A DNA stretch of 64,000 nt, from positions 1-64,000 of the forward strand of contig JAHHHH010000001.1 of NCBI GenBank assembly GCA_019359415.1. Reading direction: 5' to 3'. This document shows positions 1 through 64,000 of this stretch, one piece after another. How positions within the stretch are numbered: the first letter of the stretch is position 1; each line of letters begins with the position of its first letter. The translations under genes and the position numbers were made by a program. The stretch comes from Iphinoe sp. HA4291-MV1. Lineage in GTDB: Bacteria > Cyanobacteriota > Cyanobacteriia > Cyanobacteriales > Nostocaceae. The notes beneath the pieces were generated by a model. That model ran no database searches. It was not told where the DNA came from and saw only the letters and a list, made by a program, of their open reading frames with translations.

Positions 1-111
1 GCCAAAAGTCGAATCGAGCCGCAATGGATAATAATTATATGCTTACTATTCTTGCTGCTTGTTTATCCCTACATAATGATATCTCTAAATCCGCTTGTCA
101 ATAGCATTTGA
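1..111 (+). CDS. C-terminal end of an unidentified membrane protein (partial)
   Basis: The frame starting at base 1 is open to a TGA at 109-111 and encodes 36 residues. They contain one strongly hydrophobic stretch (IIIICLLFLLLVYPYIMI) after a basic/polar start, as in a last transmembrane helix. The 5' part lies outside the window. The family cannot be recognised. The last codons overlap the left part of a 32-bp repeat (95-126), so the reading frame may end in a mobile-element end and not at its native stop. Confidence 0.3.
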   Translation, partial: AKSRIEPQWIIIICLLFLLLVYPYIMISLNPLVNSI

Positions 112-126
112 GACGCGCTTACCCTG
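95..126 (+). repeat. 32-bp repeat, copy 1 (candidate mobile-element end)
   Basis: Bases 95-126 match 29291-29322 at 29 of 32 positions, including the 3' block gcgcttaccctg. In both places the repeat sits on the left and a truncated gene starts directly on its right: a broken wzt here, a broken FkbM-type gene at 29323. The two copies do not resemble each other further left. A shared insertion-sequence end that truncated two genes is the simplest inference; no transposase is visible beside it. Confidence 0.5.
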
Positions 127-803
127 GATGAAGTACTAGCAGTAGGAGATGCAGCATTTCAAAATAAATGCTTAGGAAAAATGAAGGAGGTGGGCAAGGA
201 AGGACGGACAGTACTTTTTGTAAGCCACAATATGAGTCTGTTCAGTTATTATGCGATCGCTGTCTTCTCATGCAAAAAGTAAATCTACTAGCTGATACAG
301 ATCCTAGTGCTGTTGTTCAAATCTATTTAGCTGATAATTCTATATCTAATTCTTTTTCTCGTGCCAAACAAAGTAATGGGAAACCAACATTAATTTTAGG
401 AAGAATCAGAAATTCTCAACAGTCGTCAAAATCACATATTCAAATAGATGCTGAAATATTTAGTAGCAAATAGATGAGTGTTGGTTTAGATTTGCGTTTA
501 ACAGATGGAATTGGGAATCCAGTTGGTTTCGGTTCATTAGGGACACTGAATGCCAAGCATCTTATTAAGCTAAAACTTGGGATAAATACAATTTCATTCA
601 GAATGCCAATCAATCAACTTGCTATAGGTAAATATTTCATCAGTCTAGATCTAGCTAAACCAGATGTGGAATATTACGACAAGATTGAAAATTGTTTAGC
701 CTTTGAAGTGACTCGTCCTCCAGAGGAAGGTGGTATTGTAGTGCTATCTCAAACATGGGGATTTGGATGCTTTGAAATAAATTTAGAAGCTATAAGTCAT
801 TGA
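121..803 (+). pseudogene. Broken second polysaccharide ABC transporter ATPase (Wzt-like), 3' part
   Basis: Translation from 127 in frame 1 gives the Walker B and switch region of a Wzt-type ATPase ([19 protein letters not shown], then TVLFVSHNM). Homology then jumps to frame 3 near 230-240 ([10 protein letters not shown]), an apparent frameshift, and runs into an in-frame TAG at 471-473. After the stop the same frame continues to 803 through a beta-rich Wzt C-terminal domain, the part that recognises the glycan end. Walker A and the whole N-terminal half are missing; the break coincides with the 32-bp repeat at 95-126. An intact wzt lies at 6000-7307, so this is a decayed paralogue or donor fragment. 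Confidence 0.75.
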
Positions 804-1132
804 AGAAGAACTCAGTTGTCAGAACGCAGAACTCAGAATCACTTCCGCCCTTGGATTGGTGATCCCAACCAATTGTAGACACCCCCGTTGACGGTGGGGA
901 TTTAAACCCCCTACTCATCAACGCCAGATACCAAGTGAGGGAGACCCTCCTCCTACAGTACTGGCTCCCCAGTCGTACAGAAGTTCATTCTGACTTCTGA
1001 CCTCAAAGGTTGCTGAGTTCTTTTTTGTTAAAAGGGACTTCGGTTTGGAATGGCTCTATAGGTGGATACAAAAACCCCGTCGCCTTTGGATCAGGTTACG
1101 AAAATCGCTGTAGTTAGGAAGAAACTAGGAAA
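804..1132. other. Gene-free stretch before the rhamnose operon
   Basis: No convincing reading frame. It holds short imperfect inverted repeats (for example ccccgttgacggtgggg near 873-889), one copy of a dispersed intergenic repeat (920-970) and a poly-T run near 1020. The rfb promoter should lie at the right end, but I cannot assign -35 and -10 boxes with confidence. Confidence 0.5.
920..970 (+). repeat. Dispersed intergenic repeat (cgccagatacc ... ctggctcccc), copy 1
   Basis: This about 50-bp sequence starts with aacgccagatacc and ends with ctggctcccc. Related copies lie at 43566-43636 (same strand) and 56225-56274 (reverse strand). All are between genes. The interior varies in length and sequence, but copies 1 and 3 share the block ccctcctacagtactggc apart from a 'tcc' insertion in copy 1. 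It belongs to the class of small palindromic filler repeats common in filamentous cyanobacteria. Confidence 0.6.
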
Positions 1133-2236
1133 ATGCAAACTTTTTTGGTAACTGGTGGAGCAGGTTTCATCGGTTCTAACTTTATCTTAAAAGCTAGAAA
1201 AGAACTGTGGGCTAACATTATAAACCTCGACAAACTGACCTACGCAAGCAATCCTCAAAATTTAGAAGATTTGCAGGATGATTCAGGATATCATTTTGTC
1301 TGTGGAGACATTGGTGATATTGAACTCATGCGTCATCTTTTGGAGCAGTACCAACCAGACGCAATTATAAACTTTGCTGCTGAAAGCCATGTTGATCGCT
1401 CAATCCTCAATCCCCAGGACTTTGTTCAAACAAACGTAGTGGGAACATTCCAACTTTTGGAAGCGAGCAGGACTTATTGGGAAAATTTATCACCGCACAA
1501 GCGAGAGCAATTCCGTTTCTTGCATGTGTCTACCGATGAAGTATATGGCTCATTGGGTTCAACAGAGCCAGCTTTTCGGGAAGATACTCCGTATGCTCCC
1601 AACAGTCCTTATGCTGCAACGAAAGCAGGTTCTGACCATCTAGTACGAGCTTACTATCACACTTATGGTCTCCCCACTTTAATAACCAACTGCTCTAACA
1701 ACTACGGTCCCCGCCAGTTTCCGGAAAAATTGATTCCTTTAATGATTCTCAATGCTTTGAATGAAAAGCCTTTACCAATCTATGGTGATGGACAGAATAT
1801 CCGAGATTGGCTTTATGTTATGGATCATTGCGAAGCTCTTTACCTGGTTTTAAAACATAGCGGGATTGGAGAAATTTATAATATTGGAGGCAACAACGAG
1901 CAAACAAACCTCGCGGTTGTACAAAAAATTTGTGCAATCCTCGATACACTAGCTCCCAAACCCGGTTTTTGTCACTCCTCTCTAGTCACTTTTGTCAAAG
2001 ATCGCCCCGGACACGACCGACGGTATGCAATTGATTGCAGTAAAATCTTCAGAGAATTGAGTTGGCAACCAAAGGAGGATTTTGATAGTGGTTTGTTGAA
2101 AACAATTCAGTGGTACTTGAGCAATCTCAAGTGGGTTGAGAAAGTGCAATCTGGAGCTTACCAAACTTGGATTCAGCAGAACTACGGAGATAGAGAAGCA
2201 GCGAAATCCCAAACTATCAGCAGGAGTGAATCATGA
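1133..2236 (+). CDS. rfbB: dTDP-glucose 4,6-dehydratase
   Basis: Second step of dTDP-L-rhamnose synthesis: NAD-dependent conversion of dTDP-glucose to dTDP-4-keto-6-deoxyglucose in the cytoplasm. The 367-residue protein is an extended short-chain dehydrogenase. The Rossmann motif [10 protein letters not shown] is at residues 7-16, the catalytic TDE is in STDEVYG near 138, and YxxxK is in [10 protein letters not shown] near 160. The dehydratase signature [18 protein letters not shown] follows. The ATG at 1133 follows a purine-rich tract. The end overlaps rfbA by 4 bp (ATGA), so the two are translationally coupled as the first genes of an rfbBACD operon. Length and motifs fit the family throughout. 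Confidence 0.97.
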
Positions 2237-3162
2237 AGGGCATTATTTTAGCTGGCGGTTCTGGTAAACGCCTGTATCCACTGACTCAAGTCGTCAATAA
2301 ACAACTCATGCCTGTCTATGATAAGCCAATGATCTATTACCCCTTATCTACTCTGATGTTAGCTGGGATTCGTGAGATTCTCATCATTTCTACACCTGCT
2401 CACCTACCGCTGTTTCAGCAACTTCTGCAGGATGGTAGCCAGTGGGGTCTTAAGTTTAGCTATGTAGAGCAACCCAGACCTGAAGGAATAGCACAGGCAT
2501 TCATCTTAGGCAAAGATTTTATCGGCAATGACTCTGTATGCCTCATTTTAGGTGATAATCTCTTCTATGGACATGGTCTAGTTGATGTACTCACTCATGC
2601 GGCTCAGTTGCGTGAAGGTGCACTTATTTTTGGTTATCGAGTCGCTGAACCTCAGCGATATGGAGTCGTTGAATTTGATGCAGCAGGTCAAGTAGTGAGT
2701 TTAGAAGAAAAGCCTAAGTTTCCCAAGTCCAACTATGCTGTACCAGGTATTTACTTTTATGATCCTCAGGTTTGTGAAATTGCAGCCACTCTCAAACCTT
2801 CAACTCGCCATGAGCTAGAAATTACTGACCTAAGCCAAGTGTATCTTCGTAAAGGGCAACTGAAAGTCGAGATTTTGGGTCGAGGCTATGCTTGGTTAGA
2901 TACGGGTACTCATGAATCTCTTCACCAGGCTGCTAGCTTTATTCAAACTTTAGAACAACGGCAGGGTTTAAAAATAGCTTGTATCGAAGAAGTTGCCTAC
3001 TGCCAAGGATATATCAATGCAGACCAACTCTATCAACTCGCTAAACCATTAGCTAACAGCAGCTATGGGCGTTATCTAATGGATATTATTAATGGTGAGA
3101 ACCGTACGACTCAAGTTCAGTTAAAGCAGGAATTTGGAGAAACACAGAGGGTTGTACTGTGA
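2233..3162 (+). CDS. rfbA: Glucose-1-phosphate thymidylyltransferase
   Basis: First committed step of dTDP-rhamnose synthesis: glucose-1-phosphate plus dTTP gives dTDP-glucose. The 309-residue protein starts with the nucleotidyltransferase signature [13 protein letters not shown] (residues 6-18), followed by [20 protein letters not shown], which holds the conserved lysine. LGDNLFYG near 108 supplies the metal-binding aspartate, and EEKP and [10 protein letters not shown] are also present. About 290 residues is usual for RmlA, so the short C-terminal extension ([18 protein letters not shown]) is minor. The gene overlaps rfbB and rfbC by 4 bp each, which implies one transcript with coupled translation. 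RmlA enzymes are typically feedback-inhibited by dTDP-rhamnose. Confidence 0.97.
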
Positions 3163-3704
3163 AAATTATACAGACTGAAATTCCTGACGTTCTGCTGATT
3201 GAACCGCGAGTTTTTGAAGATGAGCGTGGCTTTTTTTACGAAAGTTACAATGAGCGAATTTGGCAACAGAAGACTAATTTTATAGAACACTTTGTACAAG
3301 ACAATCACTCTCGTTCAGCTAAGAACGTCCTACGCGGTTTACACTATCAAATCAAGCAACCTCAAGGCAAATTGGTGAGAGTTATCATTGGTGAAGTGTT
3401 TGATGTCGCCGTGGACTTGAGAATGAGTTCTAAATATTTCGGTCGATGGGTTGGCGTTCACTTGAGCGCCAACAACAAGCAGCAACTATGGGTACCAGCA
3501 GGTTTCGCTCATGGTTTCTTGGTGCTTTCAGAATATGCTGAAACGCTTTACAAAACGACAGACTACTACGCAGCCAAGTATGAGCGTAGCATTTTGTGGA
3601 ATGATCCTGATCTGGCGATCGCTTGGCCCGTTGAAGAAGAACCCATTCTCTCTGTTAAAGATAGAGCGGGTAAACTCCTCAAAGAAGCGGAGGTGTTTGT
3701 GTGA
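3159..3704 (+). CDS. rfbC: dTDP-4-dehydrorhamnose 3,5-epimerase
   Basis: Epimerises dTDP-4-keto-6-deoxyglucose at C3 and C5 to dTDP-4-keto-L-rhamnose. The 181-residue cupin protein has the RmlC landmarks: [10 protein letters not shown] at residues 23-32, VQDNHSRS, the catalytic histidine in LRGLHYQ, the [11 protein letters not shown] strand with the partner aspartate, and PAGFAHGF. Translation starts at a GTG overlapping the rfbA stop (GTGA). This start gives the normal N-terminus ([20 protein letters not shown]). The end overlaps rfbD by 4 bp. Confidence 0.96.
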
Positions 3705-4600
3705 CCAGAATACTCTTGACAGGTAGCACAGGTCAAGTCGGTTGGGAACTACAACGAACTTTGATGACTCTTGGAGAAGTCCTTCCTATAGGACGTGAAA
3801 TCTCCTCTTCAGGTTTACACATAGATTTATCTCAACCTGACACCATTCGTCATGTGATTCGTGAAGTTCAGCCTGACTTAATTATTAATCCAGCTGCATA
3901 CACTGCAGTGGATCAGGCAGAATCAGAACCTGAATTGGCAATGGCTGTCAATGGTACTGCACCTGGTGTGATTGCAGAGGAAGCAAAATTGTTGGGAGCA
4001 GGAGTGATTCATTATTCTACAGATTACGTGTTTAACGGTCATCAGGCAATACCGTACACAGAGCAAGACGAACCATGTCCACAAAATATATACGGCAAAA
4101 CAAAACTAGCTGGTGAAAAGGCAATTCAAGCAGTTGGTGTGCCTTATTTAATTTTGAGGACAAGTTGGGTTTATAGCTTGAGAGGTAAAAATTTTTTGCT
4201 AACGATGCTGAAATTAGCGCGAGAGCGTGAAGAGCTAAGAGTTGTAGATGACCAAGTGGGAGCACCAACTTGGAGCCGGATGATTGCTGAATCTACAGCA
4301 CAAATTGTCTCTCAAGGAACACAAGATTTGATAAGTTTTTTGAGCAGTCACAGTGGAATATATCATCTAACTGCTACTGGTCAGACGAGTTGGTATGGTT
4401 TTGCAAAAGCGATTTTTGAACTTGACTCCAACAAGAGTGAACATAAGTTAAAAAAATTGGTAGCAATACCTTCACAGCAGTATCCATCCCCAGCAATAAG
4501 ACCAGCTTATTCCTTATTAAATACTGATAAAATATCTCGTACATTCGGGTTAGCTTTGCCTAACTGGCAAAGAAATTTAGAGTTGGTGCTTGGTTCATAA
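3701..4600 (+). CDS. rfbD: dTDP-4-dehydrorhamnose reductase
   Basis: Last step of dTDP-L-rhamnose synthesis: NAD(P)H-dependent reduction of the 4-keto group. The 299-residue short-chain reductase has the nucleotide-binding loop LLTGSTGQVGWEL at residues 5-17, INPAAYTAVDQAE, the catalytic STDYVFNG near 105, YGKTKLAGE near 131 (YxxxK) and LRTSWVYS. It starts at a GTG that overlaps the rfbC stop. This is the last gene of the tight rfbBACD operon; a 243-bp gap separates it from the ABC exporter that probably carries the rhamnose-containing glycan. Confidence 0.96.
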   Translation: MTRILLTGSTGQVGWELQRTLMTLGEVLPIGREISSSGLHIDLSQPDTIRHVIREVQPDLIINPAAYTAVDQAESEPELAMAVNGTAPGVIAEEAKLLGAGVIHYSTDYVFNGHQAIPYTEQDEPCPQNIYGKTKLAGEKAIQAVGVPYLILRTSWVYSLRGKNFLLTMLKLAREREELRVVDDQVGAPTWSRMIAESTAQIVSQGTQDLISFLSSHSGIYHLTATGQTSWYGFAKAIFELDSNKSEHKLKKLVAIPSQQYPSPAIRPAYSLLNTDKISRTFGLALPNWQRNLELVLGS

Positions 4601-4843
4601 CGTTCTAAATAAATGTGAGCATTGCCGCTATTGCTTGTTCTACATCGTTTTCAGAGAAATAGCGGAAAATTCATGCCAATTATTTAAAGATTAGATAAAG
4701 ATGTAAATAAAGATACGAATATTTCCTGATGCCAAGATTGGTGTAAAGAAATAATGGAAGGGGCATTAACAGTGTTTTCTCTAAGACTTCATACATTTTA
4801 GCTGCAAACAATCACGCATTGTCTAAATTAATGCAATATACAG

Positions 4844-5671
4844 ATGAACACAAAAGAACTCATCATTGAGGCAGGTCAGACTGAAAAACAGTATTGGCTT
4901 GACCTGTGGACATACCGGGAACTGTTCTACTTTCTTGCATGGCGTGACATTTTAGTGCGCTACAAACAAACGGTGATTGGACTAGCATGGGCACTGGTTC
5001 GACCATTTTTGACGATGATTGTGTTCACCTTTGTGTTCAGCACTATAGCTAAGTTACCCTCTGAGGGTGATGTACCTTACCCGATTATGGTCTATGCAGC
5101 GCAGTTACCTTGGCAATTCTTTTCCGGGGCGCTCACTGAGTGCAGCAACAGCTTAATCAATAATGCCAACCTGATTTCTAAAGTCTACTTTCCTCGGTTG
5201 ATTGTACCAACAAGTGCAGTCATTGTCAGCTTTGTGGACTTTCTGGTTGCTGGCATGCTTCTCTTGGGACTGATGGTATGGTATAATTTTGTGCCAAACT
5301 GGCGTATTCTCACTCTGCCGATATTTATTTTAATTGCATTTGCAGCGGCTATTGGAGCAGGGTTATGGTTAGCAGCATTGAACGTGGAGTACCGAGATTT
5401 TCGCTTCATTGTGCCGTTTATTGTCCAGTTTGGTCAGTATATATCACCTGTGGGGTATAGCAGTAGCACAGTACCAGAGCAGTTGCGATTACTCTACTCG
5501 ATAAACCCAATGGTAGGGGTTATTGATGGTTTTCGGTGGGCGATTTTAGGCGGACAGTCAAGCATTTATTTACCAGGATTTTTTCTGTCTCTAGGACTGG
5601 TTGCTCTCGTGTTTTTTAGCGGAATTTGGTATTTCCGCAAAACAGAACGCAGATTCGCTGATGTGATTTAA
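4844..5671 (+). CDS. Polysaccharide ABC exporter, permease subunit (Wzm type)
   Basis: ABC-2-type inner-membrane permease of 275 residues. It exports lipid-linked polysaccharide together with the Wzt ATPase encoded at 6000. About six hydrophobic segments are visible after an N-terminal amphipathic stretch. The family block YFLAWRDILVRYKQTVIGLAW (residues 30-50) is the cytosolic entry motif of Wzm/TagG permeases. WQFFSGALTECSNSLINNANLISKVYFPRL follows, and SINPMVGVIDGFRWAILG is near the C-terminus. The ATPase gene is separated from it by a remnant toxin-antitoxin pair (5724-5977), which has split an otherwise standard wzm-wzt pair. Confidence 0.93.
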   Translation: MNTKELIIEAGQTEKQYWLDLWTYRELFYFLAWRDILVRYKQTVIGLAWALVRPFLTMIVFTFVFSTIAKLPSEGDVPYPIMVYAAQLPWQFFSGALTECSNSLINNANLISKVYFPRLIVPTSAVIVSFVDFLVAGMLLLGLMVWYNFVPNWRILTLPIFILIAFAAAIGAGLWLAALNVEYRDFRFIVPFIVQFGQYISPVGYSSSTVPEQLRLLYSINPMVGVIDGFRWAILGGQSSIYLPGFFLSLGLVALVFFSGIWYFRKTERRFADVI

Positions 5672-5723
5672 GTTAAAAGTGGGTGGTAGCCTGTTATCAA
5701 ATACTGTTAAGGAGGTTTTTGAG

Positions 5724-5870
5724 ATGACAAACTCTCAACCAGAATCTAATTATCCTATTGGCACTCTGACAATAGCTGAACTGGAAGCTTTAATCGTAAA
5801 TATTGTTCAAAAGGTACTTAGACAGGAAAAAATCGCCAGCATTTTGAAGTTGAGGAAGCAGAAACAATAA
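5724..5870 (+). CDS. Small VapB-type antitoxin-like protein
   Basis: A 48-residue protein that starts at ATG 5724, 7 bases after the strong ribosome-binding site aaggagg (5709-5715). The frame is open further upstream, but that extension has no such site. The sequence (TLTIAELEALIVNIVQKVLRQEK) resembles the short N-terminal helices of cyanobacterial antitoxins paired with PIN toxins. Directly behind it only the last part of a PIN-domain toxin remains (5906-5977). Its present function is doubtful; it may be a solitary antitoxin left after the toxin was deleted. Confidence 0.55.
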   Translation: MTNSQPESNYPIGTLTIAELEALIVNIVQKVLRQEKIASILKLRKQKQ

Positions 5871-5905
5871 TGATATCAAGAGAGCTTTCTTAGAGCATTA
5901 TGGAA

Positions 5906-5977
5906 GCATTGCCTCACGATAAGCACTTTGAACAAGCTGGATTCAAAACTTTACTCAAAAACGCCAATGAGTTGTGA
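5906..5977 (+). pseudogene. C-terminal remnant of a PIN-domain (VapC-like) toxin
   Basis: The frame ending in TGA at 5975-5977 encodes HDKHFEQAGFKTLLKNANEL. This closely matches the end of the intact VapC at 11948-12355 (HDKHFAQEGFMLLL), including the last catalytic aspartate of PIN nucleases. No start codon and no N-terminal PIN sequence are present between 5871 and 5906, so roughly five sixths of the toxin is missing. Confidence 0.65.
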
Positions 5978-5999
5978 AATAGCTTTGAGAGTATCCTAA

Positions 6000-7307
6000 A
6001 TGTCTGACACAGTCATTCGAGTTGAAAATCTCAGTAAAAAGTACGTCCTGAGTCACCAGCAAACAGGGGGAAGCAGTCGCTATAATTCTTTGCGTGATGC
6101 GATCGCACAAGGAGCAAAGTCTCTCGGTAAAAGATTACTCAAACCTTCTGGTCAGAAAACATTCAATCCAAAACGTGAAGAGTTTTGGGCACTTAAGGAT
6201 GTTTCGTTTGAAGTTAAACAGGGCGATAGACTAGGTTTTCTTGGTCATAACGGTGCAGGCAAATCAACATTATTAAAAATTTTAAGTCGAATTGTAGAGC
6301 CGACTCAGGGAAAAATTTCAATTAAAGGACGGGTAGCAAGTCTGTTGGAAGTTGGTACAGGGTTTCACCCAGAATTGACAGGTCGAGAAAATATTTTTCT
6401 TAATGGTGCGATTCTGGGGATGGGTAGGGAGGAGATTAAAAGAAAGTTTGATGAAATTGTCGATTTTGCAGAAGTTGAAAAGTTTTTAGATACGCCAGTC
6501 AAGAAGTATTCCTCAGGGATGTATGTGCGGTTGGCGTTTGCAGTGGCGGCGCATTTAGAGCCAGAGATTTTAATAGTTGATGAAGTCCTAGCGGTAGGAG
6601 ATGCACAATTTCAAAAAAAATGCCTTGGTAAGATGCAGGAAGTATCTACGGATCAAGGTCGAACTGTTTTATTTGTGAGTCATAACATGGATGCAATCCA
6701 ACGGTTATGCTCTCATTGTGTCATGCTTGAGCGTGGCCGATTGATTGCACAGGGTAGAACCGACAGCATTGTTGTACGCTATATGTCTAATAATTCTACT
6801 ATACAGGCTTCGCCTAATCAATGGATTGATGTATCACAAGTTAGTCGAACTGGAACAGGAGAAGCTCACTTTGTGGCAGTACAATACAGTAGCCTTAACG
6901 AAGCTGCTGCGTTTCAACCCTATTCAAATGGAACGCTCGAATTTTTATTAGCTATTGAGTCAGACTCAGTTAGACAGATTGGGAGTATTGCTATTACTAT
7001 CTATAATCAGTTGGGAACTAAGCTGGTTAACGCTGATTCTCTTGTACTTGGTCAAAGTATAACTCTTGAAAAGGGAAAAAATATAGTCAAGTTCAGGATT
7101 GGCAAACTATATTTAACTCCAGGAATTTATGTTCTTGGACTATGGATGGCTGACCCCTTAACAGGGATTGTATTTAATTGTATTGAATCGGCATTTGAAA
7201 TAGAGGTAATTAACTTTAAATCTGAAGGGCTGGGCATTAGACCAGACGCTGATGGTCTTGTAATATGTGATTTTGAAATTATGCAAATGACTGAATTAAT
7301 TAGATAA
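6000..7307 (+). CDS. Polysaccharide ABC exporter, ATP-binding subunit (Wzt type)
   Basis: Peripheral ATPase (435 residues) that energises the Wzm permease at 4844. Walker A GHNGAGKST is near residues 82-90. The ENIFLNGAILGM block, the signature YSSGMYVRLAFAVAAHLEP near 166-184, Walker [13 protein letters not shown] and the switch histidine in VSHNMD follow in order. Residues from about 270 form a second, beta-sandwich domain as in Wzt proteins that recognise the non-reducing end of the glycan. The presence of this domain suggests the chain is terminated or capped before export. The start is ATG 6000, with no strong ribosome-binding site. A broken homologue lies at 121-803. Confidence 0.94.
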   Translation: MSDTVIRVENLSKKYVLSHQQTGGSSRYNSLRDAIAQGAKSLGKRLLKPSGQKTFNPKREEFWALKDVSFEVKQGDRLGFLGHNGAGKSTLLKILSRIVEPTQGKISIKGRVASLLEVGTGFHPELTGRENIFLNGAILGMGREEIKRKFDEIVDFAEVEKFLDTPVKKYSSGMYVRLAFAVAAHLEPEILIVDEVLAVGDAQFQKKCLGKMQEVSTDQGRTVLFVSHNMDAIQRLCSHCVMLERGRLIAQGRTDSIVVRYMSNNSTIQASPNQWIDVSQVSRTGTGEAHFVAVQYSSLNEAAAFQPYSNGTLEFLLAIESDSVRQIGSIAITIYNQLGTKLVNADSLVLGQSITLEKGKNIVKFRIGKLYLTPGIYVLGLWMADPLTGIVFNCIESAFEIEVINFKSEGLGIRPDADGLVICDFEIMQMTELIR

Positions 7308-7501
7308 GAGCCTCCGACTAGCAGCGATTTTCGTCGCTAGAAACATATGGAAGAAACACCATCCCCCTTCTTTCCTGTTAAGAGTTCCCTATTTCCTATG
7401 TTTTCACCGCAAGTCAATTACTATAAAGGAGAACATTATGAAAGAGCAACATCCTTAATCGTGCAACTATTCCATCAGCCCCCGGATGAGAACCACGTCA
7501 A

Positions 7502-7576
7502 CTCTGGTCGGTCATGATTCTTACTTACAACTGTACAGACTATCTGTGTGACTTAGGAGAAGTTATTCCAGTATAA
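7502..7576 (+). pseudogene. N-terminal scrap of a family 2 glycosyltransferase
   Basis: The frame 7502-7576 encodes LWSVMILTYNCTDYL before a stop. This is the N-terminal nucleotide-binding strand typical of GT2 enzymes (WSVMI-TYN-NYL). The rest of the gene is absent; a different GT2 gene starts 3 bases later. Upstream, around 7438-7500, residues of a possible leader lie in other frames, so frameshifts as well as a deletion are likely. Confidence 0.5.
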
Positions 7577-7578
7577 AG

Positions 7579-8616
7579 ATGGAGTCTAGTAGAATGTTTG
7601 AATCAGTTCCTGATGTTGCTATAATTATATGCACCTATAATCCAGATGCTAAAATCTTTTCAAGAGTTTTAGATGCAATCAAAGCACTAGTATTTCCAGA
7701 CAATCTAGTGGTTGAATGCATACTCGTGGACAATAATAGTCAATCTTCTATTCATGAAATGCCCTGTGTAAAAGACTTTTTAGAACAATCTCCTTGGGCT
7801 AAAGTCATTAAAGAATCTCAGCAGGGATTAATATTTGCACGAATCACTGGTGTTAAATCAACGACAGCTCCTATTATTGTTTTTTTTGATGATGATAATG
7901 AACCTGCTCCAGATTACCTGCAAGCAATTAAAAATTGTTTAGACAAGCATCATTGTATAGCAGCTTTAGGACCAGGTAAGGTGACTGTAGAGTTTCTTGA
8001 ACCAGTTTCAGATTGGTTTGAGAAGAATTTTAGCAAACACTTTCAGGAAAGAAATACTGAATATACACAGTATGGCTGCGTACCAGCAACATGGACAGAT
8101 TTCTATCCTTTTGGTACAGGACTAGTGGTGAAAAGAGAAGTTTTTCAAAAATACTATCAAGCCTTTACAGAAGGGAGATTAGCTTCTATAGGTAGGAAGG
8201 GAAACAATTTATCAAGTGGTGAGGATATTCAAATTGTTTGGGAAGCAGTCAAGATGGGGTTGGCTGCTGGTATATCACCTGATTTGAAAATTAAACATCT
8301 AATTCCAAGTCAAAGAGCAACTTTAAAGTATATTAAACGATTAACTTTTGGCACAGCTTCAAGCTATATGCCTGCTTTAATTGGTTCTTTCCCATCAGAA
8401 AAAATAAAGGCTTTAGCAGCTATTCCATCTAAAAAAACAATTGTGCATAATCTTTTTAAGCTCATCAGGCGTCGTGTTTTGAGATTTCAATATAAGCTTT
8501 TGCTCATTGATTTAGCTCACTATATAGGAGACGTAGTTGGAACACTACGATCTGTAGAATATGATGAGAGAAGTCATTTTATTTATAAATTAGTGGAAAT
8601 CTTAAATATTGAGTAA
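7579..8616 (+). CDS. Family 2 glycosyltransferase
   Basis: A 345-residue GT-A-fold enzyme that should transfer a sugar from a nucleotide-sugar donor during assembly of the exported glycan. The N-terminal strand is VAIIICTYNPDAKIFSRVLDAI (residues 11-32). LVDNNSQSS is near 53, and the metal-binding FFDDDNEP is near 98. GTGLVVKREVF and SGEDIQIVWEAVKMG carry the acceptor/catalytic aspartate. It lacks membrane segments. An alternative start is ATG 7594. Donor and linkage cannot be read from the sequence. Confidence 0.88.
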   Translation: MESSRMFESVPDVAIIICTYNPDAKIFSRVLDAIKALVFPDNLVVECILVDNNSQSSIHEMPCVKDFLEQSPWAKVIKESQQGLIFARITGVKSTTAPIIVFFDDDNEPAPDYLQAIKNCLDKHHCIAALGPGKVTVEFLEPVSDWFEKNFSKHFQERNTEYTQYGCVPATWTDFYPFGTGLVVKREVFQKYYQAFTEGRLASIGRKGNNLSSGEDIQIVWEAVKMGLAAGISPDLKIKHLIPSQRATLKYIKRLTFGTASSYMPALIGSFPSEKIKALAAIPSKKTIVHNLFKLIRRRVLRFQYKLLLIDLAHYIGDVVGTLRSVEYDERSHFIYKLVEILNIE

Positions 8617-8648
8617 AATTAGTTCATTTGATTCAGTTAAGTAAAGTT

Positions 8649-9596
8649 ATGTCTCTATCAACACCTGTTATATTTATAATTTTCAATCGACCAGATTTAA
8701 CCGAAATCGTATTTCAGGCAATTCGTCAAGCTAAACCAAAAAAACTTTTGGTAGTTGCAGATGGACCACGTTTTCCTGAAGAAGCTGAAAAGTGTGAACA
8801 AACTAGATCAGTCATTAAAAAAATTGACTGGAAATGCGAGGTTTTGACTAACTTTTCCGACAAAAATTTAGGATGTAAACGTCGTATTTCGAGTGGACTA
8901 GATTGGATATTTTCAGAAGTTGAAGAAGCAATTATATTAGAAGATGATTGTCTTCCAACTCCATCCTTTTTTTCTTTTTGCCAAACTTTACTTGAGTATT
9001 ACCGCCATGATGAGCGAATTATGATGATTAGCGGTAATGACTTTCAGAATACTCAAAATAGAACTTCCTACAGCTACTATTTCTCAAAGTATACCCATAT
9101 CTGGGGATGGGCTTCTTGGAAGAGAGCCTGGAAGCACTACGATGTTGATATGAAAACATGGCAGGATTATAAAAAGCAGAATTTAATTCGCTCAATATGT
9201 GAAGACCCTTATGAACAGAAATATTGGGTAGATATTTTTGATCGTGTATCTGAAAGCCTCATAGATACTTGGGATTATCAATGGACTTATGCTTGTTGGA
9301 ATCAAAGTGGTTTGACAATACTTCCCAGAACAAACCTTGTGTCAAATCTTGGTTTCCGCCCAGATGCAACTCATACTTTTGGTGAAAGTCCGTTTTCAAA
9401 AATGCAAACGGTTGATATTTGGAAGATAAATCATCCTCCATTTGTCATTAGAGATCAAGAAGCTGACGCCTATAGTTTTGACTATGTTTATGGTGGAAAA
9501 GCAATCAAAGATGCAGATACTTTATCTACTAAGTTACGTCAATATTTGGGTAAAATCAAACAAAAAATGAAAAAAACTTTAGTTTTGAATCATTAA
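8649..9596 (+). CDS. GT-A-type glycosyltransferase (HlpA-like)
   Basis: A 315-residue protein starting with PVIFIIFNRPDLTEIVFQ, the signature of the nucleotide-diphospho-sugar-transferase-like family often labelled 'hemolytic protein HlpA-like'. VVADGPR is near residue 38, ILEDDCLPTPSFF near 98 supplies the DxD-like metal site, and WGWASWKRAWKHYDVDM is the conserved block of this family. The ATG at 8649 is chosen over an upstream TTG at 8628 because the family motif begins a few residues after it. No signal peptide. It sits between a GT2 gene and glycosyltransferase debris, so a sugar transfer role in the same glycan is inferred. Confidence 0.82.
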   Translation: MSLSTPVIFIIFNRPDLTEIVFQAIRQAKPKKLLVVADGPRFPEEAEKCEQTRSVIKKIDWKCEVLTNFSDKNLGCKRRISSGLDWIFSEVEEAIILEDDCLPTPSFFSFCQTLLEYYRHDERIMMISGNDFQNTQNRTSYSYYFSKYTHIWGWASWKRAWKHYDVDMKTWQDYKKQNLIRSICEDPYEQKYWVDIFDRVSESLIDTWDYQWTYACWNQSGLTILPRTNLVSNLGFRPDATHTFGESPFSKMQTVDIWKINHPPFVIRDQEADAYSFDYVYGGKAIKDADTLSTKLRQYLGKIKQKMKKTLVLNH

Positions 9597-9636
9597 TATA
9601 AGAGGTTGTATTTGTTGACGAATTATAAACATATAA

Positions 9637-9810
9637 TTGTACGTTTTTGTGGAGGTTCACCAGTGGATGTATGACCACTATTCCCAGTTAGAGAAATGCT
9701 GCTTTCAGGATATCGTTCAACGGACTGCAACAGAAAGTTACATTCCCAATTGGGCTAGTACCGCTGCTTTGGAAGTCAAAAGTCACTCATTCAAAAGACT
9801 TATGCTGTAA
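9637..9810 (+). pseudogene. Orphan C-terminal reading frame, probable glycosyltransferase remnant
   Basis: The frame is open from 9637 to the TAA at 9808-9810 without a usable start codon. It encodes QWMYDHYSQLEKCCFQDIV followed by a charged tail. The composition (clustered aromatic and paired cysteine residues, no repeats) looks like a real protein end and not random translation. It may be the other end of the enzyme whose N-terminal scrap is at 7502-7576; that link is speculative. Confidence 0.35.
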
Positions 9811-9861
9811 GCTTTTTGTCGATTCCGACTCCATCTTTATAGAAGCTATTAAGCCAGCACC

Positions 9862-11109
9862 ATGAACATCCTACACATCAACCAATCTGATATTTCTGGT
9901 GGAGCAGCGATCGCAGGCTACCGACTACATCAAGGCTTGCTAGCTCAAGGTATTAACTCGCGACTGCTAGTAGGTAAAGTTGAAACCAGCAGCGATCGCG
10001 TCGCCTCTGTACCAAGCAACTACTACATCGAAAGACAACTCTTGCGTGTGACTTCGCGTCTTGGCTTCAACTATCTCAACCTTATCAGTAGCTTTGATAT
10101 TCCCAAGCACAGTTTCTACAAAAATGCAGATATTCTTAACTTTCATAACCTGCACACTGGTTACTTCAACTATCTGGCAATTCCATCATTAACTCAAAAT
10201 AAACCAGCAGTTTTTACACTTCACGATATGTGGAGCTTTACAGGTCACTGCGCTTACAGCTACGGGTGCGATCGCTGGAAAATTGGATGTGGAAAATGTC
10301 CATACCCAGATATTTATCCTACCATTGCCAGAGACAATACTCACCTGGAGTGGAAACTGAAAAACTGGGTTTACAGTCGTTCCAACCTCACCATCGTGAC
10401 TCCTAGTCATTGGCTAACTCAGCAAGTTCAGCAAAGTATGCTCAAACGCTTTGCGATTCATTATATTCCTAATGGGATTAATACCAAAGCTTATCAGCCA
10501 CTTGACCCCGAAAAGTGTCGCTCCATCTTAGATATCCCAACAGGCAAAAAAGTTCTCATGTTTGGGGCTGAAAGTCTCACAGATTCTCGCAAAGGAGGCG
10601 ATTTGCTGCTAAAAGCATTGCAAAACCTACCCGCATCCCTCAAAACTGAAATTGTACTTTTAACTATAGGTAATGCAGGCGAAGCTATTTCTGAAGCAGT
10701 GGAGATAGCGACTCTCAATCTTGGTTACGTCAGCAGCGATCGCTTGAAATCTATCGCCTATTCTGCTGCTGACTTGTTTATTTTTCCGACTCGCGCTGAC
10801 AATCTTCCCTTGGTACTACAAGAGAGTATGGCTTGCGGTACTCCCATGGTTTCATTCAAAGTTGGTGGTGTCCTTGATCTCGTACGTCCAGGTATCACTG
10901 GTTACTTAGCTATACCAGAAGATGCTGATGATTTTTGTCGTGGAATTGTGAAGTTGCTGGAAGATGAGAGTTTGCGCGATCGCATGAAGCAAAACTGTCG
11001 AGCGATCGCTCTTGAGGAATACCCTTTAGAATTACAGGCGAAGCGATATATTGAGTTGTACCGTCAGGTTTTAGAGAAATTGGGGCGATCGCAGGCTGAC
11101 TCGTGTTGA
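9862..11109 (+). CDS. Family 4 glycosyltransferase
   Basis: Retaining GT-B-fold glycosyltransferase of 415 residues. The N-terminal acceptor domain starts MNILHINQSDISGGAAIAGYRL. A cysteine cluster (HCAYSYGCDRWKIGCGKCP, near residues 129-147) defines a GT4 subgroup seen in exopolysaccharide loci and could bind a metal. The hinge reads IPNGINTKAYQP. The C-terminal donor domain has LMFGAESL near 232 and the EX7E catalytic motif in ESMACGTPMVSFKVGG near 321. The HIP1 octamer occurs several times inside the gene. Start ATG 9862; donor sugar unknown. Confidence 0.92.
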   Translation: MNILHINQSDISGGAAIAGYRLHQGLLAQGINSRLLVGKVETSSDRVASVPSNYYIERQLLRVTSRLGFNYLNLISSFDIPKHSFYKNADILNFHNLHTGYFNYLAIPSLTQNKPAVFTLHDMWSFTGHCAYSYGCDRWKIGCGKCPYPDIYPTIARDNTHLEWKLKNWVYSRSNLTIVTPSHWLTQQVQQSMLKRFAIHYIPNGINTKAYQPLDPEKCRSILDIPTGKKVLMFGAESLTDSRKGGDLLLKALQNLPASLKTEIVLLTIGNAGEAISEAVEIATLNLGYVSSDRLKSIAYSAADLFIFPTRADNLPLVLQESMACGTPMVSFKVGGVLDLVRPGITGYLAIPEDADDFCRGIVKLLEDESLRDRMKQNCRAIALEEYPLELQAKRYIELYRQVLEKLGRSQADSC

Positions 11110-11136
11110 TTCCAAAGGTTGGGAGAGCGCTATCTA

Positions 11137-11342
11137 TTACAAATCTTCTTCAGTTAGATCGGCTATCTTCATCAAAGCTTTCAAAGTTCCTATCTTTAAA
11201 TCTTTATTCGCATGGACTGGAATCGACAGTATTTGATGAGACTCAGCTTGTTGATAGATATGATGACTACCAGTAATTTTTTTTAAATCCATCCCTTCTT
11301 CTCTACGATTGAGCAGAGCTTTTTCCCGGAAATAGACTTCAT
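11137..11342 (-). pseudogene. hicA: HicA-type mRNA interferase, frameshifted
   Basis: Toxin of a HicBA module. Translation from ATG 11342, which overlaps the hicB stop by 4 bp, gives MKSISGKKLCSIVEKKGWI and then a stop at 11283-11285. The remaining HicA sequence (KKITGSHHIYQQ with the catalytic histidine, then IPVHANKDLKIGTLKALM) continues in another frame from 11286 to 11137. One base is missing between W18 and the next leucine, beside a run of eight T on the + strand (11277-11284). Either the toxin is inactivated or this is a sequencing/assembly error at the homopolymer; slippage expression is a remote alternative. Confidence 0.8.
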
Positions 11343-11542
11343 ACAGCAATTTCGACTACCTGAGCTGCATCTTCTATCGAATGACTTTCATTAGCAACCT
11401 CTAGCCATCCTTCAATTGCATCCTTAAGATTAGCCATCAACTCTTCCCAAGTATCGCCCTCAGTAATACAACCAGGTAGAGCAGGAACTTCCGCCCAGTA
11501 TCCGCCTTCTTCAGCTTGGTGAACAATTGCCTTGAACTTCAT
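11339..11542 (-). CDS. hicB: HicB-family antitoxin
   Basis: A 67-residue partial-RNase-H-fold antitoxin with the family pattern: FKAIVHQAEEGGYWAEVPAL, PGCITEGDTWEELMANLKDAIEGWLE. It normally binds and blocks HicA, encoded directly downstream with a 4-bp overlap. The frame is open for 9 further residues upstream to 11569, but the ATG at 11542 gives the usual HicB N-terminus (MKFKAIV). Because the hicA frame is broken, the antitoxin may now stand alone. Confidence 0.85.
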   Translation of the reverse strand: MKFKAIVHQAEEGGYWAEVPALPGCITEGDTWEELMANLKDAIEGWLEVANESHSIEDAAQVVEIAV

Positions 11543-11678
11543 GCCGAATGTTGCACGCTTAGATTTCAACTCTATGTTATCAGCGATCGCCCTTTGGGCA
11601 CTGCGCTGTTGAGGCTTATTCGTGTTGATTAGTGAGGTGGGCTAATATTAAGAGTAACCCTAGAAGTCCAAACTAGCC

Positions 11679-11951
11679 ATGAGTCCAAAGTCTTTGGCAA
11701 TTTCTTCATCCTCCCTCACCCCCGCAAATCGTATTATATCCAAGCTTCAGGAACTATCATCACAGCAGCAGCAGAAAGTTCTTGACTTCATCGAATCTCT
11801 CATTTTGGAAAGCAACCCTCAAAAATCTATTTGGCAAGAAATCCAGGACATCGTTGAGCAAGTACCCGAAGAACTATGGGATGAACTCCCCACAGATGGT
11901 GCAGAGAATCACGATCACTACCTCTACGGAGCACCTAAGGTAAAAGCGTGA
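11679..11951 (+). CDS. VapB-like antitoxin (DUF2281 type)
   Basis: A 90-residue protein with the helix ISKLQELSSQQQQKVLDFIESL (residues 19-40), typical of cyanobacterial antitoxins in the DUF2281/VapB group. A negatively charged C-terminal tail (VEQVPEELWDEL) probably blocks the toxin active site. It is followed by a PIN toxin with a 4-bp GTGA overlap, which supports a functional toxin-antitoxin operon. Start ATG 11679. Confidence 0.8.
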   Translation: MSPKSLAISSSSLTPANRIISKLQELSSQQQQKVLDFIESLILESNPQKSIWQEIQDIVEQVPEELWDELPTDGAENHDHYLYGAPKVKA

Positions 11952-12355
11952 AGACTATCTTTGTAGATACGCTTTACTGGATCGCAATCACAAATCCCAA
12001 AGACCAATGGTACTCTAGAGCGTTAGAAGTCCAGAAACATCTTCAAGCAACACAACTCATCACAACCGAAACTGTTCTGATTGAATATCTCAACTACTTT
12101 TGTGGATACAGCCCTCGAATGCGACAAACCGTAGCGAGTGTTGCGCGCTTCATCCTCAGAAATCCCAACGTTGAAGTCGTGCTGCATACTCATGAAGTTT
12201 TTTTAAATGCTTTAACGCTTTATACAGAACGTCTTGATAAAGGCTACAGCCTCATAGATTGCATTTCAATGGTGACAATGCAAGATTGCAACTTGACTGA
12301 GGTGCTCAGCCATGATAAGCACTTCGCCCAAGAAGGATTCATGCTTTTGCTTTAG
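11948..12355 (+). CDS. VapC-like PIN-domain ribonuclease toxin
   Basis: A 135-residue PIN nuclease. The conserved acids are visible in order: D7 in IFVDTLYW, the glutamate in TTETVLIEYL near 42, the aspartate in GYSLIDCISM near 98 and the aspartate in SHDKHF near 119. Such toxins cleave tRNA or rRNA under stress when released from the antitoxin. Translation begins at a GTG overlapping the antitoxin stop. All catalytic positions are intact, in contrast to the gutted copy at 5906-5977. Confidence 0.88.
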   Translation: MKTIFVDTLYWIAITNPKDQWYSRALEVQKHLQATQLITTETVLIEYLNYFCGYSPRMRQTVASVARFILRNPNVEVVLHTHEVFLNALTLYTERLDKGYSLIDCISMVTMQDCNLTEVLSHDKHFAQEGFMLLL

Positions 12356-12621
12356 TAGTGCAATTATTATTGCCTTCACTGAATACCCCCGCTAAGTTAC
12401 AAGCTAAGCGATCGCATGAGTTAAAAACGTGTTGAACCCATAGTCGGATTATCGAAGATACACTCTGCCTTTACAAAAGCTTTATAAAAATTACGTAACA
12501 ATCTCTTTTGATTCATCCTGATTCTTCTTGAAGTTACGGAAGAGTCCAGTAGGAACACGGGAATTCATCGGTTACTTTATCGCTAGCACAGAACATTCCA
12601 GCAATCTGAAATAAGCCAATC

Positions 12622-13491
12622 ATGATTAGTGTTATCACCCCAGTTTACAACGGCGAAAGATTCATTGAGTCTTGCATCAAAGTTGTGATAGACCAAAACT
12701 GTCCAAATGTCGAACACATCATTGTAGATGGTGGTTCAACAGACGGAACAGTAGAAATTATCAAACAGTATGCACAAAAGTATCCTCACATTCGTTGGAT
12801 TTCTGAAAAGGACAGAGGACAATCGGATGCAATGAACAAAGGAATTGCCATGGCGAAGGGAGAAATTATATCTTTTTTAAATGTTGATGATTTCTATGAA
12901 TCAAACGCATTAAACCGCGTCTTAGAACTTTTTACAGATTTACCTGAGCCAAGTTTCCTTGTGGGAAATTGTAATATTTGGGGTGATGAAGAAGAGTTTT
13001 TGTATACAAACAAGCCAAAAAATCTGAAAATAACACATTTGTTGTCTTCTACAGAGCCTCCTCCATTTCCATTAAATCCTTCCGCCTACTTTTACCATAA
13101 GTCATTACATCAAAAGATTGGGCTTTACAAAGTAGACGAACATTACATGATGGATATTGACTTTATATGCAAAGCAGTGCAAGCCGCAACAGTGAGGTAT
13201 GCAGATGAAGCTTGGGGAAATCATCGTCACATTCAGGGTACAAAGACTATTTCCCTAGTGAAGAGTGGTCAGCACACTCAACATCTTTCTGACCTTTTAG
13301 AAGAACATAAAAAGAAACTTCCTTTGTTTGAGCAGTATCAAGTAGATATTCTGAGAGGTTTTTATAGAAACTTATATCAACTCAAGTACTACTTCCGCAG
13401 AACTAAGCATTACTTGAGGAACCCACAAGATTTATTTCAAAAGCTTAGATTCAGGTTAGTTAGAATTCTTGAGAAGAATGTAGTGTCTTAA
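12622..13491 (+). CDS. Family 2 glycosyltransferase (WcaA-like)
   Basis: A 289-residue inverting GT-A enzyme. It opens with ISVITPVYNGERFIESCI (residues 2-19), then HIIVDGGSTDGTVEIIKQY, the acceptor-side KDRGQSDAMNKGIAMAKGEI and the metal-binding FLNVDDFYE near 87. This pattern is standard for GT2 enzymes of polysaccharide loci. Start ATG 12622; the upstream 266 bp carry no gene. The next gene begins 3 bp after the stop, so the two are probably co-transcribed. Confidence 0.92.
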   Translation: MISVITPVYNGERFIESCIKVVIDQNCPNVEHIIVDGGSTDGTVEIIKQYAQKYPHIRWISEKDRGQSDAMNKGIAMAKGEIISFLNVDDFYESNALNRVLELFTDLPEPSFLVGNCNIWGDEEEFLYTNKPKNLKITHLLSSTEPPPFPLNPSAYFYHKSLHQKIGLYKVDEHYMMDIDFICKAVQAATVRYADEAWGNHRHIQGTKTISLVKSGQHTQHLSDLLEEHKKKLPLFEQYQVDILRGFYRNLYQLKYYFRRTKHYLRNPQDLFQKLRFRLVRILEKNVVS

Positions 13492-13494
13492 CTT

Positions 13495-14973
13495 GTGTTG
13501 ATTGGAGATATGCTCCTTCGATTGCAGAATGAAAAACAAATGTCAGTTGAATCTATCAATGTAAAAAAAATGTTAGGAGTTGACACCCATCAACCAGCTA
13601 GGATTCAGATTGTCAGCAGAGAGATTCCGGTTGAGAATGCGATCGGAAATGCTACTTACCTTCTGGATTTTATCCGCTACTTACGGCAAGCAGGTTGCGA
13701 AATTGAGTACACACTGCTAAATTCATCGCCTAACGGTAAAATTCCTTGGTATATTATTCCACCTAACTTGGCAGCACTTGTCAAGGTGTCAGCTAAAGAT
13801 AATTATCGAATTGGTCGCATTCTGTTCAGATTCAATTCTTTGTTAGAGTGGTTAATTGCGCCGCTGCATCTGGCTTACAATCTATTGTTACCAAAAACCT
13901 TGAAAGATATTTACCGCTCTGTCAGAGATAAACGACGGAAAACACGCGGTTATGTGCTTGTTCCTCCAGCTTGGGATGCTCTAGCAACGCCAGAGGAAGT
14001 CGCTTTTGCTAGTTCAAGATTTCTAAAATTCAAGCCACATATTGTCATTGCTAACTATGCTTTTTTAGGGAACGTTTTAAACTTCCCTGCTATAGATGAA
14101 ACAGTATTAAAAGTCATACTTACCCACGATGTCCGTCATTATAGAACTGCTCATTTCAAAAAAATGGGGGTGATTACTTTTGAGTCAGATTGGAGCCAAC
14201 AGACAGAAGCAACAGAATTGTCCAAAGCGCAGGTACTATTAGCTATTCAAGAAGAAGATGCCAAAGTCTTTCAAGAAATGGTACCTCAATGTGAAGTGAT
14301 TCGTATGCCGATATCGGCAATATGTCATACACATAATGCTAAACAAGTGTCAGGTCGTTGTTTATTTATCGGTAGTTATACAGACCACAACCTTCATGGT
14401 TTACAGTGGTTTCTCAAAAACGTGTGGTCTATTGTGTTACAGTTAGTTCCCAATTGCAACCTTCATGTTTGTGGTACTGTATGTGATGGGATTAAAGAGA
14501 CATTTTCAAATGTTCGCTTTCTAGGTAGGGTAGACGATTTAACAACTGAGTACAGTAGTGCACAAGTGTGTCTAGTTCCCCTACCTGTTGGAAGTGGACT
14601 AAAAATTAAGCTTGTGGAAGCTTTATCACATGGTCGTGCTTGCGTTTCAACAAGTGTTGGGGTTCAAGGACTGCGTGAGATTGTAGATCATGCTGTTCTC
14701 GTGGGAGACACTGCTGAAGATTTTGCAACCGCAGTTCAGACACTGTTGACTCATCAAGATAAACGCCAATGGATGGAAGAGCAAGCTCGCAGGTATGTCA
14801 CAGAAAAACTTTCACCTCAAGCTATATACCAACCATTCTTAGACCGAATTGAGCAACACTTACAACAAATAGCAAATAAAACGACTAAACAATTGCGAGA
14901 GAACAAACTAAGTAGTAGCAAAGTCTTAACTTCTAACTTGATATCAAACAAGGAGAAATCACATGAAATTTAA
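13495..14973 (+). CDS. Family 4 glycosyltransferase
   Basis: A GT-B-fold protein of up to 492 residues. The N-terminal half is divergent (RIQIVSREIPVENAIGNATYLL). The donor half has LFIGSYTDHNLHGLQWF near 297, VRFLGRVDDL and GSGLKIKLVEALSHGRACVSTSVGVQGL near 367-394, with the GT4 lysine and glutamate. The frame opens with GTG 13495; ATG 13510, just after ggag, is an equally good start. The last codons (NKEKSHEI) run into a copy of the glf ribosome-binding site and start region (14950-14970), so the gene end looks like a recombination junction. Confidence 0.88.
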   Translation: MLIGDMLLRLQNEKQMSVESINVKKMLGVDTHQPARIQIVSREIPVENAIGNATYLLDFIRYLRQAGCEIEYTLLNSSPNGKIPWYIIPPNLAALVKVSAKDNYRIGRILFRFNSLLEWLIAPLHLAYNLLLPKTLKDIYRSVRDKRRKTRGYVLVPPAWDALATPEEVAFASSRFLKFKPHIVIANYAFLGNVLNFPAIDETVLKVILTHDVRHYRTAHFKKMGVITFESDWSQQTEATELSKAQVLLAIQEEDAKVFQEMVPQCEVIRMPISAICHTHNAKQVSGRCLFIGSYTDHNLHGLQWFLKNVWSIVLQLVPNCNLHVCGTVCDGIKETFSNVRFLGRVDDLTTEYSSAQVCLVPLPVGSGLKIKLVEALSHGRACVSTSVGVQGLREIVDHAVLVGDTAEDFATAVQTLLTHQDKRQWMEEQARRYVTEKLSPQAIYQPFLDRIEQHLQQIANKTTKQLRENKLSSSKVLTSNLISNKEKSHEI

Positions 14974-14980
14974 TTGATGA
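14950..14980 (+). repeat. Truncated duplicate of the glf ribosome-binding site and start
   Basis: The sequence caaggagaaatcacatgaaa followed by tttaattga nearly repeats the leader and first codons of glf at 15194-15222 (caaggagaaaccattatgaa, then gtttgattgg). Here the frame reads M-K-F-N and stops. It looks like the surviving 5' end of a second glf copy or the scar of a duplication/deletion. The 230 bp between the copies hold only short repeats. Confidence 0.6.
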
Positions 14981-15209
14981 ACTATAGCCGTCAGGTATTT
15001 TGTATGCGTCATTGTTGCAAAAGATTGAGGAAACAGGTGGTTAGCTGTTCATTAAACTTCTTGTAAAAGTCCTTCTTTTCGCGCTCTTATTCGCGCCTTT
15101 GCGCCTACTCTGCGAGAACGGCTCCGCCGAATGCGTGAGACAAAAAATATCTTCAGTTGAGTGTGAGAGTTCCGAAACTCAATTTAGCCTCTAGCAAGGA
15201 GAAACCATT

Positions 15210-16337
15210 ATGAAGTTTGATTGGCTAATCATAGGCGCTGGATATTCTGCATGCGTTATAGCTGAGCGAGTAGCGACTCAGTTAGCGCAAAGAGTGCTAA
15301 TTGTAGAACAACGGGATCACATTGGTGGGAATGCCTACGATTACTACAATGAGCATGGAATTCTAGTTCATAAATACGGACCTCACATCTTTCACACCAA
15401 ATCCAAAAAAGTTTGGAACTATCTCTCGCAATTTACTGAGTGGAGACACTACTATCACCATGTCCTCGGAGTCATAGATGGTAAGAAAGTCCCCATACCT
15501 TTTAATCTCAATTCTCTCTACGCTCTTTTTCCTCCAAAGTATGCAGAAAAACTTGAGAATTTACTTCTAGAAAACTTTGGTTTTGGCGTCAAAGTACCCA
15601 TTTTGAAACTGCGCGAGAGTGCAAGTGGTGACCTCTCTTTTTTAGCTGATTACATCTATGAAAAAGTCTTCCTCAACTACACAATTAAACAGTGGGATTT
15701 GAAACCAGAGGAATTGGATCGGGGAGTTACAGGACGTGTTCCAGTCTACATCAGTCGGGATAACCGTTACTTCCAAGACCCCTATCAAGCTATGCCTAAG
15801 CTTGGCTACACTGAGATGTTCCGTAAAATGCTAGCTCACCCCAACATTAAAGTGTTACTAAATACAGATTACCGCGAGGTGATCAACGATATCAAGTTTA
15901 ACCGACTACTTTGTACAGGACCAATTGATGCTTTCTTCGATTATATGTATGGCGAACTGCCATATCGTAGCATCAACTTTCAGCTCGAGACTTTAGACAA
16001 AGAGTGGTATCAAGAAGTCGGTACAGTCAACTATCCTAACGAGTACGATATCACACGCATCACCGAGCAGAAGTATTTGTCTGGGCAAACTTCACCAAAG
16101 ACAACCTTGGTGATGGAATATCCTCAAGCTTATGTACCAGGTAAAAATGACCCCTACTATCCTATTCCTCGAGAAGAGAACCGTGAACATCTGGACTTCT
16201 ACTTGAAAGAAGTAGAAAAACTTAACGGTTCAGTCCTGTTTGCAGGGCGACTTGGAGATTACAAGTACTATGACATGGATCAAGCAGTGGTGCGAGCGTT
16301 GGGTTTGTTTGAGAAAGGGGTAGCGAATTCAATGTAG
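15210..16337 (+). CDS. glf: UDP-galactopyranose mutase
   Basis: Flavoenzyme that interconverts UDP-galactopyranose and UDP-galactofuranose, the donor for Galf transfer. The 375-residue protein has the FAD-binding loop IIGAGYSACV (residues 7-16), VEQRDHIGGNAYDYY near 31-45 and YGPHIFHTKSKKVW near 55. It also has YTIKQWDLKPEELDRGVTGRVPV near 151-170 and the C-terminal FAGRLGDYKYYDMDQAV. The ATG at 15210 follows the clear site aaggag (15196-15201). The galactofuranosyltransferase-like gene follows after about 100 bp, so the exported glycan very likely contains galactofuranose. Confidence 0.96.
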   Translation: MKFDWLIIGAGYSACVIAERVATQLAQRVLIVEQRDHIGGNAYDYYNEHGILVHKYGPHIFHTKSKKVWNYLSQFTEWRHYYHHVLGVIDGKKVPIPFNLNSLYALFPPKYAEKLENLLLENFGFGVKVPILKLRESASGDLSFLADYIYEKVFLNYTIKQWDLKPEELDRGVTGRVPVYISRDNRYFQDPYQAMPKLGYTEMFRKMLAHPNIKVLLNTDYREVINDIKFNRLLCTGPIDAFFDYMYGELPYRSINFQLETLDKEWYQEVGTVNYPNEYDITRITEQKYLSGQTSPKTTLVMEYPQAYVPGKNDPYYPIPREENREHLDFYLKEVEKLNGSVLFAGRLGDYKYYDMDQAVVRALGLFEKGVANSM

Positions 16338-16445
16338 GAATAACAAATAATGTCCCAAAAGCAAATGACTGATTCAGAATGCTATTAATCTGGGTGCTAC
16401 GTCTACCAAGAAACATAAATTAGAGAAAAATTGAACACAAGCCAA

Positions 16446-18296
16446 ATGAAAGTAGTCAGCAGAATTCGATTTCCCTGTACATCTGAAACTTCTAGTTTGT
16501 ACATGAAATGCAATGAGGGTGTATCCATAAACTTTTGTGCAGAACAAAAGGTTGTATTAACTAGAAATGGTGTGCTGTCCCTAAACACCTATTTTAATTC
16601 GTTCTATGAACAATTCTACGCAAAATATACCGAGCTTTCCTCTTTATATTACTTATTAAAGCTTGAGGGGAATTTTCAAGTCTCTTTATACAGAGAACAG
16701 TATGGTAGAGAAACCAGAGAACTGATTGACACAGAAAACTTTGAGAACTGTCAATCATTAGAGCCTGTGAAAATTTTGCTCCCAAACTCTTGGCGGAGTG
16801 AACAAAGTGGGAGAGTTTATCTAGAAATAGCTTGCTTGAGTGACGGGGGTTTATTCGCAGGCGGATTCATTGCAACCGAACAACCAAAGCTTAGAGAAGT
16901 ATCTTTGGGCATTATTACTTGTACTTTCAAGAAAGAAGCTTTTATTAAAAATACAGTGAATACTATTTTAAAAGATGATTTCTTGCAAAACAAGAAGTTT
17001 AAAGTTTTTGTTGTTGATAATGGCAAAACCTTGAAACACGACGAATTCGACGACCCTAGGGTTCAATTGATTCCTAACAGAAATGTAGGTGGGGCAGGAG
17101 GTTTCACTAGAGGTTTAATCCAAGCTTTACAAGAGAATGTTTATACACATTTCCTGTTCATGGATGATGACATTGAGTTAGAGAGTGAATCTATCTACAG
17201 GCTTTTCCCCTTGTACGAATACGCAAATCAGGACTTTGCTATATCTGGTAGTATGCTGGACTTGTATAAAAAGCATATATTGTATGAAGCAGGGGCATTA
17301 CTATGCACTAATTTTTTATACCGTGATAAAAATTACGGTAATGATCCGTTCGCTATTGTCTCCCTAAAGAATAAATTCAACCTCAATAACCCTTATTTTA
17401 CCAATAGCTTACTCTTGGAGGATAAACCAGACTACGGAGCATTTTGGTTTTTCTCCTTTTCCAAGAAAGTTGTTGAAGAAATAGGTCTACCCATGCCTTT
17501 CTTTATAAAGGCAGATGATATAGAGTTTGGACTGAGGATTACAGAACGTCTTGGTAAGCCAATAGTAGCCTTCCCAAGTATAGCCGTTTGGCACGAGCCT
17601 TTCTATGCAAAGAATCCTATCTGGGTGACTTACTATAGCTCTCGAAATTTTCTGATCACACATTCCATTTGTGGTGGCTCATTAAGATATGTGCATGCAG
17701 TTAAGTTTCTTACAAAAGGATTAATCCAGAGCATTTTTTTATTTGACTACAATTCCGCAGAAATGATTATTAGGGGTTTCGAGGATTATATGCAAGGACC
17801 AGTGCTTGTTAAAAGCACTGATCCAGAAATGTTACACGCTAAGATTTTGGAACATAGCAAAAGTTACAAGAACCAAACTGTGAAATCTAATTCTCCAAGC
17901 AGTAATCTACCTCAGAGAACCTTAAGTACTGAAAAGAATAAGAAGCCTATTCTCAAAATAATTATCGGTCTAATAACTCTTAATGGTCATTTAATCCCAA
18001 ATTTTTTCCTAAGCAATGATGATGTCTTTTATTGGATCGGTTCTGACTGTGCTGACAGGTGGTTCAAGGTATTTGCGAAAAAGCGAGTTGTCATTTTCAG
18101 AGAAGGAAATAACTCTATTGAGCAGAATGAAATGAGTCGTTCAACTGGTCTCGGAATTTTAATTAGGTGGTTCCAAATCGTTATTAAGAGTACTACCAGA
18201 TGGTCTTCTGTAAGTTCAGAGTGGAGAAATGCTTTTAACCATTTCACCTCCACTGAATTTTGGAGAAATTATCTCAAACTCAATGATCAAAACTAA
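16446..18296 (+). CDS. GlfT-like galactofuranosyltransferase (GT2)
   Basis: A 616-residue enzyme with the layout of GlfT2-type galactofuranosyltransferases: an N-terminal beta-sandwich of about 150 residues, then a GT-A domain and a helical C-terminus. The GT-A domain starts at SLGIITCTFKKEAFIKNTV. VVDNGKTL, NVGGAGGFTRGL and the metal-binding FLFMDDDIELE near 240 follow. Further on are ADDIEFGLRI and the catalytic/acceptor block VWHEPFYAKNPIWVTYYSSR. A TTG at 16431 is an alternative start. Adjacency to glf supplies the donor. Linkage specificity cannot be inferred. Confidence 0.88.
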   Translation: MKVVSRIRFPCTSETSSLYMKCNEGVSINFCAEQKVVLTRNGVLSLNTYFNSFYEQFYAKYTELSSLYYLLKLEGNFQVSLYREQYGRETRELIDTENFENCQSLEPVKILLPNSWRSEQSGRVYLEIACLSDGGLFAGGFIATEQPKLREVSLGIITCTFKKEAFIKNTVNTILKDDFLQNKKFKVFVVDNGKTLKHDEFDDPRVQLIPNRNVGGAGGFTRGLIQALQENVYTHFLFMDDDIELESESIYRLFPLYEYANQDFAISGSMLDLYKKHILYEAGALLCTNFLYRDKNYGNDPFAIVSLKNKFNLNNPYFTNSLLLEDKPDYGAFWFFSFSKKVVEEIGLPMPFFIKADDIEFGLRITERLGKPIVAFPSIAVWHEPFYAKNPIWVTYYSSRNFLITHSICGGSLRYVHAVKFLTKGLIQSIFLFDYNSAEMIIRGFEDYMQGPVLVKSTDPEMLHAKILEHSKSYKNQTVKSNSPSSNLPQRTLSTEKNKKPILKIIIGLITLNGHLIPNFFLSNDDVFYWIGSDCADRWFKVFAKKRVVIFREGNNSIEQNEMSRSTGLGILIRWFQIVIKSTTRWSSVSSEWRNAFNHFTSTEFWRNYLKLNDQN

Positions 18297-18490
18297 CAAC
18301 TTGTACATTAGACCTCCTATGAAAATAGAGGCTGAAACTACGCAAAATCGTTCCAGCATCATTTTCATTGTTCTTTGTGTGCGACAGCGAGTGGAGTCTT
18401 TTACATAAATATTTTTTGTTTCGCGCACCAGGTGCAAAGAAGAGTGCGAAAAGAATGAATAAGTGCAAGAAGTCTATTGAGCTTTTTCCT

Positions 18491-20602
18491 TCACTGTCCC
18501 ATGTAGAGTAGGACTGCACGACCATTACCATGCGACAGTAGCTTGTCGCGAGTCAATTGACGATTCTGAGATCCGCGTTTCTCTTGCACATGAATCTGGA
18601 AATCGTTAGCCCCATAGCTAATCGTGGCATAAGAAAGCGCAACCCGAGAGTTATCATTGATAAAAGCAATCTCATTTGGTGGTATGTTCCCAGTCACGTA
18701 CAAAAGCGCCCCAAACAACTCACTCGCACCCCCTCCTTTGGTATGAAGCACTGTGTTAACGTTACCTCCTTCGGTCTTAAGACCTAACACCCAGAGTTTC
18801 CCACCATTATTGAATATTTTCTTGCTACTCCCTTCGGGATTAAGCTGACGAACCCACACCTGTTGAGGATGTTCAAAGTGCCAAGTTTCAGCCGAGACAC
18901 CCTCAACAAAGAGCTTTCCAGATCCTCGCGTATTCCGAAACGCATACTTTTGGTCATTGGGTCTGAATGAGCAGCAAGTCACATCCTTCAAAAATAGTGT
19001 TCGGGAAGTCGCTTGTTCAAAACCAATAAATCCAAGCTGGGATGGGGCTTTTTGATGGAGGTTTGTAATACCAAGATGTTCAATGGTTACGTCACTTGCT
19101 TTTCCATCCTCAATACGAATGAACGGTTTCGGGTTTTTTGCATTTTCAAAAGCTGACCCAGAAGGAGAAAGCACAGCACTTATTGCAATGAGCTTGCGAA
19201 CATTTCCTTTAACTCGTAGAGTATCGCTGACAAAGTAACGACCAGGGGGAAAGTAAACAGTAGACTTTCCTGAATCGAGTGCTTTTTGAATTGCAGCTGT
19301 ATCATCGTCCCAATCCTCACCTCCATCTGCTTTTTTCCCTCTTGCACCAAAATCCTCAACATTTGCCCAATTAGAGAGATTATTGTCATGAAAGTTTGGA
19401 GGTTCCTGAATCGGAAGATTGAGAGAGGTCTTTAAGGAAGTAAACAAAGTAAAAGGAGCATTTGAGGTAAACTCCTTCAATACAGTCTGCTTCAAATCTT
19501 TCTTATCTTGCTTAAGAACTGACTTATAACCAGATGAGCGGACATTGCGAGCAAACAGACGGCTATTATTCTCTATCGCACTCATCGAGCGATCGCCCTT
19601 TAGGGCGCTGCACTTTGTGCAATCGCCGCCAGAAAGCTTCGCGTCCAAAAGAGTCATCAGACTCGTTGAGTTTGTGTTACGTATCGCTGGAACACGATTA
19701 CTGCTCGATAGGTCTCGTATTGCTACAATATTCCCCGAGTTCTCCAAACCAACAGTTTTCTGATTGCAAAGAGTCATGTGCTCAAGAGTCACACCGTTGA
19801 CCTCACCTGCAATACGAATACCATAATCAAAGCCTTCGACAATGACGTTTTTGACGAGAGCCGGACCAATCCACCGTCGAGTCATATCAAGTCCGACGAG
19901 TCCTTGACCCCGAAGTATAACATTACGAATAGCACCAGTATTGTTTGCTAGATAATCGAGTGCGATCGCTCCTCGATTATTACCAGTGTCAATCGTCAGG
20001 TCTTCAATATAGTTTGCAAACGCCTCATTTCCCTCTCCCTTGGCGGGATAGTCCTTACCTCCTCCGTTAGCCTGTTCTACATAGAGTCCTGACGCAGTGT
20101 AGACGACTGCTTTCGGGTTGCTAGGGTTGTTGTAACCAGGTGCATTGTTCTTCAAGCGAATAATAGTAGTGGCGCGGTTCTGTCCTTGAATCCATAGTTG
20201 TGATTGCCATTTGCCGTTTTTGTCTCGCCATTCTAGGCGATCGCTCACAAGATAAGTTCCTTTGGGGAAATAAAGAACTTTGTTTGTACCCACGTTCTCT
20301 TGAATTGCCTTCTGGATTGCCTGAGTATCATCTGTGACACCATTTCCCTTTGCTCCATATTGGGTCTTAACATTAATCACAATATTCTTGGGAAAGAGCT
20401 TATCCCTTGTCGAACTTTTACTCAGGGCACATTTATTCTCTCCTTTGTTTAAAGACTTCCCCTCAGAAACCCCTAACGCGGAAAGAAAGATGTCATTAAT
20501 AAATGTAGGATTTTTAACAAAAACAACAAGAGAAAGTACTGCTGTTCCACAGAGAATAGAAAGTCTTTTCCAAACTTTCTTACTGCGCTGAAACTGTGTC
20601 AT
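18491..20602 (-). CDS. Pectate-lyase-superfamily beta-helix protein, probably secreted
   Basis: A 703-residue protein with an N-terminal hydrophobic segment (LSILCGTAVLSLVVFVK), probably a signal peptide or anchor. Two right-handed beta-helix modules follow. Each starts with the Pectate_lyase_3/GH28-like entry motif: YGAKGNGVTDDTQAIQKAI near 82 and FGARGKKADGG...DDDTAAIQKAL near 415. YFPKGTYLVSD and YFPPGRYFVSD are the matching second blocks, so the protein is an internal duplication. The ATG at 20602 is preceded by gaggtgg; an upstream TTG at 20641 is less likely. It is transcribed against its neighbours. A role in trimming or binding the extracellular polysaccharide is inferred from context. 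Confidence 0.85.
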   Translation of the reverse strand: MTQFQRSKKVWKRLSILCGTAVLSLVVFVKNPTFINDIFLSALGVSEGKSLNKGENKCALSKSSTRDKLFPKNIVINVKTQYGAKGNGVTDDTQAIQKAIQENVGTNKVLYFPKGTYLVSDRLEWRDKNGKWQSQLWIQGQNRATTIIRLKNNAPGYNNPSNPKAVVYTASGLYVEQANGGGKDYPAKGEGNEAFANYIEDLTIDTGNNRGAIALDYLANNTGAIRNVILRGQGLVGLDMTRRWIGPALVKNVIVEGFDYGIRIAGEVNGVTLEHMTLCNQKTVGLENSGNIVAIRDLSSSNRVPAIRNTNSTSLMTLLDAKLSGGDCTKCSALKGDRSMSAIENNSRLFARNVRSSGYKSVLKQDKKDLKQTVLKEFTSNAPFTLFTSLKTSLNLPIQEPPNFHDNNLSNWANVEDFGARGKKADGGEDWDDDTAAIQKALDSGKSTVYFPPGRYFVSDTLRVKGNVRKLIAISAVLSPSGSAFENAKNPKPFIRIEDGKASDVTIEHLGITNLHQKAPSQLGFIGFEQATSRTLFLKDVTCCSFRPNDQKYAFRNTRGSGKLFVEGVSAETWHFEHPQQVWVRQLNPEGSSKKIFNNGGKLWVLGLKTEGGNVNTVLHTKGGGASELFGALLYVTGNIPPNEIAFINDNSRVALSYATISYGANDFQIHVQEKRGSQNRQLTRDKLLSHGNGRAVLLYMGQ

Positions 20603-20716
20603 AACCACCTCGTTTTTTGCTAGAGAAATTATTTTTATCAAGTTTATATTTCTTCATATAGATGAAATTTTTCTCAGCCTACCTAGTTAGCAATCCTAAA
20701 TCAATTCTGAAAAACA

Positions 20717-20749
20717 AGATCCCCGACTTCTCTAAGAAGTCGGGGATCT
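20717..20749 (+). repeat. 15-bp perfect inverted repeat
   Basis: agatccccgacttct (20717-20731) pairs perfectly with 20735-20749 over a 3-base loop. Hairpins with this ccccgacttct core are common intergenic repeats in filamentous cyanobacteria. It lies between divergently transcribed genes (pectate-lyase-like on -, GT2 on +), so it is not placed as a terminator for either. The rest of 20642-21118 shows no gene. Confidence 0.65.
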
Positions 20750-21118
20750 ATTGTCTAGTTGTCTTCATTATTTTCAAACCCATAGCAACCATATCCGGAA
20801 AAAATACAAAAAATCATAAAGAAATTACATAGTCTCCAAAATCTTTCTTAAAGATTCACGTACCTCAAAACAGGATGGTAAAAGCATTTCAGCACTTTGA
20901 TACGATATTAAAGACATTTATTAGTACTTTGCCTAATAAAAGAATCCGGAATATGTTGCCAACTTGCCGAAAGAATATGACAGAATCTTCTATGAAAAAT
21001 TACCAACTCAGTTCCCGAAGGTTGCTACATTAAGAAATTCAGCAGACGTAGCTAAGCGTTGTCTGTAGCGTGGGGTCGTTCACTTACAGCAATAACATAT
21101 AGTAAGACGGAGGAGTGG

Positions 21119-22225
21119 ATGCACCAAACTCAAACCGAGAAGCAACAACCAATCGAACTACCCAAACTACCTGAAAACCCCCTAGTCTCAATACTGATTG
21201 CTAACTATAACTACGCCAAATTTATTGGAGAGACTTTAGATAGTGTCATTTCCCAGACTTATCCCCATTTTGAAGCGATCGTTTGTGATGATGGTTCCAA
21301 AGATAACTCTTGTGAAGTTGTCCTGAGTTATGCGAACAAAGACTCCCGCATCAAGCTAGTACGTCAGCAGAATGGAGGTGTAGCTTCGGCATTAAATACA
21401 GCTTACAAAAACAGCAGTGGTGAAATAGTCTGTGTGCTGGACGCAGATGATATATGGATGCTCAGCAAGTTACAAAAAGTGGTTGAAGCGTTTCAATCTG
21501 ACGCGAAAGGAGGCTTTGTCATCGACAACTTAATAAACATTGATGGTGATGGCAAAATTATGAAATTAACACCTGTCATTCATGAGCTAGCCTCTGGTTG
21601 GAAGGCACCTTTTGCGATGGAAAATGGTGGGTTTGCATACAACATACCGCCAGCTTCCGCACTTTCGGTTCGACGCAAGGTCGCTGACTTAATCTTCCCG
21701 ATGAACGAAGCGTTTACGCGTAACGCAGACACTCTTATTAGCTACTTAGCACCTTTAATAACTGTGATAATACCAGTGCCAGAAGTGCTAACCAAGTTTC
21801 GTCTACATGGCTCCAACATCACAAGTTCCAAGAGTTACGTGTTAAAAGATTTCGAGAGAGATGTAAGAAATTGGGAGCGTACACATCAAGAGCAAAAACA
21901 GCTTTTAAGCAGAGCATATGGTAAAGATGTCGCAGAAAAACTGACTGGCTTGGAAAACAGTGTGAAGTATCTCCACTTCCGCTACGTAGCAATGCGTTTA
22001 AAGCAGGTACCCAGGTCAGAAACAAGGAAAACTCACCAACAACTAACCGCTCATCCACACTTTGGTTACTCTTTACCTGAGCGATGGTTTATACCTTGGG
22101 CTGAGCATTTACCTGATGTTCTCTTTGCCAAAATGTTTAATTTTGTCTATGGAGCCAATCCAGTAAAGTACTTTTTCAAGAGGTTATTAGGGAGTCTGAT
22201 TGCTCCACGTTATGTTCTGTGGTAA
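21119..22225 (+). CDS. Family 2 glycosyltransferase
   Basis: A 368-residue GT-A enzyme. It has PLVSILIANYNYAKFIGETLDSVISQTYP, VCDDGSKDNSCEVV, the acceptor loop QQNGGVASALNTAYKNSSGEIVC and the metal site VLDADDIWMLSKL. PPASALSVRRKV and LITVIIPVPEVLTKFRLHGSN are also typical of this GT2 group. ATG 21119 is chosen because cggaggag lies just upstream; the open frame extends to 21059. The next glycosyltransferase starts 30 bp downstream, so a shared transcript is likely. Confidence 0.92.
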   Translation: MHQTQTEKQQPIELPKLPENPLVSILIANYNYAKFIGETLDSVISQTYPHFEAIVCDDGSKDNSCEVVLSYANKDSRIKLVRQQNGGVASALNTAYKNSSGEIVCVLDADDIWMLSKLQKVVEAFQSDAKGGFVIDNLINIDGDGKIMKLTPVIHELASGWKAPFAMENGGFAYNIPPASALSVRRKVADLIFPMNEAFTRNADTLISYLAPLITVIIPVPEVLTKFRLHGSNITSSKSYVLKDFERDVRNWERTHQEQKQLLSRAYGKDVAEKLTGLENSVKYLHFRYVAMRLKQVPRSETRKTHQQLTAHPHFGYSLPERWFIPWAEHLPDVLFAKMFNFVYGANPVKYFFKRLLGSLIAPRYVLW

Positions 22226-22255
22226 TCACTAACTTAATTGTAAGAATAATAATAG

Positions 22256-23389
22256 ATGAGTCAGAAGTCAATTGCTATCTTTACTTGGGGTTTGGACGGT
22301 GGAGCATTCACAAATCTTCCAGTTGCTCTGACAAAAGGGTTTTGGAACTTGGGAGTGAGAGACTTATACGTCTTATACCTCTCAAAAGGACCAACAGAGG
22401 ATATCACTTTTCCAGAGGGCGTCAAATTAGTACCACTAGGTGTTGAGCGATCAATGGCATCTCCTATTGCCCTATCAAGGTTTTTAAAAACAGCGAAACC
22501 AGATGTGCTCATCGCCATGCCTACAATCATCTGTATTCCTGCAATTATAGGATGGCTATTAGCTCTTGAGCGACAAACAAAATTTGTCATTTATCAAGGA
22601 GATACTTTAACCTCAGACATCGCAATTGACCACAAGCATAACCTGCGGATGCAAATCATGCCTTGGCTAGCAAGGATTTTATACCCCACAGCTAATGGTT
22701 TAACCACTGTTAGCCAAGGTGTTCTTGACATCCTCAAACAAGACCGTATCCCCATTCCTCGCAATCGTGTGGCTGTCATCCCGAATCCTGTCGATATCGG
22801 GAACTTTGTGATGCACTCTCAAGCAGAACCCGAACATCCTTGGCTTCAGCACAAAGACACTCCAGTCATTATTAGCCTTGGGCGTTTAGCAAAGCGCAAA
22901 AACTATCCCTTGCTATTGCAAGCGATCGCGAAAGTCCGAAACCAGTTCAAAGTCAAGCTGATTATTTTAGGAGAAGGTCCAGAAAGAAAAAATTTGGAGG
23001 AAATCATTGCCAAACTGAGTTTACAGGAAGATGTCAGCTTACCTGGTCATGTCGCTAATCCCTGGAGTCATATTGCCAAAGCTGATGTTTTTGTCATGTC
23101 GTCTTTAGATGAAGCATTTTGTTTAGCACTCGTGGAAGCAATGGCGTGTGGAGTTCCTGTTATTTCCACCGATGCTATTGGTGGAGGACCTCGCAGCATT
23201 TTGGAAGATGGCAAATATGGGAATTTAGTACCCAGAGATGATGTGCAAGCCCTAGAGTCAGCAATTCACAAGGTGCTGACCTCCGAGAGTTGGCGATCGC
23301 ATTTAATTGATGTGAGTAAACAGCGTTGTCAAGCCTTTGAGCCAGAAGCAATTGCCAAACAGTGGTTATCTTTTTTGCAACAAGTTTAA
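22256..23389 (+). CDS. Family 4 glycosyltransferase
   Basis: A 377-residue retaining GT-B enzyme. The N-terminal glycine-rich entry is FTWGLDGGAFTNLPVAL. VIPNPVDIGNF marks the domain hinge near 176. The donor domain has ISLGRLAKRKNYPLLLQAI near 202, LGEGPERKNLEEI and the EX7E block EAFCLALVEAMACGVPVISTDAIGG near 283-307. This resembles GT4 members that transfer galactose, glucose or N-acetyl sugars; the donor cannot be read. Start ATG 22256. Confidence 0.93.
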   Translation: MSQKSIAIFTWGLDGGAFTNLPVALTKGFWNLGVRDLYVLYLSKGPTEDITFPEGVKLVPLGVERSMASPIALSRFLKTAKPDVLIAMPTIICIPAIIGWLLALERQTKFVIYQGDTLTSDIAIDHKHNLRMQIMPWLARILYPTANGLTTVSQGVLDILKQDRIPIPRNRVAVIPNPVDIGNFVMHSQAEPEHPWLQHKDTPVIISLGRLAKRKNYPLLLQAIAKVRNQFKVKLIILGEGPERKNLEEIIAKLSLQEDVSLPGHVANPWSHIAKADVFVMSSLDEAFCLALVEAMACGVPVISTDAIGGGPRSILEDGKYGNLVPRDDVQALESAIHKVLTSESWRSHLIDVSKQRCQAFEPEAIAKQWLSFLQQV

Positions 23390-23452
23390 CAGTTATCAGT
23401 TATCAGTTATCAGTTTCTGTTCACTGTTCACTGTTCACTGTTCACTGTTCAC
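23390..23452 (+). repeat. Short tandemly repeated heptanucleotides
   Basis: Three copies of cagttat (from 23390) are followed by five perfect copies of tgttcac (23418-23452). Such 7-bp STRR arrays are characteristic of filamentous heterocystous cyanobacteria. They lie in the 124-bp gap between two glycosyltransferase genes. No regulatory role is evident. Confidence 0.85.
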
Positions 23453-23513
23453 TGGTTTAAAGTGATTCCGCAATTTCCATAGCTGATAATATTAATGCTG
23501 GAGAAATTTTTTT

Positions 23514-24776
23514 ATGAAAATCCTTCTGTCTGCATATGCTTGTGAACCAAATCGCGGTTCAGAGCCGGGAGTGGGCTGGAATATGGCGTGTCAGATTGCT
23601 AAAAAGCATAAAGTCTGGGTTCTGACTTCAAATACTCATCGTCCAGCAATTGAGGCAGAACTTGCTCGTGAACAACCGCTTAACCTGAATTTCGTTTATC
23701 TCGATCCACTAGGTTGGGTTTATGATTGGTCTTTGGAAGGAAGGCGATCGCAATGGTCAGTCTACCTTCACTACTACTTATGGCAAATTTGGGCGTATTT
23801 TGTAGCTAGGCGACTCCACAAAGAGATTGGCTTTGATGTTGCCCATCATATCACTTATGGTCGATATTCGGCTCCGAGTTTTCTGGTCTTTCTTCCTGTC
23901 CCCTTTGTTTGGGGTCCAGTGGGAGGCGCGGAATCTACACCCAAAGCATTCTGGGAAGACTTCAGCAGACGCGCCAAGATTTACGAAACTCTGCGTAACC
24001 TTTTGCAGTGGGTAGGTGAGCTTGACCCATTTGTACACCTGACAGCTCGCAAAAGTACTGCTGCAATAGTAGCAACTCCGGAAACCGCAACTCGTTTGCA
24101 TGTTTTCGGTGCCAAAAGAATTGAGGTTGTACCTGGACAAACTGGAATTAATCAACAGGAGTTTGCCCGTCTGGAAAAACTTGCGGTCTCATCTGACGAA
24201 AATATTATCAGATTTGTCAGCATAGGACGTCTTCTACATTGGAAAGGATTTCATCTTGGTATAAAAGCATTTGCTCAAACTGGTTTAAAGCAGAGCGAGT
24301 ACTGGATCATTGGGGAAGGATCTGAGAGAAAAAGGCTGGAGGAACTTGCAAATCAACTTGGAATTGCCGACAGAACCTTTTTTTTGGGAGGGATATCTCG
24401 TGAAGAAACCTTTCTTACCTTAGCCAAGTCTCATGTCGTTATTCATCCTGCTTTGCATGATTTCTCACCTACTGTCTGTTTAGAAGCTATGGCGGCAAAA
24501 CTTCCAGTAGTTTGCTTAAATTTAGGCGGACCAGCTATCCAGATTACAGAGGAAACTGGTTTTAGGATTCATGCTCAAACGCCTCAGCAAGCAGCGAACG
24601 ATATTGCCAAGGCTATGAAGTTGTTGGCTCAAGATCCAGAGCTACGATTACGTATGGGTCAAGCTGGACACAAGAGAGTGAGAGAAGCTTTTAGTTGGGA
24701 AAGTAAAGAGCAGTTTTTTGCTCAACTTTACAAAGAAATTTCGACCCAAGATAAATCTTATGTGAAATTGGGTTAG
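23514..24776 (+). CDS. Family 4 glycosyltransferase
   Basis: A 420-residue GT-B enzyme. MKILLSAYACEPNRGSEPGVGWN is the typical N-terminus of a cyanobacterial/bacteroidetes GT4 subgroup. PFVWGPVGGAES sits near 128. The donor domain has RFVSIGRLLHWKGFHLGIKAF near 232, IIGEGSERKRLEELA, and HDFSPTVCLEAMAAKLPVVCLNLGGPA near 319-345 with the catalytic glutamates. The start ATG 23514 is preceded by gctggagaa. It is followed after 6 bp by the polymerase/ligase gene, suggesting cotranscription. Confidence 0.93.
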   Translation: MKILLSAYACEPNRGSEPGVGWNMACQIAKKHKVWVLTSNTHRPAIEAELAREQPLNLNFVYLDPLGWVYDWSLEGRRSQWSVYLHYYLWQIWAYFVARRLHKEIGFDVAHHITYGRYSAPSFLVFLPVPFVWGPVGGAESTPKAFWEDFSRRAKIYETLRNLLQWVGELDPFVHLTARKSTAAIVATPETATRLHVFGAKRIEVVPGQTGINQQEFARLEKLAVSSDENIIRFVSIGRLLHWKGFHLGIKAFAQTGLKQSEYWIIGEGSERKRLEELANQLGIADRTFFLGGISREETFLTLAKSHVVIHPALHDFSPTVCLEAMAAKLPVVCLNLGGPAIQITEETGFRIHAQTPQQAANDIAKAMKLLAQDPELRLRMGQAGHKRVREAFSWESKEQFFAQLYKEISTQDKSYVKLG

Positions 24777-24782
24777 AGAATT

Positions 24783-26150
24783 ATGAAGCGGAACGAAAAC
24801 CTGAAAAAATCAGCAGGAAACTTAGTATTAACATCACCCCAAGCAGGAATTCTCAAACGGTCTAGTATGATTGTATTATTCCTCGCTTCTGCGATGTTTC
24901 CACGAGTTCTTTCCGCAATAAAGTTTCCATCAGTCGTTAACTTTTTGCATTTTGCTTTTGCTCTAGCCTTATTTGTATGGGTAATACCTATAATTCGTAG
25001 TCGAATTGCTGTACGGCTCTTAGTGGGACTATTAATTTTATTAACAATAAGCACATTCAGCGCCCTGCTCAATAAAGCAGGTCTTATCAATGTTCTCCTC
25101 AATTTTTTAATGCTTGCTGAGCCTTTTATATTGTTAATAGCAATTACCAGTACAAAGCTACCTCAAAATAGCATTAAAAAACTTCAAAAGTGGATATTTA
25201 TATTTATCTATATTCATCTAGTATTTGTTTATTGTCAAAAATTTATTCTTAAGGTACCTACTAATGATGATGTCAAGGGGATTTTTCTAAATATGGGAGC
25301 AGGGCATCACGTAGGAGGTGATGTTGCCCTAACTTTTGGAGTTTACTTCCTTTTAGCTTCTGGAGTCCGCTCAATCTGGTTACGTATATTTGTATTTATT
25401 TTGTGTTTGGGAAATATTCTTGTTGCTGATGTCAAACAGGTAGTCATTGCATTTCTCGTCTCCTGGTTTATCTTAATAATAACGCAATTCAAGGAAATTT
25501 GGAAAGCACTCATGTATTTAGGAATTGCTATTCCAACTACTATAGGAGTTCTGAAAATCATCAACACTCTGTATGCTGGAATACGCTACATATCCGATAT
25601 GGAGGTAGTCACAGAAGCTTTTCAATATAAATTATCTGTATTTTCTATTATTACTTCCTTCTACAAGTCCGATCTAAATTGGTTGTTTGGGCTGGGACCA
25701 GGTCATACTATTAGTCGCTTAGGTTGGCTAATGAAAGATTACATACAATTTCTGAAACCATTAGGTGTTACTGGCTCTTCTGTTTTTAATACAGTATGGA
25801 TTGCCCAAGAGAGCTACTACTGGTCTAATAGTATTACTGGCTCTAGTATGTACTCTTTATTATTCTCTTGGGCAGGTATTTGGGGAGATTTAGGAATTAT
25901 AGGATTAGGGGTATACTTGTATCTCTGGTTTTTAGTCTGGAAGTATGTCTGTGTAGATAAGCTCTCAAAATTTTTTCTAATTACTGTGTTTGTGGCTGGT
26001 TTCATTTTTTCTTGGATGGAAGAACCTGCTTTTATGCTTTTTGTAGTTAGTCTCATTGGACTGCAATGGCAAAAATACCATGCAGAAAAATCTCATATAT
26101 TATCGCAACAAAAAATGCAAAATTATCCTTTTGAAGAGGTATTAGAATAA
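24783..26150 (+). CDS. O-antigen polymerase/ligase-like membrane protein (Wzy/WaaL type)
   Basis: A 455-residue polytopic membrane protein with roughly ten to twelve hydrophobic segments, beginning around residue 27 (SMIVLFLASAMFPRVL). The large periplasmic-type loop near residues 270-340 contains NWLFGLGPGHTISRLGWL, comparable with the O-antigen ligase family. Such proteins polymerise repeat units or attach them to an acceptor in the periplasm. With a Wzm/Wzt exporter in the same locus its exact role is open: it may serve a parallel Wzx/Wzy-type route or act as a ligase. Sequence conservation in this family is low, so the assignment rests on topology and context. Confidence 0.75.
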   Translation: MKRNENLKKSAGNLVLTSPQAGILKRSSMIVLFLASAMFPRVLSAIKFPSVVNFLHFAFALALFVWVIPIIRSRIAVRLLVGLLILLTISTFSALLNKAGLINVLLNFLMLAEPFILLIAITSTKLPQNSIKKLQKWIFIFIYIHLVFVYCQKFILKVPTNDDVKGIFLNMGAGHHVGGDVALTFGVYFLLASGVRSIWLRIFVFILCLGNILVADVKQVVIAFLVSWFILIITQFKEIWKALMYLGIAIPTTIGVLKIINTLYAGIRYISDMEVVTEAFQYKLSVFSIITSFYKSDLNWLFGLGPGHTISRLGWLMKDYIQFLKPLGVTGSSVFNTVWIAQESYYWSNSITGSSMYSLLFSWAGIWGDLGIIGLGVYLYLWFLVWKYVCVDKLSKFFLITVFVAGFIFSWMEEPAFMLFVVSLIGLQWQKYHAEKSHILSQQKMQNYPFEEVLE

Positions 26151-26303
26151 AGCATATACAGCAGGAGTCAGAAGTCAGAAGTAAAAAGGGCTTTCTGTTC
26201 AGCTTTTAGACCTCAGAATTGTACTTCATTTACTTGCAATGTGCTGTAAATTCAGTCAAATATTAAAAAATATATTAAGTATAAAATTCTCAGGATTAAT
26301 TCT

Positions 26304-27509
26304 ATGAAAATTCTGATTGCCCATAACCGCTATCAGTACGTGGGAGGTGAAGATGTCGTTGTACAAGCTGAACGTACACTGTTAGAGTCCTACGGACATA
26401 ACGTCCTATTATGGGAAGTTAATAATGATAGCATTGTGGGAATGCAAGGAAAGATAAAAGCGGCGCTTTCTGCTGTATATTCACTGACATCAAGAGAGCA
26501 AATCAAAGAAAAAATTTCTCATTTCCGTCCCGACATAGTTCACATACATAACTTTTTTCCTCTGCTTTCTCCAGCAGTATACGATGCTTGCCAAGATGCA
26601 AAGATACCAATAGTACAAACGCTCCATAACTATCGGCTCGGATGTCCAAAAGCAATGCCATTCCGAGATGGCAAAATCTGTGAAGATTGTATTGGCAAAG
26701 TCGTACCTTGGTCTGGTGTTGTCCATGGATGTTATCGTGGATCATGGGTACAAAGTGCTTCTGTAGCCACAATGTTGACTTTTCACACATTTCGTGGTAC
26801 TTGGCAAAACCGAGTGGATGCTTACATCGCCTTGACCAACTTTCATAAAGATAAAATGGTTCAGGCGGGCTTACCAAAGGACAAAATTCACATCAAACCT
26901 AATTTTGTACCAGCTCCTAAATTTCAATCTGAAACCAGTAAGTTGAAAAACTATGCACTTTTTGTAGGACGACTTTCACAAGAAAAAGGCGTAGCAATGT
27001 TGATTGATGCTTATGCACAAAGTAATTTGAGCATACCACTAAAAATCGTGGGTGATGGTCCATTGGATGAAGTGCTACGCCAGCAAGTACAGACTAAAGG
27101 ACTTGGAGAGAACATCACATTTTTAGGGCGACAAAATAAAGCAACTGTATTGGAACTCATGTACAATGCCAAATTTCTGATATTTCCTTCTATTTGGTAT
27201 GAAGGTTTTCCGTTAGCGATCGCAGAGGCGTTCGCCTGTGGTTTACCTGTGATAGCTCCCAAATTAGGAAGTATGGCAGAAATTGTAGAAGATGGACTCA
27301 CAGGTCTGCACTTTGAAGCAGGAAATTCACTAGATTTGGCAGCTAAAATAAATTGGGCAATAACTCACCCTGAAGTATTAGATACAATGGAAATAAATGC
27401 CCGCTGCACTTACGAATCTAAGTACACTCCTGAAGCTAATTACAAACAGCTAATGGAAATTTATAACCAAGTTATTAACAAAGTCAAAGTTGAATCACAG
27501 AAAAGGTAA
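26304..27509 (+). CDS. Family 4 glycosyltransferase
   Basis: A 401-residue GT-B enzyme. The N-terminus MKILIAHNRYQYVGGEDVVV and the cysteine-containing block LHNYRLGCPKAMPFRDGKICEDC (near 110-132) place it in a GT4 subgroup common in capsule and EPS loci. The donor domain has LFVGRLSQEKGVAMLIDAY near 221, VGDGPLDEVLRQQ and the catalytic block YEGFPLAIAEAFACGLPVIAPKLG near 299-322. This is the last glycosyltransferase of the locus; the strand switches downstream. Start ATG 26304; the 153-bp gap upstream contains gtcagaa-type short repeats. Confidence 0.93.
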   Translation: MKILIAHNRYQYVGGEDVVVQAERTLLESYGHNVLLWEVNNDSIVGMQGKIKAALSAVYSLTSREQIKEKISHFRPDIVHIHNFFPLLSPAVYDACQDAKIPIVQTLHNYRLGCPKAMPFRDGKICEDCIGKVVPWSGVVHGCYRGSWVQSASVATMLTFHTFRGTWQNRVDAYIALTNFHKDKMVQAGLPKDKIHIKPNFVPAPKFQSETSKLKNYALFVGRLSQEKGVAMLIDAYAQSNLSIPLKIVGDGPLDEVLRQQVQTKGLGENITFLGRQNKATVLELMYNAKFLIFPSIWYEGFPLAIAEAFACGLPVIAPKLGSMAEIVEDGLTGLHFEAGNSLDLAAKINWAITHPEVLDTMEINARCTYESKYTPEANYKQLMEIYNQVINKVKVESQKR

Positions 27510-27662
27510 GTAGCTAGGTCTAAATATATCAGGACTTACGCAAAAACTCTCTCAAACTCTTATTCCTTTGTGTACTTCGTGTCCTTTGCGGTTCGTTTTT
27601 CCCTTTACCATGCCCGTTGCAAGAGCTTGTCCGTAAGAAATCAGGGCGTTGACATCTACCAG

Positions 27663-28898
27663 TTACCTGTGGCAGAAATACATTGTGATTAAACGGATAG
27701 GTCGCAGAATATAGTACAAAAAAGAGAGATGTTTAGGTAGTGGTAAAAACACTTGGTCTGCTACTGTTGGTACGATTAAATGCTCAAAACAGTACAAAAC
27801 TTTATCTAATGGATGTTCTATCAATTGAAGATGAAAAAAGAAGCTTTTCACTTTATAGTTTTGCAGAGAACTTTCAGTCTGATTAAAAAGCTGCGTATAA
27901 ATTTGGCAAGTGAGAGACTCTAGTAGTGGGTTAGCTTGTATTTGCTGTAGAATATTCTTCGGAAGCTCAACTTCTAAAAGTTCATGCGCTAGTAAAAGAC
28001 CAAGTAAGAGAATTCGCGTCATACGCAACTGAGCTGCGCGTTCACACATTCTCTCCCAATTAATTTCATCAGAGGTGTGGATGAGTTGAGCAATATCACA
28101 AACTCGACTTAGCTGTTGCCAACAGTCCTTAGCCCCTTGAGAACAGAGAACCAAGATGAGATCCTCCAAGGCAAAATTAAGAATCATCTTATTAGCAAAA
28201 GGCTTTAGCTGAGCATCCTCCCATATCCATTCTGTATCAAACAAAAATGAGAATTGCTTTGGTAACATTCCGTGGTGAAGGTCTATTGTAACGCGATCGC
28301 GCTCATCCACCAGATGCAGTTCCCAGTGAGATTGTAAGTAAGCCTTCTGTTGTTCTGGTTTAAGGGTACTAAGGTAAATTGCTTCTTTCTCACTACTGTT
28401 GGAGTATGGTCGGTATCCTTGAGCCACCAGTACTTCTTTTGTTTTGAAAAAATCTTGTTTGCGAACCAAAATATCTAAATCATAGAAATTCCTACGTGAA
28501 ACATCACCATAGACTGAAATGGCGAGAGTAGGACCTTTAAATGGAATAATAGGGATATTATTCGCCTCAAAAAGCTCTAATAACTTTAGTAGTTTACTTG
28601 TCAAGATAAGGTTGCGTTGAGTTCTTGCATACTGGTCATATTGAAGCTGCTGTTGAAAAGTTGTAGGAACTGATTGTGGACATATCTGATGTAAACTCCA
28701 GTAAAGGAGCGGTGTCACACCATTTCTATACGCTGTTTGAATAAGGTAATTCCAGTCTATATCTTCTTGAACCAAAGCTTTGATACGCTCAGTCATCGAA
28801 TGATTGAAGTTAGTGCGGGCACAACAAAGAAGTAGCTCTATTTCGGGGCAAGTTGCGATTTTCCGACTTTTAGCTGCGATTTTAGATAAGATTTGCAT
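27663..28898 (-). CDS. Nucleotidyltransferase family protein (NTP_transf_5 type), RiPP-associated
   Basis: A 411-residue protein. The centre matches the uncharacterised nucleotidyltransferase family (PF14907): ANNIPIIPFKGPTLAISVYGD followed by RRNFYDLDILVRKQDF, with the DLD metal-binding pair near residues 145-147. TIDLHHGMLPKQF gives the third acidic position. Members of this family occur beside lasso-peptide and other RiPP clusters with HPr-like kinases. Here it lies at the 3' end of the lasso-type cluster on the same strand, separated from the ABC exporter by a truncated FkbM-type gene and repeats. Transfer of a nucleotide to the peptide or to a tailoring intermediate is a guess from context. 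Confidence 0.8.
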   Translation of the reverse strand: MQILSKIAAKSRKIATCPEIELLLCCARTNFNHSMTERIKALVQEDIDWNYLIQTAYRNGVTPLLYWSLHQICPQSVPTTFQQQLQYDQYARTQRNLILTSKLLKLLELFEANNIPIIPFKGPTLAISVYGDVSRRNFYDLDILVRKQDFFKTKEVLVAQGYRPYSNSSEKEAIYLSTLKPEQQKAYLQSHWELHLVDERDRVTIDLHHGMLPKQFSFLFDTEWIWEDAQLKPFANKMILNFALEDLILVLCSQGAKDCWQQLSRVCDIAQLIHTSDEINWERMCERAAQLRMTRILLLGLLLAHELLEVELPKNILQQIQANPLLESLTCQIYTQLFNQTESSLQNYKVKSFFFHLQLIEHPLDKVLYCFEHLIVPTVADQVFLPLPKHLSFLYYILRPIRLITMYFCHR

Positions 28899-29290
28899 GA
28901 GTGCGTTAGGCTATATCATTGTTGTTATGACCATCATTTCTGAGTGCTGTTTAATCATTTGTTAAAAATCATCATCAGCGAATATAGAACTTAGCTTAGT
29001 GAAGACAGAACTATGTGCTATTTTCTATGTTCATCACAAGTTACTTTTCCAATCCAAAATTTTGTCACAATTCATTGCTTTTTAGGTCTTTATTTCTAGG
29101 AATCGCCAAAATGTTGCCTACTCTAGGTGAATTTAAGCCTGTTAAGCTACCATTTTGTTCTACGAGAAAGAACTCATAGCCCCACTCCTTTAATAAATTT
29201 TTGCGGCTTGCCGGAGGCATCGCTATTAGCCCGTAGAAATCAATCGAACCCTAAATCCTTATTTTATCGTTAATTCATTAAGTGTATGTT
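28899..29290. other. Gene-free stretch left of the truncated FkbM gene
   Basis: About 390 bp with stops in all frames and no recognisable RNA. It is AT-rich and ends in the 32-bp repeat at 29291-29322. It may be the inside of the mobile element that truncated the FkbM gene, or ordinary spacer. Confidence 0.35.
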
Positions 29291-29322
29291 TTGTCAATCC
29301 CATTTGAGATGCGCTTACCCTG
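29291..29322 (+). repeat. 32-bp repeat, copy 2 (candidate mobile-element end)
   Basis: Matches 95-126 at 29 of 32 positions in the same orientation. The FkbM-type reading frame on the minus strand loses homology exactly where this repeat begins, just as the wzt fragment at 121-803 does at the other copy. No inverted partner end was found in the window. Confidence 0.5.
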
Positions 29323-29515
29323 CCGATTTTAGTTTTGGTGGTAAGTAGAAGGAAATTCCACTTTGCGGTAATTTAATCGTTGCAGGAATTTTCAATGCAC
29401 AGTACATTCCCCAAATCGCCATGCGCAATATGGCTGTGACAGGAGACTTTTTAAAAAATTTATGCTGCTTGAGATGATTCCATTTAGCAATAAAATAATT
29501 TAAATTTGTGTTCAT
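29315..29515 (-). pseudogene. N-terminal fragment of an FkbM-type methyltransferase
   Basis: A 66-residue frame with a good start (ATG 29515 after aaaggaag). It contains IKLPQSGISFYLPPKLKSAG, the strand that precedes the SAM-binding domain in FkbM-family methyltransferases. The frame then enters the 32-bp repeat at 29322 and stops, so the whole catalytic domain is missing. It lies within the lasso-type cluster. An O-methylation step was therefore probably once part of the pathway or of a neighbouring glycan gene. Confidence 0.6.
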
Positions 29516-29639
29516 GATTACTTCCTTTGAATTTATTCCTATCTAAATGATTGTGATTAGATAAAATTGCTTTCAATGGTCGCACTTAAATCGCCTGCAC
29601 GTATGATTTTCAAGTAGTTTATAATACAAACAAATTTAC

Positions 29640-29746
29640 TATAGCAATCCGATTTGATTCTTGAATCACTCGTAGAGACAGGGAACAGGGAAGAAGGAAT
29701 AAAGGTGTACTGAGTTTTTTTCAAAAATCAAATAGGAGTCCTATAT
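29640..29746 (+). mobile_element. MITE-like repeat, copy A
   Basis: This 107-bp element is nearly identical to 55300-55413. Its ends are imperfect inverted repeats: tatagcaatccgatttgatt on the left and aatcaaataggagtcctata on the right. It has no coding capacity. Copy B differs mainly by a 7-bp insertion. Related end sequences occur at 37169-37202 and near 56892. Confidence 0.75.
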
Positions 29747-29794
29747 ACTCGGCGCTGTTTGATTACTTTTACTCTGTCAATCAATTCTGATCCG

Positions 29795-29967
29795 GAAAGG
29801 CGGCGATCATGCAGAGCACCTGCTGAGTCCTCCGGACACGCACTCGCGTAAGTCCGGAGGACACAGGCTGCGCCAACGCGATGGCACGGAGTGCGCGCCA
29901 AGGGCGATGCTCCGGAGGAGCCGCTTCTCCTGACGGAGACGCTACGCGAACGCGATCGCATTCCTTC
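29795..29967. repeat. Cluster of small GC-rich palindromes
   Basis: This stretch between copy A of the MITE and the ABC exporter is much richer in G+C than its surroundings. It consists of back-to-back inverted repeats (for example gtcctccggac with gtccggaggac at 29829-29863) and HIP1. The core gggcgatgctcc-NN-aggagccgcttctc recurs at 53948-53974. It lies directly after the 3' end of the lasso-type operon and could act as its transcription end, but no classical T-run follows. Confidence 0.6.
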
Positions 29968-31785
29968 CTATTTACCAGAGCTAGCTTGCATTTGCGCTTT
30001 CCAAGACTCAGCATAGAGACCATCTTGGGCAAGTAGCTCATCATGACTACCCGACTCGACAATCTGACCATTACGCATGACGTGAATAATATCGGCTCGC
30101 ATTGCCAGAGTGAAACGATGAGTAATGACAATTGCAGTACGATCATTCGCCATGATGCGGAATCGCTCTAGCCAGTCGTGTTCAGCCCAAGGGTCCATTG
30201 CACTGGTAGGTTCATCCAGAATGATAATCTCAGCTTTTCTAAAAAATGAGCGTGCGAGGGCAAGACGTTGCCATTCTCCTCCACTCAAGTCATTCCCACC
30301 GGGAAACCATTTGCCCAACATGGAATCGTAACCTTGGGGTAAACGCATAATCGTTTTATGAACCCCAGCAGCAATAGCCGCCGCCTCAATTGCAGCCATA
30401 CCAGCAGTCGCAGATAAATCTCCTAGTGCAATATTCTGGCTAGCTGTCACAAAATAAGGAACTGGAGACTGAAACAAAATCGTAATCTGGCGTCGGAGTT
30501 CTGCAACTAAAAAATTCCTGATATCTTTACTGTCTAATTCAACTCTCCCTGACTCAGGATCGTAGAAACGGCAGAGCAATTTGGTCAGCGTGCTTTTACC
30601 AGCACCATTATCACCTACAATAGCAACGATTTTGCCAGCGGGAATGGTGAGATTAAAGTTTTCTAGAACAGCGCGATCGCACCCTGGATAGCGGAATGTT
30701 ACGTCACTAAAGCAAATTCCCTCTCTCAGTTTCCCTGGTAGAGGTAGTGGTTGCGGTGGATCTACAACTTTGGGTTCAATCTGCAAAAACTCAAAAAGGT
30801 CACTAATAAGTAGGCTATTTCTATAAATTTGCCCCAAGTTTCCTAGCGCAGACCTCATCAACCCTTGACCTTGATGAAAGGCTTGGTAAAACAGAGCTAA
30901 GTCGCCCAAAGTGATGATTCCTAGTAGGACTTGCTGACCCATGTAAACAACAGCAGTACCAGAAATTAACAAAATAATCAACCCAGCAGCGAGACGACCT
31001 AAATTCTGCTCTTTGACTAACCTTAAATTTTCAGTACGTAGCCTATGGCGTATCTTACAGTAAGCTGATTGGAAAAAATCACCCAGGTTGAACAGCCGCA
31101 TTTCAGCTGCATAGGTGCTGTTGGTAAGTAGTATTTCATAGTACTCAAGCCAACGCCGATCTATAGTTGTCCGCTGCCACCAGTGGTGATACCGTTGATT
31201 TAAGTGCAGTACAACGTATAAAGCTGGCAGGGCAGAGAATAATAAAAAGAAAGGTAGCCAGACACCATAGGGGAGTAAGACTGCCACCATAGTTAAAAGA
31301 GTAACACTGTTTTGTAGCAGATTACCCGTATTTTCTATTAACGCAAGAGAACGATTACCAGCACCGCTACGTGCTCGGTTCAGGCGGTCATGGTACTCCG
31401 ATGACTCATAACAGCCGAAATCAATACTTATAGATTGGGAATGAACTAAACTACTAATATAATCCTGTACTAGTTCCGATTGAACCGTACGAATCCATTC
31501 ACCTGCACTGACTAAAAACTCGGTAAGCAACAACAGACCTGCCATCAATCCAATTGGAATTAGGACTGTTTGGATAGTTCCCCAGGAAATCCCAGCACCG
31601 ACAACAGCAACTAAGCTGTTAACAACTAGCCGAGTCAGGTAGACTCCTACTGTAGGAAGCAACCCTTGAACCACTAGCAACAGCAACCAGGTTAAAGTCC
31701 AATAGCAGGATGCAGCCCAAACTAGCCTAAAAGTTTGGGGCAAATAAGATAGTTGACCTATGGTGCGGTTTAACTTAGTAGTCAA
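29968..31785 (-). CDS. ABC transporter, fused permease-ATPase; probable lasso-peptide exporter
   Basis: A 605-residue half-transporter. About six membrane helices occupy residues 20-310 (for example TLTWLLLLVVQGLLPTVGVYL). The nucleotide-binding domain carries Walker A VGDNGAGKSTLTKLL near 387, signature LSGGEWQRLALARS near 496 and Walker B EIIILDEPTSAMD, ending with the switch histidine in VITHRF. There is no peptidase C39 domain, consistent with leader removal by a separate peptidase (B2 at 35476). It starts 12 bp after the kinase-like gene, so both belong to one operon. The mature modified peptide is its likely cargo. Confidence 0.88.
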   Translation of the reverse strand: MTTKLNRTIGQLSYLPQTFRLVWAASCYWTLTWLLLLVVQGLLPTVGVYLTRLVVNSLVAVVGAGISWGTIQTVLIPIGLMAGLLLLTEFLVSAGEWIRTVQSELVQDYISSLVHSQSISIDFGCYESSEYHDRLNRARSGAGNRSLALIENTGNLLQNSVTLLTMVAVLLPYGVWLPFFLLFSALPALYVVLHLNQRYHHWWQRTTIDRRWLEYYEILLTNSTYAAEMRLFNLGDFFQSAYCKIRHRLRTENLRLVKEQNLGRLAAGLIILLISGTAVVYMGQQVLLGIITLGDLALFYQAFHQGQGLMRSALGNLGQIYRNSLLISDLFEFLQIEPKVVDPPQPLPLPGKLREGICFSDVTFRYPGCDRAVLENFNLTIPAGKIVAIVGDNGAGKSTLTKLLCRFYDPESGRVELDSKDIRNFLVAELRRQITILFQSPVPYFVTASQNIALGDLSATAGMAAIEAAAIAAGVHKTIMRLPQGYDSMLGKWFPGGNDLSGGEWQRLALARSFFRKAEIIILDEPTSAMDPWAEHDWLERFRIMANDRTAIVITHRFTLAMRADIIHVMRNGQIVESGSHDELLAQDGLYAESWKAQMQASSGK

Positions 31786-31797
31786 GACTTTATAACC

Positions 31798-32871
31798 CTA
31801 CAAAAGATTCTTCCGGAGTGAATTTGGAATTTTGAATTCCCCCGTGTCTCCTCCGCAGGAAGCACGGGGATTGGCAAGGTCTTCTTCTACAAGTTTCACA
31901 ATATCGGGAAGTGCGGCTAGGGAACGTCGCCTTCTCAAACGAGAGACAGGAACCTTTTTGAGAAGTTCTGTACATAGATGCAGATGAGAACTGACGAAAT
32001 CTTCAGTTATTAATACATTAGTCACCCGCGAGTGACGTACAAATTCCACAAAAGCTTCTTGAATATGGAGAGGTTTTACTTCATTGTGGGAGTGCCAAAG
32101 ATTTTCCAGCACATATATTTGCTTTAATGGCAAAGGTTTTTGTGGGAATCTTTGACTAAGATGATTATTGCGTTTTGGTGCTCTTGTGTGAATGAAAGCT
32201 AATGACTCAAAGTCATGACCAAAAGAAGCAGCAGAATCAGGTAACAATCTGACATAGGGGTAGCCTGGAAAAATCATTGGATAAATGCCTTCAACTTGGA
32301 TTGCCATTACATCATCGGTGAGGAGGCTATATCCTTGGTTGTAGAAAGCATTAGCCAAGGTTGATTTCCCCCATCCTGAATGACCTAAGAATGCAACAGC
32401 CTCACCATTGATGGCAACACTACTAGCATGGAGAACCAGCAGTCCTCGCTGCCGAAGCAGTACAGCAAAGATTGGTCCTAAAATACAAGGGCGAAGAATA
32501 TCCTCTGCAATCCCTGGCGCTGGTTCAACAACAATCTTGTGTCCAAACTCTACTAAAAATCTACCTATCTGTGGACTCTCCATAAACCCTAGCAACCGAT
32601 TTCCTCCATTGGCTGCTTCTGCTTCACAGTTGCTAATCTGACGATGGTAAATGACCACATCTGGCAGCTGCTCAGTAGTATCTGGCGTCACCTTGCAAGA
32701 TACCAGCTCAGGAAAAGCCAGCTCAGAGTGAATACAAAGATTGTAAGCAGAGTAAACAAACACTTTTAAAGAACCTTTCACACTCTTACACCCAGTCTCA
32801 ACAACAAAACTTTGTGCGTCAGTTCTAAGAGGAATAACTTCAGAGGAATGGCTACGGATATCCATAGCCAT
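31798..32871 (-). CDS. HPr-kinase-like protein of the lasso-type cluster
   Basis: A 357-residue protein with a divergent N-terminal region and an HPr kinase/phosphorylase-like domain: LLVLHASSVAINGEAVAFLG, then P-loop GHSGWGKST at 163-171 and the acidic pair LLTDDVMAI near 186. Homologues in lasso clusters (the ThcoK/PadeK group) phosphorylate the precursor peptide. Here the substrate would be a serine or threonine of the precursor at 33016, which carries the run SSS at residues 42-44. ATG 32871 or ATG 32865 is possible; the latter has aagga at better distance. It is encoded between precursor and exporter. The phosphorylation role is inferred, not shown. Confidence 0.8.
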   Translation of the reverse strand: MAMDIRSHSSEVIPLRTDAQSFVVETGCKSVKGSLKVFVYSAYNLCIHSELAFPELVSCKVTPDTTEQLPDVVIYHRQISNCEAEAANGGNRLLGFMESPQIGRFLVEFGHKIVVEPAPGIAEDILRPCILGPIFAVLLRQRGLLVLHASSVAINGEAVAFLGHSGWGKSTLANAFYNQGYSLLTDDVMAIQVEGIYPMIFPGYPYVRLLPDSAASFGHDFESLAFIHTRAPKRNNHLSQRFPQKPLPLKQIYVLENLWHSHNEVKPLHIQEAFVEFVRHSRVTNVLITEDFVSSHLHLCTELLKKVPVSRLRRRRSLAALPDIVKLVEEDLANPRASCGGDTGEFKIPNSLRKNLL

Positions 32872-33015
32872 TCCTTATCTTTCCCTGCCTATCAATTTAA
32901 GATTGGCTAACTACTAGAAGGAAAGTAGATTCAGAGTTACTAGAGCGTTGAGCGCTAGTGACAAGAGCAAGCTGTCAGGAAAGATACAGCAACCTTCCTA
33001 AAATTCTGGGGATCA

Positions 33016-33219
33016 CTAATTCACTTTACAATTGTCATTTGTTGTTGGTTGCCCTTGACCAAAAATACAAGCGTCAAGAGAGCCTTGACTAGATGACAAA
33101 GCCGTTTGACCATCTGTCCCGAACAAGAAATCTGTTCTATTAGATCCTCCGGTTAAAGCTGTGATTTCGCTGATACTACCGTGGTTGAGAAGCTTAGGAG
33201 CTTCGTAGGTCTTTTTCAT
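33016..33219 (-). CDS. Lasso-type RiPP precursor peptide (A)
   Basis: A 67-residue peptide that starts at ATG 33219 after agaggt. The leader has the recognition pattern YxxPxLxxxG (Y5, P8, L10, G14) bound by PqqD-like B1 proteins. T20 fits the conserved threonine at -2, which would place the core at L22 with D30 as a ninth-position acid. A core starting at G24 would make a seven-membered ring to the same D30. The remaining tail is long (37 residues after D30), with a serine-rich stretch, two cysteines (C51, C64) and an asparagine end. Typical lasso cores have about 15-25 residues, so further trimming or an unusual product is possible. All needed enzymes are encoded around it. Confidence 0.8.
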   Translation of the reverse strand: MKKTYEAPKLLNHGSISEITALTGGSNRTDFLFGTDGQTALSSSQGSLDACIFGQGQPTTNDNCKVN

Positions 33220-33397
33220 CGTTTTTACCTCTTGTGTTGTGCAGAATGATGGTGGAGATAGCCACCTTGAATATTAGGACTCATAAATCATGGACATCAC
33301 TTTGTAGTGGAACTTCTTCTACTGTTTGATTTACAGCACATTGTTCGTGCGTGAAGTACAAAGAGTAAGGTTTAAAAGCCAGACACCAGAACAAATT

Positions 33398-35479
33398 TTA
33401 CTTCTGTTCGCGCAGCGTGCCCGGAGGGCATATTCTGACTTCTGACGCCTTTATTCTGCTGTAAGTGTGACGCAACCAAAGAGCAAACATTGCTACCTGC
33501 CAGAGAGATACATCTATTAAGCTTTCAGGTGGCTTAATGTGTTTTCCGGATATTAATTCTTCGTAGATTTTACGTAGGTTGTTTGTATTCACATATTCAG
33601 CAATGTCGGTCAGATGATTTTGCATCACTTCGTCCACAAGTTCTCGGTTATGTACCAAGAGTCCGTGAACAAAACTCAAACTCATATCGCTTTTTCCACG
33701 ACGCCACTGGACTTGTTCGGGTAGAATCTTTGTCATGGCACGGCGCATCACAAGGCGAGACCACCCTTGATTAAGCTTTTGCTCAGGAGGGAGAGATAGA
33801 CAGAACTCAATCAACCGTTTATCCATAAATGGGTGACGGAGTTCCAAGGAAAAGGCTGTGGCGTAGTGATCCGATACTTCTAGCCCTAGGGTTAACACAC
33901 CTGAAGTCAAACCTCGCCAGTGTCGTTCCCTTTCAGTGAGGAGCTGACGAGATGGAAAATCTGTGAAAGCTTGGATACGCTTGTTCAGAGCGATTTGTTT
34001 GGCAAAGCTACGCTTAATAATAGATTGCCTACTTTTGGGAAGTTGCTTGCGTCTGCGTAATACTCGCCAAGCTGACAGTAGGGACTGAGGGAACAAAGGT
34101 TTTAAGCCATGCTGTAGAAAAAGCTGTCGCCGTGAAATATTAAAGTGTTGCAACAGCTGATTCGTTTCTCTGACAAAATCAACCCATTTCCAACCTCTTG
34201 CCAGTTCTTCTAGGTATAAAAGACCATGTTCTCGAAGATAATGGAACGGTGAAAGACCGAGTTTATAGAGATCACCAACTTCTTTAGCGAACTCTGCCCA
34301 CATTCCTTTCCTCACCAACTCAGTTAGATAACCATCGCCGTGGGAGATAGTGTTATCACCATCAAACCCATCTAGAACAACTCGAACTCCCTCCTGATAA
34401 GCAGCATGGTTCAATCCCCAAAGTAGAAAATGGGTAGGAGCAGGAACGACATCATCGTGGTATTGGAAAATTTGCTCTAAGTTGGATAGAGGACCCTGTT
34501 GGTCAGCATGGACGTAATGAGGAACCATGCCACCTTGGGCGAGTACAGCCTCAATAAAGGGGCGCTCATCACACTCGCTGATTGTATCAAAAATGTTAGA
34601 AAAAGTGTACAACGGGCGACTGTTGGCTCCTTCTTCTGTTATTAGCTGCCGTGCCATGCAGGTGACAGAAGAAGAGTCTAACCCACCACTCAGATGGGAA
34701 CCGATTGGGAAAGCGCTACGCAGGCGACACCGCACAGCCTCAGCAAATATTTCACGTAATGCTTCAGCATATTCCTCATCAGAACTCAACCGCAACTCAC
34801 TACAAGGGTCAAGTGACCAGTAAGAGCGAATTTGCATTCCCTTGGCGCTCAACGCCATGCAGCTACCAGGAGGAAGACGAAAGATGTCTTGATAAAAAGT
34901 GTTGGACTTGTCATCACATATCGATGCCAGATAGTCGCCTACTTTTATCTTGTTCAGCAGGCGTGGTACCTCCTGCAAACATAGCAAAGCTTTAATCTCT
35001 GAACCGAAAGCTAGTATTTTACCTGCTTGAAAGTAATAATAGAAGGGTTTTACACCCATGTGATCGCGGGCGCAAAATAGAGACTGTTTTCGCCCATCCC
35101 AAATGGCAAAAGCAAAATCACCTAGGAGATACTCTGGACATTTCTCACCCCATTTTTCGTAAGCTGCCAAAATGAGCTGGCTATCTGTAATTTTTTCCTG
35201 TGGACTGTCAAAGTGTAGCTTGGAGATGAGTTCATCGCGATTATCTACACGTGCATCAGATGTTATCACTAAATCGCCAGTCTTATTGACTAAAGGTAAC
35301 TCCTCTAGGAGAGACTCGGGTGTTGTCCATAGCATTCGGTGTCCCAAACCTATAGATCTATCAACCCAGATGTCTGCACCATCTGGCCCCCGATGCTCCA
35401 AAATATCAAGCATCCGCCTCAAGTCCGCACTGTCTACAGGACGACCGTTAAGATAGTAAACACCCATAATGCCGCTCAT
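33398..35479 (-). CDS. Lasso cyclase, asparagine-synthetase-like (C)
   Basis: A 693-residue homologue of asparagine synthetase B. The N-terminal class II amidotransferase domain (LEHRGPDGADIW near 28, ADARV-like strand) begins M-S-G-I instead of the glutaminase M-C-G-I. The nucleophilic cysteine is therefore missing, and ammonia production is unlikely, as expected for peptide cyclases. The synthetase domain has the PP-loop SHLSGGLDSSSVTC near 257, which would adenylate the aspartate side chain before macrolactam formation. ELRHPFMDKRLIEFCLSLP near 552 is conserved in McjC-type enzymes. It overlaps B2 by 4 bp; the precursor follows 178 bp downstream. Confidence 0.9.
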   Translation of the reverse strand: MSGIMGVYYLNGRPVDSADLRRMLDILEHRGPDGADIWVDRSIGLGHRMLWTTPESLLEELPLVNKTGDLVITSDARVDNRDELISKLHFDSPQEKITDSQLILAAYEKWGEKCPEYLLGDFAFAIWDGRKQSLFCARDHMGVKPFYYYFQAGKILAFGSEIKALLCLQEVPRLLNKIKVGDYLASICDDKSNTFYQDIFRLPPGSCMALSAKGMQIRSYWSLDPCSELRLSSDEEYAEALREIFAEAVRCRLRSAFPIGSHLSGGLDSSSVTCMARQLITEEGANSRPLYTFSNIFDTISECDERPFIEAVLAQGGMVPHYVHADQQGPLSNLEQIFQYHDDVVPAPTHFLLWGLNHAAYQEGVRVVLDGFDGDNTISHGDGYLTELVRKGMWAEFAKEVGDLYKLGLSPFHYLREHGLLYLEELARGWKWVDFVRETNQLLQHFNISRRQLFLQHGLKPLFPQSLLSAWRVLRRRKQLPKSRQSIIKRSFAKQIALNKRIQAFTDFPSRQLLTERERHWRGLTSGVLTLGLEVSDHYATAFSLELRHPFMDKRLIEFCLSLPPEQKLNQGWSRLVMRRAMTKILPEQVQWRRGKSDMSLSFVHGLLVHNRELVDEVMQNHLTDIAEYVNTNNLRKIYEELISGKHIKPPESLIDVSLWQVAMFALWLRHTYSRIKASEVRICPPGTLREQK

Positions 35480-35931
35480 AGTTTGATTCCTTCAAAAGAT
35501 GGCAGTGGGATAAACCGGGAAAGGTCTGTCATGTTTCCGATCGCAACTTGTCCTTGGTACTCAATCCAAGCGTGAGCTTCTAGTTTTCCTCCCTGTTCTT
35601 TGGCAACACCTATACGTAGTTCACATAAGTAACCATAGCGGCTCATGAGTAATTGTGTCGTCAAGGCGCGAGCCAGACACTTTGCTCTGCCAGGCATGTA
35701 GCGTGTTGCTACATTAACAGCCCAAATAATCTTGCCGACAGAAATTTGACTTTCATGAGTCTCAAATGGAAAACGAAAAGTTGGTTTACTTACTTTTTGC
35801 ACGAGCTTTAGTAAATTCCGAAAGGCGAGAAAAAATAGCCCTAACCTAATAGCCCCCAACAAGATAAAAGTGATTGCTAAAAGATAGCGATCGCTCCTAG
35901 AAAGTTCAAGAAAGTTACGCAACTGTTTCAT
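35476..35931 (-). CDS. Lasso leader peptidase, transglutaminase-like (B2)
   Basis: A 151-residue protein of the McjB C-terminal family. The cysteine-protease triad is visible: Cys in RAKCLARAL near 84, His in AHAWIEYQG near 120 and Asp in GNMTDLSRF near 135. A hydrophobic N-terminal half (YLLAITFILLGAIRLGLFFL) suggests membrane association. It cleaves the leader from the precursor, delivered by the B1 protein. The gene overlaps B1 by 17 bp and the cyclase by 4 bp, giving a tightly coupled B1-B2-C order. Confidence 0.9.
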   Translation of the reverse strand: MKQLRNFLELSRSDRYLLAITFILLGAIRLGLFFLAFRNLLKLVQKVSKPTFRFPFETHESQISVGKIIWAVNVATRYMPGRAKCLARALTTQLLMSRYGYLCELRIGVAKEQGGKLEAHAWIEYQGQVAIGNMTDLSRFIPLPSFEGIKL

Positions 35932-36232
35932 TCTTAACTTTAACTAGCTCTACAGCTTTCAATTCTTCCAGCAGTGCCAAAATATCTCTCATACAAACTT
36001 CGCTTTCCACTCCATATTCTTCCAAAAGCGTCTGTTTAATATCTTTCACCTCCTTGGGTTGCTGAATTAAATTCCAAATTCTTGATCCTACTTCATTTAG
36101 CCCGTGGTACACTCCCGATTTGAGATTCAGAATAACTGCTTCGCCACCAAGATCAGAAGATATCTGCTCTACAGCCGCTACTACTATCGACGACTCTGAG
36201 ATTTTGCTGTTCAATGATTTTGAAGACATCAT
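35915..36232 (-). CDS. PqqD-like RiPP recognition element (B1)
   Basis: A 105-residue protein of the PqqD family. The core reads SSDLGGEAVILNLKSGVYHGLNEVGSRIWNLIQ, then a helical region with LLEEYGVESEVCMRDILALLEEL. Such winged-helix proteins bind the YxxPxLxxxG motif of the leader and present the precursor to the leader peptidase and cyclase. It is the first gene of the cluster on the minus strand and overlaps B2 by 17 bp. The AT-rich 36,233-36,400 region upstream should hold the operon promoter. Confidence 0.9.
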   Translation of the reverse strand: MMSSKSLNSKISESSIVVAAVEQISSDLGGEAVILNLKSGVYHGLNEVGSRIWNLIQQPKEVKDIKQTLLEEYGVESEVCMRDILALLEELKAVELVKVKNETVA

Positions 36233-37201
36233 TCGGAAATTTCCTTGTTGGTCTTTGATTTTCTTCTAAACTTTATTTGTATAAATCCTATTATTAAATT
36301 ATTAAATTCTATTATTAAATACGTAATCATACTGGAAATCTGTCGAAAGGTACATTAATCTCACAAGCTTTGTAAGAGCATAAATAATAAATATATAGGT
36401 GTCTATACACTATTTCTCAAGCTCAAGAGTAAAAGATGACCAGTTTTCAAAACAGCAACAAATTGCGTTCTACTATTTAAGGCTATTCTTGTCTAGTAGA
36501 CGACCCGAACTCCACCAATTTCTTGAGCTTCAGAGGCTTCACTATGATAGAATAAACTATCACAGCCTCAACAGTTATAAATTGTCCCTGATATCAAAAT
36601 ATTTAAGAATCTAGATTTCAACCTGCGCTTTACGTTCGCAGTGGTAGATCTGTCGTTCTACAAACTTATCATTTTAAAATTTTTTTAAAATTTGTAGATA
36701 CTTACTTTTCATGGAGCCTTACGCCACATGATACTAGAAATTGCTAGCATCCTTCATCATGTTCATAAAAAAAACACAATAATATAATAATATTAAGTAT
36801 GTGTAAATTGACATATCTCACTGTTTGCAATGACTCAAAGGAGTCTCTCTATTTAAAAGAAAATTATACGTTTACTGACATGATGAGCGCTTTTTAATTT
36901 ATCTATTGAGAGAATATTTTCTAAATCTTTGCCTTTGAATTATGGAAAGAATTTTAAAGTTAAGAAGAACGCACCAACACACCAACGCAGCAATCATAAT
37001 ATCTCTCGCGTTTGAATTCGCGCTCCTACAGCACCGAAAGAATTCTCTTTTATCCACGAATGATAAATCCGCTTGCTCTTGAACTCTATCCCTCACCCAG
37101 AAATCAGCAATGTTTTCTGACAACTGAGGAGTGTGAGTTCTTTCTTGGTCAGTAAAAATTAAAATTTCTATAGCATTCCTAAATGATTCCGGATTGCTAT
37201 A
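36233..37201. other. Long AT-rich region without a convincing gene
   Basis: Nearly 1 kb upstream of the lasso-type operon. Two open frames (36399-36614 on + and 36899-37123 on -) have biased, low-information translations and no recognisable motif, so I do not call them genes. An imperfect palindrome starting tatagcattcctaa and ending ggattgctata (37169-37202) resembles the ends of the MITE at 29640. Promoters for the operon and an unannotated small RNA remain possible. Confidence 0.45.
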
Positions 37202-37534
37202 CTATTCAAAATCAACTTCTTGAAGTAAGGCTATCCACATGTCGGGTGGGTCAGAGTAGTAATCAATTTCCTCAATTTGATATCGAATAGCGTTAGACCC
37301 GTCACATAAGATGATATAATCTCCGCGTTTGATACCTCTACCCTGTCCTGTCATGTAACCTTTTGTCTGATTATCAACCGATTCAAAAACATAGTCATGC
37401 CCATTAACATATTGGGTATAGTCATATGTTTTACTCTGTAATTTTTTTGTTTTGCTTAGCGTTTTACCTAGTAAGAATTTATATAATGATAAGAAAATAA
37501 TATTAAGGTGGATGCCTAACCTGATATGAGACAT
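37202..37534 (-). CDS. Conserved hypothetical protein
   Basis: A 110-residue protein from ATG 37534 (the open frame extends to 37567). The N-terminus is moderately hydrophobic (LGIHLNIIFLSLYKFLLG). The C-terminal half is compact and mixed: GIKRGDYIILCDGSNAIRYQIEEIDYYSDPPDMWIALL. That block looks like a small beta-barrel with an RGD-I start, seen in cyanobacterial proteins of unknown function. It is isolated by spacers on both sides. No function can be assigned. Confidence 0.55.
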   Translation of the reverse strand: MSHIRLGIHLNIIFLSLYKFLLGKTLSKTKKLQSKTYDYTQYVNGHDYVFESVDNQTKGYMTGQGRGIKRGDYIILCDGSNAIRYQIEEIDYYSDPPDMWIALLQEVDFE

Positions 37535-37891
37535 AAGCGGTTGACAAAGAAATAGCGTTGACACCAAGAGTTATTTACTCTTACAACTAAGAAACATCAA
37601 ACGACGAAGTTCATCACAATAATTCTGGAGAAAAGCTAAATATTACGATAGACATTGTAATCTAGTATTTCCAGCAAACAAACAGTTGAACTACCTAAAA
37701 GCTCAAGGCTAATACGTTAACAGTACACTAGGATTTAATATGGCATGTAGAGAAAACGCCACTTGCTACAACGGGACAGCAGTTTCCACACTCCAGGGAA
37801 CCCTCCGAACGCGAATATGTGTCTGTAAGCTCCCCTAAGAGGAAGCTCGGCGAAAGGAAGCCGCCGCTCCGACTGGCTTTGCAACGCACTC
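37535..37891. other. Gene-free stretch with small palindromes
   Basis: No reading frame of note. The right half (about 37770-37890) contains imperfect GC-rich inverted repeats typical of the intergenic fillers in this genome. It lies immediately downstream of the transporter stop on the minus strand, so it may include that gene's transcription end. Confidence 0.4.
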
Positions 37892-39349
37892 CTACTGCTC
37901 CATCTCTGTTTTGTTTTGACGTTCCTTAAGTTGCAGTAAAATTTGCGCGTGCATTTCGCGGGTAATTGGATAGAAATACGTCAAAACTAAGCCACAAATT
38001 AAACAAATCGTAGGTATGGGACCAATTGCAATACGGATAGCAAAGAGTGCCGAGTCTGGTTGTATGGGTAGTGTATTTTGTCCTGCAACAGACTCTTTAA
38101 AACCAGACGCTTGTAATGCTATTCCTACCAAAAATAGACCAAATGCTAAACCAAACTTTTGCAACAAAACCATGAAGCCATAAAAAATTCCTTCGCGACG
38201 TTGTCCAGTTTGCAGTTCATCTAGTTCAATCACATCTGGTATCATCGACCAAGGAACAAGATAAGCCGTGGAGACACCAACCCCTGCCATGACTGCCAAA
38301 ATATACATTAAGCTCACTTGATTTGGTTGCAAGAAAAATAGCCCTGCTTGTGCTATAACCCAGAAGCTCATCCCCATAAAATAAACAGCTTTTTTTCCAA
38401 CTCTCTTACTCAAAGCACTCCAAACAAATAGCATGAAAAGGGCAGTTCCTTGCACCCCTATAAGTACTGTTGGTACATCTGATTCTTTAAGGCGCATCCA
38501 GTTAACAGCAAAGTAAGGAATGATACTTGCGGTTATTTGCACAGCTAACCAGGAAAAAAGATATATCCCGATAACATACAGAAAAGGTTGGTTGCTGAAG
38601 ACAATTTTTAGTTGTTCTCGGATGGGAATGGGTGCGCTTTCCTCTTGTGAAGTGCGTTTTGCTTCAAAAGCTATGATGCGATCGCGTGTTCCCCAAACGC
38701 ACAAATAGAGCGCCAATACTGAAATGACACCACAAATTGCTGCAAGCACTAGATACTGCTGCTGGCGATCGGCAATCTTATCAAAGATAACTTTCGCTAA
38801 TATCAACGATAGAATACTACCACCAATAGAAAAAGCAAAGCGAAAGCTGTTGAGGCTTGTACGTTCGTCATAGTCCTGAGTGAGTTCGGGAGTCATTGCG
38901 GTGTATGGCAAATTGACAACAGTATAAAAGACCTGAGATATCACCCCAATTGCCACGTAATACCAAAACAGTCCCCAAAAGTTGACACTCGCGCTACTAC
39001 TAAATCGCGGTACAATCCATTGTAGAAAGAAAAAAACTCCAAAGGGAATTGCGCCATAAAACATCCAAGGCAGACGCCGTCCCCAGCGAGATTTTGTTCT
39101 GTCGGTTAGTACCCCCATAATGGGGTCATTCACTGCATCCCAAATCTTGCCAATGAGTAATATCATACCAGCTAATCCTGCTGGAATACCTGCGACATTA
39201 GTAAAGAAAACTAGTAAAAAGAAGATGGAAATATTCGCAGTAATCGCTGGTCCTAAATCGCCTGCACCAAAAGCCAGTTTTGTTTTTAAGTTTAGTTTTT
39301 CGCTTTCAGATGTTTGTTGAGGATAAGCACCCACGTCAGAATTGTTCAT
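37892..39349 (-). CDS. MFS transporter, glycoside-pentoside-hexuronide:cation symporter type
   Basis: A 485-residue inner-membrane protein with about twelve transmembrane segments. The N-terminal signature of GPH/MelB-like carriers is clear: KLAFGAGDLGPAITANISIFFLLVF, then GKIWDAVNDPIMGVLTDRTKSRWGRRLPWM (residues 67-96) with the conserved cation-site aspartates. The central loop is short and the C-terminus ends in a charged tail. Members import sugars or glycosides with Na+ or H+, but many cyanobacterial homologues are untested. Start ATG 39349; it is divergent from the phosphoribosyltransferase gene at 39405, with a 55-bp shared promoter gap. Confidence 0.9.
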   Translation of the reverse strand: MNNSDVGAYPQQTSESEKLNLKTKLAFGAGDLGPAITANISIFFLLVFFTNVAGIPAGLAGMILLIGKIWDAVNDPIMGVLTDRTKSRWGRRLPWMFYGAIPFGVFFFLQWIVPRFSSSASVNFWGLFWYYVAIGVISQVFYTVVNLPYTAMTPELTQDYDERTSLNSFRFAFSIGGSILSLILAKVIFDKIADRQQQYLVLAAICGVISVLALYLCVWGTRDRIIAFEAKRTSQEESAPIPIREQLKIVFSNQPFLYVIGIYLFSWLAVQITASIIPYFAVNWMRLKESDVPTVLIGVQGTALFMLFVWSALSKRVGKKAVYFMGMSFWVIAQAGLFFLQPNQVSLMYILAVMAGVGVSTAYLVPWSMIPDVIELDELQTGQRREGIFYGFMVLLQKFGLAFGLFLVGIALQASGFKESVAGQNTLPIQPDSALFAIRIAIGPIPTICLICGLVLTYFYPITREMHAQILLQLKERQNKTEMEQ

Positions 39350-39404
39350 AAAATTTTGTGCTCATATTAAAATCAAGGAATTTGCCCTACATTATTAGCA
39401 AGAA

Positions 39405-39941
39405 ATGAAGTTCCCTATGCCAGACCTTTACGTTTCTTGGTCAGATTATCACCAAAAAATTGAACAACTGGCTGCTCAAGTTCACCAATCCAGCTGGAAA
39501 TTCAACCAAATTGTTTGCATTGCCAGAGGGGGACTGCGCGTAGGAGATATTCTCTCACGTATTTACAAGCAGCCTTTAGCAATTTTGGCAACATCATCAT
39601 ACAGTGGTTCTGGTAAGCAAGAAAGAGGAAATTTAATATTTTCTCGTCACTTGACAATGACTACTGAAAATTTAGGTTCGCGTATTCTTTTGGTGGATGA
39701 CTTGGTAGACTCTGGAATCACACTCGAGCAAACAATCCCTTGGCTAAAAGAATATAGTGATGCTCCGATTGAAGAAATTCGTGCTGCTGTTATCTGGTAC
39801 AAAGCTTGTTCGGTTATAGCACCTGATTACTACGTTGATTATTTGCCTGACAACCCTTGGATACACCAACCTTTTGAACCCTACGAGTTGATGAGTCCAG
39901 CAGATCTTGTGGCAGTAGTTGGGGACTCTTGCGCTATATAA
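39405..39941 (+). CDS. Purine-type phosphoribosyltransferase
   Basis: A 178-residue type I phosphoribosyltransferase. The PRPP-binding motif ILLVDDLVDSGITLE is near residues 89-103 and CIARGGLRVGDILSR near 44-58 forms the pyrophosphate loop. Such enzymes salvage hypoxanthine, guanine or xanthine to nucleotides. The C-terminus (YYVDYLPDNPWIHQPFE) matches the xanthine/hypoxanthine group. ATG 39405 or ATG 39417 could be used. Substrate is inferred from family only. Confidence 0.85.
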   Translation: MKFPMPDLYVSWSDYHQKIEQLAAQVHQSSWKFNQIVCIARGGLRVGDILSRIYKQPLAILATSSYSGSGKQERGNLIFSRHLTMTTENLGSRILLVDDLVDSGITLEQTIPWLKEYSDAPIEEIRAAVIWYKACSVIAPDYYVDYLPDNPWIHQPFEPYELMSPADLVAVVGDSCAI

Positions 39942-40111
39942 CCTTAAGGCTATAGAACTTTCCGGGTATACTGGCGTCCGCAACGAATCGTAGAAACTTT
40001 TGTCTACACAGACTCCAGAAAAACTAGCTATTTTCTCAAACGAATAATTGTTAGAAACGGTCGTGCCTCCACAAATGTTCGTTTTGCCGTACCATTTGTG
40101 TACCTACTATA

Positions 40112-40468
40112 TGACAGGATAACAGGATAGCCAATATATCCTGTGTTACCCACCATTGCCGCTAAAATAAAACTCCCTTGAGTCGATTTGTGGGGAGCGG
40201 TATTTGTGAGATAAGCCTGCCCTTTTACTCCTACCCAAGCGAAAAATGCCCCTAGTAAAATGGCTAAGTGGGCGATCGCTGCTGCAATCCAAATTTGTCC
40301 TGACAAATCAGCTTTGCGTAAGAAAATGACAACACCTATCAGTATTCCTACTCAGAAAAGGAACTGTTCCAAACGAGTAGGAACTGTAGCAGACAGCTTG
40401 CGTCCTAAGGTATATCCTACTAGGACTAGGAACACTAACTTGACATAGAGTTCTAAGAGATTTGTCAA
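40112..40468 (-). pseudogene. AEC-family transporter, degraded N-terminal part
   Basis: Reading on the minus strand from TTG 40468 gives the typical auxin-efflux-carrier start (LELYVKLVFLVLVGYTLGRKL) and PTRLEQFLF. It then meets an in-frame TGA (40352-40354) where the family usually has a residue before VGIP-like sequence. The same frame continues through LSGQIWIAAAIAHLAILLGA and AAMVGNTGYIGYPVIL, after which homology is lost. Only the first helices of a roughly 300-residue carrier remain. Confidence 0.75.
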
Positions 40469-40570
40469 AACGAAACCTAGAGATTATAGATGCAAAATTT
40501 TACCTATTGCGTTTCTTTGTCTCCAGTTTACAATTTGTTATGGATGTTGAACAAACGCAGGAGTTGAGCT

Positions 40571-41389
40571 TTGGATAATGCTGGGTTTTCTGAGAAACCG
40601 CAAAACAGACCATCTACTTCCGGTGAAGATATTCCGGAAGCTTTGCGTGATACTCCTGATGCAGCACCAAAGAAGGTCAGTATTCGCCCGTTGGTTTTGC
40701 TCATCGGGGGAGTGGTGGGAGTTGTCTTGATAGCCGTTGTTAGCGGTTTTTTATTTTTCGTTGTCACAGCCAAAAAAACAAAAGATTCTCAGTCTTCCCC
40801 TGCTAGTTCAACTCCTGCAACTCAATCAAAATCGGGTGATTTAGCTACTTCAAATGAGGATAGAGTTTTGGGGCATTTTCGCTACTCAGAAGCTCCTGAG
40901 TCAGAACTACAACCAATCTCTAATGATAAGCACATCAGAATGCGAAAAGCAGCCGCGCAAAAGTTTCTAGAAATGGCAGCAGCAGCGCAGAGTGCAGGTG
41001 TCATTTTGGTACCCATTTCCGGTTTTCGCTCAATAGAAGAGCAAAAACAGTTGTTTTTTAATGTTAGTGCCCAGCGGAATCAGACTCCAGCGCAACGGGC
41101 TGCTGTCAGCGCTCCCCCTCGTTACAGCGAACATCATACAGGTTATGCAGTGGATATTGGAGACGGAGCAGTACCAGCAACGAATCTAACTACCAACTTT
41201 GAAAAAACTAAAGCTTATCAATGGCTACAGGCAAATGCAGCACGTTTCAGCTTTGAAATGTCCTTTCCTAAAAACAATGCTCAAGGTGTGAGTTATGAGC
41301 CTTGGCATTGGCGTTTTGTGGGCAATAGCGATAGCTTAGAAACTTTCTACAAAGAAGCAAATTTAAAACCTGCCCAAGTATCTCAATAA
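40571..41389 (+). CDS. D-alanyl-D-alanine carboxypeptidase, VanY/M15B type
   Basis: A 272-residue LAS-superfamily peptidase that trims peptidoglycan stem peptides. A single membrane anchor lies at residues 36-66 (VLLIGGVVGVVLIAVVSGFL), followed by a serine-rich linker. The catalytic domain has the zinc motif SEHHTGYAVDIGD near 188-200 (SxHxxGxAxD) and the second zinc/catalytic block EPWHWRFVG near 243. Translation starts at TTG 40571; the site aggag at 40558-40562 with 8-base spacing decides this start. It lies close to two PBP2 genes, giving a small cell-wall neighbourhood on opposite strands. Confidence 0.9.
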   Translation: MDNAGFSEKPQNRPSTSGEDIPEALRDTPDAAPKKVSIRPLVLLIGGVVGVVLIAVVSGFLFFVVTAKKTKDSQSSPASSTPATQSKSGDLATSNEDRVLGHFRYSEAPESELQPISNDKHIRMRKAAAQKFLEMAAAAQSAGVILVPISGFRSIEEQKQLFFNVSAQRNQTPAQRAAVSAPPRYSEHHTGYAVDIGDGAVPATNLTTNFEKTKAYQWLQANAARFSFEMSFPKNNAQGVSYEPWHWRFVGNSDSLETFYKEANLKPAQVSQ

Positions 41390-41437
41390 AGAACAAGCAG
41401 ACAAGGGGTGTTTGCTTGGGCTACTCTATCCTCTGGA

Positions 41438-43303
41438 TTAACTTCGCCGCTGAATTCTTGGAGTCTGAGTCCTTAACTTTGAAGCTTCAGTAACAGCTTT
41501 GTTGTCAGACTTATTCAAAGATTTCTTTTGAAAATATTCCTCCATTACCTGTAACACCATTGGAGCAGCAACACTACCGCCACCACCGCCAGAGTGTTCA
41601 GCGAATGCCAACACTACAATTTCTGGTTTATCGGTGGGAGCATATGCCCCAAACCATGCATGGTTTGCTTTCACACGATCTTTCCATGCCTCAGCCGTAC
41701 CACTTTTACCAGATGTTGGAGGAATTGTTGACACATTGAGAGCCTTACCCGTACCTTCAGCTATCACCTTCCGCAGTCCTTCACGAAGAATTTTGACAGT
41801 GCTTGGCTTCATATTTAGTGGTTCTCGCCAGCTTTTTGCTTCTTCATAGTCTTTGAGCAAGTGTGGTTTCACTCTATAACCGCCATTTGCAGGAACAGAG
41901 AACATAACAGCAACTTGCAGTGGTGTGGTTTGCAAAGCACCTTGACCAATGGACATATTAATGCTGTCCCCTACAGTCCAGGGAATTTTCCACACTCTCT
42001 GCTTCCAAGCTTCATCTGGAACATGACCTTTCGTTTCTTCAGTCTTGAACTCAATACCAGTTTTTTCACCAAATCCATACTTATGAGTCCATTCAATTAA
42101 GGTGGGACCACCTACTCCCCTACCAATTTGGTAGAAGAAAGTATCGCTACTCATTGCTAAGGCTCTTTCAAATCCCAATGGACCAAATCCGGCGTGGTTC
42201 CATTCTGCAAACGTGACTCCACCAACAGTAAAGGAACCATAGGTTTGCAGCACTGTGTTGGGAGAAAATTTGCCTGATTCCAACCCTGCTGTCGCAGTGA
42301 CTATTTTGAAAGTACTGGCGGGTGGAAAAGCACTACTGACAGTACGATTAAGCAAGGGATGGTTTTCACCTTGTATGCTTTTCCAATCTTTCTTAGAAAG
42401 TCTTCGCTTGGAGAAGATATTTGGGTCAAAGGTGGGATGAGATACCATTGCTAGGACAGCACCGTTATTCGGGTCTAGTGCGACGATCACACCATTGCGT
42501 CCATTCAAAGCTTTTTCAGCAGCCTTTTGCAAATTCAAATCTATGGTTAGGTGAATATCATTACCTGCTTTTGCCTGTTTTTCTCCTAACACTCGAATTG
42601 GGCGACCTTTACCATCTACTTCTACTTGCTGACCACCCCATTCACCACGCAACAGCTGTTCATAGGCTTTTTCTACCCCCATTTGACCAATTACATCTCC
42701 CAATCGATAGCCTTCTTGTTTTTTCTGTTTGAGCTGTTGTGGCGTTACTTCTCTAGTATAACCTAATACATGAGCTAACTCCTTGCCGTGTAAGTAGTAA
42801 CGTACGGCTTCCGTATGAATTTCTACACCTGGCAATTCGCTTTCATACTCCTTTAGTGCCGTGATTTCTGCTTCGTTGAGGTCACGAGCAATCCGTACGA
42901 GTGAAGTGGCATCAGCGCCTGCTTCGTCTAATTTCTTTTCTATTTCCTCTTTGGGTATTTTGAGAACTTGCTCAAGACGCGGACCGACGACTGACCAAGA
43001 TGGCTTAGTGTGTGCTATTGGCCATAAGTACACAGAACGAGGATAACGAGTTGTAGCTAGTAGCTTGCCGTTACGGTCAAAAATATTACCTCGTTCTGGT
43101 TGTTTCGCAATCATCCGAACACGGTTTGCCTCTGCTCGCTTTCGATAGTTTGCTCCTTCCACAATTTGCAAATATACTAGACGAGCAACAATACCAGTTG
43201 TCATCAATAAGGTAAGTACAACAAAAAATATGGACTGGAAACCCCGTCCTGTAGTGCGTGTATCTTTTTTGCTGGCTAATTGAGGTGGTTGCAGTAGCGT
43301 CAT
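41438..43303 (-). CDS. mrdA: Penicillin-binding protein 2 (transpeptidase), paralogue 1
   Basis: A 621-residue class B PBP that crosslinks peptidoglycan during cell elongation. The N-terminal cytosolic tail is followed by one membrane segment (SIFFVVLTLLMTTGIVARLVYL). The dimerisation/pedestal region starts QPERGNIFDRNGKLLATTRYPRS. The active-site serine motif STFK is near residue 329, SSD near 385 and KSGTAE near 533. ATG 43303 is chosen over the frame start at 43354 because it matches the N-terminus of the paralogue at 45597. The two tandem genes are very similar over most of their length but differ in the N-terminal 20 residues and the tail. Confidence 0.93.
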   Translation of the reverse strand: MTLLQPPQLASKKDTRTTGRGFQSIFFVVLTLLMTTGIVARLVYLQIVEGANYRKRAEANRVRMIAKQPERGNIFDRNGKLLATTRYPRSVYLWPIAHTKPSWSVVGPRLEQVLKIPKEEIEKKLDEAGADATSLVRIARDLNEAEITALKEYESELPGVEIHTEAVRYYLHGKELAHVLGYTREVTPQQLKQKKQEGYRLGDVIGQMGVEKAYEQLLRGEWGGQQVEVDGKGRPIRVLGEKQAKAGNDIHLTIDLNLQKAAEKALNGRNGVIVALDPNNGAVLAMVSHPTFDPNIFSKRRLSKKDWKSIQGENHPLLNRTVSSAFPPASTFKIVTATAGLESGKFSPNTVLQTYGSFTVGGVTFAEWNHAGFGPLGFERALAMSSDTFFYQIGRGVGGPTLIEWTHKYGFGEKTGIEFKTEETKGHVPDEAWKQRVWKIPWTVGDSINMSIGQGALQTTPLQVAVMFSVPANGGYRVKPHLLKDYEEAKSWREPLNMKPSTVKILREGLRKVIAEGTGKALNVSTIPPTSGKSGTAEAWKDRVKANHAWFGAYAPTDKPEIVVLAFAEHSGGGGGSVAAPMVLQVMEEYFQKKSLNKSDNKAVTEASKLRTQTPRIQRRS

Positions 43304-43743
43304 ATCACAAATAGGGATTCCGAGAATAGCATGAACCGTATATGATTGCGCCAAATTTCTACCTGGAATTGAGAGAAAACGAGTCCTGGTAGCATAACAT
43401 TTTTGATCGGTTTTCGCTGTCTAGGATAAACCAAATTGTTGTCACTAATTCACTTAAGAAAATACCTAAATTAGCATCCTTCAGAGAAAATTACAGATTT
43501 TACTGAGAACTTGGCTTAACAGTAGACTTCTTGCACTCATTCATTCTTTTCGCGCTCTTCTTCGCGACGCCAGATACCTCTGTCGGGAAACGTCGGTGCA
43601 CTTCTGTTGTCGTCACCGCACCGCACTGGCTCCCCTACTATGGGATTTGGGGTGATTAAATCATTTGTGTGTACACGGTAGCCCTTGAAAGGGGAAGCTT
43701 CCCCATTGCCCATTGCCCCTTGCCCATTGCCCATTACCCTGAT
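43304..43743. other. Spacer between the two PBP2 genes
   Basis: 440 bp without a gene. It contains a cttttcgcgctctt segment shared with 15081-15094, a copy of the dispersed repeat (43566-43636) and GGGCAAT-type heptamer repeats on the minus strand (43705-43738). Any promoter of paralogue 1 must lie in its left third. Confidence 0.5.
43566..43636 (+). repeat. Dispersed intergenic repeat, copy 2
   Basis: Same ends as the copies at 920-970 and 56225-56274: it begins gacgccagatacc, carries tgtcgggaaa as in copy 3, and ends cactggctccccta. The interior contains a 20-bp expansion. Confidence 0.55.
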
Positions 43744-45597
43744 TTAATCTCCAGATCTACGTCCTGAGTTTTGAGTTTTAGCTTTTGATTCTTCAGACTC
43801 AGATTTTTTATACTTGCCTGGATACTTCTTCTGAAAATATTCTTCTAGGACTTGTAAGACCATTGGTCCGCAGAGACTACCACCATGCTCACCAGAGTTT
43901 TCACCAAACGCCACAACCACTATCTCTGGCTTATCAGCAGGAGCATATGCCCCAAACCAAGTATGATTTGGACGACCAACACCAGCTTCAGCAGTACCGC
44001 TCTTACCCGATGCTGGGGCAATTGATGGTACATTCAATCGTGTCCCTGTACCATCTGTGACCACTCTGCGCAATCCTTCGCGAAGAACTTTGATGGTACT
44101 TGGCTTCATGTTGAGAGATTCCCGCCAGCTTTTTGCTTCTTCATGGTCTTTAAGCAAGTGTGGTTTTACTCTATAGCCACCGTTAGCAGGAACGGAGAAC
44201 ATGATAGCAGATTGCAGTGGTGTGGTTTGCAAAGCGCCTTGACCGATAGACATATTGATGGTATCACCTACAGTCCAAGGTATCTTCCACACTCTCTGCT
44301 TCCAAGCTTCATCTGGAACATTACCTTTTGATTCTTCTTGGGCAAACTCAATACCAGTTTTTTTGCCAAATCCGTATTTGCGAGTCCATTCAATCAAGGT
44401 TGGACCACCGACTCGCCTACCAACTTGGTAGAAGAAAGTATCGCTACTCATAGCGATCGCACCCTGAAATCCCAGTGGACCGAATCCTGCGTGGTTCCAC
44501 TCACCGAAAGTCACCCCTCCAACGGTAAGTGACCCGTAAGTTTGTAGTACTGTACTAGGAGAAAATTTGCCTGATTCCAGCCCTGCTGTTGTGGTAATGA
44601 TTTTGAAAGTGCTGGCGGGTGGAAAGGCACTCAGGGCACGATTAACTAGGGGGTGGTCACTACTTTGTAAACTTTGCCAGTCCTTCTGGGAAAGTTTTTG
44701 CTTTGAAAAGATATTCGGGTCAAAGTTGGGACGAGATACCATTGCGAGGACAGCACCGTTATTCGGGTCTAGTGCGACGATAGCACCCCTGCGAACTGTC
44801 AAAGCTTTTTCAGCTGCCTTTTGCACATCTAAATCTACGGTTAGGTGAATATCATGACCTGCTTTTGCCTGTTTTTCTCCTAACACTCGAATTGGGCGAC
44901 CCTTACCATCCACTTCTACTTGCTGACCACCCCATTCACCGCGCAACATCTGTTCATAGGCTTTTTCTACCCCCATTTGACCAATCACATCTCCCAAGCG
45001 GTAGCCTTCTTGTTTCTTTTCTTTCAACTGCTGCGGTGTTAGCTCTCTAGTATAACCTAGTACATGAACTAATTCCTTGCCGTGTGGGTAGTAACGTACG
45101 GCTTCTGTATTAATTTCTACACCTGGTAATTCGTTTTCATACTCCTTCAATGCCGTGATTTCTGCTTCGTTGAGGTCACGAGCAATCCGTACGAGTGAAG
45201 TGGCATCAGCACCTGCCTCATCTAATTTCTTTTCTATCTCTTCTTGGGGTATTTTGAGAACTTGCTCAAGACGCGGACCGACAACTGACCAGGATGGTCT
45301 GGTGTGTGCCATCGGCCATAAGTACACAGAACGTGGATAGCGAGTTGTAGCTAGTAGTTTGCCGTTACGGTCAAAAATATTACCTCGTTCTGGTTGCTTG
45401 GCAATCGTCCGAATCCGGTTTGCCTCTGCTCGTTCCTTGAGTTTATGTCCTTCAAGGATTTGCAAATATGCCAAACGAGCATTGATACCAGTTACCATCA
45501 ACAAGGTAAATACAATAAAAAATATAGACTGGAAACCTCGTCCGATTGTACGGATCTCTCTATTTTTGCTAACTGGAGGTGATTTTAATGTAGCCAT
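43744..45597 (-). CDS. mrdA: Penicillin-binding protein 2 (transpeptidase), paralogue 2
   Basis: A 617-residue class B PBP. One membrane segment is near residues 23-45 (SIFFIVFTLLMVTGINARLAYL). The same pedestal start as paralogue 1 follows, then STFK near 330, SSD, and KSGTAE near 532. A shorter loop after KSGTAE (GVGRPNHTWFGAY instead of WKDRVKANHAWFGAY) and a different tail distinguish it. Long stretches of DNA are also nearly identical between the copies, which indicates recent duplication or gene conversion. One copy may be specialised, for instance for a differentiated cell type, but nothing in the sequence proves that. Confidence 0.93.
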   Translation of the reverse strand: MATLKSPPVSKNREIRTIGRGFQSIFFIVFTLLMVTGINARLAYLQILEGHKLKERAEANRIRTIAKQPERGNIFDRNGKLLATTRYPRSVYLWPMAHTRPSWSVVGPRLEQVLKIPQEEIEKKLDEAGADATSLVRIARDLNEAEITALKEYENELPGVEINTEAVRYYPHGKELVHVLGYTRELTPQQLKEKKQEGYRLGDVIGQMGVEKAYEQMLRGEWGGQQVEVDGKGRPIRVLGEKQAKAGHDIHLTVDLDVQKAAEKALTVRRGAIVALDPNNGAVLAMVSRPNFDPNIFSKQKLSQKDWQSLQSSDHPLVNRALSAFPPASTFKIITTTAGLESGKFSPSTVLQTYGSLTVGGVTFGEWNHAGFGPLGFQGAIAMSSDTFFYQVGRRVGGPTLIEWTRKYGFGKKTGIEFAQEESKGNVPDEAWKQRVWKIPWTVGDTINMSIGQGALQTTPLQSAIMFSVPANGGYRVKPHLLKDHEEAKSWRESLNMKPSTIKVLREGLRRVVTDGTGTRLNVPSIAPASGKSGTAEAGVGRPNHTWFGAYAPADKPEIVVVAFGENSGEHGGSLCGPMVLQVLEEYFQKKYPGKYKKSESEESKAKTQNSGRRSGD

Positions 45598-45859
45598 AGA
45601 ACAATATCCAATTCCAAAATAATTTTTATTGGTATAAAATTAAGTCCAATTCTTCTGGTGTATTCCACGTTAAGATAACCAGAACAGTATATTTTCTGTA
45701 AATTCTTCTTACCGAGTAGAATCAACCAAAGTGTAACTTGTGGTTCACCAAATCGACTATATTAATTAACAAAAAATTGAAGATAACAGGAGCTAACTAC
45801 TGGATTATGGCTCAAAGTTTGACGCAGAATCAGGGAGCAAGGACGGTTTTTGAATCATT

Positions 45860-46186
45860 GGACGTTGAACTGCGTAACGTTTTCAAGTTTTTTAACCAAG
45901 AAAGACGCTTGTTGAACATCATCAAGCAATGGTTCTATACCACCTTGATTTTGATTACGCTGGTCTGCCAATGTCCCTGGACCGATACGGTTATACCCCA
46001 AACCAACTCGTAAATCCAGTTACGACTATATCCCGTTACTGTAGCAACTTCTTTTGTACCCAATCCTTTGGCTAACAACCAAATTATTTGATAATGTGTT
46101 CGCTCGACACCTTCTTTTGCTTGACGGTATCGTATCTCCAATTCATCCAGGCTAAGATGCTCCTCGATTTTGATTCGTTTCGGCAT
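45860..46186 (-). pseudogene. N-terminal fragment of an IS630-type transposase
   Basis: From ATG 46186 the frame encodes MPKRIKIEEHLSLDELEIRY and the helix-turn-helix YQIIWLLAKGLGTKEVATVTGYSRNWIYELV of IS630-family transposases. Homology then shifts to another frame (YNRIGPGTLADQRNQNQGG, DDVQQA), a clear frameshift near 46010. It ends before the DDE domain. No inverted repeats were found around it. This is a different subfamily from the element at 47736-49031. Confidence 0.75.
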
Positions 46187-46345
46187 TGCGATCAGCAATG
46201 CTTGTGCCCCTTGGGCAATCGCCCTTTGACTGCACTCTTCTTCTATATTATGGTTGATTGTCCGGACATCATATCAATTGTTCATATACCTTGGCAACAA
46301 CTTTTCTATATTTGTGTCTAGAGTTACTTCCGTCCTTTTTGCGTG

Positions 46346-46612
46346 CTAGTTTCTGTTGTCTACCGGATGGAATACAATAAACTCTTTTGCAACTGGTTGC
46401 TGTGCTGTAAATTTTTTCTTGGATTTAGCGATCGCTTTATGATTAGTTTTAGAAGCAGTCCCTTTCTGTGGGCGACATTCGAGACAATATAACGGTTGTG
46501 ATGGGTAACAGGTGCGTTCTACCACCTGATTGCAATTTTTGCAGACAAATCGATAAACTCGTTGTTTGATGATGCGAGTGTGAGCTTTAACAAAAACTTC
46601 CTTGCTTTCCAC
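46346..46612 (-). CDS. Small zinc-ribbon protein, conserved in cyanobacteria
   Basis: An 88-residue basic protein. Four cysteines form a zinc-ribbon: FVCKNCNQ near residues 23-30 and PLYCLECRP near 41-49. The C-terminal half is lysine-rich. ATG 46612 is divergent from the gene at 46644, with only 31 bp between starts, so they share a promoter region. Nucleic-acid binding is plausible; function unknown. Confidence 0.6.
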   Translation of the reverse strand: MESKEVFVKAHTRIIKQRVYRFVCKNCNQVVERTCYPSQPLYCLECRPQKGTASKTNHKAIAKSKKKFTAQQPVAKEFIVFHPVDNRN

Positions 46613-46643
46613 CTGTCTTGTTCCTACTGAAAACGTGAATGGT

Positions 46644-47336
46644 ATGGCTGATTTCTCTAAAATTCTAAGTTTACTCGAACAGGAGCGCGAGCGCTACATA
46701 TCAGAAGCAGCCCAGTTGGAGCGCCGCCTATCGTTAATCCATGACCAGATTAGTACTCTAGAATCTCTGATATCAGGCTATACCCTTGAAGAGCAGATGT
46801 ATTCTCCCCAAAGGCATTTTTCATTTCCTTCCAGCACTGCTGTACTTGAGGATAGCTCTGTATCCATGGATGAGGAAGAATTAGAACCCACAGACTACTC
46901 TATGGGTCATAGCGAGGATTATAAGCATGAAAATTCTCAGTCCGTATTGGAAAGTGAGGAACAATCACATCCGTCTGATGAAGAAACAGCGGAAGCTGTG
47001 GAAGCGGATATTTCTGATATTCCCAAGCTAAGCATCAAAAGAAGACCGGGAAGCATACCAGTGCTAGCAGAGTTTCAAGAATATTCGATACAGAATGCTA
47101 TCCTGATTCTGATGCGCCGCCGACCGGATTTGCATTTTCACATTGATGCGATCGTTCGTGACCTCTATGGTGAGAAATTAATAGTCTCCCAGTTGAAGAC
47201 TGTGAGGTCCAATATAGCAAAAGTGCTCGCTACAGGATTACAATTCGGTTTGTGGCATAAGGTATTATACGCAAAAAATGTGTATACTTTGCATTATGAG
47301 AAAGGAGTGACGAGTAAACAGCTAAAGAGTACTTGA
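46644..47336 (+). CDS. Conserved cyanobacterial protein: coiled coil plus winged-helix-like domain
   Basis: A 230-residue protein from ATG 46644 (the frame is open to 46602). Residues 1-50 form a heptad-rich coiled coil (ILSLLEQERERYISEAAQLE). Residues 60-130 are acidic and low-complexity. The C-terminal 85 residues (SIQNAILILMRRRPDLHFHI, DAIVRDLYGEKLIVSQLKTV) have the pattern of a winged-helix domain. It could be a DNA-binding regulator paired with the divergent zinc-ribbon gene. I do not recognise a named family. Confidence 0.65.
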   Translation: MADFSKILSLLEQERERYISEAAQLERRLSLIHDQISTLESLISGYTLEEQMYSPQRHFSFPSSTAVLEDSSVSMDEEELEPTDYSMGHSEDYKHENSQSVLESEEQSHPSDEETAEAVEADISDIPKLSIKRRPGSIPVLAEFQEYSIQNAILILMRRRPDLHFHIDAIVRDLYGEKLIVSQLKTVRSNIAKVLATGLQFGLWHKVLYAKNVYTLHYEKGVTSKQLKST

Positions 47337-47379
47337 CATTTCTACGGCTATATTGACTCACGACTAACAGACGGCATAT

Positions 47380-47433
47380 TGTGACATACTCCCGTCGCTG
47401 ACTCTTCGAGTACAGCGCGGGCTTCTCAGACAA
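47380..47433 (-). other. Possible IS200/IS605-type right end
   Basis: On the minus strand this stretch folds as cgctgtactc-gaa-gagtcagcg and continues cgacgggagtatgtcac. The GGGAGxATGTCA end after an imperfect hairpin is the look of IS200/IS605 (TnpB) right ends in cyanobacteria. No tnpB remains; the group II intron remnant abuts it. The assignment is from memory of such ends, so confidence is low. Confidence 0.35.
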
Positions 47434-47471
47434 TTAAACTAAGCGACTCCCTCACGAGATTCGCTCGTCTT

Positions 47472-47507
47472 CAAAACCGGACATGAGACTTTCACCTCAT
47501 CCGGCTC
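47472..47507 (-). ncRNA. Group II intron domain V
   Basis: On the minus strand the 36 bases from gagccggatgaggtgaaagt to catgtccggttttg form the canonical domain V hairpin: two helices, GAAA-type tip and bulge. It is followed by a domain VI-like stem (agcgaatctcgtgagg, then gagtcgct near 47448-47467) with an unpaired A before ttagtttaat. This is the catalytic heart of a group II intron, whose 5' part is missing here. Confidence 0.8.
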
Positions 47508-47527
47508 CTCAATGAATTGGTACTTTG

Positions 47528-47735
47528 TCATGTACACTTCACAGCTAAACCATCTTTGGCTGTCTTTGCATCGTGGCAGTGTCTGTGTAATATCTGAAGG
47601 TTTTTGTATTCGTCTTTTCCGCCCTTAGCTTGGGGGATTATGTGGTCAACCTCCAGTACATCTTCCTCACGGAAGAACAAACCGCAGTGAGTACATTTTC
47701 CTTTCTGTGTCTTCAAGAGCGTTGTCATTCTATTA
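47528..47735 (-). pseudogene. Group II intron reverse transcriptase/maturase, HNH C-terminal fragment
   Basis: The minus-strand frame encodes LLKTQKGKCTHCGLFFREED, VLEVDHIIPQAKGGKDEYKN and LQILHRHCHDAKTA. This is the HNH endonuclease domain found at the C-terminus of cyanobacterial intron-encoded proteins, with both CxxC pairs and the DH-H core. The reverse-transcriptase and maturase domains are gone. The break coincides with the left inverted repeat of the IS630-type element at 47733. Domain V follows downstream at the expected distance. Confidence 0.85.
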
Positions 47736-47862
47736 AACCTCGTCCATCTTGAAAGCTGGAGTTTTGTCACGCATGGGAGTATCCGAAGATTTAGAAGTGG
47801 TGATTGAGGTTGGGACAAAGATGTTAAGCGTTGACTGGAGTCGTTGGGTTGGGAAAATCCTG

Positions 47863-48026
47863 CTCAAAGTTGCCCAACCTTCTCCTAAGGGAGACGCCAG
47901 AGGCGAAGGCAAAATGCCCAACTTTGAATACTCGTTATCGAGGTTGTTATTGAGTTTGGTTGGGCATTTTGCCCCCCTAAGGTTAATCACTCCTAGATAG
48001 AGTGAATAAGGTTGGGCAACTTTGAG
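47863..48026 (+). repeat. Nested inverted repeats at the IS630 transposase start
   Basis: The outer arms (47863-47881 with 48008-48026) are a perfect 19-bp inverted repeat. The inner arms (47908-47922 with 47959-47973) are a perfect 15-bp repeat; both carry the core ttgggca. The inner loop contains gaatactcgt, which also occurs in the loop of the stem-loop at 48390. The structure sits directly before the first surviving transposase codons and probably inserted there. Confidence 0.7.
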
Positions 48027-49023
48027 GAAGTTTAATGAAGCGGGTGAAAGTGCAGAAGCTTTGAGAGAAAAAGCATTGAGAGCAGCGCATCCCCGTAGTC
48101 GTGAGCGGTTTATGGCATTGTATGAGATTAGTGGTGGAAAAAGTGCGACTCAAGTAGGTCGGGAAACAGGACGTAACCCACAAACAGTAATGGAATGGGT
48201 GCATCGTTACAATGAAGCAGGTCCAGAGACCCTAGATTACCAACGCAGCGGTGGGTATCCCCCCCTTTATCTTTAGAAATAGAACAGGCATTAGATGGGC
48301 AGATCCGGGATGGCTTAAAATTAGCAGCAACTCCACCTCAAAAACGTCAGTGTTGTTGGCGGAAAAATCGCCCCAATTGTCACGGGGTCTAACACGTAAG
48401 AAATGAGCGGAACCTTACTACAACGAATACTCGTGATGCCAACACAAATCAACAAAACAAAGGTTCCGCTCATTTCTAGGGGACAATGCGTCAACTGGTA
48501 TACAAAAATCACAACTTTTCATGGGGCGATTTTTCCGGAGGCTGGCAGATTTTTCGTTGGTATTAGCCCAACCCCCGGAAGAAGCAAGGTATCTTTCTAT
48601 GGGGTCTATATCTATAATTTGGGTGAGGTAAGAATTTTTCCAAATGACACTGCCAATGGTCTTAACACTATTGATGTCCTCAATGCCCTCAAAACCGAAT
48701 TCCCAAATCACCCCATGACATTGATCTGGGACGGCGCTCCTTATCATCGTTCACAGATTGTTAAAGATGCGGCCGCAACACTGGGTATAAAGATAGAACC
48801 TTTACCAAGCTACAGCCCCGATTTTCTGCCTGTAGAACATCTTTGGCAATGGTTACGTCAGGATATTACCTATCATACTTGCTATGAGCGTCCGTCTGAC
48901 TTGATTGAACAAGTTTCGGCATTTCAACAACAAATTAATGCCAGTCCCAATACCGTGGCAGATCGTTTGTGGGTGACAACTCATCTCAAACCTGATGAGG
49001 AAAAACTACGGGTTTCAACTTAG
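48022..49023 (+). pseudogene. IS630-type transposase, interrupted
   Basis: The first segment (48022-48276) carries the helix-turn-helix region: EKALRAAHPRSRERFMALYE, QVGRETGRNPQTVMEWVHRY. A second segment, to 49023, carries the DDE domain in another frame: VSFYGVYIYNLGEVRIF, LIWDGAPYHRSQ with the second aspartate, and SPDFLPVEHLWQWLRQD with the final acidic residue. The piece between them, including the first catalytic aspartate, is missing. Its place is taken by a 104-bp stem-loop element flanked by a further 16-bp inverted repeat (48360-48375 with 48522-48537). The C-terminus EEKLRVST is intact. It cannot be functional. Confidence 0.85.
48390..48493 (+). repeat. 104-bp stem-loop element, copy 1
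   Basis: Layout: taacacgt flank, a perfect 18-bp stem (48399-48416 with 48460-48477), a 43-base loop, and the 16-base right flank aggggacaatgcgtca. Copy 2 at 49032-49135 has the same lengths and identical flanks. The stem differs at 8 positions, all compensated, and the loop is in the opposite orientation. No coding capacity. Confidence 0.8.
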
Positions 49024-49031
49024 ACGAGGTT

Positions 49032-49135
49032 TAACACGTGAAAAAAATGGGCAGGCTTTGTTTTTGTTGATCTGTTGTCGTAGTCGCGTACTCGTTGTAA
49101 TAAGCCTGCCCATTTTTTTAGGGGACAATGCGTCA
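49032..49135 (+). repeat. 104-bp stem-loop element, copy 2
   Basis: Starts at the TA next to the IS630 right end. The stem is 49041-49058 with 49102-49119 (18 bp, perfect) and the loop is 49059-49101 (43 bases). The reverse complement of this loop aligns with the loop of copy 1 (shared blocks tacaacga and atcaacaaaa). The right flank aggggacaatgcgtca is identical to copy 1. Confidence 0.8.
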
Positions 49136-49294
49136 CCAACATTGCTCACTGAGCTACGCTCAATATCCCTCGTTGGTCAATTCCTCATTGCCCGAAATTC
49201 ATCCCAACACTGAACGGGATACCGTTACAGTGTGGGGCTTCTTCCGCTTCAAGCTAAAAAGGGTGTGGCTCTTCTGAAAGTACAATATACTTAG

Positions 49295-51517
49295 TCAAGA
49301 GTTTCTTCTTCCGTCCCTAGAAGATGGGGTTGACGTGGAATGAGTCAGATCAATGCTATTATCATCTCCACTTCTTTCACCGCTCATGCTTTGTTTGTAA
49401 TACTGTCGGTAGTAGCTATATGAGGCTGGTGTGGAATCTTTAGATTTATTAGCTATCACTCCTAGTACGGGTGTGCCAGACATTTGGAGACCCTCTAATG
49501 CTTGCTGGAACATGGTACGTTTCAGATTTCCTAATCCTGCAACTAGTATGAGTCCATTAGTATTAGCTGCCAGCAGGTTAGCGTCTGCAAACCCCACTAA
49601 AGGTGGTGTGTCGTATATTACCAAATCAAAAGCGCCTTGTAGCTCATTCATCAAATCCTGCATTTTCTGAGACGCAAGCAATCTAATTGAGTCAGGGGGA
49701 ATTGGACCAGCGCTTAGAACAAATAAGTTGTCCTCTAGGGGCGATCGCTCAATCACATTGTTCCAGTCTAGGTCTTGTGAAATGACATCAGTCAATCCCT
49801 GAATATTCATCAGACCTACACGATTATGGACTGTGGGAGAGCGTAGATCGGCGTCTACCAGTAGTACTCGTTGCCCCATTGCTGCAGCTGCGAGTGCTAG
49901 GTGTATTGCTACGGTCGTCTTACCTTCTTCCTTTGCTGCTGAACTGATGACAAGTGAACGAATTGGTGTATCTGAGCTTAGAAGAAGAATATTGGTGTAA
50001 AGAGAGCGAAAAACTTCAAAAAAGGATGCTATGGCTGCTCTTTGTACTCCACCAGTTGCCTTTTGCCAAGCTAGTGTTCCTAGTTCTTTTCTTAAAGGAA
50101 CGACTCCTAATAGTGGTAATCTCGTCGCTTCCTTGAGGTCTTTAGAAGAGTATAGAACATTGCTGAGCTTATCCGCAATCAAAGCTGCACCTGTACCCAA
50201 CAGCAAACCTAACAGTGTCCCTAAAGCTAAATTGCGTTTGGTACTGTCTGAAACAGCCTTTGGTTCTTCCACTTCCTCAAGTTTGGGATCGAGTAACTTC
50301 CAAGAGGGAACCCTTTGAGCTTGTTCAATCTGTAATGCTTGTTTTTTAGCTGAAAATTGAGTCAGACCTTCAGTGGCAATTTTTAATTCCCGCTGAATAT
50401 TATCGTATTCACGGATAACAACTGCTAAATTTCTCAGATACTTATTGAAATCATCAATTTTTGCTCCCAAAGATTTATCACGCGCTTGCAGTGCTTGGAT
50501 ACGGCTTTCATAATCTCTTTTCACCCGGTTCTCTTCCCCAGCTAGCATTGGGAGTAGATTTATTTTCTGTTCCTGTAAAAACTGCAAACTAGGGTTTTCA
50601 TTTGTTAATTTTGCTCCTCCTTTTTTAATTTCAATTTCTACTGTTTGGATTTGGTCCAGTATCTTTTGATAGCGAGCGTTTTCGCTCAGTACCGAACTCC
50701 CAGCCCGCTCACCCGGCTGTTGCGCTAACTCCTGTTTCAAATCTTCATAGGTCGCTAGCATTTGTTCTAGCTGCACGCGATTTTCTGCTTGCTGTCGCGT
50801 TAAAGTAGTAATCTGACCAGAGATTTCTTGAGCTTTCTGTGCTGGTTCTACTAAATCATGCTTTTGTCGCATGATTCGCAGTCTTTCTTGCCAGGCTCTC
50901 ACCCGATTCTCTAAAGGCAGTTCTTGCTCTCTAACAAACCTAATTGCCTGCTTTACTTCGTCTTGACGTTCTTTGAGACTATAGTCCACGTAAGTTTTTT
51001 GAAGTTTAGTTAAGACATCGCGAACTAGCTCCTCGTCTGGATATGTGTATGTAACCTCTAAAATATTTTGCTTTGTGGATGTTATTTTTAAGTCGTCAAC
51101 AATTGAGTCGTAATCTAGCTTCGGATATTTAGTTTGATATTTATCCTGAAGCTCTTTAACAACTTGGTCTAGCATTCCACGACTTTCTAAAACTTTAATC
51201 GTCGTCGTCACTGGTTGTGCTGACTCAGGAGGTGCGATCGCTTCTTGGGAACTCAAGCTTTGGGGGACATTGGCTACTGCACGACTTTCACCAGTCACAG
51301 GCTTAGTTAAAATCTCAAACTGACCTTGATACACCGGAGGATCTGTTTCTGCCTTCAACACCGCAGCTGTCGCTACCACGCCTGTTACACCCGCAATCAG
51401 TAATGCGCGACGACGGAGAGTTGCTCCAACTTGACCCAGATTCAATCCACCTTCTTCATTGATCTGGGCTGTGTAGGCTTGTGACAACGCTTGAGGATAT
51501 TTGTCTGACTTCAGCAT
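49295..51517 (-). CDS. Polysaccharide co-polymerase with BY-kinase domain (Wzc/CpsCD type)
   Basis: Inner-membrane regulator of exopolysaccharide chain length and export, 740 residues from ATG 51517 (frame open to 51586). A membrane segment near residues 35-55 (RRRALLIAGVTGVVATAAVL) is followed by a Wzz domain. A long coiled-coil periplasmic region and a GNVR-type second membrane segment (LALGTLLGLLLGTGAALIAD) come next. The cytosolic kinase has Walker A AAKEEGKTTVAIHLAL near 529, Walker A' VLLVDADLRSP and Walker B LVIYDTPPL. The C-terminal tyrosine cluster YSYYRQYY near 700 is the autophosphorylation site. It probably serves the glycan made by the locus at 1-27 kb, though 20 kb away. It is isolated between mobile elements. 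Confidence 0.93.
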   Translation of the reverse strand: MLKSDKYPQALSQAYTAQINEEGGLNLGQVGATLRRRALLIAGVTGVVATAAVLKAETDPPVYQGQFEILTKPVTGESRAVANVPQSLSSQEAIAPPESAQPVTTTIKVLESRGMLDQVVKELQDKYQTKYPKLDYDSIVDDLKITSTKQNILEVTYTYPDEELVRDVLTKLQKTYVDYSLKERQDEVKQAIRFVREQELPLENRVRAWQERLRIMRQKHDLVEPAQKAQEISGQITTLTRQQAENRVQLEQMLATYEDLKQELAQQPGERAGSSVLSENARYQKILDQIQTVEIEIKKGGAKLTNENPSLQFLQEQKINLLPMLAGEENRVKRDYESRIQALQARDKSLGAKIDDFNKYLRNLAVVIREYDNIQRELKIATEGLTQFSAKKQALQIEQAQRVPSWKLLDPKLEEVEEPKAVSDSTKRNLALGTLLGLLLGTGAALIADKLSNVLYSSKDLKEATRLPLLGVVPLRKELGTLAWQKATGGVQRAAIASFFEVFRSLYTNILLLSSDTPIRSLVISSAAKEEGKTTVAIHLALAAAAMGQRVLLVDADLRSPTVHNRVGLMNIQGLTDVISQDLDWNNVIERSPLEDNLFVLSAGPIPPDSIRLLASQKMQDLMNELQGAFDLVIYDTPPLVGFADANLLAANTNGLILVAGLGNLKRTMFQQALEGLQMSGTPVLGVIANKSKDSTPASYSYYRQYYKQSMSGERSGDDNSIDLTHSTSTPSSRDGRRNS

Positions 51518-51805
51518 AGCCTTAGTAACTTCTCTCTCGTTGTAGTTTTTTGTAGTTGCACGCTTTGATCCAATTCTGGCATGCACAATTTAATATGCTC
51601 GACTGCCAAATCACTTGCCACCAACTGGAATATTGGTGAATACATTAGTTAATCACACTGTTTTAACTCCATTAAGGACAATTTGAATTTTGCCCTCAAC
51701 AAGAGTGATAGATACGTTACCCTGTCTGAAGTCTAGAAAAATACTGATGATAGCGGAGCAATGCGCTTATTAGATACAGTAACACTACACAGGAAAATTT
51801 TGTAG

Positions 51806-51816
51806 GTTTGCTCTCC
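51806..51816 (+). repeat. 11-bp target site duplication, left copy
   Basis: gtttgctctcc at 51806-51816 is repeated exactly at 53323-53333 directly outside the inverted repeats of the IS4-type element. Confidence 0.85.
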
Positions 51817-53322
51817 CAGCCCTCTCAATATTGACAAATAGCACCTTATGTGAGTCTTGTAAGAAGGTAAACCTAGAACCGTACTCAACAACCGATGCTA
51901 TCTCCCGTGTTTGATGCATTTGTAGAGGCCAGCCCCGTCAGCGTGATGATGCGAGGACTGATGGAACACATTTTTAACTCTGAGCGGATGAATCAGATAT
52001 TCAACACTTACAGCGAACGTCAATACGAACAAGAGTTGTTGTTTTCTACTCAAGTAGATTTGATGAGTTTAGTGGTATGTGGAATGTATCCATCAGTCCA
52101 TGCGGTCTATCAAAAGAAGGCGGTAGAGGTGAATGTTAGCGCCACGGCACTATACAACAAACTGTAACGGGTTGAACTGCCTGTAAGTCGGGCATTGGTG
52201 CATGAGACGGCATCAGATCTCCAGCAGTTGCTCCAAAGCTTGAATGTGGAACGCCCCAGTCCTCTGGGAAAACAATATCGCCAACGGAAGAGTAGATGGC
52301 AGTTGTTTGGCCGGTACCGAGCGCCGGCTAGCAGCCCTTCGCCCTCATGCAGCCAAACCCTTACCAGGAAAAGCTATCGCCATTCTAGACCCAGGGACAA
52401 AATTGGTGGTTGATGTCATTCCCTGTGAGGATGGTCATGCTCAAGAACGCTCTTTGTTTAACCAGGTTCTGGCACAAGTGCAACCCCAGCAGGTATGGAT
52501 TGCAGACCGCAATTTCTGTACCGCAGGATTTCTGGGCACAATTGTGCAACAGTCCGCTTTTTTTGTCATTCGCCAACACGGGGGCTTGGGATACGAGGGT
52601 GTGAGTGAATTATATCCCGTGGGGTTGTGTAAAACAGGAACTGTGTTTGAACAACACATCGAGATTGTCCATGAGGGACGGACTTTTCGGTGTCGTCGTA
52701 TTCTAGTCAAGTTAACTCGTCCGACTCGTGACCAAGAGTGGGAAATTGCCATTTTGACTAACTTACCACCCACAGAGGCAGATGGCATTTTGGTGGCAGA
52801 ACTTTATCAACAACGGTGGAGTGTGGAAACTTTATTCCAAACCGTAACCCAAAACTTTCATGGGGAGATTGAAACTGCTGCTTATCCCAAAGCCGCCTTA
52901 TTCTCCTATTGCATGGCGCTGTCAGCCTACAACCTTTTAGCTACACTCAAAACTGTGTTGGGCAGTGTACATGGAATAGAAAAAATTCAAGCAGGGCTAT
53001 CTGATTTTTACCTGGTAGACGATATTCAAGGCATCTATCGGGGAATGATGATTGCTATTCCATCTGTACATTGGCAATGCTTCTGTGATTATACGCTTGA
53101 TCAACTGGTGGACATTCTCCAGCACTTAGCAACCAAAGTACATCTCAAATCCTTTCGCAAGCATCCTCGAACTCCCAAAAAGAAGCGAAAACCCTTGATG
53201 GTTGATGGCAAACATCCCCACTGTTCCACTGCTCGAAAGCTAAAGCAATACCAAGCTGCTAAAGATTTTATCCCGTGAACTCAACTCATAAAATGTATTT
53301 TTTGTCAATATTTAGAGGGCTG
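51817..53322 (+). mobile_element. IS4-type insertion sequence, complete ends
   Basis: A 1506-bp element. Its terminal inverted repeats (51817-51838 and 53301-53322, starting cagccctct) match at 21 of 22 positions. It is flanked by the 11-bp direct repeat gtttgctctcc. Length, 11-bp duplication and a single DDE transposase fit the IS4 family. It landed in the spacer upstream of the Wzc-like gene. The transposase carries a stop and a frameshift, so the copy is no longer autonomous. Confidence 0.88.
51895..53278 (+). pseudogene. IS4-type transposase with stop and frameshift
   Basis: Frame 1 from ATG 51895 gives the N-terminal domain (FVEASPVSVMMRGLMEHIF) up to an in-frame TAA at 52165-52167. It continues in the same frame (ASDLQQLLQSLNVERPSPLG) to about 52285, where homology moves to frame 2. 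That frame holds VDGSCLAGTERRL with the first catalytic aspartate and VWIADRNFCTAGFL with the second. The IS4 Y-R-E block is YQQRWSVETLFQTVTQNFHG. The C-terminus is basic. One substitution plus one indel would restore it, so inactivation is recent. Confidence 0.88.
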
Positions 53323-53333
53323 GTTTGCTCTCC
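53323..53333 (+). repeat. 11-bp target site duplication, right copy
   Basis: Exact copy of 51806-51816 on the other side of the IS4-type element. Confidence 0.85.
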
Positions 53334-53436
53334 TTATGAGATAAGACCATTATCAATTGGGTGAAAGGTACTGCCACACTACGATTTAGATACACTTCAG
53401 CCAGAAACGCTTAAGCTTACCCTTTTTAAAAACAAA

Positions 53437-53508
53437 CTGGGGCGCTAGGATTCGAACCTAGGGATGGCGGGACCAAAACCCGCTGCCTTACCACTTGGCT
53501 ACGCCCCA
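53437..53508 (-). tRNA. trnQ: tRNA-Gln (UUG)
   Basis: On the minus strand the sequence folds into a normal 72-base cloverleaf. The acceptor stem is tggggcg/cgcccca with discriminator G. The D arm is agccaagtggtaaggc, the anticodon stem-loop gcgggttttggtcccgc has anticodon TTG, and the T arm is ctaggttcgaatcctag. CCA is not encoded. It lies about 100 bp right of the IS4-type element. Confidence 0.97.
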
Positions 53509-53702
53509 TCAATATTATCCTTACCTAATATAGCAATGACTCAGGGGTTAGTGTCAAGTACTTTGCAAAGTGATCTGGGGAGAATTTTAGAAATCCAACT
53601 TGAAATTTCAGCTGAATCTTTCATCAAAGGGTATAGTTGAATCAATACTTTCGCCAGAATTCCTAATTGTTGATGCAAATGTCGAATGATCTCTAAAGCA
53701 TA

Positions 53703-53850
53703 GGGAAGCGATCGCGTGACGGAAAACTTTATCTCCCCAGGTGATAGCGTACTGATTCACGTCTTCCTCAATTACCTCACAAGCTGCCCGTTTTAACTCA
53801 GGCGGACAAGGAAAGTAAGCGCCCAATTGTAAATAATCAATAGTCTCGAA
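53703..53850 (-). pseudogene. Fragment of a class I/II aminotransferase
   Basis: The minus-strand frame encodes TIDLQLGAYFPCPPELKRAA and CEVIEEDVNQYAITWGDKVFRHAIA, the N-terminal substrate-binding region of methionine/aspartate-type aminotransferases (pattern NLGxGxPDFxPP...NQYxxxxGxxxLRxAIA). Homology ends on both sides, and the PLP lysine region is absent. Confidence 0.6.
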
Positions 53851-53861
53851 ATCTCAGGACT

Positions 53862-54110
53862 AACGAGCGCGATCGCGAAGCTTGGTTGCCCCAAAGCGGA
53901 GCTTTGGGGGAGCCTGTTCACAGAAGAACAGGCGCGCTTGCACATACGGGCGATGCTCCAAAGGAGCCGCTTCTCTTCTCCCTTCGCCCCTTGGGCGACG
54001 CCAAGGGCGAAAGCGCAGCGTGTCACAGACAAGGGCGAACTCCTGTCACCAGACGCGCAAGAGACGAGAGGCTGCGCCAACGAGAATCGCACTTTCTAAA
54101 TTGTCTCGAC
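53862..54110. repeat. Cluster of small GC-rich palindromes
   Basis: About 250 bp built of adjacent inverted repeats: ccccaaagc/gctttgggg near 53889-53909, gcctgttc/gaacaggc near 53912-53932, and cgccttgggcg-like blocks near 53988-54010. Two blocks (gggcgatgctcc with aggagccgcttctc, and ggctgcgccaacg) are shared with 29795-29967. No gene. Confidence 0.6.
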
Positions 54111-54124
54111 GAGTAGGTTGCAGT

Positions 54125-54922
54125 TCAACCCAACCGTTGGGCATTACGTCTGGTTTTTACCGTGTCATGATAACTCACTCTCGATGCTAATTCATGCCCT
54201 GTATAGTGAATAAAGACATCATCTAAGGTTGCGTTTGGCTTACTTAAGACAGCTTTTAAGTTGGTGGGTGTACCAGTCGCAATCATCCGACCTTGGTTCA
54301 TAATTGCCACACGACTACACAAACTGTCAGCTTCTTCCAAAAAGTGAGTTGTTAAAAAGATGGTTGTGCCGTAATCAGCACGAAGTTGCTGTACAAGACG
54401 CCACACCTGGCTACGGGCGATAGGATCGAGTCCCACTGTCGGCTCATCTAGAAATAGAATTTGGGGGTGATGCAAGATGGATTGAGCAATTTCCAGCTTG
54501 CGAATCATGCCACCAGAATAATTTCTGACCAAACGATGGGCTGCTTCTTGCAAACCCATGAACTCCATCATGTCATGGATGCGCTGTTTCCGTTGCTTAG
54601 ACGGAATATCATACAATTTAGCAAAGATTAAGAGATTTTCATAGCCACTCAGGCTACCATCAGCACAGAGAGCTTGGGGTACATAACCAATGACTCTTCT
54701 AACCGCATCAGGTTGATGAGTTACATCATATCCAGCTAGGGTTGCTCGCCCAGCACTCGGCGGTAGCAGGGTTGTCAATATCTTAATCACCGTACTTTTG
54801 CCTGCTCCATTGAGTCCTAGCAAGCCAAACACTTCACCAGATGCTACAGAGATATTCAGAGCATCAACGGCTGTAAATTTGTCAAAGCGACGCGTAAGTT
54901 TTTGGGTTTCTAATATGATCAT
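54125..54922 (-). CDS. ABC transporter ATP-binding protein (DrrA-like)
   Basis: A stand-alone ATPase of 265 residues from ATG 54922; a GTG at 54976 is an alternative start. It has Walker A LLGLNGAGKSTVIKIL near residues 37-52, Q-loop IGYVPQALCADGSL, signature NYSGGMIRKLEIAQS near 136, and Walker B ILFLDEPTVGLDP. The switch histidine is in TTHFLEEADSLC. The DrrA/NatA-type C-terminus (TLDDVFIHYTGHEL) is present. These ATPases pair with an ABC-2 permease for drug, lipid or antibiotic export; no permease gene is in the neighbourhood, so the partner must lie elsewhere or be lost. Confidence 0.9.
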   Translation of the reverse strand: MIILETQKLTRRFDKFTAVDALNISVASGEVFGLLGLNGAGKSTVIKILTTLLPPSAGRATLAGYDVTHQPDAVRRVIGYVPQALCADGSLSGYENLLIFAKLYDIPSKQRKQRIHDMMEFMGLQEAAHRLVRNYSGGMIRKLEIAQSILHHPQILFLDEPTVGLDPIARSQVWRLVQQLRADYGTTIFLTTHFLEEADSLCSRVAIMNQGRMIATGTPTNLKAVLSKPNATLDDVFIHYTGHELASRVSYHDTVKTRRNAQRLG

Positions 54923-55299
54923 TCCCGGAACATTCACGAACGTTGACCAATCTGTTCTTCCCGTTAGTTTTGTCACAAGTAGGATGCACTTCCTTTCGCA
55001 AAATATTCAGCTTATCTAATTATTAGCTTCTCATATATTTCCGATAAGTCAAGAGTCAACGAACAGAGCAGTTCTTGAGCAGGGGGAGAAGAGAAGCAGG
55101 GCTGACAGGTGTAGGTTTTTCAGAAAAGGGTGAGTCATCTTACCATTTTGGATTTGAGATTTGGGAATTTGGATTGTGAAAGTTTGACCAAGAAAGTACG
55201 AAGGCGTCAGTCGTCAGAATTCAACAATATTAAGAGATAATATCTGTGGTCAATTCTTCCCTCTCCTGACTCCTGGATACTGAATTCTTCTTCAATTGT
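54923..55299. other. Gene-free stretch upstream of the ABC ATPase
   Basis: No reading frame with recognisable content. It should contain the promoter of the DrrA-like ATPase near 54990-55060. It also holds scattered cagaa/gtcag-type short repeats. Confidence 0.4.
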
Positions 55300-55413
55300 T
55301 ATAGCAATCCGATTTGATTCTTGAATCACTCGTAGAGACAGGGAACTCTTAACAGGGAAGAAGGAATAAAGGTGTACTGAGTTTTTTTCAAAAATCAAAT
55401 AGGAGTCCTATAT
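55300..55413 (+). mobile_element. MITE-like repeat, copy B
   Basis: Nearly identical to 29640-29746, with an additional ctcttaa (after gggaa) in the middle. Ends are the same imperfect inverted repeats. It lies in a gene-free region. Confidence 0.75.
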
Positions 55414-55474
55414 TAAAGCCTCTTAACGAAGGTTTAACATGTAGAAATTGAGCCAGCCTCACCCCTTGTGCTTA

Positions 55475-55517
55475 ATTCAAAATTCAAAATTCAAAATTCA
55501 AAATTTAGAATTTTGAA
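55475..55517 (+). repeat. Heptanucleotide tandem repeat (attcaaa)
   Basis: Four consecutive attcaaa units followed by a partial inverted copy (tttagaattttgaa). This is a second STRR type in the window besides tgttcac and cagttat at 23390. Confidence 0.75.
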
Positions 55518-55798
55518 TAAAAAAAAAACGAGGAAATATCTGGATAGATTACAAATTTGTGTTGTGTTAGGTAATTTTCCCATAAATAAAAAACTTGCCA
55601 AAATGGCAACCAATCTATGGATTACTTGATTAAATTAAAGAAGGTAAATGACTTCAAGGGTGTTGTTATCAGAGTGTATCACATACCATAAAATGTGATA
55701 CACCTTCTACCAAAAAATCACTAGACAAACAGAAAGTGTATCTGCACACGATATCCTGACAACTAGTCAGGATAAAGAAATATTAATAATTAGGTTTA

Positions 55799-55962
55799 CA
55801 TTTACCGCAACAGGGATATTCAGCCCGTACAGGCGTTGTCGTTGACCTGCACATTAGCCCCCTAAATCACTGGCAGTGTCTGTACATATTCCTGTCTCTT
55901 CAGCGGTAAATGGTATGTGGGAGCTTTGATGGCGTTTGGTATGCTTGCTCCCACTTTTTTTT
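55799..55962 (+). ncRNA. Candidate structured small RNA, copy 1
   Basis: The arms catttaccgc (55799-55808) and gcggtaaatg (55903-55912) pair perfectly and close a domain of about 115 bases. A second helix inside pairs 55810-55818 with 55887-55895. The inner part includes the hairpin cactggcagtg. An intrinsic terminator follows at once: gtgggagc...gctcccac (55917-55954) and a run of T. Copy 2 keeps the pairing through a G-U-compatible change in the outer helix and an A-U for G-U change in the inner helix, which supports a transcribed folded RNA. The AT-rich aaatattaataattagg upstream may contain the -10 region. Identity unknown; a 6S-like RNA was considered but not supported. Confidence 0.6.
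55917..55962 (+). terminator. Intrinsic terminator of RNA copy 1
   Basis: Perfect 8-bp stem gtgggagc/gctcccac with a 22-base loop, then eight T (955-962). Confidence 0.8.
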
Positions 55963-56224
55963 CAATAAAGTTTCTTAACTCTTAAGATGCACATTTTATA
56001 ACGCTTGTATAGCAAGGTTTTCACCAAAGTGAAGAAAATGTGCTTTTTTCATTTGTTGCTAGCGCGTAGCGGTGCTAGTTAGCTGTTCCACATTTAACTT
56101 GTATAATTAGGGGGGAGCAGATGCCCACCCCACAAGAGTTATAAAAATTTTGAATATACAAACTAGATGTGGTTTAGCTTTAGAGGCTCACCGGAATGCA
56201 CCAGTTACCTTATTACAATTTTTG

Positions 56225-56274
56225 TAGGGGAGCCAGTACTGTAGGAGGGTTTCCCGACAGAGGTATCTGGCGTT
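56225..56274 (-). repeat. Dispersed intergenic repeat, copy 3
   Basis: Reverse-strand copy of the family at 920-970 and 43566-43636. Read on the minus strand it begins aacgccagatacc, contains ccctcctacagtactggc and ends ctcccct. It lies between the two RNA-bearing units. Confidence 0.6.
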
Positions 56275-56724
56275 GGGCACTGCTTATCGTTCGCGCTCAA
56301 CTCCTATTTTTACGTTAACAGCAGTGCCCACCTGTTCGCGCAGCGTCTCCCTTAGGAGAAGAGTTTTGAGAATGGTGCAAGATCTCAGTTGATAGGCAAT
56401 TTTAGCTATACTTGAAGCTAAGCTATACTCAAAAGAATTGAGGAACAAACACAAGGAAATATCTGGATAGATTACAAATTATTGTTGTGTTAGGTAATTA
56501 ATTCAAGAAATAAAAAACTTGCCAAAATGGCAACCAACCTATAGGTTACTCGGTTAAATTAAAGAAGTAAATGACTTCAAGGGTGTTGTTATCAGGGTGT
56601 GTCACATACCATAAATGTGATACACCTTCTACCAAAAAAATCGCTAGATAAAAAACGGAAAGTATATCTCTAAATGATGTACTAACTAGTTGTCAGGAGA
56701 AAGAAATATTAATAATTAGGTTTA

Positions 56725-56889
56725 CATTTGCCGCAACAGGAATATTCAGCCCGTACAGGCGTTGTCGTTGACTGCACATTAGCCCCCTAAATCACTGGCA
56801 GTGTCTGTACATATTCCTGTCTCTTCAGCGGTAAATGGTAAGTGGGAGCTTTGATGGCGTTTGGTATGCTTGCTCCCACTTCTTTTTTC
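56725..56889 (+). ncRNA. Candidate structured small RNA, copy 2
   Basis: Outer helix 56725-56734 with 56828-56837: an A in copy 1 is G here, giving a G-U pair. The inner helix acaggaata/tattcctgt is fully Watson-Crick. One C of the apical gacctgc is deleted. The 3' half, from attagcccccta to the terminator, is almost unchanged. It carries its own terminator, so the two copies are probably separate transcription units. Confidence 0.6.
56842..56889 (+). terminator. Intrinsic terminator of RNA copy 2
   Basis: Same gtgggagc/gctcccac stem (56842-56849 with 56872-56879) followed by tcttttttct. Confidence 0.75.
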
Positions 56890-56994
56890 TTAATATGGCA
56901 CTCCTATTTGATATCAATTTGAAAAAAGAATGCGACAGATGGATTGTTGAAACTCTTACAGCAGCAATTCCTGAGTCAGGAGTCAGAAGTCATA

Positions 56995-57141
56995 TCATGT
57001 CCGGTTAATTGCTTATAAATCCCGCACAACCCCACCCCGGTTTTGTCTTGCGCCAAAACCGCCCCTCCCCTTACTAACGGGAGGGGATTAAGGGGTGGGG
57101 TGCAGATATTGCGGGAATCACAACTAATCAACCGGACATGA
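56995..57141. mobile_element. MITE with tcatgtccggtt ends, copy A
   Basis: A 147-bp element with inverted ends tcatgtccggtt/aaccggacatga and TA on both sides, pointing to IS630-type mobilisation. Internal long GC-rich arms (accccaccccgg, ccccaccccttaatcccc) form further hairpins. It cuts the serine/threonine kinase gene to its right. A partial copy lies at 62613-62693 and a single end at 59119-59148. Confidence 0.8.
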
Positions 57142-57143
57142 TA

Positions 57144-57471
57144 TGACTGCCTCAAATAAATTTTCCCCCGGTACAAAGTCCATCACCAAGCAGTGGATTG
57201 CACCTTCCTTAAACAGGTCAATCACTCTCACAATGTGAGGATGGGAGTCTTGAGATAAGCGTGCCAGTGTCCGCCCTTCTTTGATAAATCGCTCTATGTA
57301 CTTGTCATACTCGGGATCATGGCTGAGATATTCATTGGGTGTCTTGATAACAACCGTCTGGTTTAGATCAACATGCAATGCTTTATAAGTAATCCCGAAT
57401 CCCCCCTGCCCCAGGACTTCCCCAATTACATATTTACCACCTTGCAATTGTTGTCCTGCTGTCCAAGGCAT
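57144..57471 (-). pseudogene. Serine/threonine protein kinase, truncated by a MITE
   Basis: The first 109 codons of a Hanks-type kinase: MPWTAGQQLQGGKYVIGEVL, then glycine loop GQGGFGITY, the ATP-binding lysine in VVIKTP near 43, and hinge LVMDFVPGENLFEAV. The frame then runs into the MITE at 57143 and stops. The HRD and DFG motifs are missing, so no kinase activity is possible. Confidence 0.85.
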
Positions 57472-57545
57472 GAATACCTACTAAGTGAGAAAAAAGACTT
57501 AAAAAATGACTTTAATGCCAGCACCTAATGAAAGTTTAGCTAATT

Positions 57546-57804
57546 CTACGGAGTTTTGGTAAATGAGGGACTAGGAGACAGTGACGGTGGGCTAGGAGAC
57601 AGAGATGGTTTTAAAATAGGAATCAAAGCAGCAATGCCTGAGAGTAAGGCTCCTATCGCGGCGATCGCCATTCTTATTTTTGACCAAATAGGTGATGCCA
57701 AAACGTCCCCTTCCCAACTCTCTTTCAATGGTGTATTTGCTACCTTGCAACCGATCGCCTGCTACCCAAGCCACATTTGCAACTCCCAAAATATCTGCAT
57801 ACAT
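57546..57804 (-). pseudogene. Serine/threonine kinase remnant with internal deletion
   Basis: The N-terminal frame reads WVAGDRLQGSKYTIERELGR, then GRFGITYL, the start of a Hanks kinase. A second frame takes over near 57680 and encodes a membrane segment (RMAIAAIGALLSGIAALIPIL) and a serine/proline-rich tail (SPSPPSLSPSPSF). This resembles the juxtamembrane part of cyanobacterial kinases. Most of the catalytic domain appears to have been deleted between the two. Confidence 0.65.
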
Positions 57805-58162
57805 TCTACAATTAAAAATACGCTCCTTTTCCCCTAAGTAGATAGGTGGAAATAAACACCAGCTAGTTAAGAAATGTAAAAACGCCTAAAACCCTTACTA
57901 ATGACCAATGACTAATGACTGCCTTAACGAGTTAACTTTATTTGTACCGACCTACTTACACCCCTAGTTCTGGTCAACTAAGTACACAATTGCATAAGTT
58001 CAAGCGCAAAAACTAGAACGAATACTCTGCGTACCTACCCTGCGGGAAGGTGAAGCGCCTATGCGTTTACCGAGCGCGCTCCTCTGCGTTTAAAAACGTT
58101 ACGAATTCATGAAATGCTGTACTAAGTTCTGACAAATGCCATCATAGTTATGGTGAGAACAC
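57805..58162. other. Gene-free stretch upstream of recR
   Basis: Contains aatgact-type heptamer repeats (57898-57921) and a short GC-rich palindromic block (58030-58090). No gene seen. The recR promoter should lie near the right end. Confidence 0.4.
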
Positions 58163-58774
58163 ATTGGAGATAAGACAACGGTTTACGCACGCCCTTTAGC
58201 ACGCTTAATTGAACAACTGCAACGCTTACCTGGAGTCGGTCCAAAAACTGCCCAACGGCTAGCATTGCACATTTTAAAGCGACCAGAAACAGAAGTTGCA
58301 GCTCTGGCGCAAGCTCTTATTGAAGCAAAAAAACAGGTGGGTTTGTGTTCTGTTTGTTTCCACCTATCTGCTGAACCAGTTTGTGAACTCTGCCGCAACC
58401 CAAACCGTGACAACACGACTATCTGTGTGGTAGCAGATTCCCGTGATGTCATTGCCTTGGAAAAGACTCGTGAGTTCAAAGGCAAGTATCATGTCTTAGG
58501 TGGGGTGATTTCACCAATTGAGGGTATTGGTCCAGAACAGTTGACTGTCCAAGCTTTGGTCCGAAGGGTGAGTCAGGATAAGCCTGAAGAAGTGATTTTG
58601 GCAATTAGTCCAAGTGTGGAAGGTGAGACAACGACACTGTATGTCGGTCAACTACTGAAGCCATTTACCAAAGTAACGCGAATTGCTTTTGGTTTACCTG
58701 TGGGTGGAGATTTAGAGTACGCTGATGAGGTGACTTTGGCAAGAGCTTTGGAAGGTCGCCGAGAGTTAGATTAG
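58163..58774 (+). CDS. recR: Recombination mediator RecR
   Basis: RecFOR-pathway DNA repair protein. Family sequence begins at 58175-58192 (TTVYARPL) and runs to 58774. It includes the helix-hairpin-helix [20 protein letters not shown], the zinc finger [16 protein letters not shown] and the Toprim segment [12 protein letters not shown]. No in-frame ATG, GTG or TTG precedes this region after the TGA at 58154-58156. An ATT at 58163, six bases after ggtga, would give 203 residues; ACA at 58175 stands where relatives have the initiator. The next TTG (58265) would delete the helix-hairpin-helix. I report the ATT start as the most workable, with reservation. Confidence 0.85.
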
Positions 58775-58891
58775 TGACAGTTACCAGTTATAAGTAAACA
58801 GTTATCAGTAAACAGTAAACTGATAACTGGTCATATATCAGTTCATCTCTTCAGAAACTGTACAGCGGATGACCACTCTATAAAAAATCGA

Positions 58892-59118
58892 TCAGTTCGC
58901 ATCCCAATAAGGAACTCCACGAAATCGATTGGCAAAGAAGTCTACAAAGACTTGAATTTTAAAAGGAATATGGCTTCCTGCTGCTAATATCGCAGAGATA
59001 TCGGTTTCAGGTATTGTCCATTCGGGTAACACCATCTGCAGCCGTCCGCATTTCAAATCATCTCCTACAATGAACGTTGCGAGTATAGCGATACCACAAC
59101 CTCCCAATACCGCCTGAT
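58892..59118 (-). pseudogene. LysR-type regulator, C-terminal fragment
   Basis: The frame encodes GGCGIAILATFIVGDDLKCG, RLQMVLPEWTIPE and FKIQVFVDFFANRF, the last 70 residues of a LysR substrate-binding domain. Homology begins exactly at the end of a MITE-type end sequence at 59119, so the N-terminal DNA-binding part was removed at that junction. Confidence 0.75.
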
Positions 59119-59148
59119 ATCATGTCCGGTTGATTAGTTGTGAGTCCT
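59119..59148. mobile_element. MITE end (tcatgtccggtt family), fragment B
   Basis: The sequence tatcatgtccggttgattag and the next bases match the right end of the MITE at 56995-57141 for almost 30 bases; the rest of the element is gone. It borders the LysR fragment. Confidence 0.7.
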
Positions 59149-59357
59149 GAAGTTTATCTGCTACATCCGTTATGCCGGAGGCTATCCGCTGCCAATCGTT
59201 TTTCTCTATTGACCATGAATGAGCAATGCCCTGAGTGTGCAAATTGCGGTCCAGGCTTTAGCCTGTAGGTGAATAAAACGCAACCTCACATAGAATTGAT
59301 ATTAGCTATAATTTGTGTCATCCGACACTAACAAAAAGAATAAGGGACAACATCTTA
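59149..59357. other. Spacer with possible transposase debris
   Basis: No intact gene. A short frame near 59215-59260 reads NEQCPECANCGPGF, which resembles a zinc-finger tail of a transposase but is too short to assign. Confidence 0.25.
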
Positions 59358-60131
59358 ATGAATCAAGAGCAAAAAGGTTTTTGCTTCTGTACATTAGCTC
59401 TGGGCAAAAAATATCGCCTACTTGCTCAAGAATTAGCAAAGGATTTGGAAAAAAAATCACCTAGAACTTCCATAGTGATTTTGACTGATAAACCAAAAGA
59501 TTTCCAAAGTAATTGGAACACTTTAGCTTATCAACATCAACAAAAAGGTATTCTTCTTTGTTATCATGACAAACGTTTTGTTATAGAAAAAGCTTTGTCA
59601 CATTTCCATACTGCGATTTATATTGATGCGGATACGAGAATACTATTTAGTATCCCGCATGATTTACAGTGGCAACCAGGAATTACGGCTGGTCACTGTG
59701 AGAATTTAATTGAACATGTCAGTCAAAATAATCCAGAGAGATTGGTTGCTTTAAAAAATGTGGCTTCAAAGTTAAATCTAATTTTAGAAAATATTAACTA
59801 CATTGGTGAATCTTTATTTGTTATTACTAGAGATGAAGGAAGAGAAAAAGAGTTTTACAAGTACTGGGGAATAATTGGTAGGTATTTGGAATTAAAAGGC
59901 ATTCACTCGGGTGAAGGCAATGCTATGGGATTAGCTGCTGCTCAGGTAGGATGGAGTGTTAAGAAAGAAGGTTGGCAAGAAATCAGACAAGCTATTAAGC
60001 ACGTAGAAGCTTCTTATACCCCTATGCAGCAAACATTTTGGGACAAATGGAAAATGAGGATTGGTTACTACTACCGACTTAATTTAGCTAGGCTCATAGC
60101 ATTGAAGGATTATGACTTTTTCTATACATAG
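59358..60131 (+). CDS. Putative glycosyltransferase (GT-A/GT8-like)
   Basis: A 257-residue protein from ATG 59358 (the open frame starts at 59313). It begins FCFCTLALGKKYRLLAQELA, then IVILTDKPKDF and the metal-binding AIYIDADTRI near residues 89-98. ENINYIGESLFVI and SGEGNAMGLAAAQVGW follow. The order resembles nucleotide-sugar transferases of the GT8/DUF group. No signal peptide. It stands alone, away from the polysaccharide locus. Donor and acceptor unknown. Confidence 0.75.
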   Translation: MNQEQKGFCFCTLALGKKYRLLAQELAKDLEKKSPRTSIVILTDKPKDFQSNWNTLAYQHQQKGILLCYHDKRFVIEKALSHFHTAIYIDADTRILFSIPHDLQWQPGITAGHCENLIEHVSQNNPERLVALKNVASKLNLILENINYIGESLFVITRDEGREKEFYKYWGIIGRYLELKGIHSGEGNAMGLAAAQVGWSVKKEGWQEIRQAIKHVEASYTPMQQTFWDKWKMRIGYYYRLNLARLIALKDYDFFYT

Positions 60132-60146
60132 AATAGTCATAGAAGT

Positions 60147-60521
60147 CTACGGCAAAGAATCTAAATCTAGAGCTTCTATTCCTTGGCGTTCTACATAAGC
60201 CAGCATACTTCGCAACTGTACCCAAATGAGCAAGCATGTGAAAAGAGCGACTGGTAGACCAATTGCATAGGCAAGTAAGGGTGGAAAGCCAAATATTTCA
60301 AAACCGGAACAGAGAAACAGACACAAACCAGCAGTTTCTCCCACAAATGGCACAGCCAAATTTCTAATTGCTATACGAGAGCCAGAAGTTTCTGCACCAT
60401 CATTTTGCCATTTCTGCACAATTAATGTTAGCGTTCCAGATAACGCTGCACCCGAGGCTAATGCGACAAACAATCCAACAACTAACAGAAAATAAGGTGG
60501 TTGTTGAGGAAAATAGTACAT
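60147..60521 (-). CDS. Small integral membrane protein, unknown function
   Basis: A 124-residue protein with three hydrophobic segments: LLVVGLFVALASGAALSGTL near residue 12, FVGETAGLCLFLCSGFEIFG near 54, and LLAYAIGLPVALFTCLLIW near 78. A charged C-terminus ends EALDLDSLP. It is on the same strand as the downstream ubiB-like gene but about 85 bp from it. Conserved in cyanobacteria by appearance; no family recognised. Confidence 0.65.
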   Translation of the reverse strand: MYYFPQQPPYFLLVVGLFVALASGAALSGTLTLIVQKWQNDGAETSGSRIAIRNLAVPFVGETAGLCLFLCSGFEIFGFPPLLAYAIGLPVALFTCLLIWVQLRSMLAYVERQGIEALDLDSLP

Positions 60522-60608
60522 ACAAGCTCCTGTGGATGTTGAATATGAAATTCTGAATTTAGAATTATGAATGATAAGAAGATTTTTTCATAGTTCATAA
60601 CTGATAAA

Positions 60609-62306
60609 TCATAATTCTTTTAAGGCTTTCGGTAGAATAGCAGCGACTCCCTCTCTAGAAAACTCTGTCAAAACTCCAATCGCTACATTGAACAGGCGAG
60701 TTGGTTTTAAGTCATCTTTGACCAAATTCCACAAGCGTTGGACTTCTTCTGTATGAAGACGGTCATCTTCAGTCAGAGCAAGCACCAACTGTCGCTGGAG
60801 AAACTTGCCTTCATCAGAAAGTAGATATTGCAATCCTAATTGAGCTGTGGGTAATACGTCAAAATTCCTATCAGTGCGAGCGATCGCAATCAAATTTTCT
60901 AAGCGATGCCACTGGAATTTACCATTTTTGAACAGCACATTGAGCAAACGTCGCCGCAATTGTGGAGATTCCCCTGTCAGTAAGCGCTTTGCAGTGTAGG
61001 GGTATGCCACTTCAACAATTTTGAAATCCGGGTTGAGGCTCAGAGCAATTCCTTCCTGCGTCACCAGAGAACGAATAATCAAAGCAAACTTTGCAGGGAC
61101 TCGGAAAGGATATTCATACATGAGTTCCGAGAACTCATCTGTGATGGTTTTGAAGTTAAAATCACCAACGTTTTTACCAATTGCGTCTTCAAAGACTGCT
61201 TCTAATGCTGGTACTATCGGGTGAATATCCGTACCTGGGGTAAGAAAACCTAGCTTGACAAAATCGTCAGCTAATTCGTCGTACTCTTTATTAACTACGT
61301 GTACAAGTGCATCTACCAAAGTTTCTTTTGTGGTTTCATGCAACTGATCCATCATGCCGAAGTCTATGTAAGCCATACGACCATCGGGCATGGCAAATAA
61401 ATTACCTGGATGTGGGTCAGCATGGAAGAAGCCATGCTCCAGGAGCTGTTGTAAACCTGAGGTAACACCAATTTGAATGATTGTCTCTGGGTCTAAACCT
61501 GCTTCACGAATACTTTTTGTTTCGGTGAGTTTAAAGCCGTTAATCCACTCTAGGGTTAAAACGTGGGTATTGGTGTAACGCCAATATATAGCTGGTACTT
61601 TGACTTGGAGGTCATCGCGGAAGTTACTTGCAAATTTCTCTGCGTTGCGGGCTTCGTTGATGTAATCTATCTCCTCAAATAACTTGGTGCCAAACTCGTC
61701 CACAATCATTGTCAGGTCGTGACCGAGATTTAAGGGTAACCAAGGACTTAACCAACTAGCCGCCCACCGCATAAGATAAAGGTCTAATGTCAGAACTGGG
61801 CGTAAGTTGGGGCGTTGTACTTTCACCGCCACTTCTTCACCGCTCATCAAACGACCGCGATAAACTTGACCCAAGCTAGCCGCAGCCACAGGAGATGGGG
61901 ATAACTCGCTAAAAATTTCGTCAATTGAACGCTCTAGTTCTGTTTCGATAATTTTGTAGGCAAGTGCATTATCAAAAGGTGGTAACTGGTCTTGCAGTTT
62001 CACCAGTTCGTCTAGATAATCTCTGCGTACTAGATCTGGTCGGGTTGACAGGGCTTGACCAACTTTAATAAAAGTAGGACCAAGACGGGTTAGCAGCTGC
62101 CGCAATTGAATAGCTCGTTTGAACTTGTTTTGCTCCTCTTGATTTTGCCATTCATCCCACTTGAGACTAAAAATAAATACCGCAAAGAACCAAATAATTT
62201 TTATCGCCCGTGCCCAAACAAGCCAAGGACGGTAGCGACAGTAGCGGGCGATCGCCTTTGAATCGTAGCGTCGATTATTTTGTTGTGTAAGGGTCTGCGA
62301 ATTCAC
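60609..62306 (-). CDS. UbiB/AarF (ABC1K) family atypical kinase
   Basis: A 565-residue protein-kinase-like protein. The alanine-rich nucleotide loop VAAASLGQVYRGRL near residue 128 and the lysine in EEVAVKVQRP are the family's replacements for the glycine loop. KxGQ appears in GPTFIKVGQALSTRPDLV near 72-89. The catalytic HADPHPGNLFAMPDGRMAYIDFGMM lies near 308. ABC1K proteins in cyanobacteria support prenylquinone metabolism, probably at membranes. Start GTG 62306. It is a core gene, with no signs of transfer. Confidence 0.93.
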   Translation of the reverse strand: MNSQTLTQQNNRRYDSKAIARYCRYRPWLVWARAIKIIWFFAVFIFSLKWDEWQNQEEQNKFKRAIQLRQLLTRLGPTFIKVGQALSTRPDLVRRDYLDELVKLQDQLPPFDNALAYKIIETELERSIDEIFSELSPSPVAAASLGQVYRGRLMSGEEVAVKVQRPNLRPVLTLDLYLMRWAASWLSPWLPLNLGHDLTMIVDEFGTKLFEEIDYINEARNAEKFASNFRDDLQVKVPAIYWRYTNTHVLTLEWINGFKLTETKSIREAGLDPETIIQIGVTSGLQQLLEHGFFHADPHPGNLFAMPDGRMAYIDFGMMDQLHETTKETLVDALVHVVNKEYDELADDFVKLGFLTPGTDIHPIVPALEAVFEDAIGKNVGDFNFKTITDEFSELMYEYPFRVPAKFALIIRSLVTQEGIALSLNPDFKIVEVAYPYTAKRLLTGESPQLRRRLLNVLFKNGKFQWHRLENLIAIARTDRNFDVLPTAQLGLQYLLSDEGKFLQRQLVLALTEDDRLHTEEVQRLWNLVKDDLKPTRLFNVAIGVLTEFSREGVAAILPKALKEL

Positions 62307-62938
62307 TCCCTTATCTTCCTCTTAAACTGAAAAAGGTTTTGACTTTTGAGAGCCGAACAAGGGCATCCTTTGAGCTAAACAAAAGCTTTGTAGGCATTTC
62401 CTTTGTTGTTCCCTATCATGAGCGCGAATCTTAACTTAACTTTACTTTATTATCTTTTATTTTATATTAATACATAAAAGTATAAATACTTAATGCTACT
62501 TTTTCAAGAAAAGAGTAGGAGCACAGCATACTCATTGGTGTCAACTTAAGCTGAAACCCAAGTAAGCGAGTGTTACATCATGCCTTACTATACTCGCCCA
62601 CAATTGTTGCTCTACCCCACCCCGGTTTCGGCGCAAGACAAAACCGGGGTGGGGTTCACCAGGGATTTATAAGCAATTAACCGGACATGATATAAGAGAA
62701 CACTGCGCGAATCAGTAGCTGTTTTGAAAGTCAGAAGCAATTTTGCGGCTCAAAAGCTTATCAGTTCTAAGTTTGAGGATTTTGTCGCCTTAACGAGAGC
62801 CGCGCACATGCTAAAACCTTTGCCAAAACTAGGTTTGAGGCGATTTTTTCACTTGAACTACTTGACACAGGCTGAATCTGCCTTTTCAAAAAATGGAGAT
62901 TAAGTTGAAATTATCTACTTCCCCGCAAGGGGAATTAA
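62307..62938. other. Gene-free stretch upstream of the ubiB-like gene
   Basis: About 630 bp. It holds an AT-rich promoter-like part (62430-62500), a partial MITE (62613-62693) and otherwise nothing recognisable. A ccccgcaagggg palindrome near 62920 is unrelated to any repeat array. Confidence 0.45.
62613..62693 (-). mobile_element. MITE, tcatgtccggtt family, partial copy C
   Basis: On the minus strand the sequence from atatcatgtccggttaattg through cttataaatccc and accccaccccggttttgtct matches the left half of the element at 56995-57141. The other half is replaced by unrelated sequence. Confidence 0.75.
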
Positions 62939-62980
62939 AATCCCCCCATTAGCCTCTTTCTTTGGTAAGTTGGGGGGATT
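62939..62980 (-). terminator. Intrinsic terminator of the GH65/HAD gene
   Basis: aatcccccca (62939-62948) pairs with tggggggatt (62971-62980). On the minus strand the hairpin is followed by ttttaatt and lies 25 bp after the stop at 63006. Confidence 0.65.
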
Positions 62981-63005
62981 ATCTGTTCACTTGGCTTTTT
63001 TGCCT

Positions 63006-64000
63006 TCAAGCTGCGACTTCTACAAGTATCGCCTTATCGCTATCTACTATCTGTGAGTGCAAATTGTGCCAGCGAATGCCTTCTAAACTGGGTAAGACAA
63101 CGTGTGCTTTACCAACTCGTTGAGCCGGACCGAGCCCAACAGTCCACATTCCTGCAGCAAGAGCGGCTTCCACACCAGAGCCTGCATCTTCTACAACAAT
63201 ACACTGTGAGGGAGAAAAACCAAGTTGTTGTGCGGCAAATAGGAAGAGGTCTGGTGCTGGTTTTGGTTGAGATACGCTGTAACCATCAGCAATAGCATCG
63301 AAATGTTGGGCAATGCCTAAACGTTCGATGACAGTCTGAGCATTTTTGCTAGATGAACCCAAAGCCACTTTAATACCAGCAGCGCGCAATTCCTGCAACA
63401 AATCCGCAACTCCTGGGAGCAGATGTGCTGGCGTTAGGTTCTGCATCATCTCTACGAAGTAGCGATTTTTACGCTCCATCATTTCCTGAATTTGCTCTTC
63501 AGTTGCAGTGCGAGCTTCTTTCAGAAGAGCTTCGCTAACGCCTAAAATATGCAGTAAAGATTCTCTACGTGGCAGTCCTCGCATTGCCTCATTTGCTTCT
63601 CGGTCAAAGGGGATGCCTTCTTCATCTGCTAATTGCTGCCAAGCCAAATAGTGTAACTCTGAGGTATCGGTTAAAACACCATCCAAGTCAAAGATGACAC
63701 CAGCAATTGTTGAATCTGAAGTTTGCTGAGTATCTGCAAAGGTTTGAATCTTTTCTGGTTGCAAGTCGAACTCATACCACTCGTTGCGCCATTGTAAACG
63801 GAACTTCAAACGTGTCCAGCCAGCGGGAAGATTTGGACAAGCAACAGGACCGAATTGAGTCATCCGTATACCCGCAAACCCAAAGACTATAGCTTGCCAA
63901 ACTCCACCAGCACTAGCAGCGTGAACTCCTTCAGATGCGTTACGCCGCACGTCCTCCAAATCTACTAATGCCGATCGCATAAAGTGGTCATACGCTTCTT
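63006..64000 (-). CDS. GH65 glycoside phosphorylase / beta-phosphoglucomutase fusion (3' part)
   Basis: The 5' end is outside the window. The first visible residues (RSALVDLEDVRRNASEGVHA, then ASAGGVWQAIVFGFAG) are the C-terminal catalytic part of a GH65 maltose/trehalose/kojibiose-type phosphorylase, followed by its small beta-sandwich (LKFRLQWRNEWYEFDL). A HAD-family beta-phosphoglucomutase begins at GVIFDLDGVLTDTSELHY with the nucleophile aspartate. It continues with GSSSKN and VVEDAGSGVEAALAAGM. The fusion would phosphorolyse an alpha-glucosyl disaccharide and convert the beta-glucose-1-phosphate to glucose-6-phosphate in one polypeptide. Substrate unknown. Confidence 0.92.
   Translation of the reverse strand, partial: EAYDHFMRSALVDLEDVRRNASEGVHAASAGGVWQAIVFGFAGIRMTQFGPVACPNLPAGWTRLKFRLQWRNEWYEFDLQPEKIQTFADTQQTSDSTIAGVIFDLDGVLTDTSELHYLAWQQLADEEGIPFDREANEAMRGLPRRESLLHILGVSEALLKEARTATEEQIQEMMERKNRYFVEMMQNLTPAHLLPGVADLLQELRAAGIKVALGSSSKNAQTVIERLGIAQHFDAIADGYSVSQPKPAPDLFLFAAQQLGFSPSQCIVVEDAGSGVEAALAAGMWTVGLGPAQRVGKAHVVLPSLEGIRWHNLHSQIVDSDKAILVEVAA

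Follow-up and report, generated by a model that had tools for sequence, protein, structure and literature searches.

HPrK-like kinases in the lasso-peptide clusters of Bacillota, Sphingobium and Bradymonas are reported to modify the precursor (PMC8498205, PMC10368454, PMC9266682). The paeninodin-type kinases are described as acting on a C-terminal Ser (PMC8498205, PMC9266682). There is also precedent for other positions: BsfK phosphorylates core Ser3 (PMC10368454), and LppK is reported to phosphorylate Ser3 of a linear relative (PMC13381572). The pseudomycoidin nucleotidyltransferase is described as decorating the phosphate with one or two hexoses (PMC8498205). Lasso clusters of Bacillota have also been reported within capsular polysaccharide loci, where their role is called unknown (PMC13381572), and a 2026 review names cases of 30 and 33 residues as the records for length (PMC13352647). 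The locus studied here lies in a 64,000-nucleotide stretch of Iphinoe sp. HA4291-MV1, the whole of which is referred to as the window. The group to which the cluster belongs is already known and is common; its own notable features are a very long tail, a probable phosphate site and sugar-coat neighbours.

Gene content and layout of the operon

The lasso genes form a single-strand operon on the minus strand, running from 36232 to 29968 in the order B1-B2-C-A-kinase-ABC with head-to-tail overlaps of B1 with B2 and of B2 with C. A PF14907 nucleotidyltransferase gene comes next after the ABC gene (Table 1). The genes, overlaps and one-strand order described in the first-pass annotation are all present, and so is the nucleotidyltransferase gene, although it lies outside the interval 29968..36232 given there for the cluster. 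The same gene order is seen in most of 81 neighbourhoods and is therefore not due to chance. The operon almost certainly belongs to the cyanobacterial "lasso_cyano" group. Its earlier assignment to a cyanobacterial lasso cluster is borne out by the NCBIfam models, by the conserved order and by locus L122 (same contig as L085), in which a related precursor with the core FSGGSNRTDFLFGTDGQ...GSLDAC lies beside a homologous kinase at the contig end.

The gene set of a lasso cluster is complete, with an RRE, a transglutaminase-like leader peptidase, an Asn-synthetase-like cyclase and a precursor with a YxxPxL leader. B1 matches PF05402 with 70.4 bits (cut-off 23.4) and the NCBIfam model lasso_PqqD_Bac with 77.7 bits, slightly below the cut-off of 80; residues E31, L35, G40, Y42, G49, W53, Y73 and C80 are present in 76/76 aligned sequences. 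B2 matches NF033537 (lasso_biosyn_B2; 116 bits, cut-off 33) and also PF13471, for which it is the sole match in the genome at E 0.001. Cys85 and His120 of B2 are invariant in 72/72 relatives, and Asp136 is found in 65/72. The cyclase scores 1039.6 bits with NF033535 (lass_lactam_cya; cut-off 525), which places it with the lasso cyclases even though it also passes the broad asparagine-synthase model TIGR01536 (290.4 vs. a cut-off of 267.1). Instead of the catalytic Cys2 of the glutaminase domain of asparagine synthetases, the cyclase has Ser2 (N-terminus MSGI). Residue 2 is Ser and never Cys in the 81 N-termini read (79 distinct), in line with the earlier description of an Asn-synthetase-like cyclase without the glutaminase Cys.

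An Rfam scan of 24000-40000 gave nothing above the gathering score. The promoter scan returned 29 sites vs. 18.4 (sd 3.7) expected, an excess without a resolved promoter, and the terminator scan 6 vs. 7.6 expected.

Table 1. Features of the lasso operon and its borders in the window
Feature	Coordinates	Strand	Basis
B1, PqqD-like RiPP recognition element	35915..36232	-	PF05402, lasso_PqqD_Bac
B2, leader peptidase, Cys85/His120/Asp136	35476..35931	-	PF13471, NF033537
C, lasso macrolactam cyclase, MSGI instead of MCGI	33398..35479	-	NF033535
A, 67-aa precursor	33016..33219	-	NF033528
Predicted 9-residue ring LTGGSNRTD, core Leu1 to Asp9	33130..33156	-	Asp9 conserved
Core Ser26 of G-S-L-D tail motif, proposed phosphate acceptor	33079..33081	-	Motif counts
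Core Cys30 to Cys43, proposed tail-tail disulfide	33028..33069	-	Cys counts
K, HPrK-like peptide kinase	31798..32871	-	Neighbourhoods, conserved residues, PEPCK/HPrK fold
ABC exporter, TTG start as listed	29968..31785	-	PF00005
1.07-kb gap between ABC and NT	28899..29967		No ATG frame of at least 80 aa
N (NT), NTP_transf_5 protein	27663..28898	-	PF14907
orf121, upstream border of the slot	37202..37567	-	Recurs near B1 in lasso loci
GT4 glycosyltransferase, convergent, downstream border	26304..27509	+	PF00534, 131.2 bits
455-aa membrane protein, WaaL O-antigen-ligase-like fold	24783..26150	+	Foldseek on predicted model

Precursor A matches NF033528 (lasso_cyano) with 67.7 bits (cut-off 33) and is the only such match in the genome. 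Its leader, M1-A21, follows the pattern Y5..P8.L10...G14.....T20. The predicted core (L22-N67) has 46 residues, consisting of the ring and a tail that ends in ...NCKVN, i.e. in a C-terminal Asn. For comparison we used 123 distinct related precursors (106 with long and 17 with short cores), found by the leader pattern. As Thr or Ile at -2 was preset as a search criterion, the Thr seen in 123/123 counts only against Ile. Asp at core position 9 was not used in the search and occurs in 114/123 precursors; in the window it provides the Asp/Glu at core 7-9 that a macrolactam requires. Core starts after "LT", at Gly24 or Gly25, were rejected because reading T20 as Thr(-2) gives Asp9 in the window and in these 114 relatives. 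In 79/81 loci the leader pattern finds a precursor within 2.5 kb after the cyclase, so that related precursors do stand beside the homologous clusters.

The ABC protein matches PF00005, and MsbA/HlyB-like models match it below cut-off; its gene is found in 64/69 complete neighbourhoods. NT scores 197.8 bits with PF14907 (cut-off 31.2), presumably also the family of the pseudomycoidin nucleotidyltransferase. Residues K121-G122, D140 and D142 are invariant in an alignment of 20, and a search of solved structures by sequence gave no match for NT. The gene was found in 42/69 complete neighbourhoods and not in the other 27. A 66-aa ORF in the gap between ABC and NT (29315-29515) matched no family above cut-off and nothing in seven same-genus loci. 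This gap is shorter than 500 bases in 29/40 loci having both genes, and the 1.07 kb seen here are possibly the scar of a cassette exchange.

The kinase and its candidate acceptor serine

The kinase scores 22.8 bits with PF07475 and 35.6 bits with TIGR04352, both under the cut-offs. In its predicted fold it resembles PEPCK and HPr kinase, and H148, G163, G166, G168, K169, S170, D186 and D187 are conserved; the operon encodes, as a paeninodin-type cluster does, an HPrK-like kinase with its catalytic residues. Searched by sequence, solved structures yielded no usable match to the kinase (best E 0.053). The gene is present in all 69 neighbourhoods with enough flank, and the kinase models match in 27/30 further, mostly lower-scoring loci; of the other three, one lies at a contig end and two lack B1/B2. 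Among these 69 complete neighbourhoods and 30 further loci there was no kinase-free cyanobacterial lasso cluster usable as a control. In the kinase tree, 9/10 short-core kinases fall into one supported group (100/99), which the long-core kinases of L110 and L114 adjoin; the short-core kinase of L121 is placed apart from them, on a long branch. Kinase residues 279-282 (RH[ST]R in long-core and mostly xNSY in short-core clusters) were considered as an acceptor code and dropped, since among 140 distinct kinases several from clusters with a C-terminal Ser have RHSR, RHTR or QHSR.

The paeninodin rule as it stands does not fit the window, as it needs a C-terminal Ser and the precursor ends in Asn. 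The kinase is present in nearly every cyanobacterial cluster examined, yet such a Ser is mostly absent (18/123 precursors overall; 6/106 long and 12/17 short cores). The strict motif [GDN]-S-x-[D/N] occurs in the tail of 86/123 distinct precursors (shuffles: mean 16.6, maximum 28), comprising 85/106 long cores and 1/17 short cores. The motif Ser stands most commonly at position 26, as it also does in the window. Neither the strict motif nor a C-terminal Ser is seen in 22/123 precursors; in 18 of these a Gly-Ser/Thr pair persists in the tail region, which is a weak test. At core position 3 the fraction of Ser/Thr is 0.0 in the 106 long cores, and the window has Gly3. The phosphorylated lasso peptide proposed in the first-pass annotation is plausible, given the constant presence of the kinase and its catalytic residues, but the analogy with C-terminal Ser phosphorylation is mismatched by the Asn end. 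The conserved Ser of GSxD makes the acceptor question testable by one point mutant.

The long cores contain no Cys (51), one (1) or two (54), and in all 54 two-Cys cores both lie behind the motif Ser. Random placing would give a mean of 38.9 and a minimum of 24 single-Cys cores. That 105/106 long cores hold either no Cys or two suggests a tail disulfide, which in the window peptide would join Cys30 and Cys43; class IV lasso peptides have one tail-tail disulfide, and the window core carries two tail Cys. Should the tail remain on the mature product, the peptides would be longer than the record cases named in the review (PMC13352647).

The genomic slot and its polysaccharide neighbours

The cyclase is found in 85/218 genomes of its family, and the PLSDB plasmid collection gave no cyclase match at E 1e-100. 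The operon occupies a slot that recurs next to a polysaccharide locus, in the window one of the rhamnose/galactofuranose type, and its C-A-K-ABC block is mosaic. On the same strand, orf121 lies within 3.1 kb of B1 in 33/81 lasso loci, and on the opposite strand the 455-aa WaaL-fold protein is seen in 32/81. The predicted model of this protein (mean pLDDT 76) matches 7tpg_B in Foldseek with E 8.9e-5, probability 1.00 and TM 0.53. A 408-425-aa RRE protein recurs in 9/81 loci; besides this protein, B2, C, the kinase, ABC and NT, no same-strand family of at least 150 aa was present in more than 6/81.

The adjacency to polysaccharide genes, here in Cyanobacteria and reportedly in Bacillota (PMC13381572), suggests a function in the cell coat or in biofilms. 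A bolder idea, which we consider rather improbable, is that the tail phosphoserine is a glycan handle. The kinase, NT and the glycosyltransferase/WaaL-fold locus would then link long-tailed, disulfide-bearing lasso peptides into the sheath polysaccharide, with strains swapping the cassette at one fixed position, as happens with surface antigens.

Proposed product, competing explanations and related clusters

We give a probability of about one half to the reading that the cluster yields a class IV-type lasso peptide of 46 residues, which is phosphorylated and may also be glycosylated, by a five-step scheme predicted from sequence. Judging by homologous proteins, B1 would grip the YxxPxLxxxG leader and B2 would cut after Thr(-2)-Ala(-1). 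The HPrK-like kinase would phosphorylate the linear precursor, most likely at tail Ser26 (GSLD) and not at the C-terminus. By homology again, C would link Leu1 with Asp9 into a ring of nine residues, threaded by an exceptionally long tail. The ABC protein would export the peptide, with the Cys30-Cys43 disulfide probably forming outside the reducing cytoplasm. Finally, the PF14907 protein may attach a sugar to the phosphate, as its pseudomycoidin counterpart does. The nucleotidylation suggested earlier is unsupported, as the reported activity of that counterpart is the transfer of hexoses (PMC8498205).

The residues behind Ser26 might instead be a follower that is removed, so that Ser26 turns C-terminal and the ordinary paeninodin-like rule applies. 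This would agree with the short cores, which where they have a C-terminal Ser end at position 24-26, just where the motif Ser of the others is commonest, and with three short-type precursors that extend slightly past the same Ser (LTFS-GTF twice and LTFS-ETPMRG once). Such trimming is nevertheless unlikely: no second conserved protease is seen, as no further same-strand family of at least 150 aa recurs in more than 6/81 loci, the paired Cys found in the extension of 54/106 long cores would be odd in a discarded piece, and the extension, measured from a loosely set anchor, varies from 5 to 31 residues. PadeK, moreover, is described as working on the precursor and not on the threaded peptide (PMC8498205, PMC9266682).

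The phosphate could also sit at ring Ser5 or at Thr/Ser in positions 18-23, including the Ser21-Ser23 run, with GSxD serving threading, cyclase recognition or as a plug. GSxD is not invariant, and the use of ring Ser3 by BsfK (PMC10368454) means that the acceptor site differs between clades. We still find another acceptor doubtful, since in a position-by-position comparison of the long precursors that covered core positions 1-15, Ser/Thr stays at or below 36% at each. That the lasso peptide is left unmodified, with the kinase and NT serving immunity, regulation or the neighbouring polysaccharide, seems very unlikely. The operon does abut the polysaccharide locus, and the kinase is under the cut-off of the HPr-kinase models that it matches, but it lies downstream of the cyclase in 69/69 complete neighbourhoods, and neither kinase nor NT was found in any of the 20 lasso-free polysaccharide loci examined. 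The reported action of the Bacillota, Sphingobium and Bradymonas kinases on the precursor also speaks against an unmodified peptide.

Two cyanobacterial clusters described before, those of Cyanocohniella sp. LLY (PMC9332814) and Brasilonema CT11 (PMC7503407), share their precursor and cyclase families with the window cluster (loci L144 and L133). The LLY core is given as 36 residues from Gly (PMC9332814) vs. 35 from Gly by the present rule for the presumably corresponding precursor (L070), and these accounts, as far as they are cited here, describe no cluster kinase, acceptor residue or polysaccharide link. The paeninodin and pseudomycoidin clusters of Bacillota are reported to have B1, B2, C, A, an HPrK-like kinase and an exporter as well, and pseudomycoidin also a nucleotidyltransferase. 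Their kinase site is a C-terminal Ser, whereas the window core has 46 residues, two Cys and an Asn end. The linear polyphosphorylated peptides of Bacillota (LPP; PMC13381572) reportedly share the RRE, HPrK-like kinase, NTP transferase, exporter and polysaccharide surroundings but have no cyclase, unlike the window. The Bsf cluster of Bradymonas sediminis (PMC10368454) has a kinase and a nucleotidyltransferase and no C-terminal Ser, as in the window, and BsfK has the eight catalytic residues at identical numbers; however, its Ser3 site is Gly in the window core, and the Bsf leader has Ile(-2) vs. Thr(-2). Pandonodin (class IV) has one tail disulfide, as proposed also for the window peptide. It has 33 residues, and its 18-residue tail is named as the longest in the 2026 review (PMC13352647); the window core is predicted to have 46 residues.

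Operon content, conservation and mosaic structure

The lasso-type genes listed by the first-pass annotation (B1, B2, C, A, K and ABC) were correctly recognised and all lie on the minus strand. The nucleotidyltransferase that it counted as part of the cluster is also present, but outside the 29968-36232 interval given for it. Genome-wide searches of the source genome returned one B2-type match and one lasso precursor match.

Features of the lasso operon and of the flanking slot in the window
Feature	Coordinates	Strand	Remarks
B1 (PqqD-like RRE)	36232-35915	-	passes PqqD model; closest lasso model missed by 2.3 bits (77.7 vs cut-off 80)
B2 (leader peptidase)	35931-35476	-	above curated NCBIfam cut-off
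C (cyclase)	35479-33398	-	above curated NCBIfam cut-off
A (precursor, 67 residues)	33219-33016	-	above curated NCBIfam cut-off
K (HPrK-like kinase)	32871-31798	-	
ABC exporter	31785-29968	-	
NT (PF14907 nucleotidyltransferase-fold protein)	28898-27663	-	behind 1.07-kb gap after ABC
455-aa membrane protein, WaaL-fold	24783-26150	+	model matches WaaL O-antigen ligase, E 8.9e-5, mean pLDDT 76
Glycosyltransferase, convergent border of slot	26304-27509	+	
orf121, other border of slot	37202-37567	-	

The cyclase model matched in 85 of 218 same-family genomes (E 1e-100; 84 exceed the cut-off) and in 20 of 386 genomes sampled across the phylum (17 exceed it). Eighty neighbourhoods and the window make up 81 loci with 79 distinct main cyclases; counts over these related loci and genomes are not independent owing to shared descent. 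The single-strand order B1-B2-C-A(1 to 5 copies)-K-ABC-(NT) is seen in most of the 81. Among the 69 loci with sufficient flank, K was present in 69, A in 67, B1 in 65, ABC in 64, B2 in 63 and NT in 42, as judged by similarity to the window proteins, which distant copies can escape. The kinase model also matched in 27 of 30 additional, mostly lower-scoring loci, the others being one contig end and two loci without B1 and B2; among these loci no complete cluster lacking the kinase emerged that could act as a control. Among the best 80 of 141 kinase matches, named relatives include Brasilonema, Scytonema, Rhizonema, Fischerella and Moorena, and outlying ones Chloroflexi, Gemmatimonadetes, Planctomycetota and others.

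Identities to the window genes were compared over seven same-genus loci and outside relatives, with a tree for the kinase only. The small gene orf121 (66-73%) and B1 and B2 (80-88%) are uniformly close across the seven loci. The cyclase is closest to that of loci L042/L044 (72%), K and ABC to those of L085/L098/L064, outside the genus, and NT, the glycosyltransferases and the ligase-like gene to those of L043/L045/L046 (76-90%); NT and the ligase-like gene of L042/L044/L047/L048 share 37-40% with the window's. The simplest reading of these identities is that a C-A-K-ABC block has been exchanged between constant borders, as though one cassette had replaced another at a constant location, and the gap at 28899-29967 may be a scar of such an exchange.

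Precursors and tail cysteines

A search of the 2.5 kb that follow the cyclase for a leader pattern (Y..P, G, Thr or Ile) gave 123 distinct precursors; as the search criterion, this pattern is not independent evidence. Position -2 is Thr in all 123 and Ile in none, although both were allowed, and core position 9 (in the window precursor, core position 1 is Leu22) is Asp in 114, Asp9 not being a search criterion. Based on the Thr(-2) leader pattern and Asp9, the window core is predicted to be LTGGSNRTD-FLFGTDGQTALSSSQGSLDACIFGQGQPTTNDNCKVN, a 9-residue ring followed by another 37 residues. Among the precursors seen, that of locus L122 (356 bases ahead of its kinase, close to a contig end) is the nearest and has GGSNRTDFLFGTDGQ and GSLDAC in common with it.

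Cores fall into two length classes, 17 short (24-32) and 106 long. The long cores hold no Cys in 51 cases, one in 1 and two in 54, while in 1000 trials of random placing the same 109 Cys left a single Cys in ~39 cores on average and in no fewer than 24. Wherever a core has two Cys (54 cases), both lie behind the conserved tail Ser discussed below, and in 46 of them the first Cys comes 4 or 5 residues past it. This pattern of none or two Cys, both behind the Ser, suggests that the tail carries a disulfide (class IV topology) and is retained in the product. The predicted 46 residues of the window core compare with 30- and 33-residue cases given as records for loop and tail in a 2026 review (PMC13352647).

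Unusual precursors were also seen. A single cluster of L119 (Moorena sp.) encodes five consecutive precursors, all of which have two Cys in the tail. In Symploca (L173, L175) lasso-type leaders are followed by (GGR)n repeat tails; L175 has four of these precursors close to one kinase. The divergent clade L202-L205 has the leader Y..P..K.YGTMK; its cores, for example ASSGSGGD, suggest a ring of 8 residues and long tails rich in Asn and Ser. In L199 (Planctomycetota bacterium), <1 kb from a related kinase, three leader-bearing peptides terminate in GGSISC, SGSISC and SASASAC, not in a C-terminal Ser.

The kinase and its proposed acceptor residue

Paeninodin-type kinases are described as acting specifically on the precursor's C-terminal Ser (PMC8498205; PMC9266682). 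Such a Ser ends 12 of 17 short cores, these 12 being 24-26 residues in length, versus 6 of 106 long ones. The strict motif [GDN]-S-x-[D/N] occurs in 85 of 106 long cores versus 1 of 17 short, or 86/123 overall, whereas 500 tail shuffles gave 16.6 on average and 28 at most; its Ser is commonest at core position 26. A looser anchor has Ser (99) or Thr (6) in 105/106 long cores, but since it was chosen to contain these residues, the evidence is limited to the strict count. Nine of the ten short-core kinases group together in the kinase tree (100/99), and the long-core kinases of L110 and L114 adjoin this group; the tenth short-core kinase (L121) is placed elsewhere on a long branch.

We infer that the likely phosphate acceptor is the tail Ser26. 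The C-terminal-Ser rule already has published exceptions: BsfK (Bradymonas) phosphorylates core Ser3 in a reaction accelerated by B1 (PMC10368454), and LppK targets Ser3 of a linear relative (PMC13381572). None of the 106 long cores has Ser/Thr at core position 3. Like BsfK, the window kinase has all eight catalytic residues listed for that enzyme, with the same numbering; its model (mean pLDDT 87) best matches PEPCK structures, with HPr kinase next.

The slot beside the polysaccharide locus

The first 27.5 kb of the window are a polysaccharide locus with dTDP-rhamnose genes, a Wzm/Wzt-type exporter, glycosyltransferases and a UDP-galactopyranose mutase. For its 455-aa ligase-like protein, searches of Pfam and NCBIfam gave nothing at E 0.01. 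The gene occurs in 85/218 family genomes, together with the cyclase in 51 (odds ratio 4.5, p 2.4e-7, kinship uncorrected); the two are ≤15 kb apart in 35 of these, 15.5-24.1 kb in six, 228 kb in one and on separate contigs in nine. It is present in 32/81 lasso neighbourhoods, on the opposite strand every time (35-89% identity to the window copy). This polysaccharide link may be old synteny without function. As to position, orf121, on the upstream side, lies ≤3.1 kb from B1 in 33/81 lasso loci, both borders are found in 26/81, and in the lasso-free genome L242 orf121 and the glycosyltransferase are 0.36 kb apart, an empty slot. The slot that the lasso operon occupies is recurrent: orf121 lies on one side and, on the other, a polysaccharide locus that runs convergently and encodes a WaaL-fold protein. 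Upstream of the slot are two adjacent penicillin-binding proteins (transpeptidase and dimerisation domain; 41438-43354 and 43744-45597, minus strand).

NT, the kinase, B1, B2 and C were found in 0/20 lasso-free polysaccharide loci examined (from 34 lasso-free genomes; contig ends truncate some of the loci). NT is therefore assigned to the lasso operon, with which it travels, and not to the polysaccharide genes. K121, G122, D140 and D142 are invariant in an alignment of 20 relatives. Its pseudomycoidin-cluster counterpart we take to be the PF14907 protein named PsmN. A review describes the counterpart as adding hexoses onto the phosphate (PMC8498205).

A 406-425-aa protein family occurs in 9/81 loci, as in L042 (6344-7618, minus strand) and the ABC-NT gaps of L044, L047, L058, L076 and L093, and is missing from the window's ABC-NT gap. 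The L042 copy has a C-terminal PqqD/RRE domain; its first ~350 residues gave no family match over cut-off in a Pfam/NCBIfam scan. This may be a further tailoring enzyme.

A literature search, with many subscription papers beyond its reach, found no cyanobacterial report of placement beside a polysaccharide locus. Paeninodin-type clusters of Bacillota also lie in capsular polysaccharide loci, where their role is called unknown (PMC13381572), and the window operon has this placement in common with them.
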